Assembly: GCA_020152595.1 (NCBI GenBank)
Contig: JAIGNY010003771.1
Span: forward strand, 365,001 to 429,000
DNA length: 64,000 nucleotides
Direction of reading: 5' to 3'
Origin: Chiridota heheva
Lineage: Eukaryota; Echinodermata; Holothuroidea; Apodida; Chiridotidae
Shown: in pieces, positions 1 through 64,000 of the stretch
Numbering within the stretch: position 1 is the stretch's first letter
Layout: the number at the start of each line of letters is the position of its first letter
Translations under genes and position numbers: made by a program
Notes under the pieces: model-generated
Told to the model about the DNA's origin: nothing
The model's input: only the letters and a program-made list of their open reading frames with translations
Database searches by the model: none

Positions 1-109
1 ATTTCATAATTGTTTTACCCATTAGTTCATGGGTGTCATTTAAATTTGAATCTTTAGTGAATAAACTTAAATTCTGTATTTGATTTAGTTTTGTAAATGA
101 TCAATTTTG

Positions 110-1110
110 TGTAATGGAATGTGAGGTCTGACGTCTTATGATGGTTATTGCTTAAACTTGTGCACAGGATTTGTGAAGTCTGACTTCGGATGTCTGGCTT
201 ATCTTGCCATGCACTAGCTCTCTGTGTAAGCGAAATGTGAGATCTGACCTCACATCTCTTTATTGTTTATACTGCACACGTTTTGTGTGAAGGAAATGTG
301 AGATTGATGTAAAATCTTGGTGCTTACTGCTTATGACGAATGAACACACATTGCAGTGACTGGGTCGCGACCTACGTAAACCAGTGATAGCCATTGCCAT
401 CAGGTGCATACATCTTAGACGAAAACACATGTACGACATTCAGATACTCATAACATGGACACAAATTTGTTGTACACTGGTGTGTCAAACCCATGATTAA
501 ACCGAGATCTTGTGGTTTGTAGACAAGCGTGAATAACTTGACACCACATCAGTGCACGGGTTTTGTAGGTTCTGACCTCAGATGTCTGGTTTATCTTGTC
601 ATGCACTCTTTGTGTAAAGAAAATGTGAGATCTGTGACCTTACATGTCTTGATGGTCATTGCTTACACTTGTGCATGTGTTTTGTGAGGTCGGACCACAG
701 ATGTCTGGTTTATCTTGTCATGCACTCTTTGTGTAAAGGAAATGTGATCTCTGTGATCTCACATGTCTTGCTGGTTATTGCTTACACTTGTGCATGTGAT
801 TTGTGAGGTCGGACCTCAGATGTCTGGTTTATCTTGTCATGCACTCTTTGTGTAAAGGAAATGTGAGATCTGTGATCTCACATGTCTTGATGGTTATTGC
901 TTACACTTGTGCATGTGTTTTGTGAGGTCGGACCTCAGATGTCTGATTTATCTTGTCATGCACTCTTTGTGTAAAGAAAATGTGAGATCTGTGACCTCGC
1001 ATGTCTTTATGGTTATTGTTTACACTTGTGCATGTATTTTGTGAGGTCGGACCTCAGATGTCTGGTTTATACTGTTATACACTACTATGTGTAAAGGGAA
1101 TTAATGTGAG
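110..1110. repeat. ~119-bp satellite-like tandem array
   Basis: Several tandem units with a period near 119 bp are visible. The landmark TTTGTGTAAAG recurs near 610, 729, 847 and 966, each followed by ATGTGAGATCTGTGA and later by GAGGTCGGACCTCAGATGTC. Units left of about 540 are more diverged. Each unit holds a short palindrome (GAGGTCNGACCTC) and a related TGTGAGATCTGTGATCTCACA hairpin. No protein-coding signal was recognised. The array may extend beyond the left edge. Confidence 0.8.
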
Positions 1111-1493
1111 ATCGCACTTTAATTTTCAGTCTTTGAACCTGACATCAGATCCAACTGCATTAATTCTTTCTAGAAGCAATTCATTCATCAATCCTGTTAT
1201 CTTTCAATAGTACGGGTATGCTAAATTGTCACTAGGATAAACATGCAGTAAAGCTGTGTATGCTGATTGGTATTAAAATTATACCTTTCTGATAGACAAA
1301 TTTATACCATACATTTAAAGTGTCTGTTGCACGGTGTTGAATACATTATGATTAAGTTATTGCTGAAAGAAATATGGGGTGTGATCTCATTTGCCTGTCT
1401 TGATTTGTGTATAGAGAAAGTGAGGTCTGACCTCACTAGCCTGTTTTGTAGTGAAATTTGTGTGTATAATAAGTACTTACATTGTATGATTAG

Positions 1494-1681
1494 GCAGTAT
1501 GTATGTATGTATGTATGTATGTCAGTATGTATGTATGTGTGTATGTATGTATGTATGTATGTATGTGTGTGTATGTGTATGTATGTATGTATGTATGTAT
1601 GTATGTATGTATGTATGTATGTATGTATGTATGTATGCATGCATGCATGCATGCATGTATATATGTATGTATGTATGTATA
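1494..1681. repeat. (TATG)n microsatellite
   Basis: An almost pure run of TATG tetramers, with variant TGTG and a short GCAT stretch near 1635-1657. It creates long open frames on both strands (MYVC and IHTY repeats) that are compositional artefacts. From the end of this repeat to 2541 I see no gene or RNA. Confidence 0.95.
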
Positions 1682-3416
1682 GAAGACGTAACAGGTTTAT
1701 GGTACCAGATGTTGAATTTCATTAATAAGTATGGTGGGCGAGGCTTATCATGATTTTTTTGAAAGAATTTGTAATCACCGTGGTATCTCAAGAAAGATAC
1801 ATGGGACGCAGTTCATGTAGTACACAGGTAGCCCATAGTCCGTTGATGTGCCTTATTGTTTTTGGTGGCGATGTCACGCATATTAATGCTTAGGCGGGGC
1901 TTATTATTAAAATACTCATGTTTGATTAATTTCATTGCGGATTGTTTCAAATTTTTATAATTACGTTGTTAGCTAGTATATACATCTTCATGGTATATGA
2001 TAGAGGACTATTGAAGAAACAGTTTGGTGAAAAAATCATGTTGATGTTTCATTCCGTTTTGGAGTTATTACATTTGAATATTTCACCAGTGTGACGTCAC
2101 AGTGTAAACTGTGATGTCATAAAGGCAGATCTAAGACAATTCGTATGCATTTACATAAAACAAACAAAAATGTTTTCTTACTTAAGAGTATATGTTAATG
2201 CAGATGGGTAAAGCATGTTCTTATAATCTACATGGTACACACAGGGTAAACCCAATTCCAATAATTAACATTAAAGCTTCCAATAATCTATGAAGAAATG
2301 CACACAAATTATCTTGGTTCTGCCTTTATGACATCCACTGTGCACTGGTAACTTCACTTTTCAACACACTCGCGCAATATTTACGTTCTCTAAGATACAT
2401 CTATATGAAAATGAAATTGTGTCACGGGAATATTTCTTTAAAAAAACAATTAGAAGATTGTTAAACACCGTTATTAGATTTTATAAATTTTATATTGAGT
2501 ACTTGCATTGTTATGACCCGTGCATTAAATACCGTTAACACTAGGGATGTACCGGATATCCGGTCCGGCCAGACTTTCCGGCTAGATAGTGACAACAAAT
2601 CCGGTTCCGGCCGGATTTGCATAGAAATCCGGCCGGATTGTTATACAAATCTGCCTAGAACTATCTCTTAAGAAGATGTTGGTAATAGCTTAAATTTAAG
2701 TAGCATTTTTTTCCAAAAATTAATAAAACTATCAAAGTAAAGAAAGAAGTTTAACATGATAATTTATTTAATGATAATATTCTGAAAAGTTTGAGCTACC
2801 GTTAGAATAAATCAACAAACCAAGTATGTACTGTATGACCAAACTGATGCAACTATTGTAATGAACTGAAGCTTTTTCACTTCAACCATGACAGCAAACA
2901 GGTAATATAAAGTGCAGACATTTCTGGCAGTTTTTATCAGTGTGATACAAACACCTAGCTTGATCCAGAAAGGAGTAGGGTTGTCACTGACCAAAAATGG
3001 CATTTACAAAGCATCAAGGACATTTTTATGGCAGGTGTGAGAACAATTGAAATGTAAATAAGGGAGTTTTCAAAGCAACAAGTAGTGTTCCTGCATCTTA
3101 TTGTATTGTCAGGGAAACTATATAAAAAGAAGGCAAAATAGTTATCAGAATTTGTTTTTTGTGAGTAAAATGTAGGGCTTTTAGTGAAAGGGTGGAGGCA
3201 ATAAGGAGCACGGTGACAAATTTGGGTATTTAAATTTAACCGTAGACATTCTATAATTTTATAATTGTTCATTGCCTCTATACTTTACCCATTTTTGTAG
3301 GGTTTAGTCTTTTCTTCATTTTTTTCATCAGTGTGTAATCGCCCCCTTAAATTTTCGTCTCGTTTCAGATAGATGGAGCAGAAAAGTTTCCATCTAATAG
3401 GGTCAGTTATACCAGA

Positions 3417-3550
3417 AAGTGTGACGTTTGTCGGCCTATATTTCATATAGGCCGAAGGCCGAGAGTCGAAACTCCTATACCTCAGTGCGTGATACTTTTT
3501 GGTTTGTCCTCCACCCATGTGGCTTCCAAGAGAGGGCAGCAGATATGTCG
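3417..3550 (+). repeat. partial extra copy of the foldback terminus
   Basis: This stretch resembles the left end of the foldback at 4434 and the inverse of its right end near 8700-8815. Shared landmarks in order are GTGACGT, a GGCCTATAT...ATATAGGCC hairpin, GGCCGAGAG, AACTCCTATACCT, GATACTTT and CCACCCAT. It is a solo end or a truncated family member. Confidence 0.65.
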
Positions 3551-6324
3551 GTACATTAAAAATTCAAAACAATAAAAAAAATTAAAAAAAAACTGCAAAT
3601 TAAACCTAAAAAATGAAATTCTGTAATCGAAAAAATTAATCATATTTATATTAGTATTAATAAAACTTGTCTCTTTAATCAAGATTAACGTTCATATTAT
3701 TTTAAGAAGAACACAAAAACAACGTTTTCTTTTTACAGTAGCATGGGGGAACCTAATTTCGTGCACTTAAGAAAGAAAATGGCCCAAAAAAAAAAAAAAA
3801 AAAAAACAACAACCCATAACTCACCTTTAAAAATTCTTTAAAGGTGTCACTAAACTTTTCATCTTTGTATTGGATAAATAAAACAGAAACTTTTCTATGA
3901 AAAAGTCGAGCGATAACAAAACTCGAGCATGTTCGTTCAAGCTTGAGGGTCTCCAAATTTTGTGCATCTAATGGCGCACTTTAACTTTTTCCATTAGAAA
4001 AACTTGAAGAACCTTTAAAACAGTATGTAAAATGTTGTTTTTAAACAGTTAATGTATATAAAACAATAAAACGTTGAAAAAAGATCAAACATCACTCTTC
4101 CGAGTCTTTACAATAAGGGCATAAGATTAACAAGAAATCGCACTAAAAGACATTTTGATTCAATAGCTTGTTTTTAGTGATATCTGGTGAAAAGAATCAA
4201 TCTAGACCTTTCATTTGTTTCTTTAATCTAATTTGTTGTGCATTAACGCTCGCATATTACTTATTTGAATAAGAATACTATAAGAAAATATAAATTGTTC
4301 ACACCCTATCGTGGGACGGAAATAAACTTTTGTAACGTCATAGCCTTAAGTTAAAGTTTAAGCTCTTAAATATTTATCAGTTTTGAACCAGATGTGACCT
4401 TTGTTTATACTTTTTTAAGCTCAGAGCAGAGAACGTGACGTCATTCGCCTTATACTACGTATAGGCCAAAGGCCGAGAGACAAAACTCCTATACCTACAG
4501 TGTTACGAAATTGTGATACTTTGAGTCATCCACCCATATTGGTTTCAAGTAAAGACAGTAGAGAGTCAAGCATTTACAAATTGAAAACAACAAAGAAATG
4601 TGTCAATTAAGTACTCTACGCAAATTCTTGGAGTAAACATTTTGTTAGTACGGATTTAATTTTATCGTTATTTTTTGTGCACTTTTAGTTCATTAAACTA
4701 ATATTTGTATACGTAATTAATATAACAACTTGTAATTAATATAACAACTAATATAACAAATTTTGACGTCATCCGTGGACCATATGCCTTGCACACAATG
4801 CATGCAGGTACTTTTCGCAATACCGGTACAGTACCGTATACCATTCCAATGGATGTATTACTCATTGTTTGTCCGAACATGACAGATTGAAACATTAAAC
4901 TTAAAGTATTTTTTAAGGAATTACTGCCTAGCCTTATCAATGCCGTTATGTATTACGCCTAGGCTCTAGTTGGTGAAGGTCGACCAATACCGTAGGCCTA
5001 TTAATTATTAATAATAATGTAATGTTAGCAATGGGCCTAGCCACATTATGTCCCCGATGTGATGATTATTGCTGTCGGCCGTTTAGTAAAGACTGAGCTA
5101 GTCAAATGCGTACGTAGTCGGACATCTGCGGTCCTAGACTGCTTGAGATTTGCAATGTAATATTAACTAGGGTGGATCTAGGCCTAGATAATGAAGCTTA
5201 GTTTAGGGTCGGGATTCTCGGGTAGTATGAAAAAGAACTGGGGAATTACCAAGTTAACCTATTAAAATTCAAACCTAGCCGTTAGGCCTACATTCTTGCA
5301 AGACCAAATGCAAGTTGGAACTTGACTAACAAGAACTTAGGCTATGACTTGCTTCAGATTAGCTGCACAGACCTAACTTGATTCGCCTTGTGGTTTGTTG
5401 TGTATACTGTTTGAATTTTAAACAAAACGTTGTAAATAATTCATTAGGAATACTGGAAACCCATATTTGTGAAATTAATATTATTTACGCCAAACATAAG
5501 GTGAAGGCAAATAACTATATAGGCTACACACTAGCTCTATGACACATGCATGCTATTATTGTTACAGTTGGGTTCATTTTGTCAGGAAAAGCTTTCAACC
5601 CTTATTACCAGTTTATCATGTTCAACCTAATGAATTGGGTAGCTTTGACATGCTTATCTTAAACCTATGAAGCTGTCTGGTGTTGAAGGGGAATACATTA
5701 AATAATCTAATTGTGTGTAGGGTAAAAGAAGTATAAAATGTAATTACTACAGGAAATATATATCAATTGACATGAAATGGTGTGTTAACCCCGGTTTTTA
5801 AAACGATCAACACATTAATCTGCCATAAACTTCTAAAAGAATTCCTTTACATTTTCATGTACCTTTATGATAGAGGAATTCGGACTTAATTTTGGAGGTA
5901 ACCAATTTACAAAAGAATGAGTAAAGGGTTTTGACATCACAATTTGATTTAGATTTACTGCAATTGTCACCTGTAAAAATTTAACTTTAACAACTGACAA
6001 TCAACTTTACAAACATTCCTGGCAGTTTTCTTGTGAGACAACTTCTGTGGATGACCATACTTCCATAAGTCCCCACATATAATAACTACAGCTTTAGCTG
6101 AAATCAACAACCTTTGTTAAATGATGCTGATGTAGGTATAGATAAACTACTAGACTACAGTATGTAATTATTTCACAATATGAGTTTTTAAGAAAGAAAC
6201 AAAAAACATCTAAAATATACAGCCTGATACTATAGACCCTTATGGATGTCAAGAGTGGCCTATAGTCAACTGAGCTAAGCCTTGTAAAAGACATGATGAA
6301 GTGTGATATTTCATGATTGTTTAA

Positions 6325-6827
6325 CAGTTCGGGAGCAGCCCGAAAAACTGGGTACTTCAAAATACCCAACAAACTGGGTACTTTTATGTATTACGTCATC
6401 GAATGAGCCTACACATTTGACTAGCCCACACTAAACATATGGGGTTTCTCATTTTCCGCTCCGGATTGTCCAAAATTTCAATGGATATCCTGAAAATTGG
6501 GAGACGGATAGTAAATAAATATTAAAAACTTTCTGCTGCTGCATTTTGAAATTCATCGTCGCCTTTTTTGAGAAAAGGAACAAAACAGACTGCCCTTAAT
6601 CTGTTTGATTGAATTTCTCAAAAAGGCAATCGTGAATTTCAAAAAGCAGCAGCAAAAAGTTTTAAATATCTATTTACTATCAGTATCCAAAATTTCAGAA
6701 TATCCGTTAAAATTGTGGACAATCCGGAAAGGAAAATGAGAAACCCAGATGTTTAGTGTGGGCTAGTCAAATGTGTAGGCTCATGCGATGACGTAAGTAC
6801 CCAGTTTTTCGGGTTGCTCCCGAACTG
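6325..6827. mobile_element. inverted-repeat transposon, ~503 bp, inside the foldback
   Basis: The two halves are near-complete inverted copies. The left begins CAGTTCGGGAGCAGCCCGAA and the right ends TTCGGGTTGCTCCCGAACTG. The pairing continues through ACCCAGTTT, the CATTTGACTAGCCCACACT block, the GAAAATGAGAAACCC block and AGCAGCAG up to a ~40-bp loop near 6575-6615. TTTAA flanks both ends (6320-6324 and 6828-6832) and is a candidate target duplication. It has no coding capacity and looks like a MITE with TIRs of about 230-250 bp. Confidence 0.8.
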
Positions 6828-8814
6828 TTTAATGCAAACAAAAGTCGGATTTTGATGTTGAATATTCAGTCTTGGGGTTAGTGTCTCTTTTTAATTATGC
6901 AGCAAAATTTCTATAAAAAGGGTACACTAAAATTACCATTTCATTTCCTTATAAACCTGTTAACAGTACATTCCACTGCCCAAAAAAGTTATTATACATG
7001 TGCCTGGAGTCAGAAAAGATCTTGGAGGGTATTGTGTACTACAAAATAATATACAGGTATTCAGCTTATTAATATCTGGTACAAAATTAATTTTAGCTAA
7101 AGCTGATAAGTGGAGGACTTATGGAAGTATGGTCACAGAAGATGTCTCACAAGGAAACTGCCAGGAATGTTTGTAAAGTTGATTGTTAGTTGTTAAAGTT
7201 AAATTTCTACAGGTGACTATTGCAGTAAATCTAAATCAAAATTGTGATGTCAAAGCTTTTTACTTATTTTTTTGTAAGTTGGTTATCTCCAAAATTAAGT
7301 CCAAAGTCCTCTATCATAAAATTAATGTAAATTAAACTTTATCGAAATATTTTTTAGAAGTTAATGGTGGACTAATATGTCTTAATCTGTTTTAAACATC
7401 TGAATTTACACACCATTTCATGTAACCTGTAACAGTTGTTTGAGTCAATTGATATATAGTTCTTGTATAAATTACAATTTTTACTTTCTTAACCCTACAC
7501 ACAATTGCATTATTTAATGTTTTTGTCTTCAACACCAGACAGCTTCATAGGTTTGAGATAGCCATGGGAAAACTACCTAACTCATTGGGTTGAACATGAT
7601 GACTAATAATAAGAGTTAATAGCTTTCCTGACAGCTTTTCTTGACAAAATAAACCCTCCTATTAGAATGATAGCATGTGTCATAGAGCTAGTGTGTAGCC
7701 TATATAGTTATTTGCCTCCACCTTGCGTTTAAATAATATTGATTTCACAAATATGGGTTTCCAGTATTAATCATAAATTATTTACAAAGTTTTGTTTAAA
7801 ATTCTGGCAGAATACACAACAAACCACCAGACAATCAAGTTAGGTCTGGGTAGCTAATCAAAAGCAAGTCATAGCTTAAATTCTTGTTAGTTAACTTTTA
7901 ACTGGCATTTGGTCTTGCAAGAATGTGACCTAACGGTTGGGTCTGAATTTTAATAGGTTAAGTTGGTAATTCCCCAGTTCTTTTTCATACTACCCGAGAA
8001 TCCCGACAATAAACTAAGCTTCAATAACTAGGCCTAGATCCACCTTAGTTATTCAAAATCTCAAGGACCACAGATGTCCGACTACGTACGCAGTTGGCTA
8101 GCCTTTATTAAACGGCTGACAGCAATAATCATTACAATACGGGGACGTAATGTGGTTAGGCCCATCGCTAACGTTAAATTATTATCACCAATATTTGGCC
8201 TGCGGTCTTGGCCAACCTTCACCAAATAGGCTAGGGCCTAGGCATAATGCATAACGGCATCTAAGGGCTAGGCAGTAATTCCTTTAAGATGCTTTAAGTT
8301 TAACGTTTCAATCTGTCATGTTCAGGCAATAAGTAATAGGCTAAATTCATCGGAATGGTACATGGTTCCGTACCGTATGCGTACTGTACCGGTATCGCAA
8401 AAAGTACCTCCTGCATGCATTGTGTGCATAGTTTGTCAGTTTATTTTGCACTTGATCCATGGATGACGTCAAAATCAACGTTGTTATATCAATGACATAT
8501 ACAAAATATCATACTATATCATATTAGATATTATTATTATTATAATATTATTATTAGTATAACAAATTTTGTTTAATGAAGTAAAATTGCACAAAAAGAA
8601 ACGTTAAAATGAAATCCGTAATAACAAAATTTTGAAACCAACAATTTGCGTAGAGTACTTAATTTACACATTTCTTTGTTATGTTCCATTCTTCAAATGC
8701 TTGACTCTCTACTGCCCTAATTTGGAACCAACATGGGTGGATGACTTAAAAAGTATCAGAATTTCGTAACACTGTATAGGAGTTTCGGCCTTCGGCCTAT
8801 ATAACTATGTAACG

Positions 8815-10175
8815 ATAGGCCAGTGAGTCTAACTAGTGTTCTGTGCAAGGTCATGGAGTCCATTGTTAAGGATGTTGTACTAGATCATTTACTGGTCAAT
8901 GATTTGTTGAATTTGTCCCAGCATGGGTTCTTACCTAAGAGGTCTTGTGTTTCTAATTTATTGGAGTTTCTTGATGATGTTACTAAACAAGTTGATTCTG
9001 ATTCCGTGATAAGGTTCTGTTAGGCAGGCTCATGATGAAAACAATAACACTTGGTGTGGAGGGAGGGTGTGTGAGTTGGATATATTCTAGGTTACTTGAC
9101 AGGTCACGAAAAGTTGTTGGTAATGGTGAAGTCTCTCCATGGAAGAAGGTTACAAGTGGTGTTAATCAGGGTTCTGTATTGGGTCCGCCTCTTTTCTTAA
9201 TCTTCATTAATGATATTGATGTTTCCCTTGGCTCCACTGAGGATTTGTAAATTTGTTGATGACACTTATCTGTACAGGATAGTTGATAATGCTAGGGATT
9301 CTTCACTGTTGCAAACTGATCTGGATAAGTTAGTTTTTTGGTCCCAAACATGGCAGATGACATTTAATGTTGATAAATGCAAAGGTATTCATATTGGTCA
9401 GAACAATTTGGCTTTTGATTACTGCATGAATGGTTCAAATCTTGGTTGTGTTGATCAAGAAAGGGATATAGGTGTTGTCATCATTACTAGCAATCTGAAG
9501 CCTTCTAAACAGTGTGATTTAGCAGCTGCAAGGGCAAATAGGATGTTTGGCTTGATTAGAAGAAATTTTAGTTTTCTTGGTAGGGGGTTGTTCTTGATTT
9601 GCATTAGCAGTTAGTCAGACCTCATCTTGAGTATGTTATTCAGGATTGGAGTCCCTTTTATGAAAAGGATAACTTCATTTTGGAGCATTTTTAGCGAAGA
9701 GCCACTTGACTTATTCCAAAAGTAAGGAATCTCTCTTATGAATCTAGGTTGCAAATTCTTGGTTTGACCACGCTTGATTTGAGAAGAGTACGTAAGAGGC
9801 GATATGACTCAGGTTTTTAAGTTCCTATCTGGTAGTGATGCTTTGACTTCCAGTTATTTCTTGCATGTTTCAGCTAATCCTCATGTGACACGTGGGAACA
9901 GTTTGAAGTTAACAAAAGAGTTACCACTGATAGATATTCGGCGTTTTAGCTTTTCCCAAAGAGTGATTAATGAGTGGAATGGTTTGACTGAGTGGATAGT
10001 TAGCTTCAATTCTGTTCACAATTTCAAGGTCAACATTGACAAGTTCTTTACTAACACTGGGCGTGTTTGATTTTAATTTTTTGTTGTTGTTGTGGTGGTG
10101 GTGTTAGTTTGGGATTTTTTTTATGTGTGACTAACCTCTCTTAGCCCGTAATCTTGTTATCTTATGTTATGTTAT
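8815..10175 (+). pseudogene. CR1-like LINE fragment, reverse transcriptase pieces and 3' end
   Basis: Broken frames encode consecutive pieces of a CR1/Jockey-type reverse transcriptase. A 5'-truncated start at the PVSLTSV..K.ME motif is followed by HGF..KRSC.SNLLEF, then [19 protein letters not shown], then FVDDT (the FADD catalytic box) near 9255, and a C-terminal region near 9627-9790 with PHLEYV and LIPK.RNLSYE.RL motifs. At least three frame changes and several stops show it is dead. The 3' end finishes in TTATGTTATGTTATA-type short repeats. GTAACGATAGGCC before it and GTAATATAGGCC after it look like an aged target duplication inside the foldback arm. Confidence 0.8.
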
Positions 10176-10572
10176 ACGTAATATAGGCCGAATGATGTCA
10201 CACTGCCTGGTTATACAGTAGATTCGTCTATTCATCTGAAGAAGAACAAAATCTTTGATCAGCATGTTAGTTGAAAAACTAAAATACATTCTTCATGACA
10301 TTCTTCATGTAACACACTTACATGTGTAAGTTATAGATTATACTCCAAATCCTACTTAATCTCTTACAGGGACTTTCCACCTTCTAATAACAAATTATAT
10401 ACTTCACCTTAGATATTCTCCCTTTCCATAATTTCATTTTGTTAATGATATCTTTTTGTGTAAGGAAAAAATCCGGTCCGGTATTTATCCACCCGGATTT
10501 CATCTAAGATCCGGCCAAATCCGGTTCTGACCAGATCCAAAAAATTGGTTCCGGTACATCCCTATTCAACAC

Positions 10573-12040
10573 ACGACCATTATTATATGGCTTATTCCAT
10601 TTTTAAAACAGGTATCTTTTTTAATAAAGTGATACAATATATGTAAACTTTTCTTGTTTTGATTTTTTTTAATGCATTTTAAACAATCTTACACAATTTC
10701 TTTTATAAAAAGATTAATGTTTTGTTATCTTATTTATATGCGTATGTAATGCCTTTTATCTTATATCCTTTACCGTGCATTAAATACGCATATAAACACT
10801 GTGCCTTAACATTAATCCTAAAATGTTAATTGGATGTATTACAGGTTCATGGACAGAATAGTCTTTAACCTAGCTTCCGAGTTACGGCTCATCAAAATTT
10901 GAATGATTCTTAATGTATGCAAAAGTTGAGATGCATGAGAGGAAAACAGCTCAAAATTCTTAATGTAAATACATCATGATTTTGTTTTTGAATTTCAGAT
11001 TGTTTTTCATTTCTAAATATTGATTGAGGGTACATGATGGAGGTTTAAAGCTACTTAGTCATATTGTGGTCCGAAATTATTTTTGTTGTTGAAAATTTGG
11101 GAAGAATGGGATTATCATGAGCTTCTTTTCAGATTTCGACCCTGAGAATGATAAATCTGAATCATTCCCGATTCGAATCTTAATCTGGCAAGAATGAAAA
11201 TGTCGGATACAGTAGCGTGGTTAGCCTCCAAAATTTGGGAGGGTTGAGATAACCATGAATTTTGACAGTATAATATCAACGTCCATATAAAAGTCGGGGA
11301 TGTCGAGGGACCTTGATAGCGTATTTCTGAAAATGTAGGCTAGGACTGACTGGTCAAATGTTCTACCGTACTTTGAGAATCTTTCCCGAATCGTCTAGAT
11401 ATCAAAATGACCTCTTTTTTTTTATCAATTAAATTTTCGACCATTGTTTTGATTTTTAGCCATTTCAGCATTTTAGGGCAACAAAAATAATAAACCGTCA
11501 GAGCTTCTAGTGGGGTCAAAATATGACTTAAAATGATCTGACCATAAAATAATCATTCCGGCTATTCTCCTTTTTATAAGAAAAATGACCATCCCCCAAT
11601 AGACGAATCTCTATGTTAATTAAATTTTTTCGCGCATCCCAGTGGCTCAATACATCATTGTGTTATAATTTATTCGGCTGCTTTATTAGTTTTCTACATA
11701 TACACTTCGTCGCTAGCAGAAACACTTTAGTTGCAAGATTCCGTCGCAGATGTTTTCTGTGTGCATAGGTCCTGCCGTCTGATAGTCTGACCGTAGCCTA
11801 TATGTTATTACTATGTTAAGAGTCGTCGTACTTCAAGTTGTATTGGTGCAGACAGTGCACCTTTCCTAAAACTTGAAAGCTTCGGCATGTTAGTTATTTT
11901 TTTATTTAATTTTTAATTGCTCAATGCTGGGCTCTGCCGTGCACACAGAAGATACAAAGCCAGTCTCCAGGTCTTTAGGCTCAGCAATAAAATTCACATT
12001 ACTTTCATTGTCAGAAGCATCACTGTCATTAATGTTACAA
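10573..12040. other. unassigned AT-rich sequence
   Basis: No gene, RNA or convincing repeat seen. The word CCGTGCATTAAATAC near 10772 also occurs just outside the left end of the hAT unit near 2518. This may be a short host duplication or chance. Confidence 0.3.
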
Positions 12041-12041
12041 A

Positions 12042-12330
12042 TAACAGGCCCACTACTGTAAGGCCCACTTCTGTGAGGCCCACTTCTGTTAGGCTCACTT
12101 CTGTGAGGCCCACTTCTGTGAGGCCCACTTCTGTGAGGCCCACTTCTGTGAGGCCCACTTCTGTGAGGCCCACTTCTGTGAGGCCCACTTCTGTGAGGCT
12201 CACTTCTGTGAGGCCTACTTCTGTGAGGCCCACTTCTGTAAGGCCCACTTCTGTGAGGCCCACTTCTGTGAGGCCCACTTCTGTGAGGCCCACTTCTGTG
12301 AGGCCCACTTCTGTGAGGCCTACTTTGCTT
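12042..12330. repeat. 15-bp minisatellite (GTGAGGCCCACTTCT)n
   Basis: About 18 to 19 near-perfect 15-bp units. Because the unit is a multiple of three, it stays open on both strands and yields PTSVR and TEVGL pentapeptide repeats. There is no recognisable gene around it, so I treat the open frames as a by-product. 12360-14190 shows nothing else recognisable. Confidence 0.9.
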
Positions 12331-14193
12331 TGAAAACTTATGTTTCTTTGCATACCTTATTCGGAAAATTCAGTATCTGAACTTGAAAGGATTCCACTGC
12401 TCAGGGCCCGGTGCCGTACATTTTTTTCCAATAAACTAAGCGAGTCAATCGAATCCAAAAATTATTTCAGACTTTTCACAAAATGAACAAAAATAGGTAG
12501 ATTTCAATCCTTTTGAAAAATACTCCTTCCGAATTCATCAAGTAATGTAGGATGAGGCGAACGACAAGGCTTTTTTTGAAAATAATTACGAAAAACCACT
12601 CAAATGTCGCATTACATGCCTTTTAGTACCCGTCATACTCACAATGCTGAAACGTCATTGCACATTGCTTGTCGACAATAACCAGACTAAACTTGTGTTG
12701 ACCGTATTCATAGTATTGCGTCTAACAGCAAAGGTATAATTGCGCAGGTCAAATCTTTTTCATTGTTTTGCACAAAAAAAAAAAACGGACTAGCGAATCA
12801 TATTCGAGAAATCGGCCTTTATTTAGATCTATTTAAACTCTTTATGAATATTCAACAATCAAGCTTTAAGTTCGCGCTCATTATCAAGAACTCCAGCGGC
12901 TGTGTTATGAATTACTTGTATTACGAGTATGGGGCGTATACAGAGGGCTTGTGGGCAATGTTACATTATGCATCACGGGAGACTGATTGATATTAAAGTT
13001 CCTTTATTTGGGAGAAAATTTCGTTCCCCCAAAACGGAGAATAGCCCGGACTGATAATTGTAAGGGAAAACGTTTTATGTTTTTAAACGTTATATTTCTT
13101 TGATATAAAGTCTAAAGCAGCGGCGGGTTGTGGTGCATATGATTGGGGGCAAACCGCATTCAGATGTGTTGGAACTAGAGGAAGATATGAAGGAGATGGG
13201 GGTACAGGTAAACAAAAAAGACCATGTTGCCAAAAAAAAAAATACTTTTACAAATTTTTTATTCAGCTAATTTCCAACCTTTTTTATTTAAAAGTGGTAA
13301 CTGTATTAGTCCAGGAGAAACTTGAATCTAAATGAATTAGTATGCATTCTTAGATTCTAGGCAAACAAAATCTAAGAATATATGCTACTTTTTGTTTTAT
13401 TCTTACTTCGCAATGCTAATTTAAACTTTTTACTTTACTGCTGAATGAATTTTAAAGCTTAATGAATTAACTTTGCTTCACCTATTATAGTAGATTTGCT
13501 TTGCATCATGTCGAAACATATTTAGCTTTTTATTTCTTCCTTTACATGGGTAATGTTGCTTTATGGAGGATTAAAAATACCCTGGCAATCCATTTTAAAT
13601 CTAAGTGAATCTTTTATTTCTGGTTTCTCCCAGACTAGTTTTAGAGCGCTTTGATTTTAATCATTCAAATATGATTGTCAAATAATCTGAAACTAAAAAA
13701 AACACTAGAAATACAAATAGCGCAGCTTATTTTTTAAAATTCAAACGGCGGCATTTCCTTTTTGCAAACGAATCTATGATTTCATCCACGTCCAATTCTC
13801 TTCCTTTTTGGATTTATTTGACTTCGATTTTGAATGTGCATTCCCCTTTTCTAAGGCTGTGCTGACATGCGAAGTCAATGCTGACATCATGCTGACCTTA
13901 ATATGTTACTGACAAAACTGGGAAGACTAACTGGCTGATATTTCTTTTCTTTTATCTTTGTTACTGTTAATTTTCTGGTACCCGGATAGGGTCCACTTCA
14001 CAGTTTATTGCTATCTGACCCGGGCCTTATTCCAGGAACATTGCCATTTATGTAGGACTGCTGACCTTCACACAGTGCATAAACATGGTTTGACAGGGTA
14101 ATTCAACCATTCCCATGGTGAGGTCAAAAGAATTGTGTGATGACTTCACACTGGATACAAAACCTCATCCTGTAAAACATATATTTATCTTAC

Positions 14194-14341
14194 CTGGTAA
14201 GGTTTTCTTAGCAACTGGCTGCTTCTGAAACTTAACGGCCCTGGCAATAGTCTTCCCTCTTCTCTTCCGTACATTCCTCAACGGCTGTACGAGATAACCA
14301 GAAGAAGAATGGCTTCCTCTGCCTCTGGAAAACCATGCTCT
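14194..14341 (-). CDS. candidate internal exon of an unknown gene
   Basis: On the minus strand a polypyrimidine/TTTTAACAG acceptor is followed by 148 nt with one frame open throughout, ending CCAG before GTAAGA, a strong donor. The 49-residue peptide is basic, starting RAWFSRGRGSHSSSG and including an RKRRGK cluster and KKTLP at its end. I do not recognise the family. A possible first exon (ATG at 17378, donor at 17319) lies upstream on the same strand but its phase does not join directly, so another exon would be needed. This is a splice-signal prediction only. Confidence 0.3.
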
Positions 14342-15477
14342 CTGTTAAAATAAGACTATTCTTAAAAATGTAGGGCAGATGATTTTAGTTTTGATTTCAC
14401 AAGAATGACAAAGTCTACATTGTAAGCTACATTGAATGATTAAAATGTAAAAAGCACACTACAGTTAAACACTTACCTGTAATGCAGTGTTCACATTAAG
14501 GTGCGGGATTCCGCGCATATCATCAAAAAAAATAAAAATAAGAGTGAAATTCCTGCAAGAAAACAATTTCAAGAAAATGCCCAAAAATACCAAATCCTAC
14601 CCTTTTCCCCCAAAGGTCAAATGTGCAATTTTCCAGCCTTTTTGGTGCTATCCTTTGGTCTCATTTTGTATTTCTCTTATTTCTCTAAAACGACATGGCC
14701 CCTTTTCAAGTTTCACCCCCACCCCATGAAATTAGGTTTATGCGTCTTCTGTGAGTAAATTTCCACGAAAGCAATAAATCAGGACATAGACAATTATTTC
14801 TTTATAAAAAAAATGATTGCATTTTTACTTTTGTTCTGTAGAAAAACTATTTCAAAAATTATTTAAAAAAATTATTATTACAGATTTAAATTAAAAACAA
14901 AATATTATACAAGGTTTTTACCAAATTTATACCACTTTTCTATTTTTTATCCATAAAAACATCCCTCCCAGACATTATTAGTGCGAGTATTTAGATTTAA
15001 ATATGGTGACACCGTGAATTGTTTGCATATTTTTATTTCCAAATTCTACTGTAAAAAAATTATAACACAAAAAGAAACAGAAATGTATAATTTAAGCCTT
15101 GACATCCATCATACAGTAGATTCCATTAGTAATGTCTACTGTTTTAAAATGCTTTGCAAAATTTTCTAATTCTTTTGTTGCAGTGTAATTCCGTTAAATG
15201 TCCACTGTTTTTAAAATGCTATACAAAATTCCCACTCCCTTTGTTGCACACACAGTACAATTATATACAAAGAACAAATGAAGTAAACGGGATATAAACT
15301 ACCAAGACTTCTACGACACCTAGCAACATGCATAACAACAAGGCAAGGAAACAAAGACACTGTTGTGGGTTGCATGATTTGCATATTTAATGAGGTACGA
15401 TGTTAGCCTATGACTAATCTGATTTGCAAATTTTCTGCATTTGTTTTTATCTCAGACATGCCTAAATTAAATGGGCG

Positions 15478-16100
15478 GCTGTTTGGGCAAAAATTGAAAA
15501 GATAGAAAAATACTAAGAAACATGAATTAAAAATGGAAAAAAAAAGAAACTATTTAAAAAGAAAAGTATCTAATAAATAAATTTAAAAAAACTTTAAATA
15601 GAAAATAAATAAAAAGATTTAGATACAAAGTAAATTACAAAGAACAATAAAAAGCAGAAACGTATAAATTAAAAATGAAATAAATAAAAAAGAAAGCAAT
15701 AAAAAAGAAAAGTATCTAATTAAGGAAAATATAAATTGAATCTGAAATAAATTTAAAAAAACAATACAAAAGAAAATAAATCGGCTGTTTGGGCAAAAAT
15801 TAAAAAGATAAAAAATACTAAGAAACATGAATAAAAAATGGTAAAAAAGAAACCATTAAAAAAAAAAAGAATGTGATAAATAAAATAAAAAACCTTTAAA
15901 TAGAAAATAAATAAAAAGAATTCAATACAAAGTAAATTAAAAAGAAAAATAAATAAGCAGAAACGTATAAATTAAAAATGAAATAAATAAAAAGAAAGCA
16001 ATAACAAAAGAAAAGTATCTAATTAAGGAAAATATAAATTGAATTTGAAATGAATAAAAAGAAAACAATACAACAGAAAATAAATAATACGAAATATATC
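15478..16100. repeat. ~305-bp AT-rich tandem duplication
   Basis: The phrase CTGTTTGGGCAAAAATT starts near 15480 and again near 15784, and the sequence after each copy runs in parallel (AAATACTAAGAAACATGAAT; later AAATGAAATAAATAAA, GTATCTAATTAAGGAAAAT). The composition is about two thirds A on the + strand. Open frames on the minus strand here are low-complexity F/L/I strings. 16100-17800 holds no feature I can support. Confidence 0.75.
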
Positions 16101-17810
16101 ATATGGAAATTTAGAGAACAATGAAGAGAAAGCAACAAAAATAATACATAGAAAAGAAACACAACTACAATTAAAAATCGATAAGATCTTATAACACTCA
16201 ATGTTCCACTACAATAACAAAGAATATAAAAATACTATACAAACAGATAATCTATCTCCGAAATATATATTTTTTTCTCTAATATATAAACATTACTATA
16301 TCTATAAAACAGTGATAAATCTTTAAACAGAAATATAAGTACAGACAGCCTTTGATCTGTTTATCATAGAAACAGAAATGTTAAAGTACAAAAAATTATA
16401 TATGAATAAAAAACAAATTATAAAGAGAAAAAAAACACGAATAGGCCTATGTGAAAAGAGAAATATGCGCAGCACTTTGCGCACCACAATGCACTTCACC
16501 AGGATTTGCGCCCAGGAATGATGAGTATGGGCTGACACTAGCGCTCGAATGCGTTATGTTTGTGCAATGTAATGCTATGCTCAGCGTAAAGCCAACCTAA
16601 GACCCAGGGTTCAAAACGTGAAGAAAAACTTTTATCGGAATTTTGTTTTAAAAATTAATTTTCACGTTCCTTTCGTTTTCTACCACTACAAGTTAAGTTT
16701 CTATGAATGTTAAGACAATAAACTTTTCAATGCAAAAGTCAAATTAGGGAAATTATCGACAAAAATATACAAAATTGCACATTTTATGCCAAAATAGGCC
16801 AGTTTTTCTTGAGCTTGTATTTTTCTTGTGAATAATGAAAATGAGGATTTGTTTACATATTTAGATTGTTTGTGAGATTTCCTTTCCATTGATACCAGTC
16901 TATTTTCTTACGCCGCTGCTCTCAGAACAATACATACTGCACAACTAAATAACATATTTATTCGCATGCAGCCAAAATAATAACCACCATGAGAAAGGGT
17001 TTACAAAAGGGAAAACAAAAATCAGGTGAACTTTTCAACGTAGCTTTCAATAAGGGTAATGATTAGTTATGTGCTACCTATCAGAAAACGAAGTATCAGT
17101 TCTCACGTGACCAGAAAAGCACATTCTCTCTCATAGAAATCTAACGTAAAGACTCCTATGAGCTGAAGTGTGAATTTGTGGTAATTCCCTATAAATATTG
17201 ATCTATTATTGAACTCTTGCATATGGACTTCAAATGTTTCCATTTCAAACATTACTTTCTATCAGAAATTATCTTAACATCATCATATCTGTTGAAGAAA
17301 TTATAAGTAGCATACTTACTTTTTCTCAGTAAAGACTTTCTTGGTAAAGAAATCATGCATGAGCTTTTGTTTCTTCATAATGATCGCCCGGGCAGACGAC
17401 AAAACTGTTATGTACTAAGGGGGCACTGTTTTATTTATAGAATTTATAGAGACGCATTGAAGAAATGGAGTGTGACATATTGATGTGTAAATGTAATAAT
17501 TACCCCGAATTATGGTAACAGATACTGCAACCAGCCATGCAGATGGCATGGATAGCTGAATGGCCGACATACTCATAAAAGCATATCAATAAATAAATAT
17601 TGTACAATTTTAAGTATTTATATGGAGGTGGATACTTATTTAAATCCGCACTTTGTATCTAAGGGTTCCGAGCATGCACCACTGAAAGACTAAATTGTTT
17701 CCTATTATGTAGCTACAGAACCATGACAGACATGCACCTTGTATTCTGTAATAAGATCTAAGAAAATACCAACTGTAGTAAGCTTTTTATCTAAGCACCA
17801 TATATTTTAT

Positions 17811-17950
17811 CAGGGAAGTGCCATTTAGAAGGAAAAGTAACTTCCAAAATTTGATCACCTTCCCCAATTACCCACCCACTGATCATCCACACGATGCCTT
17901 TTATAACTCTCACCATTTAACCAAGGACGATTGCCCCAGGAAGGCAATAA
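17811..17950 (+). repeat. left terminal region of the P-like element
   Basis: The first 24 bp pair with the right end at 32324. The whole ~140 bp is nearly identical, in inverse orientation, to the small derivative at 32371-32540, apart from a 20-bp indel between two AACC words. The ATG at 17818 opens a 96-codon frame, but its first 40 or so codons are just this terminal sequence, so I do not call a gene. From 17950 to 19600 I see no gene; an upstream promoter and leader for the transposase are expected here. Confidence 0.8.
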
Positions 17951-19624
17951 AAGTGCTTTTGAATTTTCAACATCATACCGCGTTTTCGTGCTGCCCTCAC
18001 TCAACCAGCGTGTACTTCCGGGTTCGTGGATCACTGTATTGTGAGGGGATTACCCACTTACTACGGCTGCGCAGTACTTTATTTCTTGTGGCATTTCTGG
18101 AAAATTAATGTGCAGAACAAGAGGAAATGTTAAACTTTTTTGTTGCAAAAAACCGCATTTTAATCGGATATGATTTCGGTAAGCTACGCCAATCCTTTTC
18201 TACATAATGTTGACTTCATAATGATGTATTTTTACAATGTTTTGGTGCTCCAAAATTATGATTTTTCCTTACTTTCTCAATACCTCTCGATCATAATTCC
18301 GTGCCATTGTGTTTCTGTGGCCTCTACTGTATACAATTGTGTATGCCGGTTTAACGAATAATACAGAATAAAAACGAAATACGGCATTTCTTTTTACATA
18401 TTTTGCCGCTTTTTATTAGATTTTCACAGTGTTGTCATAGCAACAATGTATGCTTAGATTTTTGCTTCGTTTGGGGTTTTGGTCTATGACGATATCGTTA
18501 TGTTATGAAGCCATAGGCCTACCTAATGTAGCCATCAGCAGTACAAGGGCCCAGACTAAGTTACGACTTTGTTCCTAATTAAATAATTAATTAATATTGC
18601 TGCATTTTTTAAATATTTATTGTATGATCTTGATTATTTTCAGAACAAGTATATTTTTAGAAATCCACACGTAAATTTTTATGAAAGTGTGTCATGTTTG
18701 ATCATGGTCGAAGTTGACTTTAGGCCTAACTTAGTTCCTGGTCTTATTCGTACTTGTACTTAACATTTTTTAGGCCTAGGCCTGGGCAATAGATGGGAGT
18801 AGGACCCAGCTAACTTTCTTCAGTATGAGGAGAGGTCACCAATCATTACCGCCAATAAGATTCGGTTGTGACATTGCCTATGGCCTATTTATGGAAAAAA
18901 TGATTGGACTTTTTTTCATTGGTATCACAATATTTTGCCTTTAATTAATTGCTAAAAAATGGCATTTTCCTACTTCAGCTTCTTTATTGTTGGTAAAAAT
19001 TGTCTTAGCTCTGCTTTGAGTACAAAGTAATTTAGAGTGATATAACATGTATATTTGCTGTTTTAAAATATTACATTTAAATTTATTAAAAGAATTGTTC
19101 AATTCTATGTAACATGGTGAACACACAGTTTGTGTGCCTAAGGAATTATTAAGTTATATTTTTATTTCTTAAAAAAAATCAATTGTTTATTTGTCAAAAA
19201 TATTAAAAATTTCTTTGATTTCTCCTCATTATATCTGATAAATTCACAATGTTGTCCAGATATTCATAAAAAAAAAAAAAACATGAATACCCGCAGTTTG
19301 TGCACCAATGATAAACATATTCAACTTTCAGCAGCTGTACCATTAAATTATAAGAAGGATTGAACACAGAAACCAAAAGAAAGAAAAATTTGAAAATATT
19401 AGTTTCTAAAATCAGTTTTATTTAGAATTTCTTAAACTAACTGATAAATTGAGTTTGATCTTTTGTAGAAGTAGGAGAAATATTGAATTGTACTAGCTTT
19501 GGGCCCGCACGAACTTCATTACCATATTGCTTTTGCATTCAAAGTTTAGAAATGATACTCATATATTCAAATGTATTGACACTATTCTTTCTCTATTTAC
19601 TTTATTACAGATATAGCTACAAAT

Positions 19625-22600
19625 ATGGATTTTCACAAGCAAAATCTAAAATCAATTTGCCGTCTTTGTGGAATAAAGCCAAACCAAATAGCTCTTCTTA
19701 CCCCTAAAGAGCAATTGTCAAAAGACATCGAGAAAAGCTTGGGTATAACATTTTCAGAGGATGATATTTATATTCATCCTTGGGGTATTTGTAGTCCTTG
19801 CCGCCTAAAAATTACTCGGTGGAAGAAGGCCTATGTGAAAAAGAAAAGGGAGCTCCAGCCTCCAAACATCGTATTGTATGAATTCAAAGCACATGATGGG
19901 GAATGCGGATTTTGTCATTCTGAAAAGTGGAATCCCGAAAGCCTACTTTCATTTGCTAAAGATAAGGGATACCAGGCCTGGGTGGCATCTGATGGAAGTC
20001 TTGTTGCCGTGATGTTGCACGAGTTTGGGAGAAGTGTTCGAAAGAGTGTGGTCATCCAAAAAGAGACTGTTATTGTATATATTTTAGGAAGGCTGTTGAA
20101 GCGATCATTTGAGTCTCCCATCGAAGCCCTCAAGGAAGTAGCAAATTTGGAATTATGTGTTGGCAATGAGGATTTTCAGAGTCTTGCTGAAAAACACCAG
20201 AAAGAAGGATTTGTTGGAAGTAAGGGACAAACTCTTGCTGTGGTGGAGGACTTTTTTCAAGATCAAATGTTGGCCGGGATACAGACAGTAAGACATGTCA
20301 ATTGCCACCTTCTTTTGTCACTTGAAGAAACGTCAAACACTAGGTCTGCCAACAGGTGCTCAGTATGTAAAAATTTTCGGTCGAATCTTTTTGTTAAGCA
20401 AGCAGCCCTTAACAAGGAAGCAAATGTATCTTTACAAAGTCACACCAAAAATGTTCTGCTTACAAAGGATCAGCTAGTAAAGAAAGTGACTCATTTAAGT
20501 GAGGACAAGAAAAGACTTCAAGCGAGAGAAGGACAATTAAGATTAAAGGTTGCAAAGCTAATAGAGACAGAAAGTGTGTCTGTTGGAGACAATCAATCAG
20601 AAAAGCTTGATCAGGTTATCAAAAGTCATGAAGCAGAATTGGATGCGTTATTCCCTCCAGATAGCTACAGCAAACTTCTGTGGGAACAGCAAAAAAAAAT
20701 GAGACAACAGAAATCTGCAAAAGGAATGCGTTGGCATCCTGCTGTGATCAAGTGGGCAATAGCGATCCATTCAAAATCTTCATCTGCCTATGATGTGATG
20801 CGTGATACTGGTTTTCTTCTTCTCCCTCACCCACGGACACTTTACAATTATACACACTTCACCAATCCTACTTCAGGCATGAATATTAATTTACTCAACA
20901 AATTCTACAAGGATTGGAATATGGATAAATTATCTAAGCATGAAACCTTCGTGAATCTATTATTTGATGAAATGAAAATTAAGTCGGGTTTAGTGCTTTC
21001 AAGAAGTACTGGCAAGTTGGTTGGGCTCTTGGACGTTGGACCAGTAAACAAAGAAATTGAAAACTTTGAGAGGAAATGTACGAAAGCAGGTACTGACAAT
21101 CCTCCATTGGCTACACATGTTCTCCTCTTTATGGTAAGGGGATTAACATCGAAAATGAAGTTTCCCACAGCGTACTTCCTGACTAACAATGCAACAGGAT
21201 ACCAAATTTACGAAATGGCAATGAAGTGCATGAAAGCCTTGAAACTGCTAGGACTAACCGTACTGAGTCTTTCTTCAGATGGAGCTGGTAGTAACAGGAA
21301 ATTTTATTCAGTGTTAGCAGGATCATCGACATCTTTTTATCCCCATCACAAAGCCAAAAATGTCTATGAAGTGGGTGAAGAAGTATTCTTCATTTGTGAC
21401 CCACCGCACCTGATTAAAACCCTCCAGAACAATTTTGAAAATTCAAACTGGAACAAGAAGAGCAGAAAATTATTGGTGAGTATATTCTATATTATTTGAT
21501 TGATTTAATTGTGTATTAATTTCATGTTTTTAAAAGTTTGAGTCTTCAATCCCAGTAGATATACAATACAGTCCTGTAAGCTACCCCTACCAACTGATAT
21601 GCTACAGCACCAGGGAGTTTGTAGCACTCAATAAGAAAGTTACAAATCTCCACATTTTTGACCTTGCTTATTTTTTCAATTTTTACCGTCTTTCTTTGCA
21701 GTTCCAAGGAAAGCCCATTCAATGGACACATCTACTTCAACTTCGAGAATGGGATGAAGGTCAGCATCGGCTCACTCCAGGGTTGAAGCTTGTGCCTAAA
21801 TTATCATATGAACACCTACATTTGACTCCTGGTTTAAGAATGAAAGTCAGCCTTGCAGCTCAGGTGCAGCTTTTTCGTTACTTTGTTTGCTGTAACCCTA
21901 CCTACCTAACATAATTGTTTTTTTCTCAAATATATATATATTTGTTAATTTGGTCTGAATGGTCATGCTTAAGTGTATAAAAGTTATAAAAGAAAACTTG
22001 AATTTGGCCCTCCAAAAAGTTTATCTACCCACTTGATTTTCTTGCTGAAACCAGGGAAGTGCCATTTAGACTAGCACTTCCCTGCTCAAACAGCAAACCA
22101 ACAATTTTTCAGGACTGCCTGTTTTGGTATAAGCAGGGCAACTGTTAATTCTTTTTCCATATATCATGCTATGGCAATCTCTGTTTTCTATGAAATGTAG
22201 GAATAGTACTTCTGAGTTGCTGTTGTATACCCAAATAGAATAGAGTGTTTATTTTTGTTTTTTTCAGAATTGGGCTTGTTATCTGCAAAAATTATTGCAT
22301 GCACATTGGAGATATTGATATTAGACTCTTTTTCAATTTGCATTTTACTGTCTAATTTCTTAACAGGTTTTGTCTAACACAGTTGCTAATGCTTTGAAGA
22401 TGATGAAGAAGCCAGAGTTTCAATCTACCATTCACTTCATTACCATGGTCAACAAGTTTTTTGACTGCTTGAACGTCTCATCAAAATCTCAGGGGCAGAG
22501 ATCTAGGAACGACAACCTCAAAGCCTACACAAGTGTTGATGACATTCGTATAAAGGTGGGCACCTGAAAACTTGATTAGAGTCGTCTGTTTCATTTTCTG

Positions 22601-25226
22601 CCAAGTTAGGAAACATGAGTTTTTAAAGTGAGCAAGCAAAAGATAAAAAGGATGGAAAGCTGAATTAATATTGTAACAAAATATTTTTGAGATATTGAAC
22701 TTTGGAAAAAAGTCTGTCTCCTGTAATAAAATATGACATGATTTCCAACTCTAGTATAATACAACTTTTGTCAAAAAATGTGTGTACTGAAATGTAAATG
22801 TGCTCCTCTGTTCTTCAAATATTAATGCAAATATTAAGAACTGTTATTGAGTTAGATGTCATTTATTTGAAATAAAGTATAATTTATAATATTCTTGCTT
22901 CTATGATTTTGATAGATATACAGGGCTGGTTATTATTTGATGTTTCTTTTAATGTTGATTTCTTTTTAGTGGTTGAAAGATGAATTTTTGAAGTTCTTGG
23001 ATGAGTGGAGACAGGAAGGAACACAGCATCAAGAACTTAGTGCAAAAGAAAGGAAGAAATTATGCATTAGCAAAGCTACTCTTGTGGGATGCAACATAAC
23101 AGGTGAGGTTATTCATTGTGCTTAATTCTGAAAAGAGAAACATGTGGGCCATTCTTGTTTGTTACGGCACATTTGACTCTTGAATGTTGCGGTGCCGTTA
23201 AACATCAACAAACATTGTTCGTTTCGTCTGTGACCAGCCAAAGAATGACCCATATGACTGAAGGATGTGAGTGAAATTTCTATGATTTCAAACCAATGTA
23301 CATCTCAAAATGTGGATAAGAAATGACAACCTCAGATCCCTGTCTTCAATGTATCCAATAATGACTTTTCATTGAAGGAGTGATTTCCAGTCCCCTGGGG
23401 GCCTTTTAGTGGAATTAATGCCATTTTAGCCAAACATTACAAGTTGTCATGAAAAATTCTTAATTGGATGCTCCCCTTCTTTGGAAATACTGATCTCTAA
23501 ATGGATGGTCACACTGTATAAAATTGCAGAAATTTAGCTCTTTCGTCATGAATAATTTTCATACCTCACATTTAAAAAATCCTGGATGTGCTCTTTTTGT
23601 TACTCTGAACACCCTGTATCAAGAAATGTAAAAATGTTATGCTTTGATCAGAGGTTGCGTTATAATTTTTTGCCTGGCGTATTTGGTTACAAGCCCTTGA
23701 ATTTTGGCATATTTTGTAAATTTGCCGTCGTATGTACAGGGCACTGCGTAATGTACAGGGCACTGCGTAATGTACAGGGCACTGTGTAATATACAGGGCA
23801 CTGCGTAATGTACAGGGCACTGCATAATATACAGGGCACTGCGTAATGTACAGGGCCACTGCGTAATGTACAGGCCACTGCGTAATGTACAGGACACTGC
23901 GTGCTAGCGAAGCATGCAAGTAATTGTTAACACACACACTTGTGTAGGCCTGCCTCGTTAAAGTGAATGAAAATTCGCTTGAAATACCAAAAACATTGAA
24001 AAAATCAGACCATTATTATCATAAGATTATTAAGAAAAAGTTCCGACCCAATCCTTGTATAATCTTGAATCATGAAATTTGACTTAACAATCCCAAAACA
24101 ACTAGAAAATACTTTTGTTTATTGTATCCAAACTTTCACGAGGTTTTAGTAAACTTTGACCAATTGTCAGCGATAATATACTATTCAGATCTTTAACACG
24201 TCTACTTCTTTACAGTATGATAACTTGACTTGCAAATTGTGATCACTTTCACAGATACATGATCCAGGGAAGTGCCATTTAGAATGGCACTTCCCTGCAT
24301 GATTAACACAATACAGGAGGAGTAGAATCCTAGCTAATAAAATCGTTGACAAAACTTTCTTGTACACTGTACGTACATCATGCATAGGGCCCATGATGCA
24401 TAGGGCCTATTTACTAGCCTATATGTGTTTTATGTACAGCACTATGGGCATGTTGAATCATTCGACCATTAGTCTCCTAGTTGTGTCATTTATCTTTTAT
24501 TTATGAGCAATTCAAAATCATTTTTGTGTGAAGTAAACTTTGAATCGCATCAGAGAGGTAAGATGTTCATGATTTTCACTTATGTTAATGAAAATCTCTG
24601 GCGTAAAATTGTACATGCTATATCTAAATCTTACAACCCAGGTACAACCTGTGTTGTGTTGTAAGAAATTTCAGCCATGGCGTAATTTGTCGTTAACACG
24701 ATCTCTGGCTTTGATCATCCTTAATTTAATCTTTATTCATTTTTGATAGAACCGAATCTTAATTGTGTAGAAATTTGCACTTCAATTTCAATGTACAGGG
24801 AGAGAAAATATTAGAGTATATGAAACATTGCATTTGGTTCTTCTTCCCGCAACCTTCTAAACAACCTTTGGATGCTCAATAATAGAAAGCAATATAAATA
24901 ATATGCTATATTAAAATTGTCTTTTTTTTCCAGTAAACTCTTTTGTGGAAATTCTGAAGTACATTCTGCCAATGGACGGGGTTGAGTATTTTCTTTCCGA
25001 CAAACTGAATCAAGATCCTGTGGAGGAATTTTTCTCGAAACAACGCGGTGCTGGTGGCCATCATGAAAACCCATCAGCCGACCAATTTGGCCATCATCTT
25101 TTGAAAAATGTGGTTGCTGGTAGCAGTTCTTTGGCATCAAGGAAAGGCAATGTTCGTCCAGACCAGTCACGGATGAAATATTCTGATGAGCCCCTTCCGA
25201 AGCGAAAAAGATCAAGTAATCCGTGA
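19625..25226 (+). CDS. P-element/THAP9-type transposase, five coding exons
   Basis: Predicted to cut and join transposon ends in the nucleus. Exons: 19625-21475, 21702-21863, 22367-22555, 22970-23102 and 24934-25226, all with GT donors and AG acceptors and consistent phases (0,0,0,1). They give 875 codons with no internal stop. The N-terminus has CRLC (residues 11-14) and CSPC (about 58-61) pairs, then CGFC and CSVC...R, and a leucine-rich coiled coil near 285-315. RWHPAVIKWAI and LPHPRTLYNY precede the RNase-H-like core. Likely catalytic acidic residues are in LLFDEMKIKSGL, LSSDGAGSNRKF and DPVEEFF at the last exon; FFICDPPHLIKT and WLKDEF are further hallmarks of the P superfamily. The N-terminal Cys pattern is not a canonical C2CH THAP finger. 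The start is the ATG at 19625, just after a TTTATTACAG acceptor at 19610 that suggests a leader intron. It appears coding-intact. Confidence 0.85.
22052..22084. repeat. head-to-head pair of element ends (33-bp palindrome), intron 2
   Basis: CAGGGAAGTGCCATTTAGA is followed after a base or two by the inverse, ending GCACTTCCCTG. This is two copies of the terminal sequence of the 14.5-kb element back to back, within a transposase intron. No flanking duplication is evident. Confidence 0.8.
23160..23235 (+). repeat. SINE/LINE-like 3' tail motif
   Basis: GCACATTTGACTCTTG...GCGGTGCCGTTAAAC followed by CATCAACAAACA resembles 57305-57365. It looks like the shared 3' end of a dispersed retroelement family. 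It lies in transposase intron 4. Confidence 0.45.
23738..23903. repeat. 19-bp minisatellite in transposase intron 4
   Basis: About nine units of roughly TACAGGGCACTGCGTAATG. Both strands stay open over it (minus-strand HYAVPCTLRSALYI repeats), but it lies in an intron and has no independent coding support. Confidence 0.9.
24265..24297. repeat. head-to-head pair of element ends, intron 4
   Basis: CAGGGAAGTGCCATTTAGAA overlaps its inverse, TTCTAAATGGCACTTCCCTG-like, giving a 33-bp palindrome. Flanks are CATGATC on the left and CATGATT on the right, close to a short target duplication. It may be a minimal mobile derivative consisting of little more than two ends. Confidence 0.75.
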
Positions 25227-26520
25227 AGAGTTCAACTGTACTTGTCCTTTTAATTATTTGTATTAAAGGTTTTATTTAAGAACAGTTAAAATGCAACATC
25301 GACTTGGCTTCTTTAAGAGCCATTAAAAATGTACCATTGACCAATGTTTACATCACTATTTGCAAACGTTTATGCTAGCTTATTGAGTGGGCGAACTTGA
25401 TATTTTCTCATGTAAACCTTTTTTTTTTAAATTGCTTCTCATTGTTTGAGGTGGTTCATCAAATTTGGATCAAAAGTTTTTTAGTTTTACCATGCTTAAG
25501 TTTTTATAGTAGGACTCGCATTTTAAAGATTTTGAGGTCCAACAAGACAAACATAACAAATTTTCCGAGAACATTTATAGACCTTTAACCTTTGAATTAT
25601 CTGTTGCTGATTTTATTCTCTTGACATCCAATAGCAACTTCTAACTTTTTTGCTAGCATGTATTTGAAAGCAAATACATTCCTTTCTAAATGGTAATGGT
25701 GATGTGAAGAACACCTTTTCACTTCTTATCCCAAGGAATTACACATGAGGAAAGTAGCATAATCAATGAACTGTACTTGTTGTATTTCTAATTTGTATAA
25801 ATGGAATTCTGTGAAGTCTTAAGTGATTCAATTTGAAGAAATATATTCAAATTAATTAATTTTTTTTACTCAAAGGTTTCAATCTTTCTGTTTGAACCAG
25901 GGAAAATATTTGATCTGAAATTTAAGATGCTGTCTTTTTTGAAGGATTAAAATTTTGTTCAAATCATTTTTAGCTGTCTTAATTGAGGACAGTAGTATAT
26001 CCGAATATAATTCTCAAAAGCATGTTTTTGTGAACAAAATGTAGTCCTTAGGTAGAAGGGTGGAGGCAGGGAGGTGAAGGTAATGAGGTGCAGGCAGGAG
26101 GCAATGAGGGTCAGAGTGGAATATCATATTTTGAATTTGTTACTTTTTGTGGTATTGATGGAAAAATACAGTGTATATACTACACACTCAGAATTCAATT
26201 TGTACATTTTGTCAAGTCTTTGTTTTTAAGCTATGGTAGTTTCAAACAGCTGTTGCACTTTAAGTAATATACTGTGTGATTTAGTTGACATTAGTTAACT
26301 TGCTCGTGAACCTACTAAAAATGGTCTTAATTTTTGTGCTTTTTTGGGTGGGATGAAGTGTGAACAAAATTTTGTTTATTGGTAAAAATCATCAAAACAT
26401 TTTTGAATCCTGATCTAATATTATCAAAATCATGATGAAAAAATTATCTCAATACTGTAGTCTTTTTAGTTAGCGACATGGAAGTCCTTCATTGGCTGTA
26501 AACCAAGTCATTGACCCAAA
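25227..26520. other. transposase 3' flank, no further gene
   Basis: AT-rich sequence after the transposase stop. A TATTAAA word at about 25260 could serve as a weak polyadenylation signal. A GGTGGAGGCAGGGAGGTGAAG purine-rich patch lies near 26055-26110. Nothing else recognised. Confidence 0.4.
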
Positions 26521-26534
26521 TGCTATGATATACT

Positions 26535-26572
26535 CAGGAAATGGCACTTCCCTGCTAAATGGTACTTCCCTG
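26535..26572 (-). repeat. two tandem element-end motifs
   Basis: AAATGGCACTTCCCTG is followed directly by CTAAATGGTACTTCCCTG, both on the orientation of the right end. A CAGGAA word precedes them. They are internal copies of the transposon terminus. Confidence 0.7.
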
Positions 26573-26726
26573 CTATATTTTTCTACTGTAAAAGATACTG
26601 AAAATGATTAAGGGTTTTTTACTAGATCCACTTCAAAAGGTTTTTTCTGGAATCATATACTCAGCTGCACTACTGCCAGCATAGGGCTTCTATTGTATTT
26701 TCAACCAAGTGTAATATCGTGTAGAG

Positions 26727-27562
26727 CACGGGTTCTTAATTAATTTTTTCCAAGGGCCATCATTCGACAACAGCCTCAGGCTGCAGGCTAATCGCATGGC
26801 AAAACCAGCATTACATGACAAACAAAACCCCTCAAAACAATCCCCAAATACAAGCAAGCTGAGAGCGCACGCGTGATGAGAAGAATGTATGCCTTCCAAT
26901 GCAGTAGTGTCGCCAGAGATTTTCATTTGGGGGCACAGCAGCTCAGAGTTGAAAAATGGGGGGCACTATAAAAGTGGTGCCTGTTGGTGGCACACAAAGC
27001 GTGTGCGTACCAGCATGGGGTACGAAGGCCCCCTGGTGGGGTCCAAATGCCCCCCGGTGGGGTCCAGAGGCCCCCGGTGGGGTCCAGAGGCCCCTGGTGG
27101 GGTCCAGGGGTGCCCCGGGTGGGGTCCAGGGGTACCCCCGGTGGGGTCAGGGGTACCCCCGGTGGGGTCCAGGGGTACCCCCGGTGGGGTCCAGGTGTTT
27201 CCCCTGGTGGGGTCCAGGGGTTGCCCCAGGTGGGGTCAGGGTCCCCCTGGTGGGATTCAGGGGCCCCCCTGGTGGGTTCCAGGGGTTCCCCCTGGTGGGG
27301 TCCAAAATAAATTGAAGACAGGAACAAAATTTTGTGCCTCCCCTTGGCGACACCACTGGACAAGCTGCGAGTCTGCCCAATTTATATCGGCACTGAAGAT
27401 ATTTTATTTGATAAGCTGCAATGTTTTAGTGTGCTGATCTGCCTAAGAAAAACACAAGAGTAACAAGTATTTTGCAATTTTTGCCAATCTCTTCGCGCGC
27501 CAGATTGGATTGTCTGGCGGGCCAGATTTGGCCCATGGGCTGCCTATTATGAATCGCCGGTG
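26727..27562. mobile_element. probable hAT-type MITE carrying a GC-rich minisatellite
   Basis: The left end CACGGGTTCTTAAT...AAGGGCC resembles the inverse of the right end, GGCCCATGGGCTGCC...GAATCGCCGGTG. This type of terminus, with GGGCC and TGGCCC words, is common in hAT MITEs. No clean 8-bp duplication was found. It lies between the two genes of the large element. Confidence 0.4.
27030..27305. repeat. GC-rich ~25-28-bp minisatellite (GGTGGGGTCCAGGGG)
   Basis: About ten units built from GGTGGGGTCCAGGGG plus a variable CCCCC/CCCTG part. All frames over it are open on both strands and glycine/proline-rich, which is a compositional effect. Confidence 0.9.
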
Positions 27563-27959
27563 TGGAGGACAATATGGGATAACATTATATGAGAGGAAGC
27601 ATTACGCTTAATGATAACTTTCTAAATGACAGAGGTCAAGGTCATTAGAAAATTGACAATTTTTACCCAGTCTTGGTGAAAGATCCTTAACTTCTCCTGA
27701 CCATCAGTAGCTCAAATCGCACAACAAATCAATTAAAATAAAAGTTGGAACAATCAGTGCCGATATGTATTTCAATATTTATATAATCATGGCATTTATA
27801 TGAAATTAAACCCAAAATAAAACTAAATCCCAAACGGTATAAACAGTTAATAACCCCAGTGCAAGGGGACAAGTCACCCGGACTTAAACCCACTGGTGGA
27901 AACCTTATAGGGTCATGATTTCCCCCAAATGTACTGCAAATACAATTTAAACAAGATAC

Positions 27960-28358
27960 TGACCAAATTTGAAGCAGTTATACCAGTTCCACTACAACAA
28001 ATAATGGAATTTTTAAAACTCTTGGAAGATGAGAATTAGCCAATGGTATGCAAATCTAAATGACACTTCCCTGAATTACTTTGCAAATAAAAGTTATTGA
28101 TCACATTTAAAGCATTTATCCCAGTTCCACTACAAAAAATCATTGACAAATTTGTAATACTCCTGGAAGATGGGAAAGGTCATTGCTGCATTAAGTGTTC
28201 TTAGACTTGAGTCTAAAATGACACTTCCATGAAAAGACAATTGTAAGACAATTTTATTGCAGTTGTACCAGTTCCACTACAAAAAATCATTGTTGAATCT
28301 GTAACACTCTGTAAGATGGGAATGGCCATTTTGGGGGTCTAAAATTTGCACTCCCTGT
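27960..28358 (-). repeat. three tandem ~115-155-bp units each ending in an element terminus
   Basis: Units run about 27960-28073, 28078-28231 and 28245-28357. Each contains CCAGTTCCACTACAA near its start, an A/T stretch, GGAAGATG or GTAAGATGGG, and ends in TCTAAATGACACTTCCCTG or a close variant. The last 19-20 bp of each unit match the transposon TIR in right-end orientation. This is a tandem subterminal-type array located in the middle of the element, just beyond the 3' end of the PHD gene. Confidence 0.75.
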
Positions 28359-28643
28359 GAGAAGAAAACGGTCATCTTTGAGTAAACAAATTTGTAAAAG
28401 AAAAGCGCTTGTCAATTCTCATATTACTTCTAATTTATTTGAGCAAAGAAAGAAAAATAATTATTGCATCTAAGATAAATAAGTTTAATGAATTTATCTC
28501 AAAAAGGAAATGAGAACTGATGAGATAAATACTTAAGGTGAACAGGAATGACAAATCTTTGACAAGAAAAAACACTTCAAAAATAAAATATACTACTAGT
28601 AAATTGACTTTTGAAATATCAATTCTAAAAGCGGCAAACAAGC

Positions 28644-31600
28644 TTATTTCTCTTGCAAGTTTTTACGGAGTCCTTTCTCCTTTGTTTTGGTAATAGATGC
28701 ATCAGCACTTTTCCTTATGTTCAAATATGCTTTAATGAAAGAGTTGCACCGCATTTTGATGAAGGCTTTAAACACCTCATGGCGTAACTTAGAGCTGCAC
28801 ACTTTAGGTAATGAGGAGACAATCTCCGACCACTTTGCAAGAATAGCTTGATTTCCCTCCATTTTGTTCAACAGCATAACCTGTAGGTTGATGTCCTGTA
28901 ATTGTTCAATGTTTCTGGTGCTAACTGTGGACCTCACAACATTTTCCACCATAGAGAAAAAACAAAACACTTTGTCATTGATTTTAAACAAGCCACCTCT
29001 GTTTTGAATGTGAAGCCATTCTTCTGTGTATATAAGGAAGTTACTACACTGTTCTGAATCCAGAGTTACTGCCCATGAAGAGAGAACTTCCACATACTCT
29101 TTGGCGATTTTGTTTTCTTTCATCCTCTTAAAACGCTTAATTAATTTGAAAGGAACATATCCACAGGCATACCGAAGTGCTTGCTCCTCACTTTCATCCA
29201 TTTTTGTAGATACTGACTCACTTTCAGTCATTGTTGGCAGGTCCGTTTCCACAAGGGTAGCCAATAGGGAGTTGAACACATGCTCAAATACATGCTGAAG
29301 TAAGAAGACCTCTTCCTCGGCACCTCTAACTATTGTCTTTAAATCAAGCAGGTTTTTCCATTTCTTTAATGTTTTTTCATTTTTTCGACATTCATGGAAT
29401 TGTTGCCACATTTTGAATTTCTTATCTTCAGTCCATGATGTGCCACGAAGTACTTTGATAACTTTCCAAAGCTCATTAGTAAGTCCCTGAGCAAACTTAA
29501 CAGCAACTGGTGACTGCAATACGTCTTTAACTGACGAAGCCAGGGCTATAACACACTTTGTTAAGGGTGTATCCAGCTGAAAGAGTAAACACACTGTCTA
29601 TAGCTTCTTTAAGAAAATCCTCAGCCAGTACATCTGCATGAACTTTCTTGAATGTTTTCTTTGGGTACATCATCTTCTCTAGAAATATACAGAAAGAAAA
29701 GAAATAATAAAACACTAGAATTTATGAAAAATCAATCCAGCTATTTACATTTTATCTTCAGAAATGTTAAATTTGGTGTGAAAAAACATTTCACATAAAC
29801 ATAGTGATTGTTATTTATTCATGTTTCAAATCTCCCTTTTTTAGGAATTTAAGTTTCATGGGGAGTTTTCAAGAAAACAAAAATCTTTAAAAAAAATTCT
29901 CAAAAGAACAAAATTTGTTCAATCAAGAAAGCACTGTAAGTTCCTATGATTGCAATTTTCATTGTGGCCTATAACATTTGATTTTTTTTTTATATAGCAC
30001 TGTATCCAAATGCCAGGGCAAAGCATTAAAAATAAATGAGTTTAAAGTCTTTACTTTAAGGTTTGTCACTCTTCTTAATAGTGTTTACACGGGTATCCGA
30101 AATATCCTGGTCCCCAACCGATTGAGTTGCTACCCGGTTCCGAAAATACAACGCGGGTATGGATTTTCATAATATTATACCAATTGCAAACTGTTTTTGT
30201 TTCAGAATCGTATGTTAATAGAATAAATCTTAACTTACAAGAATTATAAAAGTGTTTGTTTTCTTTCTATTCCAATGCAATGCAATAAAACAATCTTAAA
30301 ATATTGTAAGAGATCGCAGAAATGATATTGAACGAGCGATGTGGCTAGTAAGTAGTAAGGTAGGTACGCTAGTAGTACTACATGTACTAGTAGCCCAAAA
30401 CTTACTCTCTAAACTTCGCTGTAAGAAAAGAGATATACAGACCAGCACGCAACAAGCAGTGTGTGTAGAATGCTGCAGAAAAAATATATTGCGGTTGTAC
30501 ATTACCAAACTATTTTGAAAGCGTGTCTGCTATTTGCTGAAAAAAATGTAACACCTATTATGAACCAATCACAGGTTGTGTTCAAATGAAACTGTTACGT
30601 GCTACTGAGCGTGCACATAACAAAACCGTGGAATCGCGTATTATTCCAGAAAACACCTGTTCCGTGAAATTTTGAGGAATTGAGTATATTATTATTGTTC
30701 GGTATTTTATGAAGACAGGTCAAAAGAGACTAGAAACATTTGTATTTGATTTCTTTATTCACAAAAACAAAGATACGATTGAAAACCAAGAAATGTCACA
30801 AGATTTTACAAAGTACATTGTCAGATTTATAAAAATTATTGAAAAGGCCTTGTCGACATGTCGGATACCCGACCGATAATGCAGGTCGGGTACCCGGTCC
30901 GATTTTTGAACCCAGTGCAAACACTACTTCTTGATTTGTAAAGGTAGATTATGTTGCAGAGAAAAACCAAAATGGCCATAAAATAACAAAAAAGTAAAAT
31001 CATTAACTTAAGAAGAAAACTTTAATTGCCTTGTCTGTGACATTGATCATTCAGCAAATATGCTTTTGTACCTTTTTCCTCTGGCTGATCCATTTCCAGT
31101 GCTGCGGCTGTACCCTCTTCAAACACAACAGAAGGTTGTTCAGAAGTAGCTTCATCTGCAAAATATGAGAGAAAATAATTCAATTTAAAGAACAGAATTT
31201 AAATGTATGTGCAAATCCTGTTTATTACAATACAAGTCCATATATTGATCATTACAAAACATAACTGGTCAATCACAAAATTCACTGCAGGTTTTCAAAA
31301 TCTAGGACTTGGCTGTCACTGAATGATTGTAATTTCTGGGGACAGGGGGCACTTCAACCCCACTACTTTCAGGCAGAAATATTTAAAAAATGACTGAATT
31401 CATTTGACATTATCCCTCACTAAAATTTTGGCCCCTAAGCCGTCCCCACCTTGTGAAGGGAAATACACAGCCTGGCAGTTTGAAATGTCTAACTTCCCTA
31501 GTCTAACACTTCTATGTTCATAAGGCCCCAAGTGAAAAATGTTATCCATGGTGTTATCACAGTACTGTAGCCTGTGTGTAGGCCTTAGTACCACCAGATT

Positions 31601-32070
31601 TGGCAAGATAATGCTTAAATCAGGGAATGGCACTTCCCTCTTTAAATTAAATATTGATTTATGAAATAACAAGTATCATGACATGGAGAACAATTTTCTA
31701 AAAAATGCAAACAGTGAACACGCTTACCTTCTGGAATCGTACATTCTGTACATATCCAATTTACAGTCCACCAGGAAAATATGTCTTCTGGCGTAACACC
31801 AGGCTCGTTACTAGGCCTAGGCCCAGTTGGCATAGGCCTAGCACAATTTGCGTGAAACCACTTTCTTCCACAAGATTCGCTATTGCATCGTACCAAGTTT
31901 TCCGTTGATGGAATGCCACAAATACATAAAACAGAAGCGGGTTCTAATTCCTGAACACTAGATTCGTCGTTCAGCTTCACAAAATCGTCCCAGTCACTTA
32001 ATTCGCTGGAATCTGAGAGATATAATCTGAATGTTTCTTCCGTCATTTTACTGTAGTCTACGCACGCCAT
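28644..32070 (-). CDS. PHD-finger gene of the P-like element (multi-exon)
   Basis: Function unknown; possibly a chromatin-reading accessory protein. Coding starts at the ATG at 32070 (MACVDYSK); AGCCAATC (CCAAT-type, near 32125) and TTATATTTAGG (TATA-like, near 32110) lie just upstream. Exon 1 ends at 31728 before GTAAGC and encodes an acidic leader and a C4HC3 PHD-like finger: CIC, CNSESC, HANC, WICTEC. Exon 2 (31155-31072) keeps phase 1. The next exon begins at 29678 after TTTCTAG and runs to the stop at 28644. This final region encodes a ~300-residue helical domain with EEQALRYACGYVPFKL and WLHIQNRGGLFKINDKV. I recall such sequences from uncharacterised invertebrate repeat-associated proteins. 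Continuity between exon 3 and the long frame needs either a ~55-nt intron (GTACTG at about 29625 to CTTTCAG at 29577) or a 1-nt frameshift. Confidence 0.65.
30079..30926. mobile_element. hAT-type non-autonomous element in an intron of the PHD gene
   Basis: The left end TAGTGTTTACACGGGTATCCG and the right end, inverse TAGTGTTTGCACTGGG...GGGTACCCG, form degenerate TIRs rich in CGGGTA words. CTTCTTAA (30071-30078) and CTTCTTGA (30927-30934) are an 8-bp target duplication with one mismatch. Length is 848 bp with no transposase frame. It lies wholly in the intron between PHD exon 2 and exon 3. Confidence 0.85.
31621..31640. repeat. internal element-end palindrome
   Basis: CAGGGAATGGCACTTCCCT is a compact overlap of a terminal motif with its inverse, in an intron of the PHD gene. 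Confidence 0.6.
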
Positions 32071-32300
32071 TATGAAGAGTAAGCCATGTGCAATTAACAT
32101 ACCTAAATATAATCTGGGCTCTGATTGGCTTATTTTGGGGGCTCGTTACTTTGCATGAGGAGACCACACACAACGGTTTTACGGACTGAACCGAACTTTT
32201 AGTGCCGGAAGCTGTTTATACAATTCGGCGGTATACTCACTAAAACCATGGAAGTAGAAGAGACTTCCATGCTAAAACAAAGGGAAGGTCAAAGAACCCG

Positions 32301-32324
32301 TTCCTTCTAAATGGCACTTCCCTG
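32301..32324 (-). repeat. right terminal inverted repeat of the P-like element
   Basis: Reads TTCCTTCTAAATGGCACTTC then CCTG on +, the exact inverse of the first 24 bp at 17811. It is followed by ATTTTATC. Between it and the PHD gene start are a purine-rich GGAAGTAGAAGAGACTTCC hairpin near 32250 and the gene's promoter-like boxes. Confidence 0.85.
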
Positions 32325-32370
32325 ATTTTATCAATCGCATCAACTCGAGGGCCAATTCTGTGGATATACC

Positions 32371-32540
32371 TTCCCTGCTTTTATTGCCTCCCTGGGGCAA
32401 TCGTCCTTGGTTCTAATGCCAACTCCCTGGTTAAATGGTGAGAGTTATAAAAGGCATCGTGTGGATGATCAGTGGGTGGGTAATTGGGGAAGGTGATCAA
32501 ATTTTGGAAGTTACTTTTCCTTCTAAATGGCACTTCCCTG
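32371..32540 (-). mobile_element. 170-bp derivative of the P-like element with 8-bp target duplication
   Basis: Perfect GATATACC octamers flank it (32363-32370 and 32541-32548). Read on -, it starts CAGGGAAGTGCC and follows the left ~140 bp of the large element almost base for base, with 20 extra bases between two AACC words. Its other end reads CAATAAAAGCAGGGAA, so the second terminus is in direct, not inverted, orientation. The fresh duplication shows mobility of this family and fixes the duplication size at 8 bp. Confidence 0.8.
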
Positions 32541-32763
32541 GATATACCTGCACACACACAATACTGAGCATTAAATAAAATCTCATGCTTATTTAAAAAG
32601 TCTAACAGTCTGTTGTAGGCAATACGTTCTAGTCTTTTAGCTAAACAAGGTAATATGGATATTAGACGGTAATTAGTATACATCTTCATATCCCCTGTAT
32701 AATTTCAAACCGTAACACAAATTTTTAGGGCTATACACTTAACCCTAACGCAGATTTTAAGAC

Positions 32764-33037
<274 letters not shown>

Positions 33038-34209
33038 AGAAGCAATTAACTGTTTGATGCACTACTCCTTGTGACAAGCACTGAGTAGTACGGCTATTCA
33101 TTTCAAGCTACCTGATTGGCTGACAAGCCTCATTTGCATAATACTACTGTCCGGTTAGTACTCAACGAACGGACGAATGACAGCACTCCCAGTCAATAAC
33201 CGGGCAGTTACATATTCATTAGATTGACAATTTCAAATGTGGGGTACGGGTATTAAACTCCTACATTAATCATGGCAACCACGGATTAACCCTGTAATAA
33301 TAATTCTACGCACACAGAAAAAAAATATGCCGAAAATACCCAGTTTCAACAGGAACGAACGTCTTGCTGACAATCTGATTATGCCAGAATTAAATGGAGC
33401 AACAACATAGTCCAATGTGTACCGCTTAAAATAGAATGCAATAAATAAAAAACAAAATAAAAATGTAAAAATTTAAGTTCAACAGGGCTGTAATTGTTCA
33501 GTACTTGCACCAAACAAGTATATTACTAGGAATGAAACGTGCCACTGCCTGCTTTACTTTTTTCTAGAATCATTAGTCTTATTTTGTAGCATTAGGGCCT
33601 AAGCTTGTGTTTACATCACAATGGAATTGCACGTACCTACAGGCTACAGAGTACTGTCGTTGTAACTAGCCTAGCATAGCCATAGACGAAAACGCTATGT
33701 TCAACAACTTCAAAACTGTTAAAACCTTCCTATTCTGAGAATAATAAATTACAGTAGTTTCTCTTCCAATAACAACTGGGCCAGAAAGAGTTACTATTTC
33801 CCAGTATTCTTCGCACTTTGACGGGACACGGCCGTGTGCTTCAAGCCTTCAGCCAAACCGTACTGCACTGATGTTTTACTATGTACAGTGCAGTACATGT
33901 TTACAGCTGGCGATCGGTACTAGTGTGTTGTGACATGACAATGGCATAATTTTAAACTTTGTGTATTGTTTCTCGCTAAGTTAACGAAGATATTTTTTCT
34001 TTAGGGATAAACCAGAATGTGTTTTTTTCAAAAATATTGCTTTTGTATTGCAAAATACTTACATTAAGTTTCTAAATTGATGAATTCGCGAGTCATTTAC
34101 GAGATCAAGTTTTGTTCGTTGGACAAAAGTACAAATTAGTGGATTAGAAACCGTCAACATTCTCTCCGTGTCGTCATATGCAAATAATTTAAACTATAAT
34201 GGGCTCGGC

Positions 34210-34948
34210 TTCGCATCACCCATTATTCTTCAAATTATTTAGACTTGCCGGTTATTACTTAACAATGGGCTCACAATTGCAGTTTATTTCTTAATGATAA
34301 CAAGCAGAATAATCATTGAAATAAATCAGCTTTGACAGATTCCTTGAAATTTTGGATGGAGGAAGACTAATAAATGCAGGAAGTTTATTTTAGTCTCTAG
34401 AAGCAGACACAGTAAAGGACCTATCACCAGCTTGAGAACGAGCCCGTGGATACTGCTAACAAAATTAGTCTGTGCTGGATCTCAAGGGCCAATGTGAGTG
34501 GTAAAATTAAAGACAGTTAGATAATCAGGAGGCAAATCAGGAGACAAATTATTGAGTGACTAATAGACGTACAAAAAAATAATACATTGCTGTATGGAAG
34601 CCAGTGATGACATTAATGGTTTGGGATTGTGTTTGCGAGAAACATTCCAAACAAGTCGAGCTGCCCAGTTTTGAAAATGCTGAAGGCGAAGAATTTAAAT
34701 GTGGAATGGACATGATGGAAGAAAGTATAAGCCATTGCAGTAATCAAGACGCGACAAAACAAGTGAACGAACAACATGATGGCAGGCGTCAACATTGATA
34801 TATTTCCTGATTCTGATCAAATTGCGAAGATGAAAAGTAATTGTTCGTGAAAGATTGGTGACATGCGTTGACATGGACATATTAGTATAAAAGAAGGCGT
34901 CAAGATTTCGTACAGTATCAAATGAACTGAACTGATGGTTGCATTGCT
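34210..34948 (-). pseudogene. LINE reverse-transcriptase C-terminal remnant and 3' end
   Basis: The minus strand encodes a typical post-catalytic RT segment of a Jockey/CR1/L2-type LINE: F.TVRNLDAFF, HVTNLSRTITFHLRNLIRIRK, then LVLSRLDYCN. In another frame F.NWAARLV follows. The fragment starts abruptly at about 34948, where a separate repeat beginning CAGTGGCGTAAC abuts it. Stops and frame changes show it is inactive. Confidence 0.7.
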
Positions 34949-35129
34949 CAGTGGCGTAACTAGGCTGGTGCAGCCGGTGCAGACGCACAGGAGCCCGGCG
35001 ATAAGTACCATACAAAATACAAAAATAAAAACCTATCCACTGAAGTCAGCCGCAGGCCGGCGAAGCGCCTTGTGAATGATTGAAGGTACAGACAGCAACC
35101 AAACAAGGCCCGTGTACTCTGTAAGACCC

Positions 35130-35650
35130 ATTTTTAAATCCAGGGTGGGCCCTTCCTTCCTGTTTCTCTGGCTATAATGACGGGCCTCTCATTCATATGT
35201 CTGGCCCCGGGCCACCAAAAAAAAAAAAATGGGCGTTTCCTTTCTGTCCTTCTTGCTATCATGACTGGCCTTCAATCATAAGTCATCCTGGCAAATTTAT
35301 TGGGTGCACACTGAAAACAAGTCACTTGCGACTTACGTGTGCTTACCCTGGTATGTGCCTAAAAGTACAAAACAAGTGTGGCCCACCAAACAAGATCAAT
35401 AAATCGGCCGTTCCTTCTGTTCCTTGCTATTATGATGGGACTCCTTTAATCATATGTCAGGCCCACCTAAAAAGATCAATGTTAGGCCTTTTTTCTGTCT
35501 CTTGTTATGATTATGAACTATCCACATCATACAGTCATAAGTCGCCCACTGAAAACCAGAAGAAAGATTGGCCTGAAAAAAGATAGATGGGTCGTCCCGG
35601 AGCCCGTCATGATAGCAAGGAACAAAAATCGGGCCCACCAAAAAGGATAG
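35130..35650. repeat. degenerate ~110-130-bp repeats, GGGCC-rich
   Basis: Phrases of the type TTCCTTxCTGT, CTTGCTATxATGA, AATCATATGTC and GGCCCACC.AAAAA recur about four times at irregular spacing, the last in inverse orientation near 35600. It looks like a decayed tandem array or stacked MITE copies. No gene was recognised from here to 36460. Confidence 0.45.
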
Positions 35651-36579
35651 ATTTAATATTTGATATAAAACGGCGAAAAATGTGAATGGAATCTCGTTGG
35701 GCCCTCTCTATACTTCACCTTGGAAAGGAATTTGGCCAAATATCGCCCTTTCTTGAAGGCCAAAAATGCATGAAAGTAACATTTCCAGGCGGCTAGAGGT
35801 TTCATATCATAAATTGCTCACCCATCCCCAACCACGGTTGATCTGGGGGTGAAAGTGGATTATCATAAGGGAGGTGGGGAGGGGGAGGGGGAGGTATTTG
35901 TAGAGCTGCACCTGGGCTCCAATATTCCTTGCTATATATGTCACTGATATTGTTGCCAGTTGGCATTGTTGCTTGTTGAACAAAAGTTGTTGGTTTTTTA
36001 GTTTCATCTTAGATTGTATTTATATATAACTCCACATTTTGGAAAGTTTACAGCATTTTTGAGCAGTAAATGAAATTTTCAGTACAGCGCGCCCCAGGGA
36101 ATCACGTACACACAACAGGAAGTGCGTCACACAACACGTTTACAAGTATGCAGAATGGTTTAAATGTAGATTAAGTCATGTATACGAATACTCGTAGATT
36201 TTAATGAGCTTGGGTTGAGCTGAAGACCGTTTGAAGTTCGTTGGCAAATTTACTTATTACAAACATTGTCCAATCATCAGAATGATTTTAACATTACGTA
36301 TTGCAATACATATTCATCAAAACTATACAAGTTCAGCTGTTGTAAGTGATAAAATAGGGAGCTCTAGATTTCACGACGCGGACCTCTTTACAACGAAATG
36401 ACGTCACGTTCAACGTTCTGCGCATACGACTACTTCACCTTCTCTGTTTTACTTCACCTTCACCATACTGTTTTTTGGTTGCTCAATTATGTTTCACGTG
36501 ACAATGGGCAGTGTGCATACTCAATATGCCAGAATTAGACCAGTTCTCATGTGACAACGCGCAGTGTACATACTCAGTA

Positions 36580-37049
36580 GGTAGCACGGAACTAACAAGG
36601 TATCACTCCGCCATCGAAAAATGAGAACCCTCAGAAAAAAGGCTAATAAAGAAATATTTTCGAGAGGTCCCATGTCATGGGACAGAAAGCTAAGAAGTTG
36701 AAAATTACAGAAATGGTAGAGAAGGGATAGGTCTTGACTATTTATATCCAAACTTGACGAGATTTGTTTCAGTAAAAGTTTAATGGGGAAGTATTTTACC
36801 ATGGACCCATACCAAAATTTGAGTGATTTGGTGAGGGTGTTTAACACCTCTTCACTTTAGCTAAAAAGAAGGGCCAAAACCTCTGGTGACCCCCTACTGT
36901 CCTATTGAAAGTACGCTCATCCGAGAGATATTAGATGGTACTTTTTGGAAAATATTACAAAAGATCCTAAATCTATATTCAAATAAAAAAGGACCTCAAA
37001 CTTGACTCTTTCATTATATGCTTCAATGGAGTAAATAATTAGTGCTACC
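36580..37049. mobile_element. MITE copy 1 (TIR GGTAGCACGGAACTAA, 4-bp duplication AGTA)
   Basis: It begins GGTAGCACGGAACTAA and ends with the shorter inverse TTAGTGCTACC. AGTA lies immediately outside both ends. The interior is about 85-90% alike by eye to the copy at 42754-43232, including GTATCACTCCG, AGAACCCTCAGA, GGTCTTGACTAT and GAGAGATATTAGATGGTAC. It is non-coding. Confidence 0.8.
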
Positions 37050-37210
37050 AGTATATAAAAACTAGTTAATTTTACGAGATTGCCATTCACGAATTTACGC
37101 AAGTGGCAAACTCATGTGGCGGGAAAAAATACTGTTCTATTGTTCGATTGTGTTTCGCGCGATAATGCACAGTGCGCATACTCAATAGACCAGAATAAGC
37201 CAGTTCATGG
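37050..37210 (+). repeat. direct repeat flanking the inverted minisatellite, left
   Basis: Shared order with 38875-39085: CCATTCACGA.TTTAC, AAGTGGCAAACTCA, GCGGGAA, ATACTGTTCTAT, GCTCGATTGTGTTxC, GACAATGxxCAGTGxxCATACTCA. Further partial copies of the last block lie at 36480-36575. Confidence 0.7.
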
Positions 37211-37394
37211 TAACGATAATATGTATTGCGCAATGCAGGTCAAGAAGGTCAATTGAGACAGTCTTGCCGTAAGCATCACTGACACTCATTGAATAAGACC
37301 ATCACTTCCCGATTTTTTTTGTTTAATATTTGAGTGGATTCAGTGCCTTACATGTAGGTATTTGTGCTTTCGAAATAAATGTTCCTTCCATTAA

Positions 37395-38745
37395 AAACAT
37401 CGCGTGGGATGCCATGTGGGACAACTGGGTTGGATACTATGTGGGACAAGGTTGGGATACCATCGGGACATACAGTAGGGTGGGATTCCATGTGGGATAT
37501 AGATATTAACATAGGGTGGGGATGACATTTGATATATATGAATGAAAGCCATGTAGGATACAAGGATATACCATGTGGGTCATGGAGAGGGATGCCATGT
37601 GGCACAGCAAGGGACGCCATGTGTAACAAAGGGTGGGATATCATGTGAGGCATAGATACGGATGCCATATGGAGCATCTAGGAGAACAGGATGCCATGTT
37701 AGAGATAAGAAAAAGCAAAATTTGGGACATAGGGAGGGATTACATGTGGGACATAGGAAGGGATGTTATGTGTGGCATAAGGATGGATGACATGTGGTAT
37801 ATAGGGTGGGATGCCACATGTATATAACAATATTAAATTAAACTAGAACGATAAATACCGTCACGGCTCGCATACTGATTAAATTGACATACATATCACA
37901 AGTCCAATTATAAAAAGAACCCACTATCCACCCCACCCATCTGACATCCCACCCTATATCTCACATATCATCCCACCCCTGCTCCACACGACATCCATCT
38001 CTATGTTCCACATGGCATCGCTACCCATGTGCTACGTGTCATTCCTCCTTATGCCCCACATGGAATTCTTCCCTTTGTCCCACATGACATCACTCACCAT
38101 GTCTTACCCTCCCGTGTTCCACATGGCATTCATATGTATGTCTTACATGGCGTCTCATCCTATAGATGTACAAAATGACATCCCACTCAGATGCCCCATA
38201 TGCCAATACATCTTATGTACCACACGTTATCCTTCCCTGTGCCCACATGGTATCCATCCCTATATCCCACATGACATCCATTTCTGTCTCACATGACATC
38301 CCTACCCATGTGCCACATGTCATTCCCCCTATGCCCTACATGGAATCCGTCCCTCTGTCCCACATGGCATCCTTCTCCATGTCCCACCCTCCGATGTTCC
38401 ACATGACATCCATCTCTATGTCTCACATGGCATCTCATCTTAAAGATGTACCAAATGACATCCCATGTACTCATATGTTCCATATGCCATCCCACCCTAT
38501 GTACCACACGGCATCCTTCCCTGTGCCGACATGGCATCCATCGATGACATCCATCTCTATGTCCCACATGGCATCTCTACCCATGTGTCACATGTCATTC
38601 CTCTATATGCCCACATGGAATCCCTTCCTCTGTCCCACATGGCATCCCTCTCCGTGTCACGCATCCATATGTTCCACGTACCATCTATCCCTATGTCCTG
38701 CATGGCATCCATCTCTAGGTCCCACATGGCATGTCACAAAGCCAT
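37395..38745. repeat. giant inverted minisatellite (GGGATGCCATGTGGGACATA)
   Basis: The left arm (37395-37815) is a tandem array of ~24-25-bp units in GGGATGCCATGTGGGACATA orientation. The right arm (37940-38745) is a longer array of the same unit in inverse orientation (CCCACATGGCATCC). The arms are separated by about 120 bp of unique sequence. Open frames of the MSHMASLPM type on both strands are by-products of the repeat. The arms would form a hairpin transcript several hundred bases long. Confidence 0.9.
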
Positions 38746-38874
38746 CCTGTGGTACAATTAACACAGAGAAAGTGTTGGTTTACATATGATCGGACCGTAC
38801 CGCGCTGATTGTTATTACCACTTGACCTGACACCACGATCAGTTCCGGGCATGCGTGTTCGTTACCATGAACTT

Positions 38875-39085
38875 GCTTATTAGACCAGTTCTCATGTGAC
38901 AATGCGCAGTGTACATACTCAGTATGCCAATATTGGACCTAGTCAATTTTCCATTCACGAGTTTACCCCTAGCAGCCAAGTGGCAAACTCACTTAGCGGG
39001 AAGCAAATACTGTTCTATGATTGCTCGATTGTGTTCCATGTGACAATGTGCAGTGTACGAACTCAGTGTGCCAATATTCGATTGA
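38875..39085 (+). repeat. direct repeat flanking the inverted minisatellite, right
   Basis: Partner of 37050-37210. It contains the GACAATGCGCAGTGTACATACTCA block twice. The minisatellite therefore sits between two copies of one ~200-bp sequence. Confidence 0.7.
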
Positions 39086-39318
39086 AATAATGGTTTATAA
39101 TTTTGGAGACATTTTTGGGAGTCATTGCAGGGTTACAGAATATTTGAGAGAGTTGATTTCTGAAGTCCGTGATTTTCTGATGCCGAATTTTACTTAATTG
39201 ATTTTGAGAGAGTTGATTTCTGAAGCAGAATATCTTACTGCGTGATTTTTAGAAACAGTTGGTTTTTGAAGTATAATATTTTACAGTGTTGATTTTTGGA
39301 AACAGTTTAATTTTACAA

Positions 39319-40150
39319 TGGCTCAGCGATTTGTAGATGTAACGAAGGACGGTTGGAGAATTTCGCAGGGTACCTGGCAGAATGCACTGGCCCCAGGAAA
39401 GAAATTGAACTTAAAACGTTTATGGCGTGTGAAACATTTCTGAGGCTGAATTTACTTTAGATTGATTATTGAATCAGTTTCTAAACGGCAGTGATAGTGA
39501 GTTATTTCCTTGTATGCCAGATACAAGTTGTAGTAGTAACAGTAGCAGCAAAGAGTTGTTGTCAGACATTTCAGAAGAGTTTGCTAGTGATCAGGCGAAT
39601 TATAATTCGGACGATTTATTTGCGTGCGTCCACCTGTAAATCTGGAAACATGCGATATGGACTTTTTAGCATTTTAATGACAGTATTTAAGAGAGAGATG
39701 TTAAGACGAATGATAAGAATAGTTTATCGGTTACGGGGCAGAAAGTGATGCAACTTCGTACCAATTTTACAATTACCAATTTTCTGATAACTTGAGAATC
39801 GAAATCACTCACATTGACATGTCAGTTGGTAGGGGTATCAAACAAGGATATTCAAATTTTTCCGGTAAACGAACATTGCAGAATTTTTTAGATTTTGTTT
39901 AGAAACCATCAATATTCGGTTCGACATATGCTGCTCACAATTTTAAGGGTACGTTGGTGCATTTATTATACAAGGAGATGGCGCGTAAAGGTGTAACGTT
40001 TAGCGTTATTATGAACGGTAACAACGAATAATCAGAATCAATCACGATTCTTCGATGACATTGGCGGAGTGCCCCTCCACGTTTGATTTAGTTGAACGTA
40101 AGATAGTCAAACTTTGTTAAGGAATACAAACCCGTGTATGACTAACGAAT
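39319..40150 (+). pseudogene. decayed Polinton/adintovirus-like polymerase B region
   Basis: Scattered frames from the ATG at 39319 (MAQRFVDVTKDGWR) onward are broken by many stops. Near 39925-40000 one frame reads YAAHNFKGTLVHLLYKEMA, resembling the exonuclease motif of protein-primed DNA polymerase B (AHN.KGYD..F...). About 100 nt later another frame has MTLAECPSTFDL, matching the conserved P..FG(D)L stretch that follows in these polymerases. The palm domain is not seen. The family call rests on these two motifs and on the ATPase next door. Confidence 0.5.
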
Positions 40151-40504
40151 GTATTTTAAAGAATATACCACAAAGCCGTGGGGTATCTGATCGAAAAATC
40201 AGTAAACAAGAAACGATTGAAAAAAAGATTATTGAGTCTCATTTGATTTGTAATCATAGTTTTATTTTAATATAATCATACAATCATATTTTGTGCAATT
40301 GTTATTTTGTATAATTATATTTCAATTTGTGTACACTTATATTTTTATTTTATTATATCATATAACGGCTCGACCTCTGGTGGTGAGTTGCGAAGGGATG
40401 GGAGGAAACCAGAGGAAGGAGTGGCAGGGCTGAGGGGATATGGAGAACCTATAGGATTATGGGTGGTATGGTAAATATCGGTGGTGGTGGCGGTGTGGGG
40501 GGTC

Positions 40505-40777
40505 TCATAGGGTTGATGGAGTTGGAAGGAAGTGTACCATGTGGGATGTAGAGTGGATTGCTAAAAACAGATTAAGAGGTGATTGTATTGGGTGTCGTAA
40601 CCGGGCGTGCAGTCTGGGTATCGTGGCCGGGCGGGGTAGTCTAGGGAAATTATTGGCGAGGGTGGGCTGAACCTCTCCATATTTTTGGCGACCAAGGGCG
40701 TATTGGCGGTGGTGAGCGGTGCCGAAATTGTTGCCCCAAATCTGGATCACGTGCTGTCTGTCCTGGTTGATGCCCAT
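40505..40777 (-). CDS. hypothetical proline/arginine-rich ORF in the relic
   Basis: A 90-codon frame starting MGINQDRQHVIQIWGNN with a PRLPRPATIPRLHARLR middle. I do not recognise it. It lies between the polymerase-like and ATPase pieces on the opposite strand, as virion genes can in Polinton-like elements. The + strand here is a run of GTGG-rich sequence, so it may be compositional. Confidence 0.25.
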   Translation of the reverse strand: MGINQDRQHVIQIWGNNFGTAHHRQYALGRQKYGEVQPTLANNFPRLPRPATIPRLHARLRHPIQSPLNLFLAIHSTSHMVHFLPTPSTL

Positions 40778-40875
40778 ATTTTATCTGTAAGTAAAAATGA
40801 ATAAATAATAAACGCACAGTGTATACTAAGATGAATTTAGTTGATTATTTGTAATTTGTAATAGAACGGACTAAT

Positions 40876-41551
40876 ATGGACAATAATATGGAGTTTATAG
40901 ATGCACGATTACAAGCACCTTTCACATGGATAGTTGCCAATCCTACCTGCAGCGGTAAAACATTTCATGTAATAAAAGCGTGAAAATTTCATAAATCCAG
41001 CGGTTTCAGAGGTGTATTAATTTTATGCAATTTGGCAGAAAAAATATAATACACTTCCAAGTTATTATGAATTTGTGGAAGGTTTACCTCCTTCAGATTT
41101 TTTGGAAAGGATTGAAACAACTCAACATAATGTGATTGGTATTGATGATTTGATGTCGGAAATGGGTCAGAAAGGGGGTGAAGTAGTCACCGAATTATTT
41201 ACACGATGTAGTCACCATGCTAATAAATGTATCGGTAATTTTAATTGTCCAAAATTTATTTTTAAAGGAGGAAGAGAGCCACGGCAAAATTCGTCAATGT
41301 CCATATTTAGAAATCCCCCAGATATGAGTGTAATCAATACAATGGTTAAACAAATGTATCCTGGTAAGAAAAAAGGAGAAAGTTTCCTAAAAGTTTACGA
41401 AGAAGCAATGCCCAAACCATCTAAATATTTATTTATTACATTAAAAGCCGGTACGTCTGATAAGTTACGATTGCGTACCGATGTGTTTGAAAATGTGCAA
41501 ACAAGGTTTGGAATTTCAAATGTATATAAAGTAAGATTGGTTGCATTTTAA
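40876..41551 (+). pseudogene. A32-type DNA-packaging ATPase relic (Polinton/adintovirus-like)
   Basis: In the family this ATPase drives genome packaging into the capsid. The first frame starts at the ATG at 40876 and contains a Walker A box PTCSGKT at 40942-40962, followed by a stop at 40981. A second, shifted frame from about 41060 to 41551 holds the Walker B-like IGIDDLMSE, FTRCSHHANK, FRNPPDMSVI, MVKQMYPGKK, KPSKYLFITLK and KLRLRTDVFEN, in the order I know from Polinton ATPases of invertebrates. At least one frameshift and stops between the boxes show it is dead. Confidence 0.7.
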
Positions 41552-41729
41552 ATCAGTTGTGTACATGATGGAGGGGTTGCATAATTTCGATGATATAAAA
41601 AGACATACAGATGTTTTAGTTGCATTGTGTAGCCTAAGTCAAATTTGACGAGTAAAGATTGTTGTAAAATTGGTACAAATGTATCACCAGCTTTGATCAA
41701 ATACTTGGCGAGATTGCGTTGAACATCAA

Positions 41730-42400
41730 TTATGGAACATTGCCTTTGTCCGAAAAAGAAAAAGCGTGTATGCATCCTTATTCTAAGATTTTGCAAGTGT
41801 TGGCTCATAAATCTATTCCGCAGGCCGTGAAGAGAAGGAAGCTTTTGTGAAAAAAGTTGTTAAGGGGCGAAATCAAAGAGGTGGTGGCAACTTCTATCAG
41901 CATGTGATCAAACCAGTTTTGCAAACAATGGGGCCGTTTGCTGGCTTACCAACATTTTTGTTTGAAAAAGTGGCTTATACTAAAAAGAAACAAAATCCAA
42001 AAAAGAAATGAAAATGAAACGTTCTATAGTTATCCACATGCTGCATATGTGGCAATGAAAAGGAATTACATTCAGCCCATCCCTGAAAATAAACTGGTAT
42101 TTAATCTTGAAAAAGAAATGAAAAAGATTATGGATGACACTACTTTGCTTGATGATGACAAAAATGATAAATACAGCATGTTTTAAAAGAATATAAAAGA
42201 TTCAACCCCATAGCGGTGCAACGCTCAAACACCCCTTTTCAACCCACACCGACTACTGTTACTAATATACTGTTACCATACAAATCACCGGGGTCTGAGG
42301 AGTTGGAGAATCCCAAAGAATTGTCGACATCAATAACGGAAAAGGAGCAAGGAAAAGCAAAGAATTTTCTGAATGATATGGAATCAAATGGGCGATAAGT
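41730..42400 (+). pseudogene. small virion-type ORFs downstream of the ATPase
   Basis: Three short broken frames. The first (about 41745-41945) has an EKEKACMHPYSK..QVLA core, then a basic patch and a GGGNFYQHVIKP glycine-containing stretch in a shifted frame. The second (41938-42186) ends FNLEKEMKKIMDDTTL, like a small conserved ORF that usually neighbours this ATPase in Polintons (L..EM..IL....LSD.EK...Y). The third (42216-42398) is acidic/proline-rich and unrecognised. All are degenerate; the family link is recalled, not searched. Confidence 0.5.
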
Positions 42401-42753
42401 TTAATGCAAAAGGACCCCCACTGTTCTCACCCTAGTAACGCTCGGTTGGCGCCCATGCCCTTTTGGAGGATGTTTCGCATATTCATATCTCAATCGTAAA
42501 TAAAGTTAAAACATCAGTATCTATAAACATTGAACTTTTTTATTTAATTCTCTGTCGACCCCTTCCTAGATATGAGAGATACATTAAATATATACAATAT
42601 ACAAGAAAGTTATATATAATTATGTACAATAATGAATCAATCAAAAGAAAAGGACGGAAAACACAAAAGCATAGGTCTAATACTCCTAACTGCCCATTCA
42701 CCCTCTCTCTCTCCTTCTATCCGCTCCACCATACAGCTAGGTAGCTAGCTCTC

Positions 42754-43232
42754 GGTAGCTCGGAACTAATAGGGTATCACTCCGTCATCGAAAAATGAGA
42801 ACCCTCAGAGAAAAGGCTAATAAAAATATTTTCGAGAAGTTTTATTTCATTGGAAAGAAAGCTGAGCAGTTGCAAATTTCAGGAATGGTAGAGAAAGGAT
42901 AGGTCTTGACTATGCATATCCAAACTTGACAAGACTTGTTTCAGTAAAAGTTTTATAGGGAACTATTTCACCATGGACCCATACCAAAATTTGAGTGATT
43001 TAGTGAGCGTATATAACAACTCTTCACTTTAAAAAAAGAAAGAAAAAAAGTGCCAAAATCTCTGGTAACACCCTATTGAAAGTACCAACATCCGAGAGAT
43101 ATTAGATGGTACTTTTTGGAAAACATTACAAAAGATCTCCAATCTATAACATTCTGGTACGAAAAGGACCCCCCCAATCTTGACTCTTTCATTATAAGCT
43201 TAAATGGGGCAAATAATTAGTTCCGTGCTACT
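42754..43232. mobile_element. MITE copy 2 (4-bp duplication TCTC)
   Basis: It begins GGTAGCTCGGAACTAAT and ends ATTAGTTCCGTGCTACT, with TCTC immediately outside each end (42750-42753, 43233-43236). Same family and orientation as 36580-37049; this copy has the more complete right TIR. Confidence 0.8.
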
Positions 43233-43437
43233 TCTCGCCTAGCCTAACGTACAGACTAGACGAAGCCTAGACCTTACTTACGCACAGTAGTTAGTCCACA
43301 GCTGTTACTGTTATTGTTCTCGTTTTACCAATACCTAGGCTACCAGTGCATTGTTGGTCGATGACCCTGGTACGGTACACCGGAAGCTTCGTATTTGATC
43401 AACCAATGAAGTTTTTCCTGACTAGGCCTACCCCATT

Positions 43438-44104
43438 ATGGGTAGTATCGACATCTTTAATAATCAGTCGCCAATAGAACATGGTGCTGTTTACTTTCCA
43501 ATGAAAGGGGAAGTGATCGATGACAGTGAAAAACAGCCTAATGTTAGGCCAACTGCAGTAACTTTTGTAGGCCTAACTGTTCCTTCAGAACAAAACATTG
43601 GTGTTGCAGGTTTGGGTGATGTTGTATCAGAATTGTCCTCGAATTTCAGTGCACAATTTTCAACACTAAGAATGGAAAGAAAAATAAAATGCTTGAGTTG
43701 TGGTGGTTTCAATGTACAGGTTCAGAACCATAGGCACAGCAGGGCTGGAAGGAAAATTGTGGAGTTATCTGCTGGTAATCCTGTCACAAATTTCAGAAGT
43801 GATGACATATCTGGTGACTATGGTAGTGAAAATGAAGTTAGTCTGGGCAGGAATTCAAAGCAACATACATACCTAAAAAATGCATTTAGGAGGATTAGAA
43901 GAAATACCTCCCCTGGGGCTCTTGAAAGCTTCATCCTTCCAGATGATGATGATGATGAACCATTATTAGATATAACAACCAGAGTTGATGATCATTGTCA
44001 TTCCTCCGTGCCCAACACAGCTCACATCAGTAATAGAACAGCTCAAAGGCAGCTATTCCTTGTTTGTGTCATCTGCCTTACATTCATGGTACTCGAAGTT
44101 ATTG
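43438..44104 (+). CDS. zinc transporter (SLC30A/ZnT-like) N-terminal exon, copy A
   Basis: The frame opens at MGSIDIFNN and runs to TTG|GTAAGC, a strong donor, leaving phase 1. It carries a long cytosolic N-terminus with a CLSC pair (about residues 82-85) and an acidic ILPDDDDDE stretch, then HCHS and RTAQRQLFLVCVICLTFMVL, EVIG. The last part looks like the start of TM1 of vertebrate ZnT2/3/4/8-type transporters, which continues GGY.ANSLAIMTDA in the next exon. Those proteins move zinc from cytosol into vesicles as proton antiporters. The remaining exons were not found in the window. A candidate, not a proven gene. Confidence 0.55.
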
Positions 44105-45884
44105 GTAAGCATGAGCTTTTTCAGTCCAGGCCTTAGTAGGCCTACCCTAACATTAGTATTTCTTTGAAATTTAGACTTGAGTCTCAGAGTAATAGGCCTA
44201 ATACAAATCAACTTGCTGTGTATTGGAACATTTTAAAACTTATTTGCGGACATTGAATAATTAATCACAAACGTGCGGTGAATAAGAAAATGGCTACCAA
44301 AATATGAATCTCGGAGAACTTTATCCCGTCGTGGTGCTAAATAGGTAAAGATTTTCGAAAAGTGTATTTTTTTGACTAATTGACATCAAAATATCCAAAA
44401 AGTAAGTTATTTTTCAATCATCAATTTTCTACATGTGAATTAAAAAAAAGAAGGAATTATACCTAATTTCTAACAACCCTCGTATGGCAATAGCAACGTC
44501 AACCCATATCGAGCGATGTGTATAATAACTAGGTGTGTCATACGGGACACATGTCGAATGGGACATCTCTTAATAAAGTGTAAAACAGCTATTTAAATTG
44601 ACCTCGCATGTCGAATGAGGCATCTCTTATTAGTTTAAAGTGTAAAACAGCTATTTGAAATTTACTTGCATTAAAATGTAAAACCTCCATTTTTTAAAAT
44701 CAGATATTATACTGTAGCCCAGGTGGTTTGGCCGAACGTTGGCTTTGTTGTATTTCAAACTAATGTTCAATTATGGAGTACCGATGGAGCCATTTCTTTT
44801 TTCTCTCATTGCAATTTTCGAATTTTGGCTATTATTGTACTATTATATGTAACATTACAATGCATGTAACTTCACACACCCAATGCAGTGTATGTACTGT
44901 ACGCAGACAGGAATCTTGTGTGTTCTACAATCGGAAGTGAAATCACATACATTTTTTTTTTTAGAGGAGTCCTTCTCTTAAAGATTTAAGGCCCAGTGCG
45001 CTTTCTACTTGAAGGGGTCACACTTATCATTACAGCCATTAGCAAAACTTGTACCTTTTTTGTGATATTAAAAGAAAAAAAATGTGTCACGTAAATTATT
45101 TATCTTTTAAATAGGTTTGAAGGCAATGCCTACATTATAATATCAGTTTTGTAAAAAAATATGAATCAAAACACATTTCCATGATCCCATGAATGAAATT
45201 TTGTTAAAATTACTTTGATCATGAACATTAACATATTAGTGGATACTAAAAGCAACTAATCTGCTCCATCTATTTATTTCAATTTTCATGCTTTGTCCCT
45301 ATTTCTGTGGAATTGACCTTAAATGAAAGAAGACTTTAAAAGAGACGACATGGTGAACAAACTGCTTTAATATCTTATTCCGCACAGGGGATATTCAACT
45401 TTAAACTTCTGTCACATTTGTGCAGAAATATTCTGGTTTGCTGGAGTTACTGTTTTTATTATGCAGAACCTGCATTCAGAACACTTATTGATCCATCAGC
45501 AAATCTTTTAATCATTTGTACAGTTGCTAAAGGTCTCTTGAAGCTAACACATACTATAGATTCTGTGCTTTAAAGTTTGCTGCAACAAATTGCTATTTAA
45601 GAGAGTGCCCTCACTCTGTCTAGTTTGACTGCCTGTACTTATTTACTTTGCTCACAGAGTTGCAGTGCAACAAAAACAGTAATTAATTCACCTTTGATTG
45701 TTTGAGAGATACTTTTGTTAAATTCTGATCAAAGTCTGTTTGGTATCTCTGATAGTGTTTACTATATCTGTACAAAAGTACCTCTTAAACTGGGATTTTG
45801 CAGTTCTGTATATCTGTGTATTTTGTGGGTGTTTTTTGGGAGCCTTTTCCACAAGTTCTGTGGTGTCATATTTAGGCCTGTGGT

Positions 45885-46335
45885 TTGAAAGGTGTATCAG
45901 AAGAGATGGGAGACGAAACAGCAGAAGTGAATCAGAGGTTTGATCTATCAACTATACCTTATGGTGCCATGAAAAATGAGACAGAACCAGTCTTGAAGTG
46001 TTTTTTTTGCCAGCAGAATGTTGAGGGTGGTTTAGACTGGAGATCACAATCATGCACTTGTAAACAAATTCACCACGAAGTTAACCTAGGATTTTCTGTA
46101 AATAGTGGAGATATTCAACGAAATGGTAGCTTGGATGGGAAGAAAATTTCATCATCAAGAAGTGGGTTTCTGTTTCCATCAGATGATGACACAGCTGCAG
46201 GAGGGGAAGCCCTTTTGTCACATTGTCATTCACCGAGCATGGACTATGGTGCTAAAGCGTCCAACTGGAGGGCTCAGAGAGCTCTTCTGATAGTTTGCTG
46301 CATTACTCTTTTTTTCATGTGTATCGAAATAACAG
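45885..46335 (+). CDS. zinc transporter (SLC30A/ZnT-like) N-terminal exon, copy B
   Basis: Homologous layout to the exon 2 kb upstream, in the same order: CFFC pair, FLFPSDDD acidic stretch, HCHS, then NWRAQRALLIVCCITLFFM, CIEITG, and ACAG|GTAAGT donor with the same phase 1. The start is either ATG 45885 or, better, ATG 45906 (MGDETAEV), where copy A also begins MG. Sequence identity outside the landmarks is low, so the duplication is old. It could be an alternative first exon of one gene or the first exon of a tandem paralogue. Confidence 0.5.
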
Positions 46336-47084
46336 GTAAGTTAAGAAAACATGCAAACTCAACAAATTCTTTACTATTAATGGTAACATAATTTACCGTA
46401 GTTTATGTTGGTTTGGCCTATTTTGGATAATCTAGAACTCACAGTTTTGTGATTCTTAACTACTGCACTAATAAACGGAAACAGTTCTAGAGGTTGCCCG
46501 TGTGACAGTACACATACTTGGACCAGCTGATTGATGACACAGGACTGGCGAAGCCAAACCTACTAATAATCCTGAGGAGGTGAGGGGTAGCATATACATA
46601 CTGAACTCGAGGAAAAGTGAGTGTAATGGTTCTGTTGCCCCTTTCCCACTGTGGTGTCTTTCCTGTTATACCCTATGGTACCATAGGAAGGTTCAACTAC
46701 TAGGGGAAAGAATCTAAAACACAAAAGTTTGCAGGGGAAAATTTCAGTGGTTAAGTATGTTTCTATCAAACGTTATTGCTCATCAGGACATTTCAGGTTA
46801 AATTGAAATAGGTCTTAGTTTTTCCATCAGAAGTAGAACATTGTTTTCTTACTAAGGATCAGAAGTCAAAAACATTTACAATGTAGGTATATTGCACCAT
46901 AGAAAGTTTCCTGTGTTGGCCATGCGGCATGCCAAATATCCTGTACAAGTTAGAAAATTGAGTTGTAGAATAAAGTTTTTTTTGCAAGGCATCATTAGTT
47001 ATTGACAAATAACTTTTGTTTCGATATTTCAGCTTTTAATACATAGACACTTGTATATAGAGATCCAAATGTACATCACTTTTT

Positions 47085-47575
47085 GGATGTCACGTACAAA
47101 ACTTTTTGAATATCCTGTCCAACATTTTTTGGATGTCCTGTACAATACTTTTTGGATATCTTGTCCTACACTCTTTGGATGTCCTGTCCAACACTTTTTG
47201 GATGTCCTGTCCAACACTTTTTGGATGTCCTGTACAACACTTTTTGAATATCCTGTCCAACCCTTTGTGGATGTCACACACAAACACTTTTCAGATGTCC
47301 CATATGACACTTTTTAGATGACCTCATTAACCTGTCCAACACTTTTTGGATAACCTATGTCCAACAATTTTTGGATATCCTGTCCAAGATTTTTTTAATG
47401 TCTCGTTCAGTATGTTTTGGATATCCTGTCCAACACTTTTTGAATTTCATGTACAACCCTTTTTGGATGTCCCATACAACATTTTTTGGATATTGTGCCT
47501 AACACTTTTTGAGTGTTTGACTGTCTGGTACAACACTTTGGATATCCTGTCCAACACTTTTTGGGTGTCCCTATT
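47085..47575. repeat. 22-23-bp minisatellite (TTTTTGGATGTCCTGTCCAACAC)n
   Basis: About 20 imperfect units between 47085 and 47575. Open frames on both strands (FWMSCPTLFGCPVQH and DIQKVLDRTSKKCWTGH types) reflect the repeat. 46400-47085 and 47600-49500 show nothing else I can support, apart from a short TTTGTAGCAAAATCTACAAG duplication near 48765. Confidence 0.9.
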
Positions 47576-49538
47576 TTTGTAAAGATATATTTTGCCAATC
47601 TTCTAAAAAATTAAAATTTAAAATTTCTGGTATTATTTTTAAAATGTCAGCACATTTATGTAAAGTTAAGTGTTAAAGTTTCAATAATTGTGTCATTTAC
47701 AACTGAACATAGATTTTAAAATTAAGATATTACAAAAAATGGTGTTTTCTGTGAGTCTGTACGACTTGCTGTGTTTTTACCATTCAGTTAATTTAGAAAC
47801 AAAAGTGCCAAATGTAAGCATGTTTGTACTCTATTATGACCAGTCTCGTTCAAATCTTTTATTTCCCTGATAGGAAGAAATGTGTCTGTATGTCTCATAC
47901 GACGGTACGACATGTATGGAATAGCCCAAAATTGTGTTTTGGAATCTGTGAGATTGTATTAGTACTGCTACCTCTCAGATTGAAAAAAAATATGTGTCAC
48001 ACATACCATTGCTTCAACATCATCATTGTTTGGAACTCACAGCTGTGCTTTTAATGCTTCAGTCAGTGAACTGTCCAAATCTTTGTGTTTTTACATGTAG
48101 TGTATGTTGACTTTAACCAAGTTTTCATCTATACAGCACACCGTTTTGCCTGATATCCTGTCATTTTTTAAAGTGCAAAGTATGATTCCCATTTTCATCT
48201 CAAGTACGTATTATATTCATCTATCATGCACTGCTGCCAAAACTACCGTACAGTATGCACCGCTACATGATATAATTCTTGAATGGGAGGTATCTTAATA
48301 TGGTCTGAATGACCAGTTTAGTCAGAAATACGTCACGGTCAATAACAGAATTGGTTGGATTGAAACTCTGGCACCTGACCTTCAGCATATTTGAATCCTA
48401 GATGCCCATGATTGAAGTTCATAATTAAACAAAAAAGTATAAAAACTTGTTGTATACCTTTACAAGTATTTACATGTAGAGTGTGAGCTAGTGGAAGTGG
48501 CATATGTCTAAGGGGGCTTTGAGAGCTTATCCCCTCCTCCAAAAAGCATGTTGTCAAAGCAATAAATATAATCTAATGAATTATCACATGAATCATATGC
48601 ATCCTCCATTTTTGACCAGACTACAATTTTCGACCAAGAATCTTAAATATTGGGGTTGAACCATAAAACTTCAATTTTATGTCACAAAAATTCAATTGTA
48701 GACCAAAAATCTCAATTTTGGAAAACAATGTAACTTAAAGCCTAAAATCTTCAAGTTTGTAGCAAAATCTACAAGTTTGTAGCAAAATCTACAACCTACT
48801 GTAGGACCAATAAGCTTCAATTTTGAACAAAGACAGGGAGGTGAACATCGTAATAAAAAGTATTTAAGGGAGCAAACTAAAAGCTAACCATGCATGCATG
48901 ATCCCGACTATTGGTGCTTATAGAATCAAGTTTTCTGTTTTGGGTCTCTTGCTTTTAGCAATCTTGTAGCTTGATTTGAACGTAATGTCTCCACGCAAGT
49001 CTTTATGTCAATTCTTAACTTATAGTCTGGTGGCTTAGGTTCCAATTTAGGAGAAATTGTGACATGCTGGATTAAAACACACAAACTTTCCACACTTGTC
49101 TTGGTCCCCTGGATTTAAATGAGAAGGGGTGCCTGCCTGGGTCATCCTGGGATCACGAAGTTCCAAGATGGTGCCAAAATTACTATGAATTACACATTGT
49201 AGCCTTGGAACAACCTCTTTCATGTATACTGAATATATAAAATGATATGTTAGAAACATTTAACTCTTTTAATGACTTGGCAGCTGCTTGTTTGAATACA
49301 CCCAACAAGGCTGCCACTAAGATCTCCCCAAAGTTGTATCATTATATGCATAGGCTGGTAAATTTAGCCCAATTGGGGTCAAACCTTATACCAATTACAA
49401 AATAATTTATTTGCCATCATGTACATGTAGTTCTTTGAGGTCCCCAGAGAAAAATTGAAAAAGATTGTAGAGAATATACCTAATTTGCATAGATTAAGAA
49501 TGGCCACCCTATACATATCATATATCGAGTATGGTGCC

Positions 49539-49683
49539 CAGTGGTGCAACAATAGGGTGGGAAGGGCGCCCCAAGCAAAAATCGAGATTTGGGGGCCCGA
49601 GCAATGACACTGCGACATGTTTGTTATTGGGCCCCTGACCTCTATATTCCCCATGGGCCTTTAAAATTCTAGTTCTACCACTA
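49539..49683. mobile_element. 145-bp hAT-type MITE
   Basis: It starts CAGTGGTGCAACAATAGGG and ends with the inverse of TAGTGGTAGAACTAG. ATGGTGCC (49531-49538) and ATGATGCC (49684-49691) form an 8-bp duplication with one mismatch. The interior is rich in GGGCCC words. Confidence 0.75.
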
Positions 49684-50754
49684 ATGATGCCTGTACAGTA
49701 TGAGAAACTATAGTACCAGAATAAAATTTGAAAGGAGTCTGCTGCTTCATAAACATGTAATATACTTTACAGAAATACATTCTTAATAACATTATGACAA
49801 GTACACAAGTATATTACATCAACATGTTGTAGAGAAAAACTTGCCTCAAAAATATATATTTTATTTCAATTTGGTGGTTTTCCAGTTAGATAATTCAGTA
49901 AAACACCCTACACAGTACATGCATATCTGCAAAAACTGTTGTGACCTCACAAATCAGATATGATGATGAAGGTAAGAGAATATTTAGTGATTTATGTTAA
50001 AACTTTATCATATTAAAATAATAAGTGAACAAAAACATCAAGAAAGAATCCAGAAGAATTGTTTACATGTTTCTTGCACAGCTAATTTAAAGGAATTCAA
50101 TTTTTGCCTATGATTGGTTCACTAGTGGAAACTCCAGTTTTCAAATAATTATTTCTTTTAAATAGGCCTACAAGGTAGGAAGCTGGAAACTTACATTAAG
50201 ACTCAAGGAAGTACCTTAAAATGTTTTAATGACAATCCACCCCCTTTTCATATATTCACTATGCCGTTTGTGAAACTTAAATGGGAAAGACAAGTTCTTT
50301 TTTGCCTGAGACAGTCGTTTTATACATTAAAATGTCTGTAAATGTATTTTTGTTTTTGTACTGAATAAGATCGTGCACATTCACAAAATTGGCATCATAT
50401 ATGATATCATAGGTACATTAGCCTAATTCCCTTTTCGTTGTACGCAAACATGGAATAAAACGATTTCATGACGTCCTTGAACGTGGGTGTAACCCCACTC
50501 ACCACCTCCAAAACAAAACAAAAAAATATGCTAAAAGGACTAGATTTTGAGGTAAAACGTTTCATGTGTGTGATGACGCTGTGAGACCTCTTCATAATCC
50601 TGAAGGTGATGTGATGTGATGTGTTTGTGACATACTGTATGGCAAGCATATTGAACTACTTTTCATCAGTTGTTTCATGTGAAACCATTTAATTTCTGTC
50701 CGAGTCAAAGCAGGTTTTTATAGGAAGAGAGGAGGATGCTGACGACAAACTAGC

Positions 50755-51025
50755 TGGCTACTGATGAAGATGTTTGAGATCAAATCCAGGGCTTTAAAAC
50801 CAACCAAGGCTCCAGGGCCAGATAAGGTGTGCAAAAAAATACTGAAATTAATGGCCCTTGAAATTTGTAGCTCTCTTGCCAAGATTTTTAACAATTCCCT
50901 GGAAGAAGGATTTGCTCTATGATGACTGGTGTGAAATAAATGTAACACCAATTTTTCAAAAGGGATTAAATTGTGAACCATGTAATTATCATCCTATTAG
51001 CCCTGACATCAATGGCTTGTAAAGT
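50755..51025 (+). pseudogene. CR1-like LINE reverse-transcriptase N-terminal fragment
   Basis: A broken + strand frame reads RALKPTKAPGPDKVCKKIL, then SSLAKIFNNSLEEG, then after a frame change W.EINVTPIFQKG and CNYHPIS. These are the ordered hallmarks of the start of CR1-type RT domains. It ends just where the other LINE fragment in this window (8815) begins in the protein, but the two are separate insertions. 51030-52380 holds no gene I can support. Confidence 0.8.
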
Positions 51026-52394
51026 AAAAGAAGCAAAAGTTTAATTATAAAAGGCATCTGTCTTAGCTCTGCAGTGTAAAACAAAAAAAACATATAACAA
51101 AAGACACACACCAGAATCAGATATACATGTATAACATAATTAACACTATACGTTACAACATAAATTAGTTAACAAATAAGAGTAATAGAATTGGGACAAG
51201 CCTACAGTACAACTTTTCTAACCCAAGTCCGATCTAAAGTAAATATATTAAATACAAATTGCTATATCTACATGTAACTTAATGCAGTATAAATATGCTT
51301 CCCGACTCATTCCGACAGTCAGTTCCTTCCCACCCCTTTGTATCTGCCTGGAACATTTGTGTCACATGCTGTACAACAAAAGCTATTTAAAGATATATGA
51401 CAGACCTAACATCAACACGAGCTTCAATGGATTAAAATGTACTGAAAACCATGACAACAGCAAATAATCCCATCAGTTGGAAATTTACCATTTTAAAACT
51501 TAAATACTGTACCAAATTAGTATTAATTGCACAATACTGTGTGACCTCAGTTCAGCTCAGGTTAACACATTGTTTTTAGGTTCTTTCCACAAATATATTG
51601 CATGGAAGAAGTTGACTACAGTGAAAAGAAAATTCAATATTATTATAACCTTCACTCAACTTTAACAGCAGACGCAATTTGAGAACCTATGATATTTGAT
51701 ATTTGGGAAGGAAAAATTCCAAGCTGTATTCCTTTCCATAAATCATCACTTTTCTAAAAATCTATAAATTGCTTTTGTAAAGATGCTCTTTCATCTAGGT
51801 ATAAATCTCTATCTGTCTGTACCTTCAATCAAGCTGGAAGTAAAAGCATATGGTTTTTTTCTTTTATTTAAGGTTTTCATATAACTTCATCTGTCAACTA
51901 GTTATAAAGAGGAATTTGCTGGTACAGTACATCTGGGCATAAAGTATGGTTATGGTTTCTTAATTCATAAATGATGAAATATGTAATACCTGTTATTATA
52001 ATTGAGAATAGTTTGTTATGGATAAAACATCTGCCACTCATACATGGTCAGTCCAGGAGACATTTGATATTACCAGTGGTTTAGCCAGGATTGATGACCT
52101 TGACTTTTCTTGAAGAACAAAAAATAAGAAAAGGGTCATCACTTGAAAATCTGGACATGTTTAGCATATTTTCTGGACCTTTTTTTTATATTTTATATTT
52201 TACTTTTTGGGGTGTTATATTAACTTCAGACACTTCGGCCTGTGGTTACATCCATGATTACAGACGCTATGCAGCCGTTTAGTTGATGACATGTAATATG
52301 ACTACACAGAAGGCAAAGTAATGCTCTTATATCATATACTGTACAATGCTAGATTTTGTTGATGTGGATTGTGTTCTTTCCCTCCAAGTTGAAA

Positions 52395-52605
52395 TCTGCA
52401 ATGTCTCAATATCAACTGGTCTCAATATTAACTGGTCTCAATATCAACTGGTCTCAATATCAACTGGTCTCAATATCAACTGGTCTCAATATTAACTGGT
52501 TTTAATATCAACTGTTCTCAATATCAATTGGTCTCAATATCAACTGGTCTCAATATCAACTGGTCTTAATATCAACTGGTCTCAATATCAAATAGTCAAT
52601 ATTTT
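52395..52605. repeat. 16-bp minisatellite (TCTCAATATCAACTGG)n
   Basis: About 12 units ending just before the 3' LTR of the Gypsy element. Confidence 0.9.
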
Positions 52606-52615
52606 GACGTACAGC

Positions 52616-53101
52616 AATTTCCTTGCTGTGGTAGTGTTTCCATTACTCAGACAGGGTTGTTGGCTCCTAATTTTGCTAAAGAAAACAAACGTCAATAAAA
52701 GAAAACCCAGAAACACATCAACCTGCAGTTAACAAAATCTATTGCTGACTACTCCGTCTGGAATTTATCAAACAGAAAGTACAACCGATAAACATTAATT
52801 AGAAAATAAAGCAAAGGAGCTGGAACGGAATCAAACTAAAAACTACCCTAAAAAATGTGTTAACATTCATTTATATACCGGTTGCAAAATTAACATTTCA
52901 AACAACAATTCATAATAGGCAAAACAATTTTACATAACTTACATATATGTCTTCTTTGTTAAACCTTTATCTAAATTCCAAGTGAAACATAAACATAAGC
53001 AAATGAATTCAATAAAACAATACATCTTTTAAACAAAACAAGAATTCATACTCCTCTGGTGGAATGTGGCGTCGGGATCCACAATTATTCCACATGTCAC
53101 A
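52616..53101 (-). repeat. 3' LTR of the Gypsy element
   Basis: On - it starts TGTGACATGTGGAATAATTG at 53101, directly after a purine run (GGGGGAA, 53102-53108) that fits a polypurine tract. It ends at about 52616 with GGAAATTGCTGTACGTCA. The inner ~370 bp match the 5' LTR with many substitutions. Confidence 0.75.
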
Positions 53102-53679
53102 TTCCCCCGTACTTAGATTTTGCCATATGTTTCATATGGAAATAACAAATATCTTTGCTAAACGTAATGGAATTTAATAAGATGGAAAATTTACTGAGCA
53201 TATATCTTGTCCTTCGCAAATGAAAATTGAAAATAAATTGAATGTTTGATGTCTTATCAAATCAAAACAAATTATAAGTTCTATTCAAAAGTCCATCCAT
53301 GGCAAGGAAAGTCCAACTTAAATCCATCGACATGGTGCTGGGTCTCGTTATCGAAGAAATCAGAAAATCCCTGAGGGTTGGGTTTCACGGCGGCCAATGT
53401 CCACCTGGTGGAATTATTCTACCCCCGGCTGGCAGGTTAGCGTATTCAGGCGGTACGAAAAACTGGTTATGGGGTCCACAGTTGGTTCGAAGGGTTCCTA
53501 CTGGACACTCCAGAGTGTGAGTGCCTGATGTGCATGACAGCCGAAAGCCTTTGGTGTCGAATTCAACATATGTTGTTGCTAAGTTCCAAGTTTCTCTGAA
53601 ATCCTAAGGCTGCAGTTTCTGTAGTCTGAGCAGCTTCATCCTTTAACTCTGACTTCTGAGGGCTGTTTAGCAGAATCTA

Positions 53680-54215
53680 AATCTTATCCGTAATGGAGTA
53701 CAGCTGGTCATTGATCCTCATTTTGCTCCCTTTTCCGATGGTCAAACAATCACTGTCAGTTTGTGCCTCAGCATCCCGCTTATCTAGTACCTCATTCAGG
53801 AAATCGTCAAGGGGATCTGGATGGAGACTGATCATGTCAGGTGAGAGTTGGGTTTCATCAGATGGCTGACGTTGGCTGGGGCGAGCAGAATAAAGGAAAG
53901 TTCTTTGCCTCGCATCGGTGTGGTTGCGGACACAACTTTCATAGTTACGATCTGTTGATGTTCTAGAGTGGGCTTCCTCCACCTGAAAATTCCCTCTGCA
54001 TGCACTAACTTCACATCCCTTCTTAAAAGGCGGCATCGCACTTTGGACACAACTCCGTTTTTCTTATTCCTTGTACGGACAACTGGTCCTACTAAGATGA
54101 CGAATTCAGTTGAAATGTCGACTGAATGTTTTGCCACACGGGTAACAGTTGTAACCAGGCATTATAACTTCACAAGTTCTGCAGTTGTTCACAGCATTAA
54201 CGATAGATTCAGAGT
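53680..54215 (-). pseudogene. post-integrase ORF with C2H2 zinc-finger remnants
   Basis: On - near 54150 one frame reads YNCYPCGKTFSRHFN, then a stop exactly where the finger leucine belongs, then IRHLSRTSC: a C2H2/C2HC finger in normal spacing. About 75 nt on, CPKCDAAF begins a second finger, continued in a shifted frame with RRDVKLVHAE. A 119-codon frame (54036-53677) follows with acidic/serine-rich sequence. It lies between the integrase C-terminus and the polypurine tract, where Ty3/Gypsy elements usually have little coding. Confidence 0.45.
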
Positions 54216-54919
54216 GATACAGCACAACACAATCTCCTCTATTTCAGTCGAGAAACGCGTTCCAGTCATTTTTTCCATTAAAAAGGACTTTCAAAGCTTC
54301 ACCACCTACTTCTTCGTTTTCACCACATGTCCTGCTCCAAATTGATTCCATGAAACAAAAACAATACCTCTGCATGTACCCATATCTACCGTACATGCTT
54401 TAGAATTTTATACCTCTAAACTCCAATTCAAATCATCCATTCAAACATTCCAGAGTTTTCCCTCAATAGGAGCAGTTCCATTCATGTAGCGCAACAAAAT
54501 GCCGTCCTCTCTCAAATGAAAAAGATTCCTTTCTTCTCCGTAAACAAAGAAGTGTCCACAGAAACAAAAAACCTTCCCTGTTTTAATGGTTTCTTTTGAA
54601 ATGCACAATACTTCATTTAGAATTCTGTCCCGGACTGCATTTCGTATTAATTCAATACGAAAGTCTTTCTGGCATCTTCAGCAAGCAACCTCCTTTCGAT
54701 CTTTTTGCAGCATGTCCTGTTTTACACCATTCAATTGTTTTTGTCCTTGTCTCCGAAATACCTTTGCTTGAATTATCCATGGAACATTTCAATGGCGATC
54801 CCCTGGGAGCTTTTGAGGGTCATTTACTTGAATCTGCTCCTGCACATTCAGTTGCATCTGGAGCGCTTGGGTGTTAGGCTTTATCCAGAAAAGTTTTCCG
54901 CTATGTGAGATCTTGCCCG

Positions 54920-55870
54920 CCATTGTATGGTTCAAGTCTGTTTGAATAGACAACTATAGGCTTACACCGGGGACGTTTGACAATGTGATAGGTTACGTTC
55001 AAAAGTTTTGCAACTATTGCATAAAGTCCATTCCAGCTTGGTTGTAGCTTTGGACTCGGACCAATTTTTTGCTGGGGCTGGTTAAGCCAGACCCCACTTC
55101 CCCACGCTGTAAGGTTTCCAACTGTTCGTCCACTTTTTTTGTCTTGTCATGGTGCACTTCAGGTGTTCACAAACTGAATTATAAGTTTAATTAAGCTCCT
55201 GACGGAGGCGTTGAATATACTGCACATCGGGTCACGAGTCAGCGTCTTCTGGGTAAGGCACAGGTGGTGGACCTGTTAAAACATCTAGTTTTATTTCCCA
55301 TCCCAGCATCAACATGTTTGGTGTACATTTGGTAGAGTCATGTTCAGTCGAGCGATATGCCATAGTCAAATATGGCAGGCATGGTTCCAATCTCTTTGGT
55401 GATCAGCGACATAGGCATGAAGCATCGCCTCCATTGTTGCATTGAAATGTTTGATCATTCTAGCAGATTGTGGGTGAAACGGTGTAGTCCTCGTCTTCGT
55501 GATGTCAAAAAGAAGGTACATGGGTCTAAATAACCAGGATTCGAACTTCCTCCCTTGGAACGTAAAAATTTCTTGTGGCGTACCAAAACGGCATACAAAC
55601 TGCTCCACAAACGGGTCTGCAACAGTTTCTGCAGTATGATCTGGTAGTGGAAATGCCGCAGTCCATCTGGTAAAATAATCACCAACCACAAGTATAAATC
55701 TATTTCCTCGGTCCGTAGTAGGGAACGGACCTGCAATGTCCATGGCGACACATTTTAATAGAGCACCCACTTGATACTTCTTCATTGGCGCACGTTTTCG
55801 TCTGACTGGTCTTTTATTTCGAGCACAACCATCACAACCAAGACAATACTCGTCATGATGAAATAACCAT
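54920..55870 (-). pseudogene. Gypsy integrase core and C-terminal domain
   Basis: Integrase inserts the cDNA into host DNA. CLGCDGCARNK near 55835 is the CC half of the HHCC zinc domain. The catalytic core follows (55785-55366): AMDIAGPFPTTDRGNRFILV, DYFTRWTAAFPL, FVCRFGTPQEIF and HPQSARMIKHFNATM, the last carrying the N/E region with substitutions. The C-terminal GPSPKLQPSWNGLYAIV segment (a GPY/F-like module) is at about 55075-55010. Frame breaks separate these parts. Confidence 0.85.
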
Positions 55871-55879
55871 CCTTATGAA

Positions 55880-56325
55880 GAATGGTCCATCAATCATTCA
55901 TGGGTTTTGCACAAAGTCCTCCCAAGCATATAATGTATATTTTTATTTAGGCTCTGCCAAGGACTAATCTGATTTGTATCACTGAACAGCAGTTATGTAG
56001 CAAGCTACATAAGATGAATGACCTATTGTGTACAGTGTAACAGTAGCTGTGCTGACAAGTGAACTGTGAATAGACTATGAAGATGTTATCAGATAAGAAG
56101 GTATATATTACCCCTGTGTTGTGTATGGTGTAACAATAGCTGGATGCTAGCCAATGATGTGTGAAGAGTCTCCCTTGAATGGTGTGGATTACCCCTGATT
56201 TTGTGAAAATCGGGGGTGTCGGGTTGGAGGTCTAAGGGCCAAAAATTCTTAATGTGTAAATAAATGCCTAATATTCTTCCAATAAACATGTGTCCTTTTT
56301 GCACGGTTCCATGTTTTCTTGATTT
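55880..56325. mobile_element. ~430-bp insertion splitting the integrase zinc domain
   Basis: On - the HH half (LHDCKTAGHLEIKKTW, near 56370-56325) and the CC half (near 55835) of the integrase zinc domain should be about 25 residues apart but are separated by about 430 bp of AT-rich non-coding sequence. It contains two related TGTGTAxxGTGTAACAxTAGCTG phrases (56030 and 56115). Boundaries are approximate and no duplication is defined. Confidence 0.5.
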
Positions 56326-56394
56326 CTAAATGCCCAGCAGTTTTGCAATCATGGAGCTGATACATGGCTTGGCTTTTCAAGGACTCAGATACCT

Positions 56395-57151
56395 CTAGGA
56401 TATAAGTAACATATTTCCCAGTACAATCTTCTCATTTGATGTACAATATGTTGTCTTGAAGACAAAATTTCTCCGTACGTGCCCACCAGAATTTGAAATC
56501 TGCTTTCCGTTCACTGATTTAATCCCATGGCAGCTTATTTCCTTTAGCTTTGAGAACATCAATAAAATACTTAAAAGTTGTCTCTCCTCTTTGAACTCGC
56601 AGGAGTTCTTCCACATTCCACATTCCACTCATCGAAATCTAATAAAAGATCAGGTTTGTCTTCATTTCCAGATGGAGTGATTTCTGTGACTATTCTACGT
56701 TTTACTTTCCCAAGGCTCCCAGTGGTCTGATTGGACATTGAATGTGTGAGATGTTCTGTTAAAGTTTGCTCCACATGTGATTGCTCTGTGGAAGACTCCA
56801 CATCGCGTCTATCAACATCCAACTCCGTATGGAGTTCACTTGGGATGACGAGTAATTCTTGTCACTTTCATCAAAAGACGCTATTTTTGGAGGGTAAGGG
56901 GGAAAAGGGGGTAGGGCTTGCGTGCCATGGTGGCTCTTTCTGCACATGGAGAGTCGACTGGAGTTCATTTCCACACCCACACTGGTTGCAAGGGATCCTG
57001 GAAAGAGCATCAGCATTCTGGTGTCATTTTCCAGGATGATGTTCAACCTGGAACTCGAAAGACGATAATTTCTCGATCCATCTTGCAATTTTCCCCACTG
57101 GTTCCGCAAGCATGAATGATTAGTGCGAAGGACAAACTTTCTTCCTATCAA
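56395..57151 (-). pseudogene. Gypsy RNase H C-terminal part and linker to integrase
   Basis: IGRKFVLRTNHSCLRNQ near 57145 matches the RNase H ..G+.F.L.TDH..L region, followed in another frame by the P.G..NADALSR-type end near 57020-56990. The linker frame at 56628-56395 carries the LL..QRGD and LPW....G motifs that normally sit before the integrase zinc domain. Confidence 0.7.
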
Positions 57152-57154
57152 GTA

Positions 57155-57385
57155 GTGCTTAAAATGCTCACCCCTTCTCTCTCTACATTATTTTTTCACC
57201 CATACACCTCTCTCGATCCCAGATATCTGGCTTTTAGTTCTCGTGTTTCTCTCAATCTCCCTCTGTTTATTCTCCTTCCTACTTCTGGAATGATCTAACC
57301 TCTCAGGCACAATTTGACCCTTGCTCTTGTGGTGCCGTTAAACTCTCATCAAACAAGCAAACAAAGTATATCGCGGCTAATAGCT
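57155..57385 (+). mobile_element. SINE-like or LINE-tail insertion in RNase H
   Basis: This interrupts the RNase H frame. It ends TGGTGCCGTTAAACTCTCATC with AAACAAGCAAACAAAG, the same tail as 23160-23235. The body is CT-rich (CTCTCTCTACATT, CCTCTCTCGATCCC). Promoter boxes were not identified. Confidence 0.5.
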
Positions 57386-57411
57386 CTTTCCGGGTGGTAC
57401 AATAGTTCCTT

Positions 57412-58657
57412 TCAGATTTCGTGAAGAGTCTGCTCCCATATCTCATACATATCCTGTATCTGAGATAGAACTGCTCCTATTCCAAATTGACTTGCATCAG
57501 TGTCTAAGATGAATGTCAAATCATTCACAGGATATGTTAAAACCGGAGCAGTTGAGAGCTCCATCTTGAGTGAAGAAAATGCTTGCTCACATTCATCAGT
57601 CCATTTAAACTGTTTTCCAGTACAAGTCAAAGAATAAAGGGGCTTCGCAATCGACGCAAAACCTCGAATGAATTTGCGGTAATACGACGCCAGCCCCAGA
57701 AAGCTCCTAACATCCTTTGCAATACAAAGAGCTGGACAATTGCGAATAGCATCTATTTTCTTTTGATCAGGTTGCACACCACTTTCTGACACTATATGCC
57801 CTAAAAAAAAATTACATGACACCGTAGCAGGACACACTTTGCTGTCTTCAACTTCAAAGCAGCATCAGCTACTCTCTGGAAAACGAGTTTTGAGTCTCTT
57901 GATGTGCTCATCAAAAGTACGAGCATGAACAATAATATCGTCTATGTACAGAACAGCACTTCCTATTAAAACCCTCTTAACACTCTCTCCATGAAATGCT
58001 GAAATGTGGCAGGAGCATTACACAAACCAAAAGGCATAATGGTGAATTCATACAGGCCGTTTTGTGTACAACGAAAGCTGTCTTCTCCCTATCCCCTTCC
58101 TCCATTGTGACTTGCCAGTATCCGCTGACTAAATCCAAGGTTGAAAACCATGTGGAACCAGAGGGTGCATCAATACTGTTGTATATTCTTGGGACAGGGT
58201 AGGTATCCTTTATCGTCACATTTAATTTACAATAATACATGCAGAATCTTACAGAACCATCTTTCTTTCTCACGAGAACTATTGGTGATGCCCATGGGCT
58301 GCATGGCGGTCTTATCACTCCTTCATGCAACATCTTCTGAGTTTGCTCTTTTGCTTCACTTTAATGATGTATAGGTAATCTTCTAGGATTTTGTGTAATT
58401 GATGTTTTTTTGGCAACATCTGTCTGTCTCAAATTTCCATGTGGGTAACTGAAAAAATCCTTGTACTTATTAAGAAGCTCAATGACTTGAGCTTGTTGTG
58501 ATTCATCTAAATTGTGACCGATCTTTTTCCACATCTCTTTTAAGTGATCCGGTATGTCTTCTACATTGTACTCATTCTTGAATTTACCCTCACTAGCTCC
58601 ATAACACCAGGTTACATGTTCTGACATACTGTAATTTGTCGCGTCTATTACCAACAT
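57412..58657 (-). pseudogene. Gypsy reverse transcriptase and start of RNase H
   Basis: RT copies the element RNA into DNA. Motifs in order on -: VIRPPCSPWASPIVLVRKKD, LNVTIKDTYPVPRI, FSTLDLVSGYWQV (first catalytic Asp), then AVLYIDDIIVHA near 57940 (the YxDD box), then FLGHIVSESGVQPDQKKI, SFLGLASYYRKFIRGFA, and FILDTDASQFGIGAVLSQ opening RNase H. Two frame changes separate the blocks. The upstream frame from 58657 is the usual protease-RT linker. Confidence 0.9.
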
Positions 58658-58786
58658 GTGCTACAAGTGGTTCACATGTTACGGGTTGTGAACCCTTATG
58701 AATGATCACATCCTCAGTTGGATAAAACACACGAAATGGAATCGTTTGTTGGGAGCAGTCGACTACTGCATGAGCGATGACATTGT

Positions 58787-59212
58787 TTAATGTTTTCTAG
58801 TAAATGAGTTCAGAGGTGCCAGCAGACCCCATTGGTTGTCTTCACATTTTAAACAGGCCCCTCTATTACCATTCACAGCCGCACCCAGAAGGACAGCTTC
58901 GTGTCCAGATGGAACAACAACTGCTTTCATAACCTTCATTCTAAATGTGCATGGAACACATACCGATTTTTGTAATGTCACTGTCTTTCTGCCAATTACC
59001 ATTACACCTTTCTCCCAATCGGTAGAGCAACGATTCTTTTGAAGAAAGTCAAGTCCAATAATAGCCTCTGATTCGATCTCTGCAACATGAACATCATGTC
59101 TAACCATCTCACTAGTTATCTCCATTGAAGCATTTATCTTGCTTATACTTCGCATTTTTGTATCATCCGCCAACCAAAATGTTTCCACATCATTTGTAAT
59201 TGATGGCCGCAA
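58787..59212 (-). pseudogene. Gypsy protease, C-terminal half
   Basis: AIIGLDFLQKNRCSTDW is the conserved retropepsin flap-to-end region. The active-site half is 1.4 kb away at about 60580-60660, so an insertion splits the domain. Confidence 0.7.
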
Positions 59213-60560
59213 TTCCTAGAAAAATTATGTGAAAACTTTGTGTAGCTTTGTGAACATTTGTGTAATTAACATAGGCCTAGGCATACACTAATGTTAATAA
59301 CCTATGTTGATTACAGGAATATTCACAAAGTTACACAGTTTCAAAGAATTTTCTGAAGAATTGCGGCCATGGAAGCGGTTTATATAAATATGTAGGCTGC
59401 ATATTTGAGTTTTGAAAGACTTTGGAGAGACAAAGGAGAAACATTTTGTGAATTAGTTCACATGAAAACTGTTGTAACCATAGTGATTATTTGAAGGAAT
59501 TTGAATTACTGAACTAAATGATGAGAGGGTATACCTCCCTAGTGGGTGGGCTTGAATTTAATGAAAATTTCTGATCTCGACGGTAATAGTTAAATGATAC
59601 GGACGTAGAGCTCTGTTTGAGGGTGATGAATTTCAATTCATGCTGGCTGTCTAAGCCAAGGTAGACCTGTATTATTGGTTTGGCCTATTACGGTGTGTTA
59701 GGGTAGGTCAACATTTTAACTTATAATAATTTGTTTAAGATGATAATTTTTATTGCATTTGATAAAGGCTTAGGGCCAGGAGGATCTTGATCTCAACCAG
59801 GCCTTCGATGGTAATGAGTAACTTTTCTCTGACTTCCAGAGAAGTCTGTGTTTCAGGTGGGAAGAATGTAACTTTGTAAATATTCACATAAATAACATAG
59901 GCGTAGGCATACACTAACGGTAATAACAATAGGGCTGTGGTATTAGCATTAGAATACGTAGGCTTGCCTTGAAGCATTCCCATTTTCCTTGCACTTATGT
60001 TGAAACTAAAACATTTAATTTACTTGTAAATAAGTGGCATCAGGTATCGCAAATCCTTAAAAAAAATGTCAAGAAATAAAATAAAAAGAACTTCTTTCCT
60101 CAATAAAATCGATGATCTGTTTGTCTGTGTTAGTTGTAAACATTCCTCATGTTTGGACCTATTGTTTCTATGGTTTGCCTCACGCGATGCTATGACGTCA
60201 CATATGTTTTTACAGCATGAGAGACTGTGTGTGAAGCATGTGTGTTCATCTGCAAGTGTGCGTGATGTGCGTGAAGAGTCAGTTTTAACAGTGAAAATAG
60301 GTTTAAATTTAAGTTTGATTTATTATAATTCTAAAAACCCATTTTACAGTAAATTAATTTGAGAGATGAGATGGAGATACAAGTGTGAGTGGACATGTCG
60401 GCAATTGTATGGTGTGTTGAATGAATTTGGATTGATTGAAAGATTCAGGTGATATTATTTTTATATAATACTGGCCAGTATTTAGTATTGTGCATTTAGT
60501 CTTTTCTTTTACTTAAATAGATTTTGTTTGTGAATCTCATTTTATCATTAGGAGAGAAAG
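59203..60560. mobile_element. ~1.35-kb insertion within the protease, with a short foldback at its edge
   Basis: Sequence between the two protease halves has no Gypsy homology. Its left edge holds an imperfect 170-bp foldback (59203-59373: GGCCGCAATTC ... GAATTGCGGCC) whose arms also pair through CTTTGTG and CATAGG words. The phrase ACATAGGCxTAGGCATACACTAA recurs near 59270 and 59895. A 98-codon + strand frame (60066-60362) has no recognised family. Confidence 0.5.
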
Positions 60561-61452
60561 CCAGTGCATAAAAGCACTCCCTCTTGTTACACTTGCATGA
60601 CAGAAAACTGTTTGCAGCTCTGGAATCCACGAGAAAATGTATGGTTTTTCCATTTATGCCAACTGGAAGAAACAAACCAGACTAATCAAATTTCCCATCT
60701 TCTGTCTCCTTAGATGGATTATCACACTCTTGACTACTCTCTTTATGTTCAAGAGGCAGCCCCTGTCGCTGATAATAATCTTGGACTGAAGATTGGCCTA
60801 CTGCCTCAGCCCTGGCATGTTTCCTTAACTTGTTGCAGGCATGCCCTGCCTTGGAGGGGCAGAGCACTGTCGACGTATATGCCCAACTGCTCCACAGTTC
60901 CAACAACTTCTTTTCTCCTGTCTGGTTAAAGCTCCACGTGTTGATTGATTTTGTTCTGCGAACTCTCTCCTATTAAATTCACTTCTTTTTAACTGAGATA
61001 AACTGTCTTGCATTTCTGTCATTAATTGGAGTAGTTCAGCATCATTCTCTCTGATGCATATCGTTGGTTTGCACTGTTCTAAAGTCTTTTTGGGGATACT
61101 TAGGTACCTGGATTTAAGGAGGAGTCATGTTGTCTCTTTTGGGTCAATTTTGAACGAGGCGTTGAAGGATGTGCACCGAAAGTTCTTTGTGTTGGGTTGT
61201 CTGTGGGCACTCTGTGGGAGCCGTGCCACATTTGCTTGGAGCTGCATGTGCTACCACGTCATCATTCCGCAGCCTGCCATGCTGTGTATATTCTTCCTTT
61301 ACAGAAGGAACTTCTAGGAGACGTGTCTTTCTTCTTTGCGTTTGCATTGTTACAAATTTCCCATACCCGTCCATACACTCAGCTGCAGATGGTTCAGCTG
61401 TATCAGTTTGATTTGATTCGCTAACATCATGCTCAGTTGCCACGGTTCCCAA
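60560..61452 (-). pseudogene. Gypsy gag end with CCHC knuckle and protease active-site half
   Basis: The frame at 61022-60825 contains CWNCGAVGHIRRQC, a canonical retroviral-type CCHC zinc knuckle that binds the element RNA. About 170 nt downstream GINGKTIHFLVDSRAANSF matches a retropepsin start, with the catalytic DS/TG triplet changed to DSR. The frame at 61452-61144 is presumably the gag N-terminal region; it is acidic and unrecognised. Confidence 0.8.
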
Positions 61453-61582
61453 GTTTAAGTTGTTCTTCTATGGCACTGAGAGCATTTGCAGTATCTATTT
61501 CACAAACAAGTTTTCTTGAAATAAAACAGATACAAAGAAGCAACTAATAACGTGAAATTCTACTGCTGCTATCAATGTGGGA

Positions 61583-61967
61583 TGTACAGCAATTTCCTTG
61601 CTGTGGTAGTCTTCCTGTTACTTGAACAGGGTCCTTGGCTCCTAATTTTGTCTTGGGGAAAAAAAATGCCAATAAAAGAAAACCCAGAAACACATCAACC
61701 TGCAGTTAACAAAATCTATTGCTGAGTACTCCATCTGAAATTTATCAAACAACAAATACAACTGATAAACTTTAATTAAAAACTAAAGCAAAGGAGGTGG
61801 ATTGGGATAAAACTAAAAACATACCCTCAAAAATGTGTTAACATTTATTTATATACAGGTTGCAAAATTAGCATTTTAAACAACAATTCATAATAGGCAA
61901 AACAATCTTACATAGGTTAAATATATGTCTTCTTTGTTAAAACTTCATCTAAATTCCAAGTGAAACA
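61583..61967 (-). repeat. 5' LTR of the Gypsy element (outer part missing)
   Basis: It aligns with 52618-52989 along its length: shared blocks include GTACAGCAATTTCCTTGCTG, AGAAAACCCAGAAACACATC, AACAATTCATAATAGGCAAA and ATATATGTCTTCTTTGTTAA. The ~110 bp present at the outer end of the 3' LTR are absent here. The many differences between the LTRs indicate an old insertion. Confidence 0.85.
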
Positions 61968-63090
61968 TTAAGATAAGTCTAAAGTCTGCTGCTATGACTG
62001 GCCCTTTTTAAGGGGCTATGCTTGTTTGAAACATGGAGATACTAAACTTCTATTTGAGAATTTCCTAAATTCCTTATTATTAGATATTGTTTCCAGTATG
62101 ATACTTATTGTTATTCCAATTACAACTCTGGTTGAAAGTTTCATAGAAAATAAAATATCTATATGGACAGGTAGCTTGAGCTTAATTTGACTTAGCTTTA
62201 CTGGAAGAAAATATGTTACATTACATGAAAGAGTAAACATTTTCATCAAAACGAGTAAAAAATTGATCAATTTACATCATTTTTAGGCCTTGCTGTAGTA
62301 AATAATGCAAATTTTGTACAAATTTGGTGAAGATCGCTCAATGAATTTGGAATATTTAATCCTTTCCGCAAGGTTCTGTACAAAAACGAATTCAATGTTT
62401 GTTCATTTAAAACTAGAAAACCATTTCGGAGAATGACATATTTTTAGCTGATGATGTATTCTTGAATCTATAATGATATAGTCATAGAGTGGGCAGAATA
62501 TTTAAATTAGAAAAGGAAGTACTGTTTAATAGATTGTTATGAAATGGAGGGTTTTCTTTTGTTTGGTTTAAAATGTGTCCCTATTTAAATGAAGAAGTTT
62601 TTACACTGCCATTCTGAGGATTTTAAAAACATCAAAATCTTTAGAGTTTTCAGGTGCAACTTCACCATAGACCATTACACAGGCCATATACCACGTTGCA
62701 TGCTTTGCTTGCTTGTATCGTATATCGAAGTGGCTATTTGTCTGGCTCAGAGTTCTGTGAGTTCTTGATAAAATCATTCATGTTTAGGCCTATTTATTAG
62801 CTATTTCACATACAGCGCATGGTCAAGCTATGGCCATGTTGGTTGTACCACTTCAGTTTGCCACGAAAGAACATGGCCATGCAAAATGGATAAAGAAAGT
62901 TTTGAAAGCCTCGACAAATTACAGAAGTAATTAAAGTCATGCTGTCAGAAGAATGATTAATGCTATTTGCAAAAATATTAAATTTGCATGCCAAAGCAGG
63001 GTAATAAAGGATAATTAATGATGAATATTCAAGACATAGGTCAGCAAGGACTTGTCAATGGGTCTGGCAAATTGCAGCTTTGAAACCAAC

Positions 63091-63207
63091 TATTTGTAAG
63101 GCTGGCCATGGCAGCCTTACAAATAAAAACTCATATACTTCTTATACATCAAGCCGGGCCTGAAAAATAGGAATTTCAGTACCTATTTGCCAGGCCTGAC
63201 AAATAGG
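63091..63207. repeat. two short related hairpins
   Basis: TATTTGTAAGGCTG and its exact inverse flank a 7-base centre (63091-63125). At 63182-63207 CCTATTTGCCAGGCCTGACAAATAGG is a near-perfect palindrome with a similar ATTTG/CAAAT core. The rest of 62000-64000 has no gene; 63625-63745 shows a weak repeated TTCCTTAGAAA-GTTAAAGTTT phrase. Confidence 0.7.
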
Positions 63208-64000
63208 CCGAACCATCGTATATACAATACATATTTGTTCTATTAGTTGTTTGTATCACCCCTATAGTTTTTCGGCATGACTGTTATTCCAAACCTGCAA
63301 ACCTCGAAAAACCAACATTTGGATTAACCAAAATTTGGATTTGCTAAAAAATGAATGAATAGCTCTTAGTGCTAATAGAATATGAAAAGTAAAATAAGAA
63401 ACCAAAATATAATTTCATATTACACCTTTTGATTCATTGTAAATATATGAATATATTCAGGAAATATTCAGGAATAAAACAATGCACCTTTTTTGGAGTG
63501 TACAGTGCCACCAGATAAGGTGTGGTTTTTGGTGAGCATGCAAAGCATAATGCGAAGCTCTGTATTAAATGGCGATTTCATCTGTCTGTCCGGCCATCTG
63601 GCCGTCCACAGTTTTTCCTGAGATTTCCTTAGAAATGTTAAAGTTTTTTTTAAATTCCTTAGAAAAAGTTAAAGTTTCTTCAAATATTCCCATGGAAGGT
63701 TAGAATTTTCTAAAGAATGTTAAAGTTGTTCAGAGACACTTAAGACAAATTGAAGACTAGTTTCCCTAAAATGTCTACAGAACATTAGATATTTCCTTAG
63801 AAGATAACTGTAAAATGATATAATTTTCCAATATTCTTTAGTGGTCCCTAAGCATCTCTCTAATTGTAGCTTTGGAGATTTAAAATCTTTAAAATTCTTC
63901 AAAATATTTGGGCACCAACTGTTGTATCAGGCATGAATGATAAAATCAGCCTTTATCATTGTGGTCATTTGCATAAAGTTGCTACAGTATATAAAGCGAC

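Follow-up and report, generated by a model that had tools for sequence, protein, structure and literature searches.

A 14.5-kb P-Superfamily Transposon of Chiridota heheva with a Transposase Probably Split over Two Convergent Genes

Introduction

Do two genes that lie between a single pair of inverted ends, one coding for a transposase and the other for a protein with a PHD-like finger, form one mobile element, or did they come together by chance? This question was raised by a locus of Chiridota heheva (GCA_020152595.1, contig JAIGNY010003771.1). The window, that is, the whole stretch of DNA that was analyzed, spans positions 365,001–429,000 of the forward strand (64,000 nt), and all coordinates below are counted within it.

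Boundaries of the Element

End comparison showed that the left terminal inverted repeat (CAGGGAAGTGCCATTTAGAAGGAA, 17811–17834, + strand) and the right one (32301–32324, − strand) were perfect inverses over 24/24 bp, and the 24-bp inverted ends described in a sequence-only reading of this DNA proved right to the base. Comparison of the flanks revealed the target-site duplication ATTTTAT at 17804–17810 and 32325–32331. This reading had given the duplication as 7–8 bp; the 7 bp were exact, but the eighth base differed on either side. The first 22 bp of the CAGGGAAGTGCCATTTAGAAGGAA end, with up to three mismatches, occurred six times in the window compared with none in 100 shuffles, and the exact 22-bp pattern was found at no locus in the searched collection of genome contigs. 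Because inverted ends were combined with a matching 7-bp duplication, the simplest reading is that the whole 14,514 bp from 17811 to 32324 represents one insertion.

Gene A Encodes a P-Type Catalytic Core

Gene A comprised five exons on the + strand, which joined in frame to encode 875 aa. The exon with the start codon (19625–21475) contained a RAG1-NTD-like zinc domain, an HTH region and the part of the RNase H domain with D448 and D552, as supported by Pfam, splice joining, PDB alignment and homology. It was followed by an exon for the GTP-binding insertion domain (21702–21863; Pfam match below the cut-off, joining, homology), two exons placed by in-frame joining and homology (22367–22555 and 22970–23102), and a last exon (24934–25226; Pfam, joining, homology) with the C-terminal part of RNase H including E809, the tail SDEPLPKRKRSSNP and the stop codon. 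The product could be aligned over its full length with both P0001 (Holothuria leucospilota) and P0002 (Apostichopus japonicus), at 53% identity each, and it covered P0001 from residue 1 to 865.

In the gene A exons, RNaseH_N (E 2.4e-24) and RNaseH_C (E 1e-07) were above the Pfam cut-off, whereas the HTH, the GTP-binding insertion (E 0.0067) and the zf-AD finger were below it. In P0001, the RNase H parts, the GTP-binding insertion (E 3.4e-14) and zf-AD exceeded the cut-off, but the HTH did not. The best PDB match of gene A was the Drosophila P transposase (6p5a_A, E 4.9e-17), and D448, D552, and E809 aligned with D230, D303, and E531 of DmTNP. The predicted core of gene A is of the P type, and its place in the P superfamily is indicated by the RNase H domain with a GTP-binding insertion, the D-D-E residues and the terminal inverted repeats. 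No NCBIfam family was matched by P0001 or P0022, and no gene A relatives in the viral contig and genome contig collections were confirmed by tblastn.

The N-terminus of Gene A Resembles RAG1

The gene had been described as an apparently intact P/THAP9-like transposase. The P-type core and the 875-aa frame spanning P0001 agreed with that description, but THAP did not: no THAP domain was matched at E ≤ 1 in the gene A exon of the window or in 14 relatives, and RAG1-NTD/zf-AD was found instead. A profile of nine N-terminal sequences (the window and 8 of the 20 gene A relatives, chosen by hand) retrieved RAG1 as the top three PDB sequences (21wb_A, E 9.3e-11). Behind them came 7po9 (E 0.0067), a Drosophila ZAD domain. 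Three relatives (P0004, P0015, and P0018) matched Pfam's RAG1 model at E 1e-04 to 1.4e-09, and RAG1 was still at the top when they were removed from the profile (E 1.8e-07). Matches of single sequences to RAG1 were weaker (window protein, E 0.019 over 19 residues; P0001, E 0.1) and were obtained at E ≤ 1 for 6 of the 14 relatives. At the sequence level, the N-terminus of the gene A protein is RAG1-like and not THAP.

The corresponding part of RAG1 was named "Chapa" and, in the available text of PMC4411706, was known in 2015 from no transposable elements but those of the Transib/Chapaev group. Through RAG1, we infer that the N-terminal domain of gene A is the same domain, and its combination with a P-type core falls outside those known to that text. 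The RAG1 N-terminal domain was derived instead from N-RAG-TP of Aplysia in the available part of PMC8355894.

Gene A Lacks the C-Terminal Domain

The gene A protein contained 71 residues after the NQD motif, which is next to the catalytic E. The corresponding tail comprised 67–93 residues in P0001, P0002, P0004, and P0005, compared with 290 residues in P0020, a distant P-type relative with no THAP match. Judged by eye, P0010 had a similarly short tail after CQD in place of NQD. The others of the 20 relatives end before this point, so the tail comparison covers those that reach it. A motif like SDEPLPKRKR was common to several tails in the family (by eye) and could possibly serve as a nuclear signal or docking peptide. 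As predicted from these sequences, gene A is without the C-terminal domain (CTD) that is carried by gene B, as are the four relatives reaching that point.

Gene B Joins a PHD-Like Finger to a Transposase CTD

Gene B was located on the − strand, with its start codon 254 bp inside the right end. Its first exon (31728–32070) encoded a PHD-like finger nearest to ING proteins, as indicated by splice joining, a Pfam match below the cut-off (PHD, E 0.004), PDB matches and homology. The second (31072–31155), an acidic linker, was placed by splice sites and phase only, with no homology support. The third (28644–29678; joining, profile-profile comparison, structure, homology) encoded a helical region and the P-transposase CTD. 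These three exons agreed with the earlier description of a multi-exon PHD gene starting about 250 bp from the opposite end. Among the 23 PDB sequences that matched the PHD exon at E ≤ 5, 19 were ING or yeast ING-type proteins. RAG2 was absent from these 23, and a RAG2-type PHD was rejected. Relative to its relatives, the last exon contained a frameshift near 29586, which may reflect either a defective gene B copy or an assembly error at this point.

About 310 residues of the last exon resembled P0021 (50%), P0022 (47%) and 49 further proteins, and the family ended in a conserved basic stretch, KSLRKEL. That this region is the CTD of P transposase was supported by profile-profile comparison with P0020 and by structure comparison, according to which the Drosophila P transposase has in cis the domain that gene B encodes. 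With hmmsearch, the match of the gene B profile to P0020 was not separated from shuffles, and a sequence search of PDB with this profile found nothing. Foldseek alone gave no CTD match for gene B at E ≤ 0.001, and 6p5a was absent among the best 50 of 115 and the best 50 of 120 matches. No convincing structural match was obtained for the gene B region that precedes the CTD, and no Kelch match was found in the gene B pieces of the window or in P0021, P0022, and P0023.

A PHD motif preceded the CTD-type region in 3 of the 51 gene B relatives, which came from two sea cucumbers and the sea urchin Lytechinus variegatus. Among the NCBI gene models of gene B relatives, the motif was present in three of seven and absent from four, including the nearest relative P0021. 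The other matches are probably for the most part unannotated single ORFs, which would omit a separate PHD exon. The range of the gene B profile search excluded long fused proteins, and an earlier search with the single sequence (proteins up to ~840 aa) returned only P0021. Relatives of gene B in the viral contig collection were not confirmed by tblastn. PF22824 was precomputed for some gene B relatives; it had no literature match and was absent among the Pfam families listed here. Stand-alone CTD-type proteins (P0021–P0071) were observed on many contigs, and genes that encode the CTD separately may be common.

Pairing of the Two Genes

Genes A (+) and B (−) were convergent, and their stop codons were ~3.4 kb apart. 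In H. leucospilota, P0001 (A) and P0021 (B) were both on contigs of 44,962,100 bp; in A. japonicus, P0002 (A) and both P0022 and P0025 (B) were all on contigs of 37,207,079 bp. The nearest A and B relatives shared contigs in 2/2 annotated sea cucumbers that had an A match, although these contigs are of chromosome size and sharing one does not mean adjacency. The B relatives P0023, P0027, and P0030 of H. leucospilota were found on contigs of 52.8 and 103.9 Mb, where no A relative was listed.

The gene A tree included all 20 relatives and the window, and the gene B tree included the window and 17 of the 51 relatives, chosen by hand. In the former, P0001 and P0002 were sisters (100/99) and were joined by the window (100/100). 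In the latter, P0021 and P0022 were sisters (92/90) within a group (91/90) that also held the window, P0023, and P0028, the order within it being unresolved. The two phylogenies appear compatible.

A Probable Split Transposase and the Alternative Explanations

The best reading, which we consider probable, is that 17811–32324 arose by a single insertion of a 14.5-kb DNA transposon of the P superfamily, with its transposase split over two convergent genes. The sequence-only reading had already proposed a convergent two-gene element of this size and superfamily, and this was supported indirectly, by the ends and duplication of one insertion and by the P CTD encoded in gene B. The gene A product would be the catalytic subunit, with a RAG1-NTD-like zinc domain, an HTH and an RNase H domain with a GTP-binding insertion, and the gene B product would be the subunit that joins the transposase CTD to the PHD-like finger. 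Both might assemble on the 24-bp ends as one transpososome that would make widely staggered cuts, like the Drosophila P transposase, and integrate at target cuts staggered by 7 bp. Through its PHD finger, gene B might tether this complex to modified histone H3 and bias target choice toward H3 marks. The ends, the duplication, the structures of the genes and the similarities of their domains were observed; the ligand of the PHD finger, the assembly of A with B and their past activity as a pair are what we infer.

According to the available text of PMC7776569, the Drosophila P structure contains a linker that is disordered and a domain working across subunits. By analogy, a CTD that acts across subunits on a loose tether could plausibly be encoded as a polypeptide of its own. 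The split between A and B falls at this linker and domain of a solved structure and is therefore biochemically testable.

Three other explanations were considered. It is unlikely that gene B is not a needed subunit but a regulator, e.g., a repressor sitting in the complex where the CTD would bind. In Drosophila, truncated P proteins act as repressors of transposition, and chromatin effects could come through the PHD finger. However, if A is always without its own CTD, as in the four relatives reaching that point, there is no cis CTD for such a protein to compete with.

It is less likely again that gene B belongs to the host, having evolved long ago from the CTD of a P transposase, and was trapped by chance inside the element. 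Gene B is frameshifted while gene A is intact, and stand-alone CTD relatives exist, including four in H. leucospilota (P0021, P0023, P0027, and P0030), three of which are on contigs without a listed A relative. However, chance capture is made less likely because gene B encodes the domain that Drosophila P transposase has in cis, exactly what gene A and the four relatives reaching that point are without. Several diverged B copies in one genome also look like a mobile family and not like one conserved host gene, and the shared contigs of the nearest A and B relatives in 2/2 species argue in the same direction.

Every CAGGGAA...TTCCCTG pair in the window with a distance of ≤40 kb was surveyed (n = 72). 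The flanks matched at ≥6/7 bases in four pairs, compared with 0.10 expected with equal base frequencies; the 6/7 pairs were 17811/32377, 22052/22084, and 24265/24297. The least likely explanation is a composite, in which a P-type element with only gene A was inserted beside a second family element with gene B and the outer ends mimic one unit: further end-like sequences do occur inside (at 22052, 24265, 26536, 28050, and 31621), but only the outermost pair, 17811/32324, had 7/7 flanks, two of the three 6/7 pairs were self-closing 33-bp palindromes and the third terminated in the neighboring short element (32370–32540), the CTD of gene B belongs to the type of enzyme that gene A encodes, and in two species the nearest relatives of both genes share contigs.

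Comparison with Known Systems

Drosophila P/THAP9 and the element described here share the RNase H core with a GTP-binding insertion, the D-D-E residues, a helical CTD, terminal inverted repeats and footprint-like end remnants. In contrast, the CTD of the latter is on a separate convergent gene and joined to a PHD-like finger, its N-terminus is RAG1-NTD-like instead of THAP, and its duplication is 7 bp instead of 8 bp. A canonical P element is ~3 kb in size, compared with 14.5 kb here. The canonical P element/THAP9 type was rejected, since neither THAP, nor a fused CTD, nor an 8-bp duplication was found.

RAG/ProtoRAG (RAGL) elements likewise have two convergent genes, which encode a catalytic protein with the RAG1 N-terminal domain and a partner that, outside amphioxus, has a PHD finger. 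However, their catalytic core is of the Transib type, whereas that of gene A is P-type; the partner described here has a P CTD and no Kelch propeller was found in it; its PHD resembles ING proteins and not RAG2; and the duplication is 5 bp in those elements and 7 bp in this one. A RAG transposon was rejected, with neither a Transib core nor a Kelch partner found, though the layout is parallel. N-RAG-TP of Aplysia (Panchin and Moroz, 2008), compared by its description in the available part of PMC8355894 only, is also a mobile element with RAG1 N-terminal-like sequence. According to the available text of PMC4411706, Chapaev/TransibSU transposases carry the RAG1-NTD-type zinc domain as well, but on a Transib/Chapaev-type core instead of a P-type core.

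Among the papers listed in a literature search, judged by title and opening abstract and with Repbase outside its scope, there was no description of such an element, and another P-type transposase encoded by two separate genes is not known to us. We have not seen a P-superfamily transposon of this build described, with a split transposase, a RAG1-type N-terminus, a PHD-bearing partner, and a 7-bp duplication. The arrangement of A and B is reminiscent of the RAG pair behind antibodies, and it bears on the origin of the RAG1 N-terminal domain and on why transposases acquire PHD-bearing partners. There is an outside chance that two-subunit P-type transposases are an old animal lineage that reached the RAG design, a cutting subunit and a histone-reading partner encoded by convergent genes, independently, and that the ancestor of RAG1 received its N-terminal domain from a member of this lineage or something closely related to it.

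Traces of Movement and Other Sequences in the Window

The exact 10-mer CAGGGAAGTG occurred nine times in the 64-kb window, always within 17811–32540. No end motif (10-mer exact, 12-mer with one mismatch, 14-mer with two mismatches) was found in the window outside the element and the adjoining short element. Repeat and flank comparison revealed two 33-bp palindromes of two ends inside the element, at 22052–22084 (flanks CTGAAAC/CTCAAAC, 6/7) and 24265–24297 (CATGATC/CATGATT, 6/7). Repeat comparison revealed a shorter one at 31621–31640 (CTTAAAT/TTTAAAT, 6/7 by eye) and a single end remnant at 28050–28073 (− strand), and the end-pattern search a doubled end remnant without a clear flank duplication at 26536–26572. 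The three palindromes resemble footprints left by the excision of family members once inserted in this element. The two 33-bp remnants keep ~11–19 nt of each end (by eye), a length at most compatible with the 17-nt staggered cleavage of canonical P elements, which depend on GTP. The clustering of end-derived palindromes and remnants in the element could reflect a preference for self-insertion or an inherited internal feature.

The short element (32370–32540), a relative of the left end, was situated 45 bp beyond the right end and was flanked on both sides by GATATAC (7 bp, by eye). Its 117-bp arm was 99% identical to the left end of the large element, which suggests recent activity. Its other terminus, CTTCCCTG, contained the end motif in an unexpected (wrong) orientation.

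Tandem arrays of 19 bp and 22 bp were observed at 23732–23902, in the last intron of gene A, and at 27029–27304, between the genes. A large diverged inverted repeat occupied ~4556–8714, and most of the 60 listed (of 258) inverted exact 18-mer pairs centered near 6.6 kb. Interrupted ORFs at 55366–59215 (− strand) resembled, by eye, parts of a Ty3/gypsy-type integrase and reverse transcriptase, and ORFs at 43426–46391 (+ strand) resembled the beginnings of zinc transporters of the ZnT (SLC30) type (by eye).
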